Source: Chloroflexota bacterium (GTDB lineage Bacteria > Chloroflexota > UBA6077 > FW602-bin22 > JAMCVK01). Taken from it: DNA of 44,625 nt. The notes under the pieces are model-generated. The model was not told the origin of the DNA. It saw only the letters and a list, made by a program, of their open reading frames with translations, and did not search any database. Position 1 is the first letter of the stretch. Every line of letters begins with the position of its first letter. Shown here one piece after another: positions 1-44,625 of this stretch. A program made the translations under genes and the position numbers. The DNA lies in assembly GCA_023475225.1 (NCBI GenBank), contig JAMCVK010000033.1:1767-46391 (forward strand), read 5' to 3'.

Positions 1-72
1 TCATCACTATATGATAGCGTCATCTCGCTGTCAAGCAGCCGAACCGACTTATAAACCGAAAGGGGCAATATT

Positions 73-98
73 GGGGAATCGCTTGGGCAATGATTCCC
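73..98 (-). terminator. weak hairpin downstream of the permease operon
   Basis: Seven-base arms GGGAATC (74-80) and GATTCCC (92-98) flank an 11-base loop, about 110 bases beyond the last permease gene. There is no clear T-run, so it is only a candidate terminator for the minus-strand operon. The rest of 1-207 holds no gene that I recognise. Confidence 0.25.
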
Positions 99-207
99 AG
101 TAAGACAAGGGTCATTGTCGCCACCGAAGGTGCGACCGAGGTGAAGTTTGCCGTCCCCGCCAACAGTCGCAGAGCGTGTGTAACTGCCTTAAGCCTTCCC
201 CTGAGGA

Positions 208-1143
208 CTAGAGGCGACCGGCCAGTCGCGGGTCGAGGGCATCACGCAGAAAGTCACCCAGCACGTTAATGCTTAAAGCGGTGATGGCCAGGGCAAGTCC
301 TGGCCAGGTAGCCAGCCACCACGAGGTCGTTAAGTAGTCCCGCCCCTCCCCTAGCATATTGCCCCAGCTGGCTGTGGGCGGCTGCACGCCCAGCCCCAGG
401 AAGCCCAGAGCGGACTCCAGCAGGATGACATTGGCCACCTCAATGGAAGCCACAACGGCCAGGATACCCAGGACATTGGGTAGTACGTGGACAGTCAGGA
501 TGCGCCTGTCCGAGGCACCAGCGGCGCGGGCTGCCAGCACGAACTCCCGCTCTCGCAGTGAGAGCACCTCAGAGCGAATCACACGGGCGTACACCACCCA
601 CCCAGTCACACCGATAACAGCGATCACGTTCCGTATGCCGGGGCCAACCACACTGACAACGGCGATGACCAGTAGGATGAATGGGATGGCCAGCTGTCCA
701 TCAGCCAGACGCATGAGGATCTGATCGGCCCAACCTCCGAAGTAGCCGCTCACTGTCCCAGCAACAAGCCCCAGGAAGCCAGAGACGGCGACAGCAGCGA
801 AGCCGACCAGGAGCGAGACCTGTGCACCCCAGATAATACGACTGAGGATATCGCGTCCCAGCTGGTCAGTGCCCAGGAGAAAGGCCCTCTGAGCACCCTC
901 TTGCCAGAAGGGTGGCAACAGGCGGTGTGCCAGGTCCTGCTCCAGCGGGTCATGGGGTGCTACAAGGGGTGCAAGAACAGCTATCGCTATGATCACAGCC
1001 AGGATCAACAGGGAGCCTAAGGCTGGCCAGTCGCGTGCTAGGCGCCTGGCTACCTGCCCGACCAGGCCGCGCTGGCGCACCGGGCGCTCCCAGGCTACTA
1101 CTGAGATAGAAGCGGTTTGTGCGGATATCCCGTTGATCGGCAT
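208..1143 (-). CDS. peptide/nickel-type ABC transporter permease (DppC-like)
   Basis: This is the second inner-membrane permease of a peptide-type (PepT/SBP_bac_5) ABC importer, about 311 residues. The N-terminal segment has a membrane span around LLILAVIIAIAVLAP, followed by the family sequence DPLEQDLAHRLLPP and the typical LGTDQLGRDILSRI. The binding-protein-dependent transport domain carries the coupling loop RAAGASDRRILTVHVLPN, the EAA motif that docks on the ATPase. The ATG at 1143 is chosen because it directly follows the TAG of the upstream permease; a TTG at 1152 would overlap it. It is the last gene of a minus-strand operon. No ATPase gene (DppD/DppF) follows inside the window. The substrate cannot be told from sequence; peptides, nickel chelates, sugars and nucleoside-like compounds are all known for the family. 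Confidence 0.9.
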   Translation of the reverse strand: MPINGISAQTASISVVAWERPVRQRGLVGQVARRLARDWPALGSLLILAVIIAIAVLAPLVAPHDPLEQDLAHRLLPPFWQEGAQRAFLLGTDQLGRDILSRIIWGAQVSLLVGFAAVAVSGFLGLVAGTVSGYFGGWADQILMRLADGQLAIPFILLVIAVVSVVGPGIRNVIAVIGVTGWVVYARVIRSEVLSLREREFVLAARAAGASDRRILTVHVLPNVLGILAVVASIEVANVILLESALGFLGLGVQPPTASWGNMLGEGRDYLTTSWWLATWPGLALAITALSINVLGDFLRDALDPRLAGRL

Positions 1144-1144
1144 G

Positions 1145-2062
1145 CTACCCAAGTCGGATCCTCGGATCGAGATAGGCGTAGAGGAGATCGACTACCAGGT
1201 TGATGATCAGGAAGATGGTAGCGAAGAACAGCACGATTGCCTGCACCAGCGGATAGTCACGCTGATAGACGGCGTCCAATAGCAGCCGTCCCACGCCCGG
1301 CCAGGCGAAGACCGTCTCGGTGATGATGGCCCCACCCAGGATAAGCCCAAAACTTAACCCGATGACCGTGATCACTGGCAAGAGAGCGTTGCGCATGGCA
1401 TGGGCCAGGATGACGCTCCGTTCCCTCAGCCCCTTGCCTCGGGCAGTACGGACATAGTCTTGTCCGAGTACTTCCAGCATGCTCGAGCGCAACACGCGGG
1501 AGATGCGCGCTGTTGGCCACAGGCCAAGTGTGACGCCTGGAAGAACCAGGTGCTTCAGGCTGCCACCCCCGGCAGCTGGCAGCCAATGCAGCTGAACGGC
1601 GAAGACGATGATCAGCATGATGCCCACCCAGTAAGCGGGCAGTGCCTGCCCTAACAGGGCGATGCCGCGCACCGCATGGTCCAGCAGCGAGCCCTGCTTG
1701 GTCGCAGAGATGATACCAGCGGGGAAGGCTATGATCAGGGCGAATAGGATGGCGGCTAGGGCCAGCTGAGCGGTGGCCGGCAGGCGCTCCACGATCACTG
1801 TTAGCGCTGGCTGATGGAAGCGGAGCGACTCGCCCAGATCACCCCGCATGGCCTTCCACAGAAAGTCCCCGTACTGCACAAGTAGAGGGCGGTCGAGCCC
1901 AAGCCGGTGGCGGAACTCTTCCACATCAGCCTGGGTGGCCTCTATGGGAAGCATAAGACGCACCGGGTCACCCGAAAGCCGCGTGACCACAAAGACAACC
2001 ATGGACACAACCAGCAACGTGACCAGCGAGTACACTAGGCGCTGGGCCAGATATCTACCCAT
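1145..2062 (-). CDS. peptide/nickel-type ABC transporter permease (DppB-like)
   Basis: This is the first inner-membrane permease of the same importer, about 305 residues. It begins with the family hallmark RYLAQRLVYSLVTLLVVS, followed by a periplasmic region with LGLDRPLLVQYGDFL, then the membrane domain. The ATPase-contacting EAA loop is RTARGKGLRERSVILAHAMRN, and the protein ends with DLLYAYLDPRIRLG, typical of the family. Start codon: ATG at 2062, which has AGGGGTCAAGG just upstream and gives the usual N-terminus. A longer reading from 2110 adds 16 atypical residues. Its stop lies one base from the start of the next permease, so the two are translationally linked. It pairs with the downstream permease as a heterodimer. 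Confidence 0.9.
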   Translation of the reverse strand: MGRYLAQRLVYSLVTLLVVSMVVFVVTRLSGDPVRLMLPIEATQADVEEFRHRLGLDRPLLVQYGDFLWKAMRGDLGESLRFHQPALTVIVERLPATAQLALAAILFALIIAFPAGIISATKQGSLLDHAVRGIALLGQALPAYWVGIMLIIVFAVQLHWLPAAGGGSLKHLVLPGVTLGLWPTARISRVLRSSMLEVLGQDYVRTARGKGLRERSVILAHAMRNALLPVITVIGLSFGLILGGAIITETVFAWPGVGRLLLDAVYQRDYPLVQAIVLFFATIFLIINLVVDLLYAYLDPRIRLG

Positions 2063-2189
2063 CCTTGACCCCTGCATGACCGCCCTCGCCCCATCGCGGG
2101 GGTCTCCCACCGGACCAAAGGCTAACTATTGCCCTGGGCCGGTGGGAAACACCGAGCGGCTATGAACTTAAACCGCCGAAGCCAGCTCC

Positions 2190-3776
2190 CTAGAAGGAAG
2201 CATCCCAAAGATAGATGAGCTCATGGGGGGTTGGCTTCCACTTGAGCGCCTTGTTCACCCCATAGATGTCCTTCTGGTCGTGGGTGAAGATCCATGGCGC
2301 CAGGTCCTGGACGAAGACCTCCATCTCCTGGTAGAGCTTGACGCGCTTGTCACGATCCATCGTGGCCTCTGCCTGCTCGATCATGGCGTCCAGCTTGGGA
2401 TCGGTCACAGAGAATGGCCATGGCCCCTTGGAGTACAGAAAAAGCCTATACATAGAATAGGGCGCACCATCAGGGTTGGTGGTACCAATCATGCTCATGC
2501 CCGAGTACTCACCCTTGGACCAAGTGCCAAAAAACGTGCTATACTCGGCCGTCAAGAGACTAGTCTTGATACCCACCTTGCCCAGCTGGCTCCCGATGGC
2601 CTGGGCCACCTCCACGTCCTTCATCCAGCGGCCTGTCGGGTGATGGAAGTCGACCGCGAAACCGTCCCCCCAGCCGGCCTCCTTCAGAAGAGCCTTGGCC
2701 TTGTCCGGGTCGTAGGGATAAGGCTTGACGTTGGGGTTATATCCCTCAATTAGCGGCGAGATGGTTGCCGGTGCCACGACGGCATAGCCACCCAGGATGG
2801 TTTTGACGATGGTCTCCTTGTCGACGGCGTAGTTCATTGCCTGGCGAACACGCTTGTCGCTGAGAGGTGGCCCCTTGCGCCCATCAATCATGATGGGGAT
2901 ACGGCGCAGGCTGGCGACCGTGGCCAGGCGCAGTTTCTCACTGGCCTCGATAATCTTGGCCTGTTCCACCGGAACGTTGACGATGATGTCTGCCTGCCCG
3001 GCCTGGAGCATGGCCACGCGGGCCGACGCTTCAGGTGCTGCTTTGAAGATCACACGCTCAATGGCTGGCTTAGGACCCCAGTAGTTCGGGTTGACCTCCA
3101 GCGTGACGCGCTCACCCCGCACGTATTCCACCAGCTTATACGGGCCGGTACCTACGGGCTTAGCGCCGAATTCCTTCTTCACCTGGAGGATGTCTGGGGG
3201 GAAGACCCAGAACCGGGTTAGAACGTTAGGGAAATAGGGCTCCGGCTTTTTGGTCTTGACTTTGATGGTCGAAGGATTGACTACCTCCAAGCTCTCCCAG
3301 TTGGCAAAGAAGGTTCGGGCAGGCGTTTCCTTATCCGTCATGTAGTCAAAGCTTGCCTTGGCCGCCGCGGCATCACAGGTCCGGCCGTCGTGAAACTTCA
3401 CCCCCTCCCGGAGTTTGACCTCCCAGGTCAGGTCGTCTAGCGGTTTCCAGGAAATGGCCAGGCGTGGCAGCACCTTCAAGTCGTGATCCAGGTGAGAGAG
3501 GGTATCCATAAGGTTCTGTGCGGGGTTAAAGACGTGGATCATAAGACCCATTGCCGGATCCAGGTGGGGTTTCGAGGCCATATGGACGACGATGACCTCT
3601 TTCTTGAGCGGCACGGCTGGTGCGCGGGTCGGTGTGGGCGTTGGCGGTGTGGGTGCTGGAGGGCCGGCGCAGGCCGCAGCAGCCAGGCCAGCGGCTCCGG
3701 CCAGGGTTAACTTCAGCATCTCACGCCGACTGATGAGGCGGGAACCGGACGACTCTTCTTCGTTGTTGACTCCCAT
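2190..3776 (-). CDS. extracellular solute-binding protein, family 5 (DppA-like lipoprotein)
   Basis: This is the substrate-capturing protein of the peptide-type importer, 528 residues, the normal family size. The N-terminus carries a twin-arginine-like motif (SRREMLKLTLAG) running into a hydrophobic segment and a lipobox ending AAAAC, so it is probably exported by Tat and anchored as a lipoprotein. A Pro/Thr-rich linker follows, then the SBP_bac_5 fold with recognisable family stretches such as VKLREGVKFHDGR, VGTGPYKLVEY and RVRQAMNYAVDKETIV. A strong AAGGAGG precedes the ATG. The gene lies 105 bases downstream of the queuosine-salvage gene on the same strand and probably shares its promoter and operator. 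The substrate is unknown; the neighbour suggests that nucleoside- or purine-like compounds deserve testing. Confidence 0.9.
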   Translation of the reverse strand: MGVNNEEESSGSRLISRREMLKLTLAGAAGLAAAACAGPPAPTPPTPTPTRAPAVPLKKEVIVVHMASKPHLDPAMGLMIHVFNPAQNLMDTLSHLDHDLKVLPRLAISWKPLDDLTWEVKLREGVKFHDGRTCDAAAAKASFDYMTDKETPARTFFANWESLEVVNPSTIKVKTKKPEPYFPNVLTRFWVFPPDILQVKKEFGAKPVGTGPYKLVEYVRGERVTLEVNPNYWGPKPAIERVIFKAAPEASARVAMLQAGQADIIVNVPVEQAKIIEASEKLRLATVASLRRIPIMIDGRKGPPLSDKRVRQAMNYAVDKETIVKTILGGYAVVAPATISPLIEGYNPNVKPYPYDPDKAKALLKEAGWGDGFAVDFHHPTGRWMKDVEVAQAIGSQLGKVGIKTSLLTAEYSTFFGTWSKGEYSGMSMIGTTNPDGAPYSMYRLFLYSKGPWPFSVTDPKLDAMIEQAEATMDRDKRVKLYQEMEVFVQDLAPWIFTHDQKDIYGVNKALKWKPTPHELIYLWDASF

Positions 3777-3881
3777 TTATTGTACCTCCTTGTATACTGC
3801 GGTGGGTAACCGCAACTAGTCTCCCGCAGGAGAGCGACACGACCATCGTCGAAAAAGTAGTGTTTCCACCGAGACCAGACC

Positions 3882-4991
3882 TCAGTAGCGGGTGGTGAGC
3901 ACCAGTGGCCACCGCAAAGACATAAGCGCGTTGTCACGGGTAAAAGCGCGACAGCTTGGCCGGTAGGTGCAAGCCACCTCGGTGTCTGAGGCGCCGCTAT
4001 GACAAGGCCGGCAGCCAGCAGCGCCGGCCAACCAACACAACGAATCCAGCAGCGCCATGGGGAAGCCAGTGCGCTGGTGCAGGGCGCGGAAGACCCACAC
4101 GGTAAAAGCGCGGAACTCCCGCTCCATGCTCGACCCCGGCGGGATAAGGCTCCGTGCCACCAGTGTGTCAGCTAGCACCTGATCTGGCTCCAGCACCCCC
4201 AGGCGCATGAAGAAGAAGGGGATATAATAGTCGGCCGCCCCTTCCAGGTGGTCTAAGTCGGCGAAGTCGGTAACTGCCGCGTACTCGGCGGAGGTTTCGA
4301 GACCGATATCCCGCCGCTCCACGAGCATCTTGGTGAAAATCATGGGGAGTTTGGCAAAGGGCCAGTCGCCGAAGCTCAGCGGGAAGTGCGTCAGCATGAT
4401 TTGGATCAGCCCTTGACCATCAGGGCGAAAGAGCTGACCACCAGCCTGATGGAGGAGGTTGATCACCTGCCCACCGAAGAGCTCACGAAGGACACGTCCG
4501 GTCTCGCGGTACTTGTCCAGACGAGAGCCGACCATCTGAATAGTGGTGGTGCCAGTGGCTTCGTCGCGGTATAAATGTTCCACGTCGCTGCTGCTGATCT
4601 GCGCCAGGTAGTCAGCGTCCAGCACTGGCATGCCCTCAGCCAACGCCCACATGTGACAGGCGCATATGGCCTCGAAACCCCACCTGGGCACACCACCAAC
4701 CTGGGCCTGCCAGGCCACCACGTCGCCGTCCTGGCTACGTGTCCAGATGACGAAGCTCTGGGTTGAGACAACGAAGAGGAACTGAAGGGTGTCGGCATCG
4801 TTCGTGGCTGGTACGGTGCCCGGGTGCCTGGCCGGGTCAATCCAAAAGGGAGGGCGCAGGCTACCTTGGGTAACGGAGCGGAAATCTGCGGCGAGGCGAT
4901 TCAAAGCCGTTTCATTGGAGCGAAGATGGCGTGCTGAGGCGACGATGTTATCGATCTCTTCCCAGAGGGCGGCATGGCTGAAAGTGTTCAA
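3882..4991 (-). CDS. queuosine salvage family protein (Qng1/DUF2419-like)
   Basis: This is a predicted member of the queuosine-5'-phosphate N-glycosidase family, which releases queuine (a 7-deazapurine base) for tRNA modification. About 369 residues, close to the family's usual 330-350. Visible family features are a strand-rich opening LQFLFVVSTQSFVIW, then RWGFEAICACHMWALAEGMPVLDADYL, SSSDVEHLYR, the ETGRVLRELFGG segment, and a C-terminal segment with MALLDSLCWLAG. The C-terminus is unusually rich in Cys (GCRPC, ACTYRPSC). The start is placed at TTG 4991, after AGAGGGG. The upstream ATG at 5042 lies between the promoter -10 and -35 and cannot be used. It is first in a minus-strand operon with the ABC importer. 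I recognise the family by remembered motifs, not by alignment. Confidence 0.72.
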   Translation of the reverse strand: MNTFSHAALWEEIDNIVASARHLRSNETALNRLAADFRSVTQGSLRPPFWIDPARHPGTVPATNDADTLQFLFVVSTQSFVIWTRSQDGDVVAWQAQVGGVPRWGFEAICACHMWALAEGMPVLDADYLAQISSSDVEHLYRDEATGTTTIQMVGSRLDKYRETGRVLRELFGGQVINLLHQAGGQLFRPDGQGLIQIMLTHFPLSFGDWPFAKLPMIFTKMLVERRDIGLETSAEYAAVTDFADLDHLEGAADYYIPFFFMRLGVLEPDQVLADTLVARSLIPPGSSMEREFRAFTVWVFRALHQRTGFPMALLDSLCWLAGAAGCRPCHSGASDTEVACTYRPSCRAFTRDNALMSLRWPLVLTTRY

Positions 4992-5009
4992 TATGTCCCC
5001 TCTCTTGCG

Positions 5010-5032
5010 ACTGGTATGTTGGTCATACCAGT
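5010..5032. promoter_or_regulatory. palindromic operator O1 (probable GntR site)
   Basis: This is a perfect inverted repeat: ACTGGTATG, spacer TTGGT, CATACCAGT. It lies directly downstream of the -10 box of the minus-strand queuosine-salvage promoter, where a bound repressor would block transcription. The same 9-base half-sites recur at 5109-5131 on the other promoter. TGGT...ACCA half-sites are typical of the FadR branch of GntR regulators, one of which is encoded next door. Confidence 0.8.
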
Positions 5033-5062
5033 AGTATAGCATAAATTCCTCCCCATTGTCAA
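5033..5062 (-). promoter_or_regulatory. sigma-70-type promoter for the queuosine-salvage/ABC importer operon
   Basis: On the minus strand, TTGACA (5062-5057) is followed by an 18-base spacer and TATACT (5038-5033). Transcription would start inside operator O1 and give a leader of about 35 bases before the TTG start at 4991. Confidence 0.75.
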
Positions 5063-5079
5063 TCTCTTCGGCAACTGTA

Positions 5080-5108
5080 TTGACGATTGAGGGTTTCTAT
5101 GATATAAT
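5080..5108 (+). promoter_or_regulatory. sigma-70-type promoter for the GntR regulator
   Basis: TTGACG (5080-5085), a 17-base spacer and TATAAT (5103-5108) form a near-consensus promoter. The downstream half overlaps the palindrome at 5107-5133, so the regulator is probably autorepressed. The -35 box lies 17 bases from the -35 box of the divergent promoter. Confidence 0.82.
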
Positions 5109-5133
5109 ACTGGTATGACTAACATACCAGTAT
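5107..5133. promoter_or_regulatory. palindromic operator O2 (probable GntR site)
   Basis: This is a perfect 11-base inverted repeat: ATACTGGTATG, spacer ACTAA, CATACCAGTAT. It contains the same ACTGGTATG-N5-CATACCAGT core as O1 and overlaps the -10 box and start point of the regulator's promoter. Two copies of a 23-base symmetric element with different spacers, on both promoters, is strong evidence for a shared regulator. Confidence 0.85.
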
Positions 5134-5154
5134 CGAATCCCATAGGGGGATGCC

Positions 5155-5859
5155 TTGTTTCGGCCAGTACCCAATGTGCGACTCTCTGATAGCGCAGCCC
5201 GGCAGATCCTGGAACTCATAAAAGAGGGCGAACTCAAAATCGGCGACCAGCTCCCTGCCCAACGAGAGCTGGTAAATCAATTGGAGGTCAGCCGCACCGC
5301 CCTCCGCGAGGGGGTTCGTACCCTTGAGGCCATAGGCATGCTGAAAACTATCCCCGGCCGCGGCACCTTTGTGCACAGTGTTACCCCCTTATCCTCGGTC
5401 GCCTCCTCCCTTGCCCTCTGGCTCTTGGAACACAAGCAGGAAGTTATGGATGTCCTGGATGTCCGAGAGGCCATAGAATCCAAGGCGGCCCAGCTGGCCG
5501 CCGAAAGGGCTACGCCCGCTCAGATCGAAGCCATGGAGTCCTGTCTGAGCGAAATGCAGCGGTGTGCGCAAGAAGAGGACCTGAAAGGTGTAACTCAGCT
5601 AGACGCCCGCTTTCACGGTCTGCTCAGCCAGTCCACCCAGAACGCCTTCCTCATCGGTCTGACCAATAGCATCACTGAAGCCATCGCGCACAGCCGTAGC
5701 GCCATTTTCGAATTGCCTGGTCGTCCCCTCAAGTCCTTGAGTGAACATTGGGAGATCCTGCGGGCCATTCAACGGCGCGATGCGAAAGGGGCCATCGAGG
5801 CTATGCTGATACATCTGCAGGATGTCAAGCGGGAGATCTTGGAAATGCGTTCTCCATGA
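5155..5859 (+). CDS. FadR-type GntR transcriptional regulator (FCD domain)
   Basis: This is a DNA-binding, ligand-responsive regulator of 234 residues. Residues about 8-75 form the GntR winged helix (ARQILELIKEGELKIGDQLP, SRTALREGVRTLEAIGML, GRGTFV). Residues about 90-230 form the all-helical FCD effector domain. It keeps the likely metal ligands: Asp and His in LDARFHGLL, His in SEHWEIL and His in HLQDVK. The start is TTG 5155, placed 6-7 bases after AGGGGG; an ATG at 5150 is out of frame. It is divergent from the queuosine-salvage/ABC operon, and both promoters carry the same palindrome, so it probably represses both. FCD ligands are usually small organic acids; the one here is unknown. Confidence 0.9.
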   Translation: MFRPVPNVRLSDSAARQILELIKEGELKIGDQLPAQRELVNQLEVSRTALREGVRTLEAIGMLKTIPGRGTFVHSVTPLSSVASSLALWLLEHKQEVMDVLDVREAIESKAAQLAAERATPAQIEAMESCLSEMQRCAQEEDLKGVTQLDARFHGLLSQSTQNAFLIGLTNSITEAIAHSRSAIFELPGRPLKSLSEHWEILRAIQRRDAKGAIEAMLIHLQDVKREILEMRSP

Positions 5860-6030
5860 GTGGTTGGTTATCGTGGTATGGTTGGAGGCCCTGTTATGGC
5901 CTTCTGCCCCGATGTCATCGGTCGTTCCCCTTGGTAGGGCTGGTGATATCGGTCAAAGAAGTGCAGGAGGAAGGGAGAAAGGGGGTGGGATAGAAAGAGA
6001 TTAAATCGATAGGTGGGTGGGTGATTTTCC

Positions 6031-6045
6031 AATCATAATATGATT
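6031..6045. promoter_or_regulatory. 15-base palindrome upstream of the first ECF transporter
   Basis: AATCATA-A-TATGATT is a perfect palindrome with a one-base centre, about 80 bases before the S-component gene. It includes TATGAT/CATAAT, which could be part of a -10 box, but no convincing -35 box is seen. Candidate operator only. I see nothing else recognisable in 5860-6123. Confidence 0.3.
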
Positions 6046-6123
6046 ACGACGAGGAAGTATGAGAGACTGACAACGCGGGGTCAACTAAAGTCTTGACGAT
6101 CCATTTCGACAAGGAGGTATGAT

Positions 6124-6711
6124 ATGTCAAGGACGCCTTCAGGGGAAAGGAGAATATCGTTCCGTTATTCGGTAGCGGAAATCGTGCTACTGGCTGTTCT
6201 AGGTGTGGTGTTTGGGGTCGCCAACGTGTTCTTCGGAGCGCTGCCTCAGTGGGGTGGGGCGCTGCTGGGGCCACTATTCGCCGGCCTGCTCGGCGGGTTT
6301 GTGCAGATCAGTCAGGTCTTGGGTGGCTATATCGTTCGCCGCCCCCTTGCAGCCACGCTAACCATGATGATTAATGTGACAACGCAGTTTCTGGCAGGCA
6401 ACCCAGCGGGGATCATCCTGTTCCCGTTTGGAGCTGCACAGGGCCTCGGCGCGGAGGTCGTCTTCGCGAGTACGCTCTATCGCAACTTCACCTTGCCCAT
6501 CATGTTGCTGGCGGGTGGGATGGCCAGTGTTGGCTCACAGCTGATGTTCATCGTGTTCTTCAGATGGGATCCGACCACTGGCCCGTATATTGCCTCCGTG
6601 GGCATCGCTCTCGTGGCCGGCATTATCGAAGCTGGCTTGCCTGCTTGGCTGCTGGCCAAGGGACTGGAGCGCACCGGTCTAATCGCAAACATCATGCGGC
6701 AGAGCGCGTAG
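6124..6711 (+). CDS. ECF transporter S component, YkoE-like
   Basis: This is the membrane-embedded substrate-binding subunit of a group I ECF importer, 195 residues, with about five or six hydrophobic segments. The pattern resembles YkoE, the S component assigned to hydroxymethylpyrimidine/thiamine: VLGVVFGVANVFFGAL, then GGYIVRRPLAATLTM, a GNPAG segment and AAQGLGAEVVFA. A strong AAGGAGG lies nine bases before the ATG. It is followed by a 272-base gap containing a hairpin, then the ATPase and T genes, so the module is S-AA-T. No TPP riboswitch core is visible upstream, which weakens a strict thiamine-precursor role. Being upstream of an amidohydrolase operon, it may instead import a pyrimidine-, purine- or hydantoin-like compound. 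Confidence 0.8.
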   Translation: MSRTPSGERRISFRYSVAEIVLLAVLGVVFGVANVFFGALPQWGGALLGPLFAGLLGGFVQISQVLGGYIVRRPLAATLTMMINVTTQFLAGNPAGIILFPFGAAQGLGAEVVFASTLYRNFTLPIMLLAGGMASVGSQLMFIVFFRWDPTTGPYIASVGIALVAGIIEAGLPAWLLAKGLERTGLIANIMRQSA

Positions 6712-6920
6712 TCGCCTCTCGGTTGCAGGCACCTTTCGATACCTGTCAGTCAGCAGTAGAATGGTCGGCACAAACGTCGTGGGGGGAGGGTGCGCCACGC
6801 CGTGATTCGTGGACGAGGGGTCTTAGAAAAGCGTAGCGTGGTGGCCCTCCCACCAAGTTGTGCTACACTGCGAGATACTTTGTTGAGCTGGGGAGGATGA
6901 TCTCTGGCTGCGATCGGTAT

Positions 6921-6949
6921 TGCCTGCCCCAAGCGTTGGGGCGGAGGCA
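6921..6949 (+). terminator. hairpin between S-component and ATPase genes (attenuator-like)
   Basis: CCCCAA (6927-6932), loop GCG, TTGGGG (6936-6941), extended by TGCCT (6921-6925) pairing with AGGCA (6945-6949). A run of five T follows at 6957-6961. It stands 23 bases before the ATPase start and may lower expression of ATPase relative to S component. The rest of 6712-6920 holds no gene I can support. Confidence 0.45.
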
Positions 6950-6983
6950 GGAAGGGTTTTTGTGTCACTAGAAGGGGGTCATT

Positions 6984-8702
6984 TTGAGTGTTGTAATCGA
7001 AATAAGTGGACTGAACTACAGTTACCCGGGCACGGACTTGCAAGTTCTGAAGGACATCAACCTGACCGTTGAAGATGGCGAATTCGTATTATTGGTTGGC
7101 CCTTCAGGGTCTGGCAAGAGCACACTGTTACAAACTCTTAACGGTATCATCCCCAAAGTAAAGGGTGGCCAGCTTTCTGGGCGCATTGTAGTCAACGGGC
7201 TTGATGTAGCGGAGCATGAAATCGCCAGGATGGCTGAACATATCAGCATGGTGTTTCAGGATCCAGAAAGCCAGCTTACTAGCGTGTTTGTTCTGGATGA
7301 GGTTGCCTTCGGTCCCGAGAACTTTAAGCTCGAACGTGCAGAGATCCTCAGGCGCGTCGACTCAGCACTGCATTATGTTGGTCTGCCAAACACGCATGAC
7401 CGATATGTCTACGAGCTATCCGGTGGACAGCAGCAGAGGCTGGCGATCAGTTCAGTGCTGGCGATCGACTCCAAGGTCCTGGTTCTTGATGACCCGACGG
7501 CCAACCTTGATCCAGTCGGCACCGCTGAGGTGTTGAATGTGTTGAAGCACTTACGTGAGGAAGGGCGAACGGTCATTCTGGCCACCCACTGGCTGGATGA
7601 GTTCATTCATCTGGCGACTAAGCTGATCGTGCTTGATGATGGAGCTGTTTTCGCTTGCGGCGAACCGCGTGAAGTGCTCGATAAGTACGGCGCTGCGTTG
7701 GCGGAAGAAATGGGTATCTGGGTGCCAGAACTCGTAGAGGTTGAGATGGCCCTTCGTAGGAAGAGGGGTGTTGCCAATGGTGTGGTGCCGCTTACGGTTG
7801 AAGAAGCCCTTGAGAAATATAAGACATTCAGCTTTGACCCCACCAGATTTGAGCCTTTGATACGCCCTCGTGAGGGGAATGGAGGCTACATTTTAGAAGG
7901 TACCAACTTGGCCTTCACCTATCCCGACGGGACCAATGCTTTGTACGACATCTCATTTAAGGTCAAGGACAGAAGTCTGACCGGCATCCTGGGTCCCAAT
8001 GGGGCTGGCAAGAGCACACTTGCTTCTATCATAGTTGGCCTGCAAAGACTCAGAGAAGGTCAATTAACATTTCGAGGCGAGAGTGTCAAAGATATGAACG
8101 TCGACCAGTTGGCGCGACGTATGGGTTTTGTTTTTCAGAATCCCGAGCACCAGTTCGTACGCGACACTGTACGCGATGAGATCGCCTATAGCCTTGAGGT
8201 GCTGGGTAAGTCGCCTGAGGAGATTCAGTCCGGTGTTGATGAAATGTTGACTTTGCTGAAGCTCAAGCACCTTGAACATCGACACCCCTTTGGGCTTAGC
8301 GGCGGTGAGAAGCGCCGTCTAAGCGTAGCTGTTATGCTGGTTTCGCACCCCGAACTCCTGATTCTGGATGAGCCCACCTATGGTCAGGATCGCAACCACG
8401 TTCGTAATATCATGAAACTAGTTCAAGCCCAGCTTGACCGGGGTGTGACTGTACTCATTATCACCCACCAGATGCGTTTGATAGAGGAATACGTCGAAGA
8501 TGTGTTGATTCTAAACTCGGGTAGGGTGCTGTACCAAGGCCCACCTGAGGACATGTTCGCCCATCTTGGGGATCAACGGGACGTAACCCTTAGGGAGCCA
8601 CATCTACAACGCCTAATCAGGCACCTAAGGACTCTAGGCAAGGATATTCACCCTCACACGCGCACTGTCCAGGAGCTCGTAGACCAGATTGTGTTAATTT
8701 AG
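6984..8702 (+). CDS. ECF transporter, fused double ATPase (YkoD-like)
   Basis: This is a cytoplasmic energy-coupling protein of 572 residues with two ABC ATPase domains in one chain. Domain 1 (about 1-250) has Walker A GPSGSGKST, signature LSGGQQQR, Walker B VLVLDDP and H-loop ATH. Domain 2 (about 285-540) has GPNGAGKST, LSGGEKRR, LILDEP and THQ. The catalytic Glu after Walker B is Asp in domain 1 and Glu in domain 2, so the two ATP sites are unequal. The start is TTG 6984, six bases after AAGGGGG; no ATG or GTG gives a better N-terminus. It works with the S component upstream and the T component 21 bases downstream. Confidence 0.93.
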   Translation: MSVVIEISGLNYSYPGTDLQVLKDINLTVEDGEFVLLVGPSGSGKSTLLQTLNGIIPKVKGGQLSGRIVVNGLDVAEHEIARMAEHISMVFQDPESQLTSVFVLDEVAFGPENFKLERAEILRRVDSALHYVGLPNTHDRYVYELSGGQQQRLAISSVLAIDSKVLVLDDPTANLDPVGTAEVLNVLKHLREEGRTVILATHWLDEFIHLATKLIVLDDGAVFACGEPREVLDKYGAALAEEMGIWVPELVEVEMALRRKRGVANGVVPLTVEEALEKYKTFSFDPTRFEPLIRPREGNGGYILEGTNLAFTYPDGTNALYDISFKVKDRSLTGILGPNGAGKSTLASIIVGLQRLREGQLTFRGESVKDMNVDQLARRMGFVFQNPEHQFVRDTVRDEIAYSLEVLGKSPEEIQSGVDEMLTLLKLKHLEHRHPFGLSGGEKRRLSVAVMLVSHPELLILDEPTYGQDRNHVRNIMKLVQAQLDRGVTVLIITHQMRLIEEYVEDVLILNSGRVLYQGPPEDMFAHLGDQRDVTLREPHLQRLIRHLRTLGKDIHPHTRTVQELVDQIVLI

Positions 8703-8723
8703 TACAGAGAGGAGTAATCTGTC

Positions 8724-9539
8724 ATGAGAATAACCGATCACATTGCGTTGCATTACCTGCGTAAGGACTCACCGGTCCACGATATGGATGCCTTGAGCAA
8801 GTTATTTGTGGTGATCGTGATTAGCTTTGCGCTGTACATGTTCCAAACGCCATGGCAACTTGCCCTCTACTTGCTGTTGCTATTTGGGATTGCCCTTTTT
8901 TTGGTCCGCGTTGAACCGCTCACCGTCTTCTTCACTTTTGCCATCTTCATCATATTTGGTTCCTTCGTGTTCTTTTTCCAACTGTTGGGACATCCCGAGG
9001 GCAATGCCTATCTAGTCTTAGGACCCATCCGGATCACGAACTGGGGCTTGTATAATGCCGGAATATTCCTGTTTCGCATGTCGAGCATTGGTTGCGCGGC
9101 GTTATTGTATCTGTGGACCACCAAGCCCAAGGACTTCGTGGTTGGGCTGATCAAGTTGGGTGTGCCGTATCGCTTTGGCTTTGCCGTGCTGGTTGCGCTG
9201 CGGTTCCTGCCACTCATCAACGATGAGGTGCGCAAGGTACGCGACGCGCACACTATCCGTGGCGTACCGCTTGGCTCGGGCGTTAGCAGCGTGGCCGAGC
9301 GCTGGATGCGTTACCTCTTTCCGGTACTGGCCAGCGGTATGCGCAAGGCTGAGACGGCTGCTATGGCTATGGAGAGTCGCGGATTCGGCCTGTATTCTGG
9401 CCGCTCCTACATAAATCCATTCCAGTGGACACGGTCTGGCCTTGCACTACTAGGCTTTGTGATTGTAATGACAATTGTGCTGGGAGCCCTAGGCGGCTTC
9501 CAATACATGCAGCCACGCTACGATCAGATAATTCGATAG
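8724..9539 (+). CDS. ECF transporter T component (EcfT/CbiQ family, YkoC-like)
   Basis: This is the transmembrane coupling subunit, 271 residues, that links the double ATPase to the S component. It has several hydrophobic helices in the first half, then the two cytoplasmic coupling motifs of the family: AHTIRG around residue 178 and AMAMESRGFG around residue 217, both of the A-x3-RG type that inserts into the ATPases. AGAGGAG precedes the ATG with good spacing. It completes the first S-AA-T module, and the SDR gene follows after 26 bases, so transport and catabolic genes probably share a transcript. Confidence 0.92.
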   Translation: MRITDHIALHYLRKDSPVHDMDALSKLFVVIVISFALYMFQTPWQLALYLLLLFGIALFLVRVEPLTVFFTFAIFIIFGSFVFFFQLLGHPEGNAYLVLGPIRITNWGLYNAGIFLFRMSSIGCAALLYLWTTKPKDFVVGLIKLGVPYRFGFAVLVALRFLPLINDEVRKVRDAHTIRGVPLGSGVSSVAERWMRYLFPVLASGMRKAETAAMAMESRGFGLYSGRSYINPFQWTRSGLALLGFVIVMTIVLGALGGFQYMQPRYDQIIR

Positions 9540-9565
9540 CAATCTATTAGTGAAGGAGGTTTCCC

Positions 9566-10330
9566 ATGCGATTAGAAGGCGATGTCGCTATTGTGACTGG
9601 AGGGGCATCAGGTATCGGCCGAGCCATTGCTATTCTCTTCTCCCGTGAGGGGGCTAAGGTGGTGGTAGCCGACTTGCAGGAGCACTCTCGACTCCCTTCA
9701 GAAGTACCCACTACAGCCGAGGCTATCTCCCAGGCTGGAGGCCAGGCCATCTTCGTCCGCACTGATGTACGCAAGGCTGGAGATATCGATCGACTGGTGC
9801 AGACCACCCTGGACACTTACGGCCAGGTGAGTATACTGGTGAACAGCGCCGGTGTGTTTGTTCGTAACCCCATCACTGAGGTCTCTGAAGAGGAATGGGA
9901 CAATGTGCTCTCCATAAACCTGAAGGGCTATTTCCTCGCCTGCCGGCGGGTGATCCCAGAGATGCTGAAGCAGGGCGGGGGGAAAATTATCAACATCTCC
10001 TCCATCCACGGGCTGCTGGGTACCGGCATAGCCACCACCTACTGTGCCTCCAAGGGTGGGGTGGAGAACTTAACTAGACAACTGGCGGTGGACTACGCCC
10101 GCAAGGGGATCTATGTCAACGCTATAGCCCCGGGCACGATCAAAACGGCCATGTCCAAGCCCTTCCGCGAGACGCCGGAGATATTGCAGGAATATCTCTC
10201 CCGCACCTTGCTGCCCCGCTTGGGAGAGCCAGAGGATGTGGCCTATGCGGCCCTATTCCTGGCCAGCCATGAGTCAGACTTCGTGGTTGGCCACACCCTC
10301 GTGGTGGATGGCGGCTGGACTATCTGGTGA
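9566..10330 (+). CDS. short-chain dehydrogenase/reductase (SDR)
   Basis: This is a classical SDR of 254 residues that oxidises or reduces an alcohol/carbonyl with NAD(P). The Rossmann glycine motif is TGGASGIG near the N-terminus, with acidic VVVADLQE after strand 2 (suggesting NAD preference), the NSAG motif, catalytic Ser in INISSIHG, and Tyr/Lys in YCASKGG. It ends with the common VGHTLVVDGGW. AAGGAGG lies seven bases before the ATG. It opens the amidohydrolase/FdrA operon and lies seven bases from the next start. The substrate is not predictable. A second, unrelated (zinc) dehydrogenase lies in the same operon, so two redox steps on one compound are plausible. Confidence 0.92.
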   Translation: MRLEGDVAIVTGGASGIGRAIAILFSREGAKVVVADLQEHSRLPSEVPTTAEAISQAGGQAIFVRTDVRKAGDIDRLVQTTLDTYGQVSILVNSAGVFVRNPITEVSEEEWDNVLSINLKGYFLACRRVIPEMLKQGGGKIINISSIHGLLGTGIATTYCASKGGVENLTRQLAVDYARKGIYVNAIAPGTIKTAMSKPFRETPEILQEYLSRTLLPRLGEPEDVAYAALFLASHESDFVVGHTLVVDGGWTIW

Positions 10331-10337
10331 GGAATGA

Positions 10338-11717
10338 GTGGTGTACGATCTTGCCATTAACAATGGTCTGGTAGTCAACGCTGACGGCCAATTCCAGGCC
10401 AGTATCGGCATCCGCAATGGAGTCATCGCCACGATTAGCAGCACCGAGTTGCCTGCCCAAGGGGTCATCGACGCCGCAGGCAAGCTGGTCATGCCCGGCG
10501 TCATCGATGCCCACGCCCATTTCGACCTGCAACAAGGACAAGGGCCTGATGCCGCCCGTACCTGTGATGATTATGTCAGCGGCCCTCGGGCGGCAGCCTG
10601 TAGCGGTGTTACTACCTTTATCGACTTCGCCATCCAGAAGCAGGGCCAGCCAGCGCGTCGCGAGCTGGAGGGGCGCATCGCCCGGGCGAAGGAGGGCTCC
10701 GGCATCGATTTCTCCTTCCACGCCGGCATAACTGACGCCTCGGACGAGACCCTGTCGGAGCTAGCCTCTATTATGGAGATGGGGGTGCCCTCCTTTAAGT
10801 TTTTCCTGACCTATAGGAGATGGGGTTTCGCGGTGGATCTGGGCTTCCTCTACGCCGCTATGGCCGAGATTCGTAAGAAGGATGGTGTCGTGGCCATCCA
10901 TGGCGAACACGATGAGATCGTGGAGTACTTGCGCGAGATGTATCATCGTCAGGGGAAGCGAGAGATGATTTACCATTCTCTCAGCCGCCCCGATTTCAGC
11001 GAGGAGATCTGCTTCCAGGAAGCCATCCCGCTGGCGCGAGAGACCGGGGTGAAGCTCTACTTGGTACATGTTTCTACCGAGAAGGGATTGCGGGCTATCA
11101 CTGCTGCCCGATGGGAAGGCGTCAGGGTGTACGCTGAGACCTGCCCCCATTACCTGGCCTTCACCGCTGAGGTCTACCGCCAGGAGGATGGTGTCCTCTA
11201 CACCATGACCCCACCGCTGCGCCCTCCGGGAAATAGAGAGGCTCTCTGGCAGGGAGTGGTGGATGGACGCATCGATGTGGTGGCAGCCGATCACAATAGC
11301 TTCTCCCGCCAGCTCAAGCCCAAGTCCAGCAGTTATATGGATGTAGCCCCAGGGGTGGCCAGCACGCCGACACTATTGCCTTATCTCTACACGACGGGGG
11401 TGGCCGAGGGGCGCATCAGTCCCTCAAGGCTGGTGGAGTTGCTCTGCGCTAACCCGGCTCGCATCTACGGGGTGCCCAACAAGGGGGTCATCGCTGTGGG
11501 TTACGATGCTGATATCAACATCATTGACCCTCAGGCTGAGTTCATCGTGCGGGGCGAGGAGATGGACTTGGGAGAGGGGGGATATACCATCTTCGAGGGC
11601 TGGACCATGCGTGGCCGCCCGGAAATGACCATCTCTCGTGGCCAGGTGGTGGCCGAAAAAGGCCGGTTCGTGGGTCAGATAGGACGTGGCCGCTTTATCG
11701 AACGTGGCTTCGTATAA
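10338..11717 (+). CDS. dihydropyrimidinase/hydantoinase-type cyclic amidohydrolase
   Basis: This is a metal-dependent hydrolase of 459 residues that opens cyclic amides or ureides (dihydropyrimidines, hydantoins, allantoin; related enzymes act on purine rings). Metal ligands visible: HAH in VIDAHAHFD, probable carboxylated Lys in SFKFFLTY, His in AIHGEHDE, His in LVHVST, and Asp in VVAADHNSF, where most relatives have a TDH motif. The C-terminal beta-domain with GYDADINIIDP is typical. The start is GTG 10338, six bases after GAGG; GTG 10341 is equally possible. In this context it is the best candidate for xanthine amidohydrolase, the first ring opening of anaerobic purine degradation, or for an allantoinase-like step. 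That assignment is inference. Confidence 0.88.
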   Translation: MVYDLAINNGLVVNADGQFQASIGIRNGVIATISSTELPAQGVIDAAGKLVMPGVIDAHAHFDLQQGQGPDAARTCDDYVSGPRAAACSGVTTFIDFAIQKQGQPARRELEGRIARAKEGSGIDFSFHAGITDASDETLSELASIMEMGVPSFKFFLTYRRWGFAVDLGFLYAAMAEIRKKDGVVAIHGEHDEIVEYLREMYHRQGKREMIYHSLSRPDFSEEICFQEAIPLARETGVKLYLVHVSTEKGLRAITAARWEGVRVYAETCPHYLAFTAEVYRQEDGVLYTMTPPLRPPGNREALWQGVVDGRIDVVAADHNSFSRQLKPKSSSYMDVAPGVASTPTLLPYLYTTGVAEGRISPSRLVELLCANPARIYGVPNKGVIAVGYDADINIIDPQAEFIVRGEEMDLGEGGYTIFEGWTMRGRPEMTISRGQVVAEKGRFVGQIGRGRFIERGFV

Positions 11718-11736
11718 TCGTTTAGGAGGAAGTCCT

Positions 11737-12480
11737 GTGATCATCGACCAAGATAAATGCACCCGTTGTATCCAATGTATGCCCTATTGCCCTGTGGGGG
11801 CTATCGTTGTAGACAAGGTTAACAAGAATATAGTTATTGATCTGGATAGCTGTGTGGAGTGTGGCACATGCTTGAGGGTGGACATCTGCCCCGAGGATGC
11901 CCTGGTGCAACAGTCCCTTACCTGGCCTCGCACTATCCGCAGCGCCCTTAGTAATCCCCTGGTAGTGCATCGGGACACGCGCATCCCCGGTCGGGGCACC
12001 GAGGAAATGAAGACCAACGATGTCACTGGACGGTATGGACCGGGCGTGGTGGGGATGGCCCTGGAAATGGGGCGGCCGGGAACCTCGACCAGCTTCCACG
12101 ATATACAGCGGGTTACCCAAGCCCTGGCTGCCTTAGACATCGATTTCGAGCTCCAGAATCCCCTGACTATGCTTATGACTGACAGGGATAGGGGCACCTT
12201 CGACCCTGAGATCCTGGACGAACGGGTACTATCAGCTATTATCGAGTTCGATATCCCTTTGAGGGGAATACCAGAAGTCATGGCCGTGATACAGCAGGTG
12301 GCCCAGGAGATCAGCACGGTCTTCAGCCTGAACATCTGTGGGCTGGTGGAGCGGGATGGCAGACAGCCCTCGCTAGGGATATTGATGGCTTTGGGCATAC
12401 AGCCCTCGCTTAATGGCAAGACCAACGTCGGGTTGGGGCGACCAGCCTTTGATTTCTATGCTAAAAGAGGTGAGGGATGA
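11737..12480 (+). CDS. ferredoxin-domain protein with uncharacterised C-terminal domain
   Basis: 247 residues. Residues 1-60 form a two-cluster ferredoxin: CTRCIQCMPYCP (C-x2-C-x2-C-x3-C-P) and CVECGTCLRVDICP (C-x2-C-x2-C-x5-C-P). The remaining 190 residues are a domain I do not recognise. It starts near GPGVVGMALEMGRPGTSTSF, has a central TDRDRGTFDPEILDERVLSAIIEFD, and ends in a Gly-rich stretch with LVERDG. The start is GTG 11737, after AGGAGGAAG; the upstream ATG at 11686 lies inside the hydantoinase gene. It overlaps the next gene by four bases (ATGA), so the two products probably act together. An electron-transfer or Fe-S enzyme role linked to the dehydrogenases is possible. Confidence 0.75.
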   Translation: MIIDQDKCTRCIQCMPYCPVGAIVVDKVNKNIVIDLDSCVECGTCLRVDICPEDALVQQSLTWPRTIRSALSNPLVVHRDTRIPGRGTEEMKTNDVTGRYGPGVVGMALEMGRPGTSTSFHDIQRVTQALAALDIDFELQNPLTMLMTDRDRGTFDPEILDERVLSAIIEFDIPLRGIPEVMAVIQQVAQEISTVFSLNICGLVERDGRQPSLGILMALGIQPSLNGKTNVGLGRPAFDFYAKRGEG

Positions 12481-13127
12481 GTCACACCTTACACCGCCAA
12501 GGAATGGCAGAGAACCTGACCAACGATTATATCGTCTTCGCCATGTCGGCTAAAGGCATCAACGAGAAGGGGTCAGCTGTTAAGCTTCGCCGCTTTCTGC
12601 AGATGGCTATGGAACATAGCCCCATCAATTTTGGTGATATGAAGACGGGCAATCGCTTCACTCACAGTCTTGAGGAGATTATGGATGGCATTCAGGACGT
12701 CTCCATCGTCCACGCTGTTTTTACAGACCTTGACCCGGTAGTAGCGCTACTGCGTGAGCTGAAGGAGGACGATCTCGGGGTATCGGTAGTGGTGACAGGG
12801 CTGGTGGAACCCGTGGCTGAGTCTTGCCAGCGGGCAGGATTGCAACCCCACACTGTGGAATACTCCCTGGGCATTTGGGGACAGACAGGGTTACTTCCAG
12901 AGCCTTGGGTACTGGAGATCAGTACCATGTGCGGGCATGGCCAGGTGGCTTTCGATCTGGTGCGGAGGCTGGTGCGCCAGGTGGAGCGTGGCCGGATGAC
13001 CGCCGCTGAGGCTGTGATGGAGCTGGCCCGGCCCTGCGTCTGTGGCGTCTTCAACACCGAGAGGGCCAGGCTCCTCATTGAGCGGATGTGCGCCCAACCC
13101 GCTACAGGAGAGAGCAGAGGTGGCTAA
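12477..13127 (+). CDS. uncharacterised protein with conserved-looking Cys motifs
   Basis: 216 residues, family not recognised. The middle looks like an alpha/beta fold (IVHAVFTDLDPVVALLRELK, then VSVVVTGLVEPVAESCQRAG). The C-terminal third has two Cys-containing motifs, STMCGHGQVAFDLVRRL and LARPCVCGVFNTERA, which could bind a metal, an Fe-S cluster or a flavin. No signal peptide or membrane span. The ATG at 12477 overlaps the stop of the ferredoxin-domain gene (ATGA) and is preceded by AGAGGTGAGGG. It overlaps the following zinc dehydrogenase by eight bases. Stop-start overlap on both sides suggests a complex with its neighbours. Confidence 0.65.
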   Translation: MSHTLHRQGMAENLTNDYIVFAMSAKGINEKGSAVKLRRFLQMAMEHSPINFGDMKTGNRFTHSLEEIMDGIQDVSIVHAVFTDLDPVVALLRELKEDDLGVSVVVTGLVEPVAESCQRAGLQPHTVEYSLGIWGQTGLLPEPWVLEISTMCGHGQVAFDLVRRLVRQVERGRMTAAEAVMELARPCVCGVFNTERARLLIERMCAQPATGESRGG

Positions 13128-14199
13128 CAAGTCCAAGGCGGCCGTTTTGGAAGCGCCCCGCAAGATGGTACTTCGCCAGTTTCCTCTCCCCCAGATTGGG
13201 GATAGGGATTTTCTGCTCAAGGTGGAGCTGGTCTCTATCTGTGGTGGCGATCCCATAGAGTATGAGGGCCGTAACGTCAAAACCCACTATCCCTTGATTC
13301 TGGGCCACGAGATGGTGGGCACGGTAGTGGAGGTGGGAGAGCATGCTGCCCGACGATACGGCATCCAGGTAGGCGACCGAGTCAATGTGGAGCCTTATAT
13401 CCTCTGTGGGGAGTGCCGCTACTGTCTCACGGGATACTATCAATTCTGCGAGCGCTCCAGCGTCTACGGCGTCAACATCTCCTGCGCTGAGCCTCCCTAT
13501 CTCTGGGGTGCCTACGCTGAGTATATGTACGGTGCCCCCGGATCAAGGGTTCACAAGCTGGACCCTCAGGTACCTTTGGAGGCTGGGGTGATGACCTCCG
13601 TATTGGGCAATGGCGTGCGCTGGATACGCACCTTGGGAAAAGTGCGTTTTGGGGAGTCGGTAGTGGTGGTGGGTCCAGGGGCGCAGGGGATGGCTACGGT
13701 TATCGCGGCTAAGGAGTCTGGGGCAGCGCCAGTGATCGTTGTCGGGCGTACCCGAAACCCGGCCAAATGGGATCTAATCCGGGAATTCGGGGCAGATCAT
13801 CTAGTGGACCTGGCACGGGAAGTGGATCCTATCGGAGTTGTCTCAGATATCCTGGGGGGACAGCTGGCCGACGTAGTGGTGGAGTGCAGCGGCGCGGCGG
13901 AGATGATGCAGCTGGGCCTGGAGCTGGCCCGTCCTGTAGGACGATACGTACTGACCGGCACCTGTGGCTACGAAAAAGTGTCCCTGATTACTGATCTCAT
14001 CGTCTTCAAAGAGTTGCAGATCCTGGGCGGGTTAGGGCAATCCTGGGATACGGAAGTAGCGGCGCGCCTCATCAACAGCCGTCGCTATGCTATCGAGAAG
14101 ATGATCACTCATGTTTTCCCCCTGGAGCGTGCCGACGAGGCGATACGTTTCTTCATGGAGAAGCGAGGCGAAGTGATTCGCGTGGCCATCAAGCCCTAA
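13120..14199 (+). CDS. zinc-dependent alcohol/sorbitol-type dehydrogenase (MDR)
   Basis: This is a medium-chain dehydrogenase of 359 residues. The N-terminal GroES-like domain has catalytic zinc ligands Cys in VSICGGD and GHE in ILGHEMVG. The structural zinc site is CGECRYCLTGYYQFC. The Rossmann domain has VVVGPGAQGMATV, a slight variant of GxGxxG. The start is GTG 13120, six to twelve bases after GGAGAGAG; it overlaps the upstream stop, so the two are coupled. The ATG at 13042 lies inside the preceding gene and is rejected. It probably oxidises a secondary alcohol of the operon's substrate. Threonine-, sorbitol- or theronate-type specificity cannot be separated by eye. Confidence 0.9.
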   Translation: MANKSKAAVLEAPRKMVLRQFPLPQIGDRDFLLKVELVSICGGDPIEYEGRNVKTHYPLILGHEMVGTVVEVGEHAARRYGIQVGDRVNVEPYILCGECRYCLTGYYQFCERSSVYGVNISCAEPPYLWGAYAEYMYGAPGSRVHKLDPQVPLEAGVMTSVLGNGVRWIRTLGKVRFGESVVVVGPGAQGMATVIAAKESGAAPVIVVGRTRNPAKWDLIREFGADHLVDLAREVDPIGVVSDILGGQLADVVVECSGAAEMMQLGLELARPVGRYVLTGTCGYEKVSLITDLIVFKELQILGGLGQSWDTEVAARLINSRRYAIEKMITHVFPLERADEAIRFFMEKRGEVIRVAIKP

Positions 14200-14218
14200 T
14201 GATGCCGGAGAGATAAAA

Positions 14219-15787
14219 TTGCCTGTCAAAGATCTGATCAAGCACGATACTTATCAAGACTCCGTATTCCTTATGCGGCTGGCCCAAGAAATATCCCAAA
14301 TGGAAGGAGTGCAGGTGGCCTCAGCCCTTATGGCCACGCCGCAGAACAAAGAAGTATTGAAAAATACATCGCTGTTGACGCCAGATGCAGAGAGGGCAGG
14401 ACCCAATGACTTAGTCATAGTGGTGGCAGCCACATCAGCAACCATAGCCGAGGAGGCGCTGAGACGTGCTGAGGAACGCCTGGTCACCATTCAGGTGCCT
14501 GCCCGGGAGACAGGAATGGCGACCGTGCTGCCGCGCAACCTGGATGGTGCCTTACGACGCTGGCCTCAGGCCAATCTGGTGTCTATCTCCACACCAGGGC
14601 CGTATGCTGCGGCCGAGGCCCTCAAGGCCTTAAAGAGGGGATTACATGTTTTCCTTTTCAGCGATAACGTCTCACTGGAGGACGAATTGATGCTGAAGCG
14701 AAGGGCTCAGGAGTCTGATTTATTGGTGATGGGGCCCGATTGTGGCACGGCTATTATTCGGGGTGTTCCCCTGGGCTTCGCTAACGCCGTACGGCGGGGA
14801 ACTATAGGACTGGTGGCTGCCTCAGGCAGTGGACTACAGGAGGTGACCTCCCTCATCCACAACTGGGGAGGGGGCGTCTCCCAGGCTATTGGGACAGGCA
14901 GCCGCGATCTACACGGGGAGATCGGGGGCATCAGCATGCGCATGGGCATCGACGCTCTACAGGAGGATGATGATACGAAGGTGCTGGTCCTGCTTTCCAA
15001 GCCCCCTGAGCCCCGCGTAGCCTCGGCCATCTTGGATCATATTGCCACAGCCTGCATCTCCGTAGTAGTCTGCTTCCTGGGCGGGGACCCCGCCGATATT
15101 CAAGCCAGGGACGCTTTGGCAGCTACTACTCTGGAGGAGGCAGCCTGGCTCGCCGTCTGCCTGAGTCAGGGCTGGGATATGACCTCTCCACTGCCGTCGG
15201 AAGACCTCTCGGACACAGCGGCTGCCCAGCGTAGGGGGTTCTCGCCGGAACAGAGGTATATTAGCGGTCTATTCTCTGGGGGCACTCTCTGCTATGAGGC
15301 CATGCTCATCCTGCAGCGGGTGGGCCGTATTCCTTACTCTAACGTTCCCCTGAGGCCAGAATGGGCCTGGTCGCCCTCCAGACCAGTAGCCAGCGATCTG
15401 ATTCTGGATCTGGGCAGCGATGAGTTCACGGTGGGGCGGCCTCACCCTATGATTGACTTCCGCACACGTCTCGCCTATCTGAAGGGAGCTGGGCAAGACC
15501 CTCAGGTGAGGGTCATATTGCTGGATGTTATCTTAGGGTATGGTGCTCATCCAGATCCAGCGGGCGAACTGGCGCCGGCCATTGCGGACGCTAAAGATCG
15601 CGCCGGCGCTGAAGGCCGCTCGTTGGCGATCGTGGCCTCGATCTGTGGAACAGACGACGATCCGCAAGGGTTCCTGGCCCAAAAAGAGAAACTGCAACGA
15701 GCAGGTGCAGTGATCGCTCCAACCAGTGCCCAGGCAGCGCGGTTGGCGGTGGCGATAGCTGTCGACGATGGGGCAGGCGGAGTATGA
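14219..15787 (+). CDS. fdrA: FdrA family protein (acyl-CoA synthetase-like; carbamoyltransferase component)
   Basis: 522 residues, similar in size to E. coli FdrA (about 555). It has the succinyl-CoA-synthetase-like architecture: a CoA-binding-like N-terminal half with ANLVSISTPGPYAAAEALKA and LLVMGPDCGTAIIRGVPLGFAN, the glycine-rich VAASGSGLQEVTSLIHNWGGG, and a C-terminal ligase-like half with ILDLGSDEFTVGRPHPMID. In E. coli, FdrA together with YlbE and YlbF has been reported to form the oxamate carbamoyltransferase of allantoin degradation. Here it overlaps a YlbE homologue (ATGA) as expected. The start is TTG 14219, about ten bases after GGAG. It may convert a ureido compound to carbamoyl phosphate. 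No YlbF or carbamate kinase gene is visible. Confidence 0.85.
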   Translation: MPVKDLIKHDTYQDSVFLMRLAQEISQMEGVQVASALMATPQNKEVLKNTSLLTPDAERAGPNDLVIVVAATSATIAEEALRRAEERLVTIQVPARETGMATVLPRNLDGALRRWPQANLVSISTPGPYAAAEALKALKRGLHVFLFSDNVSLEDELMLKRRAQESDLLVMGPDCGTAIIRGVPLGFANAVRRGTIGLVAASGSGLQEVTSLIHNWGGGVSQAIGTGSRDLHGEIGGISMRMGIDALQEDDDTKVLVLLSKPPEPRVASAILDHIATACISVVVCFLGGDPADIQARDALAATTLEEAAWLAVCLSQGWDMTSPLPSEDLSDTAAAQRRGFSPEQRYISGLFSGGTLCYEAMLILQRVGRIPYSNVPLRPEWAWSPSRPVASDLILDLGSDEFTVGRPHPMIDFRTRLAYLKGAGQDPQVRVILLDVILGYGAHPDPAGELAPAIADAKDRAGAEGRSLAIVASICGTDDDPQGFLAQKEKLQRAGAVIAPTSAQAARLAVAIAVDDGAGGV

Positions 15788-17223
15788 GGATGTCCAAAAT
15801 GCAGCAACTTCTATCCGACAAACCCCGGCTGATCAACATCGGACTGAGATCCTTTGCTGACGGAGCCAGGCAGAGGGGAGCGGAGGTCTTCCCTCTGGAT
15901 TGGCGCCCGCCGGGGCGGGGGGACGCCTATCTAGCCCGTCTGGTGGCTCTTTTGGCCGACGATGATGCTGGACCAGGCGCAGCCGTGGCCGCGGCTAACC
16001 GGATAGCCCTCCAGAGGCTCAGCGAGTCCCAGCCCGTCTGGGTGGATGTCCAACCTGCCCGCCAGGCCCTGGCTGATATGGACGACCATACCATCCTGCA
16101 CGCCGGTCCACTCGTGGCCTGGGAGGATATGTGCGGCCCCATGCGAGGTGGCATCATCGGTGCCCTCATTTATGAGGGACTGGCCGGTGACCCCAAGGAG
16201 GCCAAGGCGCTAGCCGGCAGCGGTCAGGTGCAGCTCGCCCCCTGTCATTCTCGCTATGCTGTGGGACCCATGGCCGGGATAATCTCTCCCTCTATGCCTG
16301 TCGTTGTGGTGCGCAACGAGGCTTATGGCAATGTGGCCTTCGCCACCCTGAATGAAGGTTGGGGCCGAACCCTCCGCTTCGGTGCTTATGATGAGGCAGT
16401 AATGGCCCGACTCAAGTGGATGGAGCAAACACTGGCGCCAGCCCTGAAGAAAGCCATCAAGCATCTGGGTGGTATCAATGTCAAGAGCATCACCGCCCGA
16501 GCCCTACAGATGGGAGATGAATGTCATAATCGGGACCTGGCAGCTACGGCGCTGCTCTTCAAAGAGCTTGCCCCTGCCCTGGCGGCGGTCAACCTGCGGG
16601 GAGGGGTCCTGCGAGAAGTACTGCATTTCCTGTCCCAACAGGAACACTTTTTCCTCAACATCTCTATGGCTGCCTGTAAAGCCAGCCTCCACGCTGCTGC
16701 AGGGCTCAGCAACAGCACTCTAGTCACTGTTGTAGCCCGCAATGGGGTGGAGGTGGGTATACAGGTGAGCTGTAGCGGCGAGCGCTGGTACACGGCCCCG
16801 GCCACCATACCCCTGGGCCTTTTCTTCCCTGGCTATTCTGAGGGTGATGCCAATCCTGATCTAGGCGACAGCGCTATCTCAGAAACGGCTGGTATTGGTG
16901 CCTTCGCTATGGGCGCGGCCCCGGCTATCGTCCAGTTCGTGGGCGGCACCCCTGAGGATGCCCTGCGCTTTACCTTAGAGATGTATGAGATAACGTTGGG
17001 CGAGAACCCTCACTATGCGCTTCCACCATTATCTTTTCGTGGCACCCCCACCGGCATAGATATCCGCAGGGTAGTGGAGACGGGCATAGCCCCAGTGGTC
17101 AACACCGGTATCGCCCATAAGGAATCCGGCCACGGTCTAGTGGGAGCAGGGATCGTGCCTGTGCCCCTGGAATGTTTCGAGAAGGCATTGCGGGGCGTGG
17201 CTGAGGCCATGAATGTCCACTAG
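15784..17223 (+). CDS. DUF1116 family protein (YlbE-like carbamoyltransferase component)
   Basis: 479 residues. YlbE/DUF1116 family by order and motifs: an N-terminal RPRL-like segment PRLINIGLRSFADGARQRG, the conserved ADMDDHTILHAGPLVAWEDMCGPMRGGIIGA, SRYAVGPMAGIISPSMPV, ALQMGDECHNRD, a C-terminal TGIAHKESGHGLVGAGIV, and conserved Cys and His residues in these stretches. The ATG at 15784 overlaps the FdrA stop (ATGA), the usual FdrA-YlbE coupling. It is known as the partner of FdrA in E. coli oxamate carbamoyltransferase. The physiological substrate in this operon may be another ureido compound produced by the hydantoinase-type enzyme. Confidence 0.88.
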   Translation: MRMSKMQQLLSDKPRLINIGLRSFADGARQRGAEVFPLDWRPPGRGDAYLARLVALLADDDAGPGAAVAAANRIALQRLSESQPVWVDVQPARQALADMDDHTILHAGPLVAWEDMCGPMRGGIIGALIYEGLAGDPKEAKALAGSGQVQLAPCHSRYAVGPMAGIISPSMPVVVVRNEAYGNVAFATLNEGWGRTLRFGAYDEAVMARLKWMEQTLAPALKKAIKHLGGINVKSITARALQMGDECHNRDLAATALLFKELAPALAAVNLRGGVLREVLHFLSQQEHFFLNISMAACKASLHAAAGLSNSTLVTVVARNGVEVGIQVSCSGERWYTAPATIPLGLFFPGYSEGDANPDLGDSAISETAGIGAFAMGAAPAIVQFVGGTPEDALRFTLEMYEITLGENPHYALPPLSFRGTPTGIDIRRVVETGIAPVVNTGIAHKESGHGLVGAGIVPVPLECFEKALRGVAEAMNVH

Positions 17224-17236
17224 AGGAGGACAGGCG

Positions 17237-18337
17237 ATGAAAGCGAATCTGTATGATCTCCTAAACGAGCTAACACGCATTCCAGCTGTATCCGGAGCCG
17301 AACAGGGTGTGGTCACCTACTTGAAGTGTGCCTTCGCAGAGTCGGCTGACGAGGTACAGGTTGACCCCATGGGCAACCTTACAGTCACACTCAAGGGGTT
17401 CGCCCAGGGACCACGGGCGATGCTGGTAGCCCACGCTGATGAGGTGGGTGGCATAGTGCGGACCATACTCCCCAACGGCTACCTCCGCTTCCAGATCCTG
17501 GGTTTCGTAAGCGATAGCATCTTGCCCGCCAGTCGGGTCTTGATCGGAGGGGAAGTCCCCGGAGTCATAGGTGCGCAAACAGCCTATCTGGAGGATCCCG
17601 CGGACAAGGATCGGGTCAAAACTATAGCAGAGCTCTTCATAGACGTTGGTGCTCATAGTGAGGAGGAAGCCCGTCGCTGGGGGATTCGCGAGGGCGATCC
17701 GCTGACCTTCGTCGGCGAGCTTTTCCGCATGAAGGATCCGGACCGAGTTTGTGGCAAGGCCATCGACAATCGCATCGGCTGCGCGCTACTTATCGCCCTG
17801 TTCCAGCTGCTGGCGGGAAAAGAGCTACCGCTTAGCCTTCACGCTGTGGTCACAGTGCAGGAGGAGACGACCATGAGCGGGGCCCAAATGGCCGCTATCA
17901 CCCTCCGTCCGGACTTCGCTATCGTCGTGGACACCGTTCCGTCTGATGATACCCCAGCGGTATGGCCACCCGACCAGCCCGCCCTCATTCTGGGAAAGGG
18001 CCCGGTGATCCAACTGGCAGAAGGAGTGCGGCCAGCCTATGTAGGCACCTTGGCCCACCCGGGCATCAAACGGCTGATCATCGATACCGCTGAGACCCAT
18101 CATATCCCCTATCAATTATCGGCCATGTATGGCTACTGGACCACCGATGCGGCCCGCATACACCCTCAGGCGGGAGGGATACCCACTGGTTTCATCTCCG
18201 TGCCTCGGCGCTACGCCCACTCCCCTGTTGAAGTGCTGGACCTCAACGATGCTGTCTACGCCTTGCAGCTCCTGGAGGCCCTCGTGCTGCGAGCTGATAT
18301 CCGCGATTATCTCCACTTCATATCCCCAGAAAAGTAG
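17237..18337 (+). CDS. M42-type metallopeptidase (glutamyl aminopeptidase/endoglucanase M family)
   Basis: 366 residues, normal for M42. Co-catalytic metal ligands are visible: His and Asp region in VAHADEVGG, Asp in KAIDNRIGC, the catalytic Glu pair in VQEETTMSG, Asp in IVVDTVPSDD, and a late His in RRYAHSPVE. M42 enzymes form tetrahedral cytoplasmic dodecamers that remove N-terminal residues from peptides. The start is ATG 17237, seven bases after AGGAGG; the ATG at 17213 lies inside the preceding gene. It is the last gene of the FdrA operon and lies 13 bases downstream of DUF1116. Such a peptidase is unexpected here; it might hydrolyse an N-acyl or N-carbamoyl amino acid made by the pathway. 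Confidence 0.9.
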   Translation: MKANLYDLLNELTRIPAVSGAEQGVVTYLKCAFAESADEVQVDPMGNLTVTLKGFAQGPRAMLVAHADEVGGIVRTILPNGYLRFQILGFVSDSILPASRVLIGGEVPGVIGAQTAYLEDPADKDRVKTIAELFIDVGAHSEEEARRWGIREGDPLTFVGELFRMKDPDRVCGKAIDNRIGCALLIALFQLLAGKELPLSLHAVVTVQEETTMSGAQMAAITLRPDFAIVVDTVPSDDTPAVWPPDQPALILGKGPVIQLAEGVRPAYVGTLAHPGIKRLIIDTAETHHIPYQLSAMYGYWTTDAARIHPQAGGIPTGFISVPRRYAHSPVEVLDLNDAVYALQLLEALVLRADIRDYLHFISPEK

Positions 18338-18391
18338 CCTGGCGCATAGTTTCTAAGGCTTAAAAAAGGGTAAAATCAGAGCCATAAGTAC

Positions 18392-18420
18392 TTGACTTTT
18401 GTCCAAAATCTATGTATAAT
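18392..18420 (+). promoter_or_regulatory. sigma-70-type promoter before the MerR-XRE-cupin gene
   Basis: TTGACT (18392-18397), a 17-base spacer and TATAAT (18415-18420) lie about 36 bases upstream of the ATG. This begins a new transcription unit after the M42 gene. A following A/T-rich stretch with TTATAA could hold an operator. Confidence 0.8.
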
Positions 18421-18455
18421 GTAAGTAAGATTAGTTATAATTAGGGTATCTACAG

Positions 18456-19274
18456 ATGGAGGGTCAGGCGGTGGGATTCTTCACCATCGGGGAGGTGGGG
18501 AGAATGGTGGGTGTAAGTCAGTCTACATTGCGCCTCTGGGAGCAGAGGGGGTTGCTTAAGCCCGCTCGCCGCAACGGTAACCACCGCCTTTATTCCCCTG
18601 ACGACATTAACCTCCTGAAGAAGATAAAGTATCTTGTCCGCGCAGAGGGGTTGAACCTGGCCGGTGTGCGTCACACGTTGAAGCAGGAGGGAGAACCATT
18701 GCCTGCTGTCGAGCCGACGGCCGCTCATGTCGCTGGCATTGGAGCTAAACTGCGGACCCTGCGCACGGAGCGCAAGCTCACCTTAGCCGATGTTTCCAGG
18801 CTTACAGGTCTATCGATCACCTTTCTCAGCCGCGTTGAGACCTCCAAAGCGAAGATCTCTGTGTCCACACTTCAGAAGCTGGCCGTCTTTTACCAGAAAA
18901 ACCTTCTCTATTTCTTTGAGGGGCTGAGTGTAGCTGGGGCTGCTTTGATTCGGGCTGAGGAGCGACGCGTTCTGGAAACCTCAGAGCGGGCGGTGAAGAT
19001 GGAGCTACTCGTAGGCGTCCCGGAGTTCGTGATGGAGCCGATACTTTTCACCGTTAAGCCTGGAGGCGGTAGCGAGGGTTCATACTCCCATGAGGGTGAG
19101 GAATTTCTCTTCATGCTAGAAGGTTGCCTGGAGATGTGGTTGGATGAAGCCGAACGATATGTATTGAAGCCCGGCGACAGCTTGTACTTCCGCAGTACGC
19201 TTGCTCACCGCTGGAAGAACAGCGGGCAAAAGGATGCGGTGATCCTATGGGTGAACACACCACCTACGTTCTGA
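18456..19274 (+). CDS. MerR-XRE-cupin fusion transcriptional regulator
   Basis: 272 residues with three modules. Residues about 5-72 form a MerR-type winged helix (FFTIGEVGRMVGVSQSTLRL, then RNGNHRLYSPDDI). Residues about 91-145 form an XRE-type helix-turn-helix (LRTLRTERKLTLADVSRLTG, then SITFLSRVETSKAKIS). Residues about 190-265 form a cupin_2 barrel (SYSHEGEEFLFMLEG, LKPGDSLYFRSTLAHRWKN). XRE-cupin regulators are common; an added MerR head is much rarer, giving two separate DNA-reading domains and a small-molecule sensor. The ATG at 18456 follows a clear promoter but has a weak Shine-Dalgarno. It stands before the second ECF transporter and the shell-gene cluster and may control them. Confidence 0.88.
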   Translation: MEGQAVGFFTIGEVGRMVGVSQSTLRLWEQRGLLKPARRNGNHRLYSPDDINLLKKIKYLVRAEGLNLAGVRHTLKQEGEPLPAVEPTAAHVAGIGAKLRTLRTERKLTLADVSRLTGLSITFLSRVETSKAKISVSTLQKLAVFYQKNLLYFFEGLSVAGAALIRAEERRVLETSERAVKMELLVGVPEFVMEPILFTVKPGGGSEGSYSHEGEEFLFMLEGCLEMWLDEAERYVLKPGDSLYFRSTLAHRWKNSGQKDAVILWVNTPPTF

Positions 19275-19472
19275 GAAGTACAAGATGATCATTTTGCCAC
19301 CCTTTGGCTGGAAAGGGCACGACTACTGGACAGAGGGTGGAAAGGGGGTGATCATTATGTTTGGCTAGCGATGTCGAAAAGGGTCCCAGGTGTATGTTGA
19401 TCCTTAGCGCGTATCGTATCGGCCAACTGATGTAGAAATGCCCGAATGGGCGGATGAAAGGAGACAGTAAAG

Positions 19473-20042
19473 ATGGCTACAGAGATGGAAGGTGGAGGGT
19501 TGATTCCAAAGCGGATTACTCCCCTCAATTTGATCTTCTTTGCCATTTGGGGAGCATTGACAGGGCTCACCTGGCTACTCACGGCCCCTATCCCTCTGGC
19601 CCCTGGTGCTCTTCATTGGCGCATATTTGCCTTTATGCCCCAGGTGATTGGCATCTTCTTTGGGCCTTGGACAGGTTTCGCCTCCGGCTACCTGGGAACG
19701 TTAGTCTGGGCTATTCTAGGTGGTTATTTCAATGTGATGTCTCCTGTTACAGATGGCATCGGCTGTGGACTCCAAGGCTTGATACCAGGATTGATGATCA
19801 ATGCCTTGCTAGAACCGAACGTGGGTGTCGGAAAGATCGTTCTCTGGTCAACGATCAGCGGCGTGATTATGGTCCCCATCGTGGCCGTCGGGATGTATCT
19901 GGTTGGGATTGTACCCTTCTGGACAGCGATCTACATCCTGATCATTTCGGATCTGCCACCGATCATTATTGCGACACCGATCGTTGTAAGGGCACTAGCT
20001 CCGGCGCTGACGCGGTTAAGCTGGTTGCCTCCCAGGGTCTAA
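19473..20042 (+). CDS. ECF transporter S component, substrate unknown
   Basis: 189 residues with about six hydrophobic segments (LIFFAIWGALTGLTWLL, FAFMPQVIGIFFGPW, YLGTLVWAILGGYF, IVLWSTISGVIMVPIVAVG, FWTAIYILIISDLPP, IIIATPIVV). It is the substrate-binding membrane subunit of a second ECF importer, followed by its own ATPase and T genes. It differs clearly from the YkoE-like protein, so the two modules probably import different compounds. AAGGAGACAG precedes the ATG. A 198-base leader (19275-19472) has two TGATCATT copies but no riboswitch I recognise. Purine or a purine breakdown product is a reasonable guess from the downstream genes. Confidence 0.78.
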   Translation: MATEMEGGGLIPKRITPLNLIFFAIWGALTGLTWLLTAPIPLAPGALHWRIFAFMPQVIGIFFGPWTGFASGYLGTLVWAILGGYFNVMSPVTDGIGCGLQGLIPGLMINALLEPNVGVGKIVLWSTISGVIMVPIVAVGMYLVGIVPFWTAIYILIISDLPPIIIATPIVVRALAPALTRLSWLPPRV

Positions 20043-20067
20043 GCGGCTCTTAGTTTCTATGCGCGAG

Positions 20068-20115
20068 GGTGGTAGTCCATTCCCCATCGCTTAGCTAGGG
20101 GAATGGACTACCACC
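20068..20115 (+). terminator. perfect 18-bp hairpin between S-component and ATPase genes
   Basis: The left arm 20068-20085 and right arm 20098-20115 are exact reverse complements (18 bp), with a 12-base loop. No T-run follows; the ATPase Shine-Dalgarno GGAGG begins seven bases later. It could be an mRNA-stabilising or processing stem, or a partial terminator setting S:ATPase ratios. Inferred role. Confidence 0.6.
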
Positions 20116-20139
20116 TCAACCGGAGGCTATTGAACAAAG

Positions 20140-21855
20140 ATGTCAAACATAATTGAATTTCACAATGTCGGCTATACGTATCCACGCTCGACGAGGGCTG
20201 CTTTACAGGGTGTGGATCTGACGATAGAGGAGGGTGATTTTGTGGCCATCCTGGGCGAGAGCGGCAGTGGCAAAAGCAGTCTGGCCCAATGCGCTGTAGG
20301 CATCATTCCACATCTATTGGGTGGCCACTTTAATGGAGAGGTAACCGTGGCTGGCCTGCGGATGATCGAGAGCAGCATCGCCCAATTAGTCGACTTGGTC
20401 GGCTATGTGTTCCAAGACGCTGATGCCCAGTTGTTTGGACTGCGTGTGGAGGAGACGATCGCCTTCGGCATGGAGAATATGGGCATGCCCAGGGAACAGA
20501 TGGTCGCTAAACTCAAGGAGTTGGCCGTTCTTCTCAGGATCGAGCACCTCATGCGTAAGCATACTAGCGAATTATCTGGTGGAGAAAAACAGGCCTGCGC
20601 TATCGCCGCCGTTTTGGCTATGGGGCCTGAGGTCATAATTCTGGATGACCCAACCTCTCCTTTGGATCCAGTGGGGAAACAACGCATTCGTGACATAATC
20701 CTGGACCTGAACAAGAAGATGGGCAAGACAGTCATTTTGATCGACCGTGAGTCTGATTGGGTAGCCACAGTAGCCAATAAGGTGTGCCTTATGAAGGATG
20801 GGCAGCTGGTTCAGATAGGTTCCCCCTCCAGAGTCTTTTCCGATCCAGCTACAGTCGAGGAGACCGGGGTGGCTATGCCCCAATTGGCCGACCTGTATCT
20901 GAAACTGAGAGCCAAGGGCTATAACCTGAACGGTCTTTTTCTAACCTACGATGAGGCCAAGGAAACTTTGGCTGAAGCCAGCATCCTGGAGAGGTTGAGA
21001 TGTGGTAGTGCGGAGATTGCCCACCATAAATTAGGGAAATCGCCCCCCGGGACTGGTAAGCCAATCATCTCACTTAGAAATCTATCGTTTTCTTACGACC
21101 ATTTTCCAGCCCTGAGAGATATTAACCTGGATGTATTCCCTGGCGAGGTCGTAGCCCTGGTTGGGCAGAATGGTTCAGGGAAGACCACCTTGGCTAAGCA
21201 CATCATCGGCCTGCTGAAGCCTGGAAGGGGCACTGTACAGGTGATGGGACAGGATGTGGCTAAAGCGAGTACGGCCGAATTGGCCCGCCAGGTCGGGTAT
21301 GTGTTCCAGAACCCGGATCGCCAATTGTTTGAGGCTACCCTCCTTGATGAGGTAGCTTATGGGCTGAAGATCCAGGGAGATGTCCAGGCAGGAGAAAAAG
21401 CGCAGCGTATCCTGGAGTTGTTTGACCTTACCTCCTTGGCCGACGAATCACCCTTCTCCCTATCTATGGGACAAAAACAGCGCATTGCCATCGCCTCAGC
21501 GTTGGTGACGGAACCTAACATTCTGATCCTCGATGAGCCTGTGGAGGGGCTTGATGAGCGGAACAGGCGTGTGCTTATCGACCTGATCAGAAAGCTCCAT
21601 CGGTCTGGTAAGACGATCATTCTTATTTCGCACGATATGAACTTCGTTGCGAAGTGTAGTACACGGGTAGTGATCCTTCAACAGGGTAGAATCCTGGCTG
21701 ACGGTGAAACGAGGGAGATATTCGCCAATCCGAATCTGTTCGTCGACACTTCCTTGAGGCTCCCCCTGGTAACGGCTCTGGCGCTGGAGGGGGGATGCGC
21801 CGGCGTACTCACTGTGGAGGAGTTCGTTAATAACGTGGAGGCAGCGTTGTCATGA
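20140..21855 (+). CDS. ECF transporter, fused double ATPase with one degenerate site
   Basis: 571 residues, two ABC domains. Domain 1 (about 1-245): Walker A GESGSGKSS, signature LSGGEKQA, Walker B VIILDDP, and VILIDRESD where the H-loop His should be. Domain 2 (about 300-550): GQNGSGKTT, signature LSMGQKQR, ILILDEP and ISHD. Thus Walker B and H-loop of domain 1 and the signature of domain 2, which together build one ATP site, are all altered. The other site (domain 2 Walker motifs plus domain 1 LSGGE) is canonical. GGAGG is 13 bases before the ATG. It overlaps the T gene (ATGA). It powers the second S-AA-T importer. Confidence 0.93.
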   Translation: MSNIIEFHNVGYTYPRSTRAALQGVDLTIEEGDFVAILGESGSGKSSLAQCAVGIIPHLLGGHFNGEVTVAGLRMIESSIAQLVDLVGYVFQDADAQLFGLRVEETIAFGMENMGMPREQMVAKLKELAVLLRIEHLMRKHTSELSGGEKQACAIAAVLAMGPEVIILDDPTSPLDPVGKQRIRDIILDLNKKMGKTVILIDRESDWVATVANKVCLMKDGQLVQIGSPSRVFSDPATVEETGVAMPQLADLYLKLRAKGYNLNGLFLTYDEAKETLAEASILERLRCGSAEIAHHKLGKSPPGTGKPIISLRNLSFSYDHFPALRDINLDVFPGEVVALVGQNGSGKTTLAKHIIGLLKPGRGTVQVMGQDVAKASTAELARQVGYVFQNPDRQLFEATLLDEVAYGLKIQGDVQAGEKAQRILELFDLTSLADESPFSLSMGQKQRIAIASALVTEPNILILDEPVEGLDERNRRVLIDLIRKLHRSGKTIILISHDMNFVAKCSTRVVILQQGRILADGETREIFANPNLFVDTSLRLPLVTALALEGGCAGVLTVEEFVNNVEAALS

Positions 21856-22655
21856 GATTAGCTGGCTATATCGAACGACAATCTTTCATTCACCGCCTGG
21901 ACCCGCGATTGAAGTTATTGGGCACACTGGTCATCTCGATATTGGCCTTGCTTTTTTCCACTCCCCTTTCCTTGGGGCTCCTGTTTCTGGTGCTCCCTGT
22001 CGTCTGGTGGTCGGCGAAGATCGGCGACAAGATATTGGACTGGCTGCGAGGGCTCGCGCCCTTGTTCATCATGACCTTTCTTCTCTGGCTCCTCCTGGGC
22101 AGCGGCGGACATGCCAAAATGGGTGGGGAGGCTGAGCCCCTGATCAGTCTCTGGGGTGTAATCACCATTTCTTCGTTCAAAATGAAGTACGCCGTAGCTA
22201 TGGTCATCAGGGTGCTTATCTTGATAACGGTATGTCTCACCTTACTAATGACCACCGATTTCAGCGATATTTTCATAGCCATCAGGAAGATCGGCCTTCC
22301 TTACCGGGCCGCATTCCTCTTATCTCTAACCTTCCAGCTGGCGCCCATCCTAGCCGCCGAATTCCTTATGGTGAGGGACGCTCAAAAGGCACGTGGTCAG
22401 GAGTTAGATAAAGGGAATCTCATAGAGAGGATTAAGAAGAATGTGGGTGTGACTGTCCCCAGCTTCGTAAGGGCCATCCGGCTTGGCTACGACATGAATA
22501 TGGCTCTAGAAACGTTTCGCTTCAGTCGGGCAGGATGCAGAACCTTGTACAGGGACATCCAGTTTGCCCTTCGTGATTACATCGTACTGATCCTGATCAT
22601 GGCCTTGCTGCTATCAGGGCTATGGCTGAGATTGAGGGGATTTGGGGTGGCCTGA
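21852..22655 (+). CDS. ECF transporter T component (EcfT/CbiQ family)
   Basis: 267 residues, the membrane coupling subunit of the second ECF importer. It opens with the family sequence FIHRLDPRLKLLGTLVISI, has several hydrophobic helices, and carries coupling motifs at AQKARGQEL (A-x-x-ARG type) and the degenerate ALETFRFSRAG. The second motif normally reads A-x3-RG and is relaxed here, which may match the relaxed ATPase domain it touches. The ATG at 21852 overlaps the ATPase stop. A short hairpin (22668-22686) follows the gene. Confidence 0.9.
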   Translation: MRLAGYIERQSFIHRLDPRLKLLGTLVISILALLFSTPLSLGLLFLVLPVVWWSAKIGDKILDWLRGLAPLFIMTFLLWLLLGSGGHAKMGGEAEPLISLWGVITISSFKMKYAVAMVIRVLILITVCLTLLMTTDFSDIFIAIRKIGLPYRAAFLLSLTFQLAPILAAEFLMVRDAQKARGQELDKGNLIERIKKNVGVTVPSFVRAIRLGYDMNMALETFRFSRAGCRTLYRDIQFALRDYIVLILIMALLLSGLWLRLRGFGVA

Positions 22656-22667
22656 GGAGGAGTGTGT

Positions 22668-22686
22668 AGAGGGGCGAAGTCCCTCT
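22668..22686 (+). terminator. short hairpin after the second ECF operon
   Basis: AGAGGG (22668-22673) and CCCTCT (22681-22686) form a six-base stem with a seven-base loop. No T-run follows, so termination would be weak at best and read-through into the amidohydrolase gene is likely. Confidence 0.3.
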
Positions 22687-22767
22687 GCTATGGTCAGGTG
22701 GGTGTCTTCTGAAGAATCCCCCCCGCTTCTAGCCTTGTAGGAGAGGGGGATCGAGGGGGTAGGACTG

Positions 22768-23376
22768 TTGCTGATGAACAAGATGGCCGTTCTTGTGATC
22801 GATATGCAGCGTGACTTTATCGACGAGGGCGCGCCCATTGAATGCCCTGGTGGACGAGAGGCGATTCCTTATATCCAAAAACTGTTAGCCGCGGCCAGAG
22901 CGAGGGGCATTCCGGTGATCTATACCCAGGAGATGCATCGCAAGGAGAAGGTGGACTTTGGGCTAGAATTGGATGGCGAGGAACCAGAGCATTGCCTGGA
23001 AGGCACGTCGGGGGTGGAGATCGTCGCTGCCTTAGCCCCTCAAAAGAAAGATTTCATCATCGTCAAGCGGAGGTACAGCGGCTTCTTTGCCACTGACCTG
23101 GATATCCTTCTTAAGGGCTTAGGGGTGGATACCTTGATCATCGCTGGGGCCGCTACAGATGTGTGTGTCCGGGCTACGGCCCAGGATGCCCAACAACTGG
23201 GATATAAAGTCATCGTTCCCAGAGAGTGTGTCGCCGGCACGAGCAGAGAGCAACATGAAGCGGCTCTGCGGAACATCTCCTACATTTTGGGTAAGGTAAT
23301 GTCTCTGGGGGATGTGCTCCGGTGGCTACAGTCTGAATCAAGTGATATCCTTACAGGAGTAGAACGACGTGACTAA
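22768..23376 (+). CDS. isochorismatase-family amidohydrolase (cysteine hydrolase)
   Basis: 202 residues. The Asp-Lys-Cys triad of the family is present: Asp in VLVIDMQRDF, Lys in IIVKRRYSGFF, and nucleophile Cys in AATDVCVRATA. Members hydrolyse amides or carbamoyl groups (nicotinamide, N-carbamoyl compounds, ureidoacrylate, biuret). The start is uncertain: TTG 22768 has the best spacing to GAGGGGG, and ATG 22774 or 22783 would shorten it by two or five residues. It overlaps the formiminotransferase start by eight bases. In a purine pathway it could remove the ureido group of 4-ureido-5-imidazolecarboxylate, releasing CO2 and ammonia. Inference. Confidence 0.88.
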   Translation: MLMNKMAVLVIDMQRDFIDEGAPIECPGGREAIPYIQKLLAAARARGIPVIYTQEMHRKEKVDFGLELDGEEPEHCLEGTSGVEIVAALAPQKKDFIIVKRRYSGFFATDLDILLKGLGVDTLIIAGAATDVCVRATAQDAQQLGYKVIVPRECVAGTSREQHEAALRNISYILGKVMSLGDVLRWLQSESSDILTGVERRD

Positions 23377-24322
23377 ACTAGTGCAAGCAGTGCCCAATTT
23401 CAGTGAGGGTAAACGCGCGGAGGTTGTGGAGCAGATCGTGGACTGCTTCCGAGGGGTGCCCGGCGTGAAATTGATCGATTATTCGTGGGATCCTGATATG
23501 AATCGGGCTGTTGTCACTGTTCTCGGCCAACCTGAACCGCTGAAGCAGGCCCTGTTCAATATGACGGCGAGATCGATCTCGTTAATCAATATGCAGGAGC
23601 ATAATGGGGCTCACCCTTGCATCGGGGCTCAGGATACTATCCCTATCTTTCCCTTCAAGAACATCACCCTCGAGGAGTGCGTGCAACTGGCGGGGGTGAT
23701 CGGGCGAGAGATCTATGAGAAGCTACATGTTCCTGTCTACTTCTCCGGCGCTAATGCCCGCACGGAGGAACGCAGACGTCTGGAAAATATTCGGCAGGGC
23801 AATTATAATGGCCTTAAACAGGACGTCGCTCAGGGGAGGCGCCTCCCCGATTTAGGCGATAGGCTGCACCCCACAGCGGGAGCGGTGATCGTGAGTGCTA
23901 GCACCCTGCCCTTAGTTGCCTTCAATGTTATTTTAGGGACAAGTGACCTGTCCATAGCCAAAAAGATCGCTCGGATCGTGCGTGGCCCCAGCGGTGGCTT
24001 TAGTACGGTGCGGGCGATCGGACTAAGGTATGAGGCGCGGAATCAAGTGGGGGTGTCAATGAATATGTTCGACTATGTGGCCACCCCCCTCTATCGTGTC
24101 TTCGAGGTGGTCAAGATGGAGGCGGAACGCTACAGCGTGCCGGTGATTGGCAGCGAGATCGTCGGAGTAGTCCCGCAGGAGGCGTTGATCAACTCCCTCG
24201 AGTACTTCCTCAAACTGGAGGGCTTCAAGCGTAGCCAGATATTAGAGAACCACCTTTTGGACCTGCCGGAGGAGATTGGGGAGGGTCAAGCAGACCTGCT
24301 TACCCCCCGAGCAAGGCGATAA
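23369..24322 (+). CDS. formiminotransferase (glutamate formiminotransferase family)
   Basis: 317 residues, matching stand-alone formiminotransferase domains; the cyclodeaminase domain of the bifunctional enzyme is absent. Family motifs: AVPNFSEGK at the N-terminus, the active-site His in EHNGAHPCIGAQDTIPIFPF, and LVAFNVILGTSDLSIAKKIA. It transfers a formimino group to tetrahydrofolate. In histidine degradation the donor is formiminoglutamate; in clostridial purine fermentation it is formiminoglycine, giving glycine. No histidine-utilisation genes are nearby, and adenine deaminase is, which favours the purine role. The start is GTG 23369, after CAGGAG, coupled by overlap to the amidohydrolase. 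The shell gene follows after 95 bases. Confidence 0.92.
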   Translation: MTKLVQAVPNFSEGKRAEVVEQIVDCFRGVPGVKLIDYSWDPDMNRAVVTVLGQPEPLKQALFNMTARSISLINMQEHNGAHPCIGAQDTIPIFPFKNITLEECVQLAGVIGREIYEKLHVPVYFSGANARTEERRRLENIRQGNYNGLKQDVAQGRRLPDLGDRLHPTAGAVIVSASTLPLVAFNVILGTSDLSIAKKIARIVRGPSGGFSTVRAIGLRYEARNQVGVSMNMFDYVATPLYRVFEVVKMEAERYSVPVIGSEIVGVVPQEALINSLEYFLKLEGFKRSQILENHLLDLPEEIGEGQADLLTPRARR

Positions 24323-24417
24323 AGATCAGCTGTGCTACAGAACCATTCTAGGCAGCAGTAGCGAACGAAAAAGGGCAAAGCTATCCTAAATAGCGAACTT
24401 CTTAAGGAGGAACAGAA

Positions 24418-24702
24418 ATGGCAGACGAAGCTCTGGGAATGATCGAAACGCGTGGTTTGGTCCCCTCCATCGAGGCCGCTGATGCCATGGCTAAGGCCGC
24501 CAACGTACGTATCCTGGGTCAAGTAAAAATTGGAGCGGGCTTGGTCACCATAATGATACGTGGCGACGTGGCCTCGGTGAAAGCAGCGACTGAGGCTGGA
24601 GCTGTAGCTGCCCAACGTGTGGGTGAGCTGATTTCGGCTCATGTCATCCCCAGGCCGCACAGTGAGGTAGAATCCATTTTGCCTCAAGCGCCGACGCCGT
24701 AG
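24418..24702 (+). CDS. microcompartment shell protein BMC-H (first)
   Basis: 94 residues, one BMC domain: [20 protein letters not shown], then [40 protein letters not shown] and a short tail with HVIPRPH. It forms hexagonal tiles of a protein microcompartment shell. The pore loop is KIGAGLV, close to the KxGSGLV type of metabolosome shells, suggesting a small polar pore. AAGGAGG precedes the ATG with eight bases of spacing. It is followed after 60 bases by a second BMC-H and then a pentamer gene. No BMC-T (tandem) gene is in the window, so the shell set is minimal. Confidence 0.95.
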
Positions 24703-24762
24703 GCTCTCACGCTCGAAGAAAACGACACTCGGCCGACCCGGTGGAGCATTTAGGGATGGGGA

Positions 24763-25107
24763 ATGATGGAGAAGGCCCTTGGACTAATAGAGATGGAGGG
24801 CCTGGCCGGAGCAATAGCGGCCGTCGACGCGGCGCTGAAAGCGGCTAAGGGCTCTATTATAGGTTATGAATATATCATCGGCCCGATTGGATTGGTCACA
24901 GTGAAGATCGAGGGGGATGTAGCCTCGATCGAAGCTGCCATAGCCGCCGGGAAAACAGCTGCCGAGCGAGTAGGACATGTACTCAGTGCTCGCGTCATCC
25001 CTAAGCCAGATGTAGAGCTGCGCAAGGTGGTGAGAAGTCCAGACACCACCGGACCAGAACGGCGTCCGCCACGGGTCCTGCCCAAGGAGCTCTATACCAC
25101 TGGCTAG
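24763..25107 (+). CDS. microcompartment shell protein BMC-H (second, variant pore)
   Basis: 114 residues. BMC domain with KALGLIEMEGLAGAIAAVDA, GLVTVKIEGDVASIEAAIAAG and RVGHVLSARVIPKPD. Two oddities: the pore loop reads YIIGPIGLV, bulkier and non-polar compared with the GAG type of its neighbour, and the C-terminus is extended by about 30 Pro/Arg-rich residues (TTGPERRPPRVLPKELYTTG). The pore change should alter what passes; the tail could line the lumen or outer face or bind cargo. The start is ATG 24763 or the adjacent ATG 24766. It is clearly a diverged paralogue of the preceding BMC-H. Confidence 0.94.
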   Translation: MMEKALGLIEMEGLAGAIAAVDAALKAAKGSIIGYEYIIGPIGLVTVKIEGDVASIEAAIAAGKTAAERVGHVLSARVIPKPDVELRKVVRSPDTTGPERRPPRVLPKELYTTG

Positions 25108-25141
25108 TGTACGGGTTAGCCGATGGGGATAATTTCTGTCC

Positions 25142-25169
25142 CCCCAGCCCAAATAATGCGGTGCTGGGG
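25142..25169 (+). terminator. hairpin between BMC-H2 and the pentamer gene
   Basis: CCCCAGC (25142-25148) and GCTGGGG (25163-25169) form a seven-base stem with a 14-base loop. No T-run. It could tune the ratio of abundant hexamers to the scarce vertex pentamer. That role is inference. Confidence 0.35.
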
Positions 25170-25237
25170 ATAAGGGGAGGAGGCTGGGCAAAGGTAGCGT
25201 GGCCTGCTTGGGCCATTGTGAGGAAGGAGTCGGACAT

Positions 25238-25564
25238 ATGTTACTTGGTAAGGTGATTGGTACAGCTGTGGCCACACGAAAGGATCCTAACTTAGAGGGG
25301 ACAAAGCTCCAGGTTGTTCAGTTGCTTGATTCCGCCGGACGCCCTCAGGACCGTACACAGGTGGCCGTGGATACGGTGGGGGCTGGGGTGGGTGAGACGG
25401 TGATCCTGACCATTGGGAGCATGTCTCGCTTCGCTTTGAAAGGCAAGGAGGCCCCTACGGATGCGGTCATTGTAGGGATCGTTGACCACATCGAAGTTGA
25501 GAAGGAGCCAACCCTACCACGGCCACCTGCCGCGCTATTGGAAACACCTCTCACTTGGGATTAA
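25238..25564 (+). CDS. microcompartment vertex protein BMC-P (EutN/CcmL family)
   Basis: 108 residues. Family motifs: MLLGKVIGTAVATRKDPNLEG at the N-terminus, KLQVVQLLD, VAVDTVGAGVGETVILTIGS and TDAVIVGIVDHIE. It forms pentamers that close the twelve vertices of an icosahedral shell. Start: ATG 25238, nine bases after AGGAAGGAG; an earlier in-frame start at 25199 adds 13 atypical residues. Its presence with two BMC-H genes shows that a closed compartment can be built from this locus. The tail with PTLPRPPAALLETPLTWD is longer than in CcmL. Confidence 0.94.
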   Translation: MLLGKVIGTAVATRKDPNLEGTKLQVVQLLDSAGRPQDRTQVAVDTVGAGVGETVILTIGSMSRFALKGKEAPTDAVIVGIVDHIEVEKEPTLPRPPAALLETPLTWD

Positions 25565-25605
25565 ACAACCGATCTTACCGCCTGTAGGGAAGGGACGAAT
25601 GATAG

Positions 25606-27408
25606 ATGCAAGGTGTCCCTAACGCAGCTGGGCAACAGCTGGAGATGATCGATGCCCTACTGGGGCAAAAGGCGGCCGACCTCGTTCTCAGAGGGGGACG
25701 AGTTGTCAATGTGCTTAGCGGTGACGTTTATCACGCTGACGTGGCCGTAAAGGGGGATCGCATTCTTAAAATTGGGGATGCTTCTGATCTGGTCAATGAA
25801 AAGACGCAGGTGGTAGATGTGACTGGCAGGTTCATCTCTCCAGGTTTCATCGACTCTCATATGCACTTCGAAAGTAGTATGCTCACTATAGCGGAGTTCT
25901 CGCGCCTCTCCATTCCCACGGGAACAACCGTCTTAGTAGCCGATCCCCACGAGATTGGAAATGTGTTGGGCCTTGAAGGAATAAAGGCTATGGTGGCTGA
26001 AGCGGCCCACGTGCCTAATCACGTCTACTTCGTTGTCCCCGCCCTCACCCCGGATACCCCCCACCTAGAGACCCCAGGTGCGGAGATCACTTCCAGGGAC
26101 ATGGATGAATTGCTTGCCTTGCCTCACATCCTGGGGATCGGTGAGATACAGGGGTTCAGCAATGTGGCCAACGTCTACACCAGTAGGCCGGAGGTGCTGA
26201 AGGACCTGGTGAAAGCGACGGCCCAGGCGCGTTATCAGGGCAAGATAGTCGAAGGCAACGCCCCCGAGCTATACGGCCGAGAATTAGCTGCCCACATTAT
26301 CGCCAGCGGGGGAGATACATCTTGCCATGAGACCACAAGCAAGGCCGAAGCCCTGGAAAAGCTGCACCAGGGGATGTATCTCTATATGCGTGAGGGTTCG
26401 ACGGAGCGTAATATGGCCGAATGCTTAAGGGCCATAAAGGAGGAGGGACTGGATACCCGTCGGGCTATCCTAGCCAGCGACGATATGGTCGCCGAGGACC
26501 TCATCCGTTTCGGCCATATGAACGACATCATTCGGCGAACGATTGCCGCAGGGATTGAGCCGATCAAGGCCATTCAAATGGCCACCATCAACCCCGCCGA
26601 GCGTTTTGGTTTCCAAGACCTTGGCTCACTCGCCTCTTGGAAACTGGCCGACATGGTCGTCCTCAGCGACCTCTATGAGATGAAAGTGGAGGACGTCTAT
26701 CTGAGAGGAAAGTTAGTGGCTAGGGAGGGGAAGATGATTGAATGTATCTTCCTTTATCGCTACCCCGAACATACTAAGAACACGGTGAAGAGAGAGCCCA
26801 TCTCTCTGGACGAATTGGCCATCACCGCGAGTGGCTCCGCAGTCAGAGTACGCTGTATCCAACTGATTCCCAACCAGAATATCACCGCTACCTGTGAGGT
26901 CGAACTCGGCGTGGTCGATGGCCATGTCCCGCCTGCTGTGGAGAAAGACGTCCAGGCCATCGCTGTAGTGGAGAGGCACGGGCGCGGTGGCCACATAGGA
27001 AAGGGTTTCCTCCATGGCTTCGGCTTGAAGCGGGGGGCCATCGCCGAAAGCGTCTCACACGATGCCCACAATATCATCGTCACTGGCACTAACTATGAAG
27101 ATATGGTCGTGGCTGTCAATGCTGTGATCAGGATAAGAGGGGGGATAGCCATCGTCAGTGGAGGGCAGGTCCTGGCTGAGCTCCCGTTGCCCATCGCCGG
27201 GCTAATAACCGACGAGCTATCCGGAGAGGAAGTGTCCCAAAAGATAGCTGAGATGCACCGCCTCGTGCGTGAGGATCTTGATTGCCCGCTTCATGCCCCA
27301 CTTATGCACCTATCATTTCTCTCACTCTCCACCAGCCCGAAGTGGAAGATCACGGATAAAGGCCTCATAGACGTAAATACATTTCAGGTGCTTGACCCAG
27401 TGATATAA
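25606..27408 (+). CDS. ade: adenine deaminase (Ade/AdeC type)
   Basis: This enzyme hydrolyses adenine to hypoxanthine and ammonia. 600 residues, standard for the prokaryotic enzyme. Amidohydrolase motifs: HMH in FIDSHMHFESSM, His in VADPHEIGN, Glu/His in EGNAPEL and CHETTSKAEAL, and the catalytic Asp pair in LASDDMVAEDL. The C-terminal domain typical of Ade is present, with GHIGKGFLHGFGLKRGAIAESVSHDAHN. It lies 41 bases downstream of the pentamer gene, clearly in the shell operon. This is the firmest purine link of the locus: its product enters purine degradation via xanthine. Confidence 0.95.
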   Translation: MQGVPNAAGQQLEMIDALLGQKAADLVLRGGRVVNVLSGDVYHADVAVKGDRILKIGDASDLVNEKTQVVDVTGRFISPGFIDSHMHFESSMLTIAEFSRLSIPTGTTVLVADPHEIGNVLGLEGIKAMVAEAAHVPNHVYFVVPALTPDTPHLETPGAEITSRDMDELLALPHILGIGEIQGFSNVANVYTSRPEVLKDLVKATAQARYQGKIVEGNAPELYGRELAAHIIASGGDTSCHETTSKAEALEKLHQGMYLYMREGSTERNMAECLRAIKEEGLDTRRAILASDDMVAEDLIRFGHMNDIIRRTIAAGIEPIKAIQMATINPAERFGFQDLGSLASWKLADMVVLSDLYEMKVEDVYLRGKLVAREGKMIECIFLYRYPEHTKNTVKREPISLDELAITASGSAVRVRCIQLIPNQNITATCEVELGVVDGHVPPAVEKDVQAIAVVERHGRGGHIGKGFLHGFGLKRGAIAESVSHDAHNIIVTGTNYEDMVVAVNAVIRIRGGIAIVSGGQVLAELPLPIAGLITDELSGEEVSQKIAEMHRLVREDLDCPLHAPLMHLSFLSLSTSPKWKITDKGLIDVNTFQVLDPVI

Positions 27409-27445
27409 TGGATTTGTATGTTGCCGTACCGGAGGGAGGCAAAGC

Positions 27446-28144
27446 ATGCGTTACATCGACCTGTCCCAAACGATTACGGAGGAGATGCCCGTCTTTGCGC
27501 TCTATCCCAGAGTGACCATCAGACGCCAGTGGACTACCTATGCCGACTTTCGCGATGCGCAGGGTCGACCCACGGGCTACGCTTCTAACGCTTGGTTCAT
27601 TGGCGAACATACCGGTACCCATATGGATGCACCAATCCATTTCAATCCTCAGGGGGTCTCCCTGGAGCATGTGAGGCCAGACGTCCTCATTGGGGAAACG
27701 GTGGTGGTTGATGTTTCTCATTGCAAGCCCGACGAGTATTATAGTGTGGACGATATACTTCGCTGGGAGCAGAAAACGGGGGAGAGGATCAAGGAGGATG
27801 ACATCGTCCTCTTTTATACGGGGATGCCCAAATATTGGGATAACAGGTATTTCTACTGTAATCATTATCCTGGCCTCGATAAAAAGGGGGCTGAGTTGTT
27901 ACGTAGCCGTCGGGTGCGGGCTGTGGGCACAGATACGATCAACCTGGATCATCCCCAAGATTTCACCTTTCTAGCCCATCACACTCTCCTGCAGGCTTTC
28001 CCAAAAAACATCCTGGTGATGGAGAACTATTGCAATCTGCATCTCCTGCCCCCGCGCTTTTGGCAGATCTGCACTATCCTGAAGGTACAAGGGGGGGACC
28101 GCTTGCCCTATCCGCCCCCTGGCCCAATTACCTTAGAGGAGTAG
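27446..28144 (+). CDS. cyclase-family metal hydrolase (kynurenine formamidase-like, PF04199)
   Basis: 232 residues. The family metal-binding signature is HTGTHMDAPIHF (HxGTHxDxPxH), with YIDLSQTITEEMPVF at the N-terminus and GTDTINLDHP further on. Members hydrolyse aryl formamides or cyclic amides and imides (kynurenine formamidase, isatin hydrolase). The ATG at 27446 follows GGAGGGAGG. It is two bases from the UbiD start (stop at 28144, next ATG 28147), so coupled. In a purine pathway it could catalyse opening of 4-imidazolone or another cyclic amide step. That is inference. Confidence 0.88.
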   Translation: MRYIDLSQTITEEMPVFALYPRVTIRRQWTTYADFRDAQGRPTGYASNAWFIGEHTGTHMDAPIHFNPQGVSLEHVRPDVLIGETVVVDVSHCKPDEYYSVDDILRWEQKTGERIKEDDIVLFYTGMPKYWDNRYFYCNHYPGLDKKGAELLRSRRVRAVGTDTINLDHPQDFTFLAHHTLLQAFPKNILVMENYCNLHLLPPRFWQICTILKVQGGDRLPYPPPGPITLEE

Positions 28145-28146
28145 CG

Positions 28147-29145
28147 ATGCCACTTATACCGAAGCGAGGAGATCAGGATGAAATTCGAGGACTAGCCCCT
28201 CCCCCCATCGCCCTGCCTTACAAGCGCGAGATGCGGGAAGGGCTTCCAGCAGCACCTCCGCCGCCGGTGGCAGCGCATTCCATGCGTAGTTATGTCCAAC
28301 ACCTCCGCGAAACGGGGCAACTCCTGGAGATAGAGCGGACGGTTGATCCAAAGTTCGAGATTGCCAACATTATCCAGGCACTAGATTTTGGCTCCTACCC
28401 GGTTCTCTTTCACCATGTGAAGGGCTATTCCATGCCGGTTGTAGCTGGGCTTAACGGAAGCAGAAGTCGCTTCGCCGAGCTGCTGCATACGGACAACGCG
28501 GGCATCGTCCATAAGATAATAGAGTCCTTACAAAAGCCCCTGCCGTACCGCATCGAATCGACTGGCCCGGTGAAGGAGCGTCGGCTAACAGGATACATAG
28601 ACTTGCTTCGCCTCTTGCCTGTGCCAACCTGGCACGAAAAGGACCCCGCACCTTTCATCACCGCGGGCATGTATATCTGGCGTGACGCAGAGACAGGCAA
28701 GCACTATACGGCCATCCTTCGTTCCCAAATCGTTGGGCATAATCGCTTCAACCTTTACACCAGTAGTGAGCACTTGCTGGAACAGTACGCTCATTTGGAA
28801 GCTAAGGGTCGCCCGTTGGAGATAGCCGTAGCCATTGGATTGGACCCCTTAACCATGCTGGCTTCGCAAGTCTCCTTTCGGCGCTTCAAAATGGATAAAT
28901 TCGAGCTGGCTGGTGCCCTGAGGGGGGCACCGCTGGAACTGGTTCGCTGTGATACCATCGATCTAGAGGTTCCCGCCGAAGCGGAGATCGTTCTTGAGGG
29001 ACGAGTGCTGCCGGGCATACGAACTGCTGAGGGTCCTTTCGGTGAGCTGGGCAAGTATTACGGCGGAGTCAGCCAGCGACCGGTGGTTGAGGTTACAGCT
29101 ATAACTCATCGCGAGAGTCCTATCTTTCAAGTCATCCTGCCTTAG
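28147..29145 (+). CDS. UbiD-family decarboxylase, N-terminal and catalytic part (split gene)
   Basis: 332 residues; UbiD enzymes are normally about 480-500. UbiD family decarboxylases use prenylated FMN to (de)carboxylate aromatic and heteroaromatic acids. Present: MRSYVQHLRETGQLLEIERT, RFNLYTSSEHLLEQYAHL, and the two active-site Glu with five-residue spacing in EGPFGE (about 295 and 300). The protein stops at PIFQVILP, where full-length UbiDs continue, and the missing C-terminal domain is encoded next in the same frame. The start is ATG 28147, after AGAGGAG. It carries a 45-residue Pro-rich N-terminal extension before the usual family start. It may decarboxylate 4-amino-5-imidazolecarboxylate. 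No UbiX gene is visible. Confidence 0.87.
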   Translation: MPLIPKRGDQDEIRGLAPPPIALPYKREMREGLPAAPPPPVAAHSMRSYVQHLRETGQLLEIERTVDPKFEIANIIQALDFGSYPVLFHHVKGYSMPVVAGLNGSRSRFAELLHTDNAGIVHKIIESLQKPLPYRIESTGPVKERRLTGYIDLLRLLPVPTWHEKDPAPFITAGMYIWRDAETGKHYTAILRSQIVGHNRFNLYTSSEHLLEQYAHLEAKGRPLEIAVAIGLDPLTMLASQVSFRRFKMDKFELAGALRGAPLELVRCDTIDLEVPAEAEIVLEGRVLPGIRTAEGPFGELGKYYGGVSQRPVVEVTAITHRESPIFQVILP

Positions 29146-29157
29146 GAGGCGGCCATG
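29143..29157 (+). promoter_or_regulatory. stop/Shine-Dalgarno/start junction splitting UbiD
   Basis: The TAG stop of the first part (29143-29145) begins a TAGGAGG ribosome-binding site, and ATG 29155 follows after eight bases. Both parts are in the same reading frame. The layout looks like an evolved coupling junction rather than a random nonsense mutation. Confidence 0.7.
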
Positions 29158-29688
29158 CACCGACCAGTAATGAGTCGTGAACATATCACCCTCATTGGTC
29201 TGGGTCTTGAAGTGACCCTTTACCTCCATGTGCAACACTCTGTCCCTACAGTCCAGGCAGTATATCTTACACCCGGAGGGGGCTGTCGCTGGCACGCCGT
29301 GATTTCCATCGACAAGCGCCTTGAGCCAGAGGGACATTCGGCTATCCTTGCCGCTTGGGCAGCCAGTCGTGAGATAAAGCTAGCCATCGTGGTAGACAAA
29401 GATATCGATATCTTTAACCCAGAGAAGGTGGAGTGGGCCGTGGCCACCCGCGTGCAGGCTACGAAGGATGTCCTCATCGCCCCCGCCTTTCGTGGATCCT
29501 ATCTAGAGCCCTCCAGTATGGAGGGGGTGAGCGATGTGATGGGCATAGATGCCACAGTGCCCTTAGGAACCCTCGAGGATCGCTTCACTCAAACCTATAT
29601 CCCTGGTGAGCAGGAGATAAGCCTTAAAGATTACCTCTCAGAGGAGGACCTCCAAAGACTGTCGAGAATGAGGGCGGAGCAGCTCTAG
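29155..29688 (+). CDS. UbiD-family decarboxylase, C-terminal domain (separate ORF)
   Basis: 177 residues that match the C-terminal domain of UbiD: REHITLIGLGLEVTLYLHV, GGGCRWHAVISIDKRLEPEG, the strongly conserved KLAIVVDKDIDIFNPEKVEWAVATRVQ, then DVMGIDATVPLG. Together the two parts total 509 residues, the size of one UbiD. In UbiD this domain carries oligomer contacts, so the parts probably associate after translation. It has its own AGGAGG and ATG. Alternatives are programmed read-through of the TAG, a pseudogene, or a sequencing error. Its 3' end overlaps the convergent CbiO gene by 65 bases. Confidence 0.85.
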   Translation: MHRPVMSREHITLIGLGLEVTLYLHVQHSVPTVQAVYLTPGGGCRWHAVISIDKRLEPEGHSAILAAWAASREIKLAIVVDKDIDIFNPEKVEWAVATRVQATKDVLIAPAFRGSYLEPSSMEGVSDVMGIDATVPLGTLEDRFTQTYIPGEQEISLKDYLSEEDLQRLSRMRAEQL

Positions 29689-30433
29689 CAGCACGTTCGA
29701 CTGTGGCATAAAGAGGGAATCTATCAGGATGGAGCAGGCCGTGACGCTGTAGCAGGGGGACATCCGCCAGGATCAGGTCGGTCGGACCATCGGCCATTAC
29801 TCGCCCCCCATCCAAGACGATCGTGCGGGCGCATACAGTTCGTACCATATCCAGATCGTGTGTGGCGATGACCCTGGTCAGCGGAAGGTTGCTTAACAGT
29901 TCAATTATAGTCCACCGTCCCCGGGGATCCAGGCTGCTGGTTGGTTCATCGATCACTAACAGCTGCGGACACATAGAGAGAACAGTGGCGATGGCCACCC
30001 GTTTCTTCTCTCCTATGCTGAGGTGATGTGGTGAGCGTGCCTTGCAACCGCTCATCCCTACCTGATCCAGGGCCTGGACTACCAGCTGCTGTACTTCCCC
30101 CGCAGCTAACCCCATGTTGAGCGGACCAAAGGCCACATCGTCGAAGACCGTCGGGGAGAAGAGCTGATCGTCCGGATTTTGAAAGACCAGGCCCACCTGG
30201 CCCCTGATCCTTTTCAGATGCCTCTCTTCAACCGGCAAGCCGAATATCTTCACCATTCCTTTCCCCTTGAGGATTCCATTGAGATGCAGCAGCAGGGTAG
30301 ATTTGCCTGCCCCATTGGGTCCAATCAGGGCCACCGTTTCCCCGCGTGTCATGGTCAGGTTGACATCGTGTAGGGCCCAATGTCCATCCGCATAACAAAA
30401 GGAAAGGTTCTCTACCTCTACAACTCTATCCAA
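29624..30433 (-). CDS. cbiO: Ni/Co ECF transporter ATPase (CbiO/NikO)
   Basis: 269 residues, a single ABC ATPase. Walker A GPNGAGKST, Q-loop FQNPDDQLF, signature LSIGEKKR (Ile for Gly), Walker B LLVIDEP and H-loop ATHD. It energises the metal importer encoded upstream on the same strand. The start is TTG 30433, seven bases after GAGGAG. The C-terminal 20 codons overlap the convergent UbiD C-terminal gene. Gene order M-N-Q-O with CooT upstream points to nickel more than cobalt. Confidence 0.92.
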   Translation of the reverse strand: MDRVVEVENLSFCYADGHWALHDVNLTMTRGETVALIGPNGAGKSTLLLHLNGILKGKGMVKIFGLPVEERHLKRIRGQVGLVFQNPDDQLFSPTVFDDVAFGPLNMGLAAGEVQQLVVQALDQVGMSGCKARSPHHLSIGEKKRVAIATVLSMCPQLLVIDEPTSSLDPRGRWTIIELLSNLPLTRVIATHDLDMVRTVCARTIVLDGGRVMADGPTDLILADVPLLQRHGLLHPDRFPLYATVERAARAAPPSFSTVFGGPPLRGNL

Positions 30434-30435
30434 GA

Positions 30436-31245
30436 TTACACTCCTCTATAACCCCAAAGGGCGATAAGCGCCAGACAGAGGACGAAGCCAAGCATGAAAT
30501 ATAAATCTACTCGTTCAAATCGCAAGATACGCAAGGGCCGATGCCGCCCTTCGTAGCCCCGCGCCAGCATCGCCTGGTAGACCCTCTCGCCCCGCTCATA
30601 GCTGCGCATAAACAGGGTGCCGATCATGTTTCCTATCGTCCTTACCTCCCAGTCCCAGGGCCGCTTCCCGAAGCTACGACTCTCCCTGGCCTGTCGCAGG
30701 CGCTGCGCCTCGTCCATTAGAACGAAAATGTAACGATACATGAAAGAAAGCACCATCACTATTACCAGAGGTAACCTCAATTGTTCTAAGCCCTTGAGCA
30801 GACGAGAGAAGTCGGTCGTGCTGGATAAAATGAGCATGCCCAAGCTGGAGAGCCAGGCCTTGATCAGAACATTTCCCAGAATAGCTAATCCGCTGTAAGT
30901 AACCGCTATCTGCCAGGGTCCAACGTCAAGGGAGGCGGCCACCTCTCCCGCCTTGAAGAAAGGGATGTAGATGGCGGACATCAGGACGAAGGGCTCAACC
31001 ACTAGCGATCTGCTCAAGATATAAGGAAACGACAACCTGGCCAGGAGGATCAGCGCAGCGATCAGGACGAAATACAAGAGAAAGATCCCCCACAAGGTGG
31101 GCGGGGTAGCTACGACGAAAAGGACGAAAAGCAGTACGGCCACAATCTTGGTGCGGGGATCAAGGCTATAAATGAAACAATCTCGTTCGTCGTGAGCACT
31201 CGGCTGGTTCACCGCAACCCTCAACCCATCCCCTTGGCCGCTCAA
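30436..31245 (-). CDS. cbiQ: Ni/Co ECF transporter T component (CbiQ/NikQ)
   Basis: 269 residues, the membrane coupling subunit. It has DERDCFIYSLDPRTKIVAVL near the N-terminus, multiple hydrophobic helices, and the coupling motifs AQRLRQARESRSFG and AMLARGYEG. It starts at a TTG overlapping the stop of the preceding PDGLE gene and ends two bases before the ATPase start. A later start is possible because the first 20 residues are weakly conserved. Confidence 0.9.
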   Translation of the reverse strand: MSGQGDGLRVAVNQPSAHDERDCFIYSLDPRTKIVAVLLFVLFVVATPPTLWGIFLLYFVLIAALILLARLSFPYILSRSLVVEPFVLMSAIYIPFFKAGEVAASLDVGPWQIAVTYSGLAILGNVLIKAWLSSLGMLILSSTTDFSRLLKGLEQLRLPLVIVMVLSFMYRYIFVLMDEAQRLRQARESRSFGKRPWDWEVRTIGNMIGTLFMRSYERGERVYQAMLARGYEGRHRPLRILRFERVDLYFMLGFVLCLALIALWGYRGV

Positions 31246-31526
31246 TCCACTTCCCTGCGGCGCAACAGGAGGCCCAGGGCGTAGGTAAGGACAAAGAGGA
31301 TGATCGTCCCCAGTAGGCCGGCCAGGATCGTCGCTATGGCCGGGTTAGCGACGCCGGGGAAGGCATAAGCGGGGATTAGCTGGAAAAGCGGCGCGCGAGT
31401 TGCTCCGCCGAATCCTATCTCCTCGGCCACTCGCTCCAGTCCATCCGGCCAGGAGGAGGCGAGAGGCGAAAAGAGGGATACCAGTATGGCCAGAAGCAGA
31501 CCGTAATGCCACCATTTCAATTTCAT
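31242..31526 (-). CDS. PDGLE-domain N component of Ni/Co transporter (CbiN/NikN-like)
   Basis: 94 residues with two membrane spans (LLLAILVSLFSPLA and IATILAGLLGTIILFVLTYALG) and the signature WPDGLERVAEEIGF that names the PDGLE domain. It assists metal loading of the M subunit. Start: ATG 31526, six bases after GGAGG; a TTG at 31538 overlaps that ribosome-binding site and is rejected. It is coupled to the T gene by overlap. Confidence 0.9.
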   Translation of the reverse strand: MKLKWWHYGLLLAILVSLFSPLASSWPDGLERVAEEIGFGGATRAPLFQLIPAYAFPGVANPAIATILAGLLGTIILFVLTYALGLLLRRREVD

Positions 31527-31539
31527 CTGAACCTCCAAA

Positions 31540-32178
31540 TCAGATCCTTTCTAACGCTAGTAGATCTTTCCTTGTGGCCAGCACGAAGCTGAGCACCGCC
31601 GCCGTAATCAAGCCTTCGCCGATGCCAATGAGGGCATGAATACCGGCCATCGCTGGCAAGACGACCACAAGCGGTGAGATGTCCGAGACGACCAGCTCTA
31701 GAGCGCAGGCTACAGCGGCCAGAAACACCGAGGCCCAGGCACCCAGGAAACCACCAACCAATCGGACAGATTTACTCCCTCCCAGAAGCGCTGTGAGCCC
31801 ATTATAGAGATAGTAGCCAACGAAGCTGGCGATGACGCCCATATTGAGAACGTTAGCCCCCAGGGCTGTGACCCCACCATCCTGGAAGAGAAAGCACTGC
31901 ACGGCCAGGACAGCAGTTATCACCAATACAGCCGACCAAGGACCCAAGAGAATGGCAGCCAGGGCCCCACCGATGAGATGTCCTGAGGTGCCGCCGATGA
32001 CTGGAAAATTAAGCATCTGGGCGGCAAAGATAAATGCCCCCATCATCCCCATTAAGGGCACCTGTCTTTCGCCTATCTTCTTATGCGTCTCCCTGACGCT
32101 GTAACCGATGGCGCCGGCCGAGACGACATAAGTGCTTGCGGCCGTGGTCAGATTCAGAAATCCATCTGGGATATGCAT
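31540..32178 (-). CDS. cbiM: Ni/Co ECF transporter S component (CbiM/NikM)
   Basis: 212 residues. It begins with the metal-binding MHIPDGFLN, which must be at the extreme N-terminus because the amino group and His2 bind the metal; this fixes the start. It has about seven hydrophobic segments and the conserved GMMGAFIFAAQMLNFPV and GTSGHLIGGALAA. GAGGAGG precedes the ATG. Substrate is Ni2+ or Co2+; the CooT gene upstream favours nickel. No cobalamin riboswitch is seen upstream. Confidence 0.94.
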   Translation of the reverse strand: MHIPDGFLNLTTAASTYVVSAGAIGYSVRETHKKIGERQVPLMGMMGAFIFAAQMLNFPVIGGTSGHLIGGALAAILLGPWSAVLVITAVLAVQCFLFQDGGVTALGANVLNMGVIASFVGYYLYNGLTALLGGSKSVRLVGGFLGAWASVFLAAVACALELVVSDISPLVVVLPAMAGIHALIGIGEGLITAAVLSFVLATRKDLLALERI

Positions 32179-32212
32179 TTGTTAAACCTCCTCGCTTTTT
32201 TCTTCAAACAAA

Positions 32213-32265
32213 GACCACGAAGGTGACGGCCAGACTTCAGACCAGCCCTTGCGACCTTCGTGGTC
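32213..32265 (-). terminator. hairpin between cooT and cbiM (attenuator-like)
   Basis: GACCACGAAGGT (32213-32224) and ACCTTCGTGGTC (32254-32265) form a perfect 12-base stem with a 29-base loop. On the minus strand it is followed by TTTGTTTG. It lies after cooT and before cbiM and may act as a partial terminator or regulated attenuator. Confidence 0.45.
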
Positions 32266-32302
32266 CCTTCAAAGGATATTCGATTAGCCTATGCGGCCTA
32301 CT

Positions 32303-32515
32303 TCAGGCGCCTGTCGGCGACTTGCCCTCCATCTCCTCGAGGACAATTCTATGTTTCAGGAAATCAATGCTCCTCACCCTCGCCTGCACCAACTTCTGCT
32401 CTCCCAGCAGATCAGCCAGAAGCAGGCGATCATCTTCCGGCTGAAGCAGGATGACGTTCTCCATGATCTTCTTTTCCCGCCCATCGGTAGCAACAAAGGC
32501 GGTAGCTTCACACAT
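32303..32515 (-). CDS. cooT: CooT-family nickel-binding protein
   Basis: 70 residues. Small CooT-like protein: MCEATAFV with Cys at position 2, the known nickel ligand of CooT, then a compact beta fold with EKKIMENVILLQPEDDRLLLADLLGEQ and ARVRSIDFLKHRIVLEE. CooT is a nickel chaperone for CO dehydrogenase in Rhodospirillum, with wider homologues beside other nickel systems. Start: ATG 32515, after AGGAGGTGA; the longer reading from 32590 is rejected because Cys2 would be internal. It heads the Ni/Co importer operon. Confidence 0.85.
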   Translation of the reverse strand: MCEATAFVATDGREKKIMENVILLQPEDDRLLLADLLGEQKLVQARVRSIDFLKHRIVLEEMEGKSPTGA

Positions 32516-32614
32516 AGCCATCACCTCCTGATAGCAAAAGATCACCTCGCTTCGATCTTCAGACCGAGCCTTGGTGATCTTCACGATCAACGAATCAAAC
32601 TATTTTAGGATCCA

Positions 32615-32633
32615 GGCTGGTTTCATACCAGCC
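32615..32633. promoter_or_regulatory. 19-base palindrome upstream of cooT (candidate operator)
   Basis: GGCTGGT, spacer TTCAT, ACCAGCC is a perfect inverted repeat in the divergent region between cooT and the protease gene. On the minus strand it precedes a possible -10 TAAAAT (32607-32602). Its right half CATACCAG equals the half-site of the GntR operators at 5010 and 5107, but the symmetry and spacing differ. Confidence 0.45.
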
Positions 32634-32679
32634 ACCATAGTTATAATGCTTCAGGGGGAGGTCGTCAAGTCCATTATGC

Positions 32680-32685
32680 TATAAT
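32680..32685 (+). promoter_or_regulatory. -10 box for the protease/PBP operon
   Basis: TATAAT lies 68 bases before the protease start codon. No good -35 box is seen 17 bases upstream, so this is a weak promoter call. Confidence 0.35.
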
Positions 32686-32753
32686 GATGCCACATGATTT
32701 GGCGAAGCTATCAACTGGATGGTGGACCAAACGCCTCGGGAGGAAATCTGACC

Positions 32754-33887
32754 ATGAGGACAGCTATCGGTCGAATTGGCTATTCCCTTATTGTTTTCCT
32801 TCTGTTTTCCTTAATCTCCCTCGGTTGTTCGGAGAGCATCCTTGGCAGAGGCGCACCGGCCACTCGCACAGCCATCGCTAGCAGAAGCACCTCGCTTCCG
32901 CCGTCGACCGTGCCCACCCCTACTACGGTGGACCAGCTGACTCCAGCAGAATCCTTAACCCTTGTCCAGGTGGTAGAGAGGGTGCGCCCCGCGGTAGTGA
33001 ATATCACTACGCAACAAATCTCCTACGGTGATTTCTTCCGTCCGGTTCCCATCGAGGCCGGCACAGGCTCGGGCGTGATTATAGACAAGGAGGGACACAT
33101 CATCACAAATAACCACGTGGTGGAGGGAGCGGAGCGCTTGAAGATAACCCTGCCCGATGAGCGCTCTTTTGATGGTAGGATCATAGGCACGGATCCGCTG
33201 TCGGATTTAGCCGTGGTGAAAATCAACGGCACCGATTTGCCAACTGTGGAGCTGGGCGACTCCGCTGCCCTCCGCATTGGAGAGCCGCTAGTAGCCATCG
33301 GGAATGCCCTGGCCTTGTCCGGTGGTCCCACGGTCACCTCTGGGGTAGTCAGTGCCCTTGGTCGCAGTATCCGACCGGATAGGGGAGGTGTCCTCTACGA
33401 CCTTATCCAGACTGATGCAGCGATTAACCCGGGCAACAGTGGAGGACCACTAGTGAACATGCGCGCTCAGGTGGTAGGCATCAATACGGCCATAGCTGCC
33501 GCTCCTGGTGGGGGTATTGGGTTTGCCATCGCCATTAATTCGGCTAAACCGATCGTCCAGGAGCTGATCGCCTTGGGGAAGATAATTTACTCTTATATGG
33601 GAATCGACTTTCGGGCAGTTACACCAGCCCTGGCCGCACGGGCCAGTCTCCCTGTGAGTAGAGGGGCGATCGTCCTACGCGTGGGGCAGAATACCCCCGC
33701 CAGTGAGGCAGGCATCCGGCCGGGTGATATTATCGTGACCATAGATGACCAGGAGGTCAAGGACGATGTCACCCTTCTCAAGGCGGTGCGCAAACATAAG
33801 CCTGGTGAGACGGTCCAGGTGACTGTCGTGCGGGATGGAGATAGGCGCACCTTCAAAGTGACTCTAGGGGAGAGGCCAACAGGATAG
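32754..33887 (+). CDS. HtrA/DegP-like serine protease with PDZ domain (S1C), probable lipoprotein
   Basis: 377 residues. A hydrophobic N-terminal segment ends in SLGC, a relaxed lipobox, followed by a Ser/Thr/Pro-rich linker to about residue 65. The trypsin-like domain has the triad His in ITNNHVVEGA, Asp in DPLSDLAVVKI and Ser in PGNSGGPLV. A C-terminal PDZ domain includes GIRPGDIIVTIDDQEVKD. It degrades or refolds damaged envelope proteins. The start is ATG 32754, with GGGAGG 11 bases upstream; an ATG at 32694 would add 20 residues before the signal and is less likely. The PBP gene follows after 19 bases. Confidence 0.92.
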   Translation: MRTAIGRIGYSLIVFLLFSLISLGCSESILGRGAPATRTAIASRSTSLPPSTVPTPTTVDQLTPAESLTLVQVVERVRPAVVNITTQQISYGDFFRPVPIEAGTGSGVIIDKEGHIITNNHVVEGAERLKITLPDERSFDGRIIGTDPLSDLAVVKINGTDLPTVELGDSAALRIGEPLVAIGNALALSGGPTVTSGVVSALGRSIRPDRGGVLYDLIQTDAAINPGNSGGPLVNMRAQVVGINTAIAAAPGGGIGFAIAINSAKPIVQELIALGKIIYSYMGIDFRAVTPALAARASLPVSRGAIVLRVGQNTPASEAGIRPGDIIVTIDDQEVKDDVTLLKAVRKHKPGETVQVTVVRDGDRRTFKVTLGERPTG

Positions 33888-33906
33888 GAGGCTGAACGGG
33901 CAGACC

Positions 33907-36480
33907 ATGGATCACAGGAACAATATTCCAGGGAATAAACACAACCGGACCAAAACAGCGGGGCGGTATGGGCAAAGGGTGGCCTCCCTCTACAACAGAT
34001 ACCGACGACTGCACCATCGTGGTTCTACGGCTGGACGAACGTGGAAACTCCTCCTGGCAGCCACTCTCATCTTACCGCTCCTGGCTGTCTTTACCTTGGG
34101 TGTCGCTGCCGCAGCAGCTTATGACCTCTATATTAAGGATTTGCCCTCCTTAGAGAAACTGGAGAAACGCCAAGTCTTCAAGACGACGAAGATTTATGAT
34201 CGTAATGGTCAGCTGCTTTACGAGCTTTGGGACCCTCAAGCTGGCCGCCGAACGGTAGTTCCCCTGAGCGAGATGCCTCAAACGATAATTGACGCCACTA
34301 TCGCCACCGAGGATGCCCATTTCTATGAAAATCCGGGAGTCGATCCGCTGGCTATCCTGCGCGCTGCCTGGCAGAACTATACCGGGCGACAGGTCGTAAG
34401 TGGAGCCAGCACTATCACCATGCAACTGGTGCGTAATGTCTTCTTTACATCTGAGGAGAGGTATCAACAGACGTTAAGCCGCAAGATCAAAGAAGCGATC
34501 CTGGCTTACCAGCTCTCACAACGCTACTCTAAGGACCACATTCTGGAGATGTATTTGAACGAAATCTATTATGGGAACCTCTCCTATGGCATAGAAGCGG
34601 CCGCCTGGTCCTACTTTGGGAAACATGCCCGGGACTTAACCTTGGGTGAGGTGTCCATGCTGGCTGGACTGCCGCAAGCGCCCAGCGAATACAATCCTCT
34701 GCTGAACTATAAGGCCGCTAAGCAACGTCAGGCGGAGGTTCTGGAACGCATGGTGAAACAGGGCTATATTACTGCTGAGCAGGCAGAGAAGGCGAAAAAT
34801 GAACGCCTCACCTTCGCCAGACAGGGTTTCGACCTGAGAGCACCACACTTCATGATGTACGTCCGGAATCTCCTGGAAAGGCGCTTCGGACCGGAGAAGT
34901 TGTACTATGGAGGGCTGCAAGTCCAAACCAGCATTGACTCTAACCTTCTGGCCATCGCCGAAAAGGCAGCGCGTGAGCACATCGCCAAGATCAAGAACCG
35001 TAATGCCAACAACGCTGCTTTAGTGGCCATCGATCCCAAAACAGGCGAGATTCTGGTGATGTTGGGCAGCGTTGATTACTACGATCCAAGTATTGATGGA
35101 CAGGTCAATATGGCTATCGCTGAACGTCAACCAGGCTCGACCCTTAAACCGTTCACTTATGTCACCGCCTTCGAGCGAGGCTTGACTGCGGCCACTGTAA
35201 TTATGGATCAGCCGATTGAGTTCCCTGGCGATTCTCGGCAACGAATCTATCGCCCTCATAATCACGATTGGAAATGGCACGGGCCAGTAACGGTTCGTCG
35301 TGCTCTGGCCGCTTCACTCAACATACCCGCCCTCTTGACGCTGAAATACATCGGTATTCCGGCCCTCCTGGACACAGCGCACAAGATGGGAATCACCAGT
35401 TTGACCGACCCCAACCGCTATGGGCTATCCGTCACCCTTGGTGGTGGGGAGGTGAAGTTGACCGATCTGACCTTTGCCTATGCCCCTTTTGCGAACAATG
35501 GTCGACAGGTTGGGGCAGCGGTACCATTGCCGGAGAGGCAGCCCGGGATGCGAGAATATGAGCCAGTGGCCATACTCAAGGTCACTGATGCCGATGGTAA
35601 AGTGCTGTATGAATACAAGCCTGGCGAAGGCAAACAGCTGATCACCCCCCAGCAGGCTTTTCTCATCAACAGCATCCTCTCTGATGATGAGGCTCGACAG
35701 GGCACCTATGGCAGACATAGCTTTTTATCCCTTTCCAGGCCCGCCGCAGCCAAGACGGGCACCACTGATGATTATCGCGATGGCTGGACGATCGGCTATA
35801 CGCCTGATCTGGTGGCTGGGGTTTGGGTAGGCAACGCTAACAATGAGCCGATGAAGGACGTCTATGGCGTCGCCGGCGCCGGCTACATCTGGCACAACTT
35901 TATGGAGGATGCCCTTACCTACCTGAATAAGCCTCCCACTCCCTTTCCTAAGCCAGAAGGACTGGTGCAGGCCCAGTCCTGTGCACTTGGTCGAACTGAT
36001 ACGGCCTGGAATTCACCAATGGTGACGGAGTGGTTCATCAAGGGCACCGAACCTCATAAGGGGCTTGATGGCTCCCCTGGGGGATGGATTCTGGATGTTA
36101 CCACTACCCGAAGAGACGATGGCTTGCCTGAGGTGCAGACGGTGCAGCGGCCCATCCTCACCTGTGCCTCCTGGCCAGGCGTCTGGCCGGCGGCACCTAC
36201 ACCGGAGAGTCGTACGCCTCCTTCACCAACTGCCGTGACCGAGCCAGCACCAGCTAAGGTGGTGGTACCCTCGGTTGTGGGCTTGCCAGAGGCAGAAGCC
36301 CGGCGCCGTATCGAGGCTGCCAGGCTCAAGAACACCTACGCTAACTACCAGGGACACGACGCGCTCCCCGAGAGTGTACTACAAAAAGTGCCCATCGGGC
36401 ACGTTCTTAGCCAGACACCCGAGGGAGGTACCATCGTCGCCCCTAGCACCACCGTCTATCTCGCCGTACGTAAAGACTAG
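33907..36480 (+). CDS. PBP1-type bifunctional penicillin-binding protein with PASTA domain
   Basis: 857 residues. A basic cytoplasmic N-terminus, then one membrane anchor (LLLAATLILPLLAVFTLGVA). The glycosyltransferase (GT51) domain has ATEDAHFYENPGVDP and GASTITMQLVRN. The transpeptidase domain has the serine motif STLK in QPGSTLKPF, SLN in AASLNIPA, and KTG in AAKTGTTDD. A Pro-rich linker leads to one C-terminal PASTA-like domain (VPSVVGLPEAEARRRIE to the end). It polymerises and cross-links peptidoglycan. It is co-transcribed with the HtrA-like protease. The presence of peptidoglycan synthesis with PASTA suggests a monoderm-like wall. Confidence 0.94.
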   Translation: MDHRNNIPGNKHNRTKTAGRYGQRVASLYNRYRRLHHRGSTAGRTWKLLLAATLILPLLAVFTLGVAAAAAYDLYIKDLPSLEKLEKRQVFKTTKIYDRNGQLLYELWDPQAGRRTVVPLSEMPQTIIDATIATEDAHFYENPGVDPLAILRAAWQNYTGRQVVSGASTITMQLVRNVFFTSEERYQQTLSRKIKEAILAYQLSQRYSKDHILEMYLNEIYYGNLSYGIEAAAWSYFGKHARDLTLGEVSMLAGLPQAPSEYNPLLNYKAAKQRQAEVLERMVKQGYITAEQAEKAKNERLTFARQGFDLRAPHFMMYVRNLLERRFGPEKLYYGGLQVQTSIDSNLLAIAEKAAREHIAKIKNRNANNAALVAIDPKTGEILVMLGSVDYYDPSIDGQVNMAIAERQPGSTLKPFTYVTAFERGLTAATVIMDQPIEFPGDSRQRIYRPHNHDWKWHGPVTVRRALAASLNIPALLTLKYIGIPALLDTAHKMGITSLTDPNRYGLSVTLGGGEVKLTDLTFAYAPFANNGRQVGAAVPLPERQPGMREYEPVAILKVTDADGKVLYEYKPGEGKQLITPQQAFLINSILSDDEARQGTYGRHSFLSLSRPAAAKTGTTDDYRDGWTIGYTPDLVAGVWVGNANNEPMKDVYGVAGAGYIWHNFMEDALTYLNKPPTPFPKPEGLVQAQSCALGRTDTAWNSPMVTEWFIKGTEPHKGLDGSPGGWILDVTTTRRDDGLPEVQTVQRPILTCASWPGVWPAAPTPESRTPPSPTAVTEPAPAKVVVPSVVGLPEAEARRRIEAARLKNTYANYQGHDALPESVLQKVPIGHVLSQTPEGGTIVAPSTTVYLAVRKD

Positions 36481-36517
36481 CTCCTTCTATTTGTTGTAGG
36501 CTCTGCCCTGGCCTATA

Positions 36518-36554
36518 CCCCCTTCTCCCGTCCTTCCCGGACGGGAGAAGGGGG
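36518..36554 (+). terminator. 16-bp perfect hairpin after the PBP gene
   Basis: The left arm 36518-36533 and right arm 36539-36554 are exact complements of 16 bases, with loop TTCCC. No T-run, but position 38 bases after the stop suits a terminator. It may also be a copy of a dispersed C-rich repeat. I see no gene in 36555-36684. Confidence 0.55.
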
Positions 36555-36684
36555 GCAGGGGGGATGGGGTGACCTCTCCTGAACTCTCGCTTGCTTCAAG
36601 TTACTATTTAGTGTATAGTCATAACGTAATTGGTGAGTATGTAGGTTTGCTTCAGTGCGCCTTCGGGCTGGGGAGGTAATGGGG

Positions 36685-36903
36685 ATGGAACGAGCTTTTC
36701 CTAAATGTCAAAAGTGTCAGACGGGTGATTTGGTACCCCTCTCCGATTTTGGTAGCCAAGGGGCACCAATTCACTACAAGGCCTGGGTCTGTACCAATCC
36801 CACCTGCGGTTTCAACATCAAGATTCGCAACGGCGATGTGTATATGAACGAGCCGGTTGGGATAGGGACAGAGAGAGCCTACCGTCAGCCACCCCGGGGT
36901 TAG
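36685..36903 (+). CDS. small zinc-ribbon protein
   Basis: 72 residues. Four cysteines in two pairs, CQKC near the N-terminus and CTNPTC around residue 45, separated by a hydrophobic strand (APIHYKAWVC), form a likely zinc ribbon. Start: ATG 36685, eight bases after GGGAGG; ATG 36679 is too close to it. Function unknown. It stands alone between convergent and co-directional units. Confidence 0.6.
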   Translation: MERAFPKCQKCQTGDLVPLSDFGSQGAPIHYKAWVCTNPTCGFNIKIRNGDVYMNEPVGIGTERAYRQPPRG

Positions 36904-37077
36904 CATCTTCTCGTAAGCTGGTCCGGGGAGACAAGCCGATTCAATAAGTCAGTCCTCAGATAAGGTTGCCTTCCCTATCTTGCAGAGCAGGGGCAGTTCT
37001 TTGAGGAGAACTTCCTGTGCCCCATCACTAAAGGCGGCCTCAGCGAGGTTCGCCTCTTGTGATCGGGTCGCCTTCTT

Positions 37078-38295
37078 CTACTTGTTGTCTTTCCTCGGTC
37101 GAATGCCCTCGAGGGCCCGCATGAGCCGCATCATTTTTCCCTGTCTGACGCGTTCCAGTTCATGGCTAACGTCAGCTAGACGGCTTTCAATCTCAGCCAG
37201 ACAGTTTTCGATCTCATCTATATGGCTATCCTTCTCTCTGAGAAGATGCTCCAAATTCTCTGTATGCCTATCCTTGTCGTGACAAACCTGCCCCAGCTGG
37301 GCTTGAAGATTAGCAATGGCGTTATCCTTCTCCCACAATAGGCGCTGTGTCTGGGCATCTAAATTGATAAGGCGGAGTTCGAGCATCTTCAGCAGAATCT
37401 GAAAGCTCTGGAGCTTTAAGCTCTGCTCAGCAGTGTCCACCGGCCGAGCAGAAAATCTGGCTTTTATGCTCTCCAGAACAGACCCACCAGCCCCTTTAGC
37501 GGCCACGATTACCTGGCGATAAGAGGGGGCACGGTGGTCGTCAAGGGAGAAGTGCCGATTGTAATATTCATCAATTGGCCCTTGCATCTGTTCGGCAAAA
37601 CCGATAGAGAGCAGATAGTGCTTGATGAACATCATCATCAACCAGTGGTGAAGGTAGCCAGAGGGGAAGGCGATGTAACTTAGCCCAGCATCAGTGAGGA
37701 GGGAGCAGGTATCAGCCAGTTCTGGCAGCCCATTTTGGAGGTGTTCCTTAAGCTGCTGTTGCTCGGTCTTCATTACCTGCCGGACGAACTCGAAGAGGAT
37801 CGTCTCGGCCATCTCTACAGAGGGATCAGCGAAGGGGGCGATGAGGATTAGATAAGCCCCAGAGACGCGACTCAGTTCAGCAAGGAATTGCGTCCTGGAA
37901 GTCTTAGGTATATGTTCCAGGGTATCGGCCGAGACGACGACATCGATACTGGCATCAGAAAAGGGCAGGGATCGTCCATCGGCCACAACGTATCCGGGGG
38001 ATACACCAGGCACGTTATCTACAATATACGTCGCCTCATCCGGCAAGAAAGCGGAAATATAACCTGGATAACCGCCGACATCAAGAACGGTTAAGCGCTC
38101 CTTTCTAAGCTGCTGCCGCACCATCCCCACAATTTGAGTGATTATCCAGTATCTCTGATATTGATCAAACGGTAATGAGAAGAGCCCTAACCCTTCTGCT
38201 TTCTCTGACTCTATCCTTCCCTCGCTAGTCCTTGTCCCTCCAGAGGACACTTCAAACCTCAAGACAAGATCGAATGGTGCACCCCCTGCCCTCAA
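37078..38295 (-). CDS. SAM-dependent methyltransferase with C-terminal coiled coil
   Basis: 405 residues. A class I methyltransferase domain at about 60-190: motif I LTVLDVGGYPGY, an acidic follow-up YIVDNVPG, SFSD-type region LPFSDASIDVVVSADTLEHI. The C-terminal 130 residues are heptad-like and charged (LLWEKDNAIANLQAQLGQVC, LLREKDSHIDEIENCLAEIE), a predicted coiled coil common in glycan-modifying methyltransferases. The TTG start overlaps the stop of the phosphofructokinase gene; no good Shine-Dalgarno is seen, so the true start may be internal. Substrate unknown. It is third in the aldolase operon. Confidence 0.78.
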   Translation of the reverse strand: MRAGGAPFDLVLRFEVSSGGTRTSEGRIESEKAEGLGLFSLPFDQYQRYWIITQIVGMVRQQLRKERLTVLDVGGYPGYISAFLPDEATYIVDNVPGVSPGYVVADGRSLPFSDASIDVVVSADTLEHIPKTSRTQFLAELSRVSGAYLILIAPFADPSVEMAETILFEFVRQVMKTEQQQLKEHLQNGLPELADTCSLLTDAGLSYIAFPSGYLHHWLMMMFIKHYLLSIGFAEQMQGPIDEYYNRHFSLDDHRAPSYRQVIVAAKGAGGSVLESIKARFSARPVDTAEQSLKLQSFQILLKMLELRLINLDAQTQRLLWEKDNAIANLQAQLGQVCHDKDRHTENLEHLLREKDSHIDEIENCLAEIESRLADVSHELERVRQGKMMRLMRALEGIRPRKDNK

Positions 38296-39323
38296 TAGAA
38301 GAGCTTAGACAACTCGTAAAGCTGGAGGTCCACTATCTTATTCTCAGCCACGGCATCAGCCAGCTTTACCGGGGCGATCCCGTTGCAGATCACCGCCGGC
38401 ATGTAGCCGAACTTGTCCTCTTTAATCAGGTCAACAGCAGCAACTCCGAGGCGCGTGGCCTGGATGCGGTCGGTTACAGTTGGCGAGCCACCCCTTTGCA
38501 GATGGCCGAGCACCGTCACTCGTGTCTCAAACCCGGTGTGGCGCTCGATCTCCCGGGCCAATATCTCGCCTATGTACCGTTTGTCCAGGCGAACGTGGCC
38601 AAAAGCATCGCATTCGCCCAGATCGGTGGGTGTCTCTATGCCCAGGACCGTTGCCCCCTCGGACACCACGATGATGCTGAAATCCTTTCCTATCTCACGG
38701 CGGTGTCGCAGGTGCTGACAGACCGTCTCCACATCGGTAGGTACCTCCGGAATGAGGATGAAGTCGGCTCCCCCAGCCAATCCCCCAACAACGGCCACCC
38801 AGCCGGCGTCCCTCCCCATAACCTCAACGACCAGGACGCGATGATGGGCGCTGGCCGTTGTGTGTAGCTTATCGAGGGCATCAGCCACGACGGTCACGGC
38901 GGAATTAAACCCGATACAGTATTCGGTTGCAGCAATATCGTTATCCATCGTCTTGGGTACACCCACCACAGGCACGCCCAACTCGTACAAGCGATGGGCT
39001 ACCCTAAGCGTATCGTCACCGCCAATGGCGATTAGAGCATCAATGCCGTACTTTTTGAGATTACCGATGACTGTCTGAATATCTTCTTCCTTCTTCAGCG
39101 GATTAGTGCGCGATGTACCCAGGATAGTACCACCCAACGGCAATATTCCGGAGACCGAATACAAGGTTAGAGGTTCCACGCTGCCTTCACCCAAGAGTCC
39201 TGCCCAACCGTTACGAATACCAATTACCTCGTAGCCATAACTGATGGCTTTTCTCACTATAGCCCTGATAGCCGGGTTCAAGCCAGGGCAATCTCCGCCT
39301 CCCGTTAAAACGCCAATTCTCAT
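38292..39323 (-). CDS. 6-phosphofructokinase, probably PPi-dependent
   Basis: 343 residues. Phosphorylates fructose 6-phosphate in glycolysis. Motifs: GVLTGGGDCPGLNPAIRA at the N-terminus, IGGDDTLRVA, and VPKTMDNDI. In ATP-dependent enzymes the two diagnostic positions are Gly (GGDG and PGTIDND in E. coli); Asp in GGDD and Lys in PKT are the known marks of pyrophosphate-dependent enzymes. So it is predicted to use PPi and be reversible. GGAAGGG precedes the ATG. It lies 24 bases downstream of the aldolase gene in one operon. Confidence 0.88.
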   Translation of the reverse strand: MRIGVLTGGGDCPGLNPAIRAIVRKAISYGYEVIGIRNGWAGLLGEGSVEPLTLYSVSGILPLGGTILGTSRTNPLKKEEDIQTVIGNLKKYGIDALIAIGGDDTLRVAHRLYELGVPVVGVPKTMDNDIAATEYCIGFNSAVTVVADALDKLHTTASAHHRVLVVEVMGRDAGWVAVVGGLAGGADFILIPEVPTDVETVCQHLRHRREIGKDFSIIVVSEGATVLGIETPTDLGECDAFGHVRLDKRYIGEILAREIERHTGFETRVTVLGHLQRGGSPTVTDRIQATRLGVAAVDLIKEDKFGYMPAVICNGIAPVKLADAVAENKIVDLQLYELSKLFY

Positions 39324-39347
39324 CGTACATCCCTTCCAGATTTCTAG

Positions 39348-40202
39348 CTAGGCCTTCCCACTTGCACCAAACAAACGAATCTTCTCCCGCACGGCCTCCT
39401 TCGTCGCCTCCTTAGCCTCCTTCAGGAATTTCCGTGGATCAACCTCATTGGGTTTGGCATCTACTGCGGTGCGCAAGGCACCAGTGAAGCGCTTATTGAG
39501 CTCTGTAGCAATATTTATCTTGCAGATGCCACTGGCGATCGCCTCCCTCACCCCATCATCGGGCACGCCGGAGGCGCCATGCAGCACCAACGGTATATTC
39601 GTTCGCTCCCGGATAGCGCTGATGCGGGGGAAGTCCAAATGAGCTTCGCGGCTTAACATGCGATGGATGCTACCCACAGCCACAGCCAGCGAATCGACAG
39701 CGGTCAGTTCTAAAAACCGCCTGGCCTCCTCCGGATCGGTCATCGTCGCCTCCAGCTCAGAGACAGTGATCTTGTCTTCGGTGCCACCGATGCGACCCAG
39801 TTCCCCCTCCACTGGTACGCCAACGGCATGAGCTATTTCGCAGACCTTCTTCGTCATGGCCACATTTTCCTCGAAGGGTTTAGCCGAACCGTCATACATG
39901 AGCGAGGTGAACCCGGCGCGCAGACAGCGCACGTTCTGAAGGAAATCCGTGCCGTGATCGAGGTGCAGGACGACGGGAATGCTGGCTAGACGAGCGGCTA
40001 TTTTCACCAGCTCACTGGCGTATTCCAGTCCGGCGTAGGCGATAGCCCCTTGACTCACCTGTAAGATTACCGGCGCCCGTTCCTCGTTGGCTGTCTCCAC
40101 GATGGCCTGTACCATCTCCATGTTGTTAGCGTTGAAAGCCCCAACGGCGAAGTGCTCCTCAAATGCTTTTCTCAGTATCTCTTTACTCGTTACTAGTGGC
40201 AT
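39348..40202 (-). CDS. fba: class II fructose-bisphosphate aldolase
   Basis: 284 residues. Zinc aldolase, cleaving fructose 1,6-bisphosphate. Metal ligands: His in VLHLDHGTD, Glu in VEGELGRIGG, His in AVGSIHRM and His in PLVLHGASG. The N-terminus MPLVTSKEILRKAFEEHFAVGAFN is typical and fixes ATG 40202. A GTG at 40217 lies inside a hairpin and adds five atypical residues. The Shine-Dalgarno AAGGAGG (40239-40233) is 30 bases away, separated by the perfect stem at 40229-40212. Transcribed from a near-consensus promoter at 40394-40366. Confidence 0.93.
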   Translation of the reverse strand: MPLVTSKEILRKAFEEHFAVGAFNANNMEMVQAIVETANEERAPVILQVSQGAIAYAGLEYASELVKIAARLASIPVVLHLDHGTDFLQNVRCLRAGFTSLMYDGSAKPFEENVAMTKKVCEIAHAVGVPVEGELGRIGGTEDKITVSELEATMTDPEEARRFLELTAVDSLAVAVGSIHRMLSREAHLDFPRISAIRERTNIPLVLHGASGVPDDGVREAIASGICKINIATELNKRFTGALRTAVDAKPNEVDPRKFLKEAKEATKEAVREKIRLFGASGKA

Positions 40203-40211
40203 CTCTCTTGT

Positions 40212-40229
40212 GCCCACCTTCGGGTGGGC
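40212..40229 (-). promoter_or_regulatory. hairpin between Shine-Dalgarno and start codon of fba
   Basis: On the minus strand GCCCACC-CGAA-GGTGGGC forms a perfect seven-base stem with a CGAA tetraloop. It lies between AAGGAGG (40239-40233) and ATG 40202. Folding brings the effective spacing to about 12 bases, so the stem may bridge or regulate initiation. Confidence 0.6.
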
Positions 40230-40252
40230 TTACCTCCTTAGTAAAGTTGATA

Positions 40253-40277
40253 GGGTTTGAGAAGTCCTCCCAAACCC
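40253..40277 (-). promoter_or_regulatory. leader hairpin upstream of fba
   Basis: GGGTTTG and CAAACCC (on either strand) form a seven-base stem with an 11-base loop, in the fba mRNA leader 14 bases before the Shine-Dalgarno. Function unknown. It adds to the structured 5' leader of about 160 bases. Confidence 0.35.
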
Positions 40278-40365
40278 TGGATCCTCCCTGAATGGAGAAT
40301 CTGGAAAGATGTTATAATGGTTTGAAAGCCACTATTACCGGTTGAATAGAGGCTATCCTATCCAA

Positions 40366-40394
40366 AGTATAGATTAAGGCCAGGCGCAAGTCAA
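40366..40394 (-). promoter_or_regulatory. sigma-70-type promoter for the fba-pfk-methyltransferase operon
   Basis: On the minus strand TTGACT (40394-40389), a 17-base spacer and TATACT (40371-40366). This is the only clear element in the 372-base gene-free stretch 40218-40589 besides the two fba leader hairpins. A TATAAT on the plus strand (40313-40318) has no -35 partner. Confidence 0.75.
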
Positions 40395-40589
40395 CTAATG
40401 TTGTAATTTATTAACGTTGCGTAAAGTCTGGCTCAACGGTAGGCGTGGTAGTAAGGCAACGGCTAAGGCTTTGGGGTGAATCTTTCTATCATCCTGGACC
40501 TGATTGAGAGCGACAGGCAGGGGGCGAAGAACAGGAAAACGCACTGCTGTGGGAAGGTTTATGCCGCTGCCAAATTTGGTGGTGAAACT

Positions 40590-40883
40590 ATGAGCATCAA
40601 AGAAGACCTTTTGAGAACGCTGAGAGCGCTCAAACCGGAAATCCAGGCACGATACAAGGTTAAGGAAATCGGACTGTTTGGCTCTTTCGTTCGCGGGGAG
40701 CAAAGCGAAACCAGCGACATTGACATCTTAGTGGATTTTGCGGAAGGAGCCGACCTATTCGACTTGGTGGGGTTATCGCTCTTTCTTGAGGGACGACTTC
40801 AGCGAAAAGTAGACGTGGTCTCCAAGAGCGCGGTTCGGGAAGAACTTCGCGAGCGGGTGTTCAAAGAGGTCGCAACGCTGTGA
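40590..40883 (+). CDS. mntA: MNT-domain nucleotidyltransferase antitoxin (MntA-like)
   Basis: 97 residues. Minimal nucleotidyltransferase: the catalytic [20 protein letters not shown] contains GSF/Y-x-RG and the S-D-x-D metal-binding pair. In the MntA-HepT system this protein AMPylates and neutralises the HEPN toxin. The start is ATG 40590; the longer reading from 40476 has no family support. It overlaps the HEPN gene by four bases (GTGA). Confidence 0.9.
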
Positions 40884-41218
40884 GAGATTACCAGCTCTAT
40901 TTAACGGACATCCTGGAAGCTATGGAAAGCATCGAAAGGTTCGTCGAAGGAATGAACCAGGAAGTTTTTCAGTCAGACGACAAGACGGCAAGTGCTGTGA
41001 TCAGGAAGTTTGAGATCATTGGTGAGGCAACCAAGCAGATCCCTGAAGAGATACGCCGAAACTACCCCCAAGTGCCCTGGAATGAGATGGCGGGTATGAG
41101 AGACAGGCTCATTCACGCTTATTTCGGCGTGGATTACGGACTGGTCTGGAGGACGATCAAGGAGCGGATCCCTCGGGTAAAACCCCATATTCAAGGAATT
41201 CTGGGCAAGATCCAGTGA
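40880..41218 (+). CDS. hepT: HEPN-domain toxin (HepT-like)
   Basis: 112 residues, all-helical. The R-x4-H-x-Y/F motif [10 protein letters not shown] is the RNase active site of the HEPN family, with [20 protein letters not shown] typical of HepT. The GTG start overlaps the antitoxin stop. Together they form a standard MntA-HepT toxin-antitoxin pair, cytoplasmic, often on mobile or accessory DNA, here placed between glycolytic and sigma-factor genes. Confidence 0.9.
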
Positions 41219-41227
41219 GCGCTGACA

Positions 41228-41806
41228 ATGGATGAGGCCGACTTGATCGAGGCTAGCCAGCGTGGCGACCTCACCGCCTTTAATAGGCTGGCACTTCACT
41301 ATCAAGAGCTGGTTTATAACCTGACCTATCGCATGCTTGGCGATGCTGAGGCAGCCGCTGATGCCACTCAAGATACCTTTCTCTCCGCCTTTCAGAACAT
41401 CAAGAGGCTGCGAGGCGCCTCGTTACGGTCCTGGGTTCTACGCATCGCCACTAATGCCTGCTATGATCAGTTACGGCGTCGCCAGAGACGTCCCAGCGCC
41501 TCATTGGAATCTCTGCAAGAGATGCATGCCCTGCCTGAGCGGGGCGATTCCTCAACAACCCCTGAGGAGCACGTGCTGCACCGAGAGTTACAGGGATACA
41601 TCCAGAGCGGTTTGGCCCAATTACCAGCGGACCAGCGCCTGGCCCTGATCCTTTCCGACATACACGGTTTGAATTATGCTGAGATCGCCCAGGTTACAGA
41701 CAGTCCCCTGGGAACAGTGAAGTCGCGCTTAAGCCGAGGGCGAGCTCACCTGCGTGACTATCTGCTTACCTGCTCGGAACTTTTGCCGTCGCGCTTTCGT
41801 CTCTAA
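41228..41806 (+). CDS. ECF-type RNA polymerase sigma factor
   Basis: 192 residues. Region 2 is LALHYQELVYNLTYRMLGDAE, then DATQDTFLSAFQNI; region 4 is LPADQRLALILSDIHGLNYAEIAQ followed by SPLGTVKSRLSRGRAHLRDYL. The start is ATG 41228. It is followed closely by an anti-sigma gene, so the pair senses an envelope signal. Nine bases separate it from hepT, but promoter sharing is uncertain. Confidence 0.92.
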   Translation: MDEADLIEASQRGDLTAFNRLALHYQELVYNLTYRMLGDAEAAADATQDTFLSAFQNIKRLRGASLRSWVLRIATNACYDQLRRRQRRPSASLESLQEMHALPERGDSSTTPEEHVLHRELQGYIQSGLAQLPADQRLALILSDIHGLNYAEIAQVTDSPLGTVKSRLSRGRAHLRDYLLTCSELLPSRFRL

Positions 41807-41823
41807 GATATGGGGGTGTGCCT

Positions 41824-42471
41824 ATGCAGGACAGACAAAAGGAATGCCCAAAAGTACGGATGTTATTATCCGCTTACCTTGATGGAGAACTAGAACAGGA
41901 CGAGAGCGACCTTGTTCAGGCTCACCTCGTTGTTTGCTCTGCCTGCGCTGAGGAGCTACGGACATTACAGGAAACGGTTCATCTCTTGCATAAGCTGCCC
42001 AAGCTTACTGTCCCTCGATCCTTTGCTATCACAGCCCCACCACCAAGGACTGCTCGGCTCCTCCTTTTGCAACGAGCTACGGCCACAGTCGCTGCCCTTC
42101 TCCTTATCCTGGCGATGGCCGGTCTTCTTCTCGGACAGGTGGCCATCCCTTCGCTGAGCAAGCCGGCGGCCACGCCGGAGGTGGTGGGGGAGGCGAGGGT
42201 GAAGCATCTGGAATCAGCGCCCGTACCCCCACCAAAGGTTGAGAAGCCGCTGACACCTGCAGGCGCTGGCCCAGAAGGTCTTGCGCTGAGAGCGGGGGAG
42301 GCGACCCCAAGTCCAGGGGAGCCAACTCCAAGTCCAGGGACCTGGGGTGAAGTAAGAACAGAAGGGTATTGGCTGAGCGGAGCGATACAGGTGTTGCTTC
42401 TCTTGCTGCTCATCCTGTCCACAGCCACCTTCATCGTCTGGAGACGGGAGAAAAGCCGGCGTTGGCGTTAA
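41824..42471 (+). CDS. anti-sigma factor with zinc-finger (zf-HC2) domain
   Basis: About 215 residues. The N-terminus carries the zinc-binding anti-sigma domain with HLVVCSAC (H-x3-C-x2-C) after AYLDGELEQDES. A membrane span follows (TVAALLLILAMAGLLLG), then a Pro/Ala-rich extracytoplasmic region containing the short repeat TPSPGEPTPSPG, and a second hydrophobic segment (IQVLLLLLLILSTATFIVW). Start: ATG 41824; GTG 41818 is possible. It inhibits the sigma factor upstream. Its end overlaps the convergent kinase gene by four bases. Confidence 0.85.
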   Translation: MQDRQKECPKVRMLLSAYLDGELEQDESDLVQAHLVVCSACAEELRTLQETVHLLHKLPKLTVPRSFAITAPPPRTARLLLLQRATATVAALLLILAMAGLLLGQVAIPSLSKPAATPEVVGEARVKHLESAPVPPPKVEKPLTPAGAGPEGLALRAGEATPSPGEPTPSPGTWGEVRTEGYWLSGAIQVLLLLLLILSTATFIVWRREKSRRWR

Positions 42472-43409
42472 ATCTGCATCGTTTGGTAGAGGTGCTCTAG
42501 ATCCAGTTCTGGGCTAACCGTTTCTTTTGACATCAGGGTCAGAGCCGCGGCCGATACCCCCAGACGCATCGCTTCATCTACGGCGAAGCCATTGACCAGT
42601 CCATAGACGACAGCGGCCGTTAGGGCGTCGCTCGCTCCGGTGCGATCCACCACCTCACAACTGGGGGCAGGAATATGACCATAGCTATCCATCGTGGCGT
42701 AGACCAACCCCTGCTCGGCCAGGGTGATGATGGCCAACTCTACCCCTGCAGCCACCAGATGACGGGCCGCAGCCACAACGCCTGACATGCCCGTGATCTT
42801 ATGACCACACAACACCTCCGCTTCGGCCAATGTTGGTGTGACGATAGCAAAGTGCTTCAGGTGTCTCTTTATCCTGCGGGCCAGAATGATGGAGACAGGG
42901 TTCACACAAGCAGGCACATGGTGTCGCCTGGCGATAGCCAGGATAGTAGTGACCGTGCGCGGATGTAGGTTTGCATCCATCACGATCATCTTCACCTGTC
43001 GGAAAAGGTGATGTTTGGCCTTGATGTAATCAGGGGTGATCTGACTCATCAGCCCCATATCATCGATGGAAACCTCTAGCTCTCCATCGGGACTGATAAT
43101 GGCCAGATACTTGGCGGAGAGGGCATCGGGGCAGATGAGGACTTCGCTGATATCGATACCGGCCTCAGATGTCTGACGCAGGATGAGGCGACCGAAGCCG
43201 TCACCGCCGACGGCTGTAAGGAGGATGGGTCGCATGCCGAGGCGCCCAAGATTTTCCGCTATATTGCGGGCGGCTCCACCAACGCTGATCCTGATCTCAC
43301 CGGGGTTGGATGTGGCTGGCAACAGCGTTTCCAGTGCTTTGCCCTTTACATCGATGCTGGCACAGCCGATAACAACGATCTCGGGATCAGGATATTTATC
43401 TGTGTTCAT
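42468..43409 (-). CDS. PfkB-family sugar/nucleoside kinase (pseudouridine-kinase-like)
   Basis: 313 residues. PfkB motifs: GGAARNIAENLGRLG near residue 45 and the C-terminal VVDRTGASDALTAAV with the catalytic Asp (normally DTTGAGD). A VNPVSIILARRIKRHLKH segment resembles pseudouridine kinases (PVS...K). It phosphorylates a sugar or nucleoside; pseudouridine is the best guess but the glycosidase partner PsuG is not in the window. Transcribed from the promoter at 43555-43527. Confidence 0.82.
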   Translation of the reverse strand: MNTDKYPDPEIVVIGCASIDVKGKALETLLPATSNPGEIRISVGGAARNIAENLGRLGMRPILLTAVGGDGFGRLILRQTSEAGIDISEVLICPDALSAKYLAIISPDGELEVSIDDMGLMSQITPDYIKAKHHLFRQVKMIVMDANLHPRTVTTILAIARRHHVPACVNPVSIILARRIKRHLKHFAIVTPTLAEAEVLCGHKITGMSGVVAAARHLVAAGVELAIITLAEQGLVYATMDSYGHIPAPSCEVVDRTGASDALTAAVVYGLVNGFAVDEAMRLGVSAAALTLMSKETVSPELDLEHLYQTMQI

Positions 43410-43526
43410 AGGCAGCGCGCCGACGAGTGCACAGGCGCTGTCGTGCTCACGACTTACGGCGCTCCTTCAGGCTTCGAAAAACGCCCCCCCCGTTTCGGAT
43501 AAGAGCCAAGATCCTTTGCAGCGTTA

Positions 43527-43555
43527 TTATATTGGAAATGGTCGAGGAATACAAT
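43527..43555 (-). promoter_or_regulatory. sigma-70-type promoter for the PfkB kinase
   Basis: On the minus strand TTGTAT (43555-43550), a 17-base spacer and TATAAT (43532-43527), in the gap between the kinase and the truncated gene at the window end. Leader length is about 110 bases. Confidence 0.65.
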
Positions 43556-43586
43556 GAATTTGGCCGGTCGGCTGGGGTCTCCAACC

Positions 43587-44625
43587 CTACCAGTGCTCCG
43601 GCAGTTCGGCTACTATGCGATTGGGGCCTTTCTGGAGCCTGATTCCTGGGATAGACTGGACGAGGGTAGCAGCGAGAGGAATGGGCATTGTCAGATTCAG
43701 GAAGAATGTGGCCCCCAAACCATTTTCCAGACTGAGGACGTCGCTTATCGACAAACCGGGCACATCTGGGAGTGTTGCCAGAATGGTTTGGAATTTCATC
43801 AGTTCAGCGATGTTCTGCAGCGGGGTGACCTGCAGTTCTACCCTCCCCTGGTAAAGGCCGGCTTCTAGGACGGGCAGCGGCCCTGGCGCAACAGATGGCG
43901 GTGGCTGTAGAGGTTCACCAGGCACGGATGGCTCCTGGGCAACGATGCCGGCCAGGATCTCCGTGATCGGGGGCGGTGCCTCCACCGTCTTGGCTCGGGT
44001 TGGTGTCAGAGGGGGCGGCGATGATAGCTCTTGGGGCGGCGCTTCGGTGATCATCGGCTGCTCTTTGGCGATCTCACGCAGTCCGATGGTGAGTCTCAAG
44101 GGAAAGGTATCTCTGCCCTCTCGTGCTGCAGCCAGGACGGTGCGTGGCTTCTCCCAGCGCACTATCTCTGCTACCTCTGGTAGGGCATGGAGCATCTCTA
44201 TGATCGGTAGCGGCTCTTCCAGTAGAATCGTCAACACAGTTTCCCCTTTAGCGCTGCCGGTTGTTCCCTCCACCTTCACTGTGGGCATCTTTTCTAAATC
44301 GTCCTTCAGTTTCTGAGTCAATCTCCAATCAACCGTTGAGGGGAGTATCAGGTCGACCTTGCCTTGGTGTAGTATTTTCCCCTTCCCCTTGGTCGGCGGA
44401 GCAGGCTCCGTCGGCGTGATGGTTTCTGCCACGCCCTGAAGCTCTGGCTTCGCCGTTGGGGCCGCCTCCACAGGGCGAAGGGGTTCCCTAGTCTCGACGA
44501 CAGGAGGCGCTGCTGTCGGCTTGGCCTCTTCTTGTGGTCGCCCAAATAGGGCGGCAAGGAACCTGCGCCCTTTAGGGGCCTTTTCTTGGGGAGCTCCTTT
44601 TGTGGGCTCAGGTGAGATAGCCGGT
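43587..44625 (-). CDS. partial gene, proline-rich protein with repeated alpha/beta-like domains, unknown function
   Basis: The reading frame is open to the window edge, so the 5' end is missing; 345 codons are visible. Two similar segments are separated by Pro-rich linkers: GKVDLILPSTVDWRLTQKLK...IIEMLHALPEVAEIVRW and GRVELQVTPLQNIAELMKFQTILATLPDVPGL...AATLVQSIPGIRLQ. Both have a strand, a helix and a LPxVxxI/L core, suggesting a duplicated domain. An upstream basic KAPKGRRFLAALFGR motif precedes the linkers. I do not recognise the family. A GTG at 44471 is an internal codon, not a required start. Confidence 0.65.
   Translation of the reverse strand, partial: PAISPEPTKGAPQEKAPKGRRFLAALFGRPQEEAKPTAAPPVVETREPLRPVEAAPTAKPELQGVAETITPTEPAPPTKGKGKILHQGKVDLILPSTVDWRLTQKLKDDLEKMPTVKVEGTTGSAKGETVLTILLEEPLPIIEMLHALPEVAEIVRWEKPRTVLAAAREGRDTFPLRLTIGLREIAKEQPMITEAPPQELSSPPPLTPTRAKTVEAPPPITEILAGIVAQEPSVPGEPLQPPPSVAPGPLPVLEAGLYQGRVELQVTPLQNIAELMKFQTILATLPDVPGLSISDVLSLENGLGATFFLNLTMPIPLAATLVQSIPGIRLQKGPNRIVAELPEHW

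Follow-up and report, generated by a model that had tools for sequence, protein, structure and literature searches.

The window, a stretch of 44,625 nucleotides from a Chloroflexota bacterium (contig JAMCVK010000033.1), carries two plus-strand genes that we call A and B. Gene A (11737 to 12480) encodes 247 residues, a 2[4Fe-4S] ferredoxin head followed by an uncharacterized C-terminal region, and gene B (12477 to 13127) encodes 216 residues of no known family. We placed the start of A at the GTG at 11737, which has TAGGAGG upstream and is better supported than the mechanical start at 11686. B starts at the ATG at 12477, within the plus-strand ATGA (12477 to 12480) that also holds the stop of A, and it ends in TAA at 13125 to 13127. 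The gene that follows, also on the plus strand (13120 to 14199), encodes a zinc-dependent dehydrogenase with ADH_N and ADH_zinc_N matches. It most likely starts at the GTG at 13120 behind CAGGAGAGAG, with an 8-base overlap with B. The overlaps that a preliminary description of this DNA had reported on either side of B are thus both present.

The ECF-type uptake system upstream of this pair (6124 to 9539) consists of an S component (6124 to 6711), a double ATPase (6984 to 8702), and a T component (8724 to 9539). It is followed by a short-chain dehydrogenase (9566 to 10330), whose family was read by eye and whose gene is also present in locus L002, and by a hydantoinase/dihydropyrimidinase-like amidohydrolase (10338 to 11717) that matches Amidohydro_1 and scores 389.8 bits against the D-hydantoinase model, below its cutoff of 393.25. 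After A, B, and the zinc dehydrogenase come FdrA (AllF) (14219 to 15787; 480 bits against the FdrA model, cutoff 433), AllG (15784 to 17223; PF06545, 2.4e-89), and an M42 family peptidase-like protein (17213 to 18337; PF05343). All of these genes are on the plus strand. It had been suggested that A and B substitute for a missing partner of FdrA. We found AllH on another contig (G000:C2:39140-39472, plus strand); FdrA, AllG, and AllH are therefore all encoded in this genome, and we rejected the suggestion. FdrA and AllG accompany A/B in only 3 of 91 loci, and their link to the pair is local. The set of FdrA, AllG, hydantoinase, short-chain dehydrogenase, zinc dehydrogenase, and A/B recurs in L002 and L208, and L178 and L179 carry A/B alongside a zinc dehydrogenase and ECF-like genes. 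Judging from its neighbors, the A/B pair of the window most probably takes part in degrading a cyclic ureide or a related heterocycle.

Farther along the window, a single regulator protein unites MerR, HTH_3, and cupin domains (18456 to 19274), and a 199-residue open reading frame with no Pfam match (19454 to 20053) lies beside a second ECF system. The stretch from 20140 to 29688 holds the second ECF-type ATPase and T component, an isochorismatase-like hydrolase, a formiminotransferase, an adenine deaminase, a cyclase, and a UbiD-like protein that is apparently split over two open reading frames (28030 to 29145 and 29155 to 29688). We read this stretch as a purine/ureide catabolic island. A match to the queuosine salvage protein family lies near it, on the minus strand (3882 to 5042).

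The ferredoxin head of A was confirmed by a Pfam match to Fer4_10 (residues 18 to 69, numbered from the start at 11686; 2.7e-09, above the curated cutoff). Residues 8 to 51 (11758 to 11889, plus strand) contain eight cysteines in the patterns CX2CX2CX3C and CX2CX2CX5C, and from these we infer ligands for two [4Fe-4S] clusters. All eight are invariant in 13 of 13 aligned A proteins. In the larger conservation set of 107 (112 matches minus five short ones), 104 have both cysteine motifs; two of the three exceptions are clipped by contig ends, and in the third, from L192, the first motif is absent from the called protein. The spacing before the last cysteine is X5 in 66 of the 107, and a long insertion is found there in 31. 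Behind the head, residues 60 to 247 (11914 to 12477, plus strand) form a region of about 188 residues (the preliminary description gave 190) without a Pfam match; the best E values were 0.13 in NCBIfam and 0.15 against PDB sequences, and PHROGs returned nothing. This tail is conserved at R65, G85-R86-G87-T88, E90, K92, N94, E110, G112-R113-P114, E170, K228, and N230, and the residues equivalent to G112, R113, E170, K228, and G234 are invariant in all 107 proteins. A single-chain AlphaFold2 model of A had a mean pLDDT of 83.6 and a pTM of 0.81, and the structure matches of its tail were middling and ferredoxin-like only. A weak Foldseek match of A to McrD (E of 0.05, probability of 0.63) was not used.

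We found no match for B in Pfam, curated NCBIfam, PHROGs, or PDB sequences, where the best values were at chance level. The absence of a characterized family for B and for the tail of A, anticipated earlier, therefore held in these databases. To follow conservation and build a tree, we used 108 B sequences (109 matches minus one 25-residue fragment). Eight residues are invariant in all 108 (R7, G135, C152, G153, H154, C187, C189, and N193), and H6 and S130 (107 of 108 each) and H125 (106 of 108) are nearly so. H6 and R7 lie in the HTLHR of residues 3 to 7 (12483 to 12497). Both cysteine motifs noticed earlier are present, STMCGHG at residues 149 to 155 and RPCVCG at residues 185 to 190; the invariant residues C152, G153, and H154 fall in TMCGHG (residues 150 to 155; 12924 to 12941), and C187, C189, and N193 fall in PCVCGVFN (residues 186 to 193; 13032 to 13055), all read on the plus strand. 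The cysteines of both motifs are thus conserved in every B sequence, and C152, C187, and C189, two of which form a CXCG, are the only cysteines conserved in at least 90% of the 108. By analogy with known enzymes, these three would probably hold a cubane cluster with one iron open.

A single-chain AlphaFold2 model of B (mean pLDDT of 87.4, pTM of 0.84) predicts a ferredoxin-like (PII/ACT-like) alpha-beta fold for residues 12 to 110 (12510 to 12806, plus strand). In the model, this part shares its topology with PII-like and ACT-like proteins such as SbtB, CPII, and TM1266. If B acted as SbtB does on a membrane transporter, A/B could be a redox-sensing regulator of an adjacent transporter, and transporters are indeed frequent neighbors of the pair. 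We consider this very improbable. Ferredoxin-like folds are widespread, and the many matches of B were weak, with Z scores not exceeding 7.1, such as unrelated models usually reach, and Foldseek E values of at least 0.05. The PII-like matches barely cover the C-terminal half of B, the half with the invariant cysteines lies outside the PII-like fold, and many A/B loci have no labeled transporter. The Foldseek match to TM1266 itself (E of 0.077) was not used. The VIA-align lists for A and B held common folds only. An origin of the pair by gene duplication was also considered and set aside, as the two proteins showed no detectable relationship to each other (hhalign probability of 0.1).

We then asked how constant the pairing is. 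A lies directly upstream of B on the same strand for 107 of 109 B matches, distributed over 91 loci (79 newly fetched stretches, the window, and L002 to L012; L001, L013, and L027 [the window itself] were left out), and B is never in frame with A. The two unpaired matches are the 25-residue fragment and L195:6109-6720. Recurrence on this scale indicates that the pair is not a product of chance. Among 106 pairs with clear starts, the genes overlap in 40, and in 33 of these the overlap is exactly 4 bases. The divergence of A correlated with that of B (r of 0.79, compared with a shuffled maximum of 0.15), a correlation to which shared descent contributes. The preliminary description had proposed a complex, perhaps a new type of Fe-S enzyme. 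The constant pairing, the overlapping starts, the correlated divergence, and the invariant cysteines support a stop-start-coupled complex of a new Fe-S type; that this complex is an enzyme is our interpretation, argued below.

When 84,980 species genomes were scanned, relatives of B turned up at 11 loci, 37 to 61% identical to it. The record titles of B relatives name Anaerolineales, Anaerolineaceae, Bacillota, Syntrophaceae, Nitrospiraceae, Syntrophobacterales, Dethiobacter, Deltaproteobacteria, Actinomycetota, and Rokubacteria. Within the phylum of the window, B was found in 6 of 400 genomes. It was found in 25 of 247 genomes in the phylum of G407, 20 of 299 in that of G406, 22 of 95 in that of G409, 4 of 295 in that of G404, and 2 of 296 in that of G408, one of the last two only at an E value of 9.4e-4. 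The G407-phylum sample and a second sample comprise the same genomes save the anchor and were not summed. Plasmid records gave no match. Our literature search, which did not extend to bioRxiv and most subscription journals, returned no earlier description of the pair, and the available part of PMC11456536 contains nothing on it.

Several genomes carry many copies. We counted nine A/B copies in G677 and in G436, eight in G407, and eight in G019 (seven in the window-phylum search). Fourteen couples of B genes lie on the same strand within 8 kb of each other and are 37 to 55% identical. Neighborhoods with two or three divergent pairs are common, as in L172, L174, L152, L189, and L214; such neighboring pairs perhaps catalyze sequential steps or form a mixed complex.

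To describe the surroundings of the pair, we named clusters of neighboring genes by reading their sequences and checked one representative of most clusters against Pfam or PDB. The GntR label rests on one representative, and the HYD, FdrA, AllG, M42, and CbiQ labels rest on the window's own proteins. The M29 representative had no match at 1e-10; the M29 label is putative, as are the labels IclR, histidine kinase, s54reg, ThiF, PGDH, and M20. Within 5 kb of B, unlabeled genes gave a baseline of 318 on the same strand versus 214 on the opposite strand. Against this baseline, the genes of tripartite tricarboxylate transporters (Tct) were almost all on the strand of B (34:0 for TctC, 32:1 for TctA, and 21:0 for TctB). 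The same was found for the NAD(P)H reductase NROR (17:0), CooS-like genes (13:0), CooF (13:1), zinc dehydrogenases (ZnADH, 13:1), and AOR (7:1). When we followed the same-strand runs of the 108 B genes, TctA was present in 37, NROR in 16, ZnADH in 13, CooS-like genes in 12, and AOR in 7, and 32 runs contained none of the labeled genes. A caveat is that TctA abounds in the genomes searched, with 284 matches in 22 of them; G000, the genome of the window, has none, and all four TctA genes of G916 are far from its single A/B copy. Context labels followed the B tree, with 38 changes where shuffling gave 63.1 on average (0 of 200 shuffles were as low). The CooS/CooF/NROR labels required 7 changes compared with 16.0 after shuffling (0 of 500 as low), whereas the AOR context showed no such clustering (6 changes, with 5.9 on average after shuffling).

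Two of these runs bear on what the pair does. L172 is a contiguous run of GntR, A, B, TctC, TctB, TctA, A, and B, and L189 reads TctA, TctB, TctC, two A/B pairs, and GntR. Since the remaining genes of these runs encode a transporter and a regulator, A and B are the only candidates for an enzyme there. This matters for the nearest rival to an Fe-S oxidoreductase, in which A/B would be a noncatalytic electron adaptor that wires a neighboring dehydrogenase (for example, zinc ADH, AOR, PdxA, HIBADH, or GlcD) to ferredoxin, CooF, and the NAD(P)H reductase. The ferredoxin head of A agrees with such a role, as do the strand counts given above for NROR, CooF, ZnADH, and AOR and the fusions of B with a CooF-like domain at two loci. 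In L172 and L189, however, the run is limited to transporter genes, a regulator, and A/B. Polar residues other than cysteine are conserved as strictly as the cysteines (R7, H154, and N193 in B and E170, K228, and R113 in A), and invariant residues of this kind are more numerous than a carrier needs. In addition, NAD(P)-linked dehydrogenases are not known to require a carrier of this kind. We consider the adaptor less likely than an oxidoreductase, although it is a stronger rival than either a maturation factor or a regulator.

The two fusions just mentioned are both in genome G006 (L203:126-1367 and L205:3742-5637, both on the minus strand), where B carries the CooF-like domain at its C terminus. 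They form a natural link from B to a CooF relay, and the CooF-like part is a polyferredoxin. CooS-like neighbors were found in L005, L006, L007, L146, L148, L156, L157, L160, L177, L182, L183, L201, and L216. We took their ligand positions from an alignment with CODH-II. All 13 keep the four N-terminal cluster cysteines, and only 4 of 13 keep all six ligands of the C-cluster. Nickel-iron C-cluster ligands are thus lost in nine, which look like CooS scaffolds with an eroded active site. We considered CO as the substrate common to A/B loci and found it unlikely, because the C-cluster ligands are complete in only 4 of the 13 CooS-like proteins; most A/B loci also have no CooS.

The presence of AOR and CooS-like proteins among the neighbors also brings up a maturation or reactivation factor, which would supply a client metalloenzyme, for instance AOR or a CooS-like protein, with clusters or electrons. 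Such factors usually feature an asymmetric Fe-S scaffold, in line with the arrangement proposed for A/B. In contrast, many A/B contexts have no metalloenzyme client, and the occurrence of up to nine divergent copies per genome, each in an operon of its own, fits a substrate-specific role better than a shared helper. We regard this alternative as improbable.

Taken together, A and B recur as a pair in many anaerobic bacteria, next to genes for the import and degradation of organic acids, so that A/B is probably an uncharacterized metabolic enzyme or electron-transfer unit. Between these two, the runs that hold only TctABC and A/B, the paralogous copies, and the invariant noncysteine residues favor catalysis. 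Our preferred reading, held tentatively and with nearly even expectations, is that A and B are the obligate subunits of an Fe-S oxidoreductase of an undescribed family, which would help anaerobes to degrade carboxylates that they import and, in the window operon, a cyclic ureide or a heterocycle related to it. Electrons would pass through the two cubane clusters of A, linking an outside carrier with an active site where A and B touch. The outside carrier would be ferredoxin, a CooF-like protein, and, where present, an NAD(P)H reductase. For the active site we propose a third cluster, with C152, C187, and C189 of B as its only cysteine ligands and one iron open to the substrate. The carboxylate would be bound by H154, H6, R7, H125, and N193 of B and, on the side of A, by conserved Arg, Lys, Glu, and Asn. 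The step catalyzed could be a reductive dehydroxylation, an oxidation, or another reaction. No single reaction covers all contexts of A/B, and different copies may serve different substrates.

A broader proposal, which we think possible though rather doubtful, is that A/B represents a new class of Fe-S enzyme. It would be a ferredoxin-wired heterodimer with an open three-cysteine cluster that performs a redox step on carboxylates, and in anaerobes it would have multiplied into many copies, each specific for a substrate. Some members of the family would have taken over a CO-dehydrogenase-like scaffold, its nickel site lost and its relay cluster alone kept. The unit adjoins uptake systems with mostly unassigned substrates across several named lineages. 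Its reaction, once known, would allow many organic-acid pathways to be assigned together and would show whether two small subunits share an Fe-S active site of a new sort.

Several known systems resemble parts of this unit. Residues 1 to 59 of A are like the ferredoxin of Clostridium acidurici (1fca; Z of 7.9, rmsd of 1.4 over 54 residues, 44% identity). Unlike the bacterial 2[4Fe-4S] ferredoxins, A continues behind this head with its long unmatched tail. AllFGH is assigned as an oxamic transcarbamylase in the accessible part of PMC11326118. FdrA and AllG come after A/B in the window operon, but A and B match none of AllF, AllG, and AllH, and A/B is no part of AllFGH. Gene clusters of Ni-CODH, CooF, and FNOR, along with Ni-CODHs with incomplete active sites, are described in PMC6344411; in the part of that text available to us, the description includes neither A nor B, and nowhere in the text does the word "tricarboxylate" appear. 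The corresponding set of CooS-like protein, CooF, and NAD(P)H reductase also neighbors part of the A/B family, but it is missing from most A/B loci. Finally, B may be compared with enzymes that hold a [4Fe-4S] cluster on three cysteines and carry out aconitase-like chemistry. Although B matched no family of this kind in Pfam or NCBIfam, and the likeness would be one of working only, it shares with these enzymes exactly three conserved cysteines.
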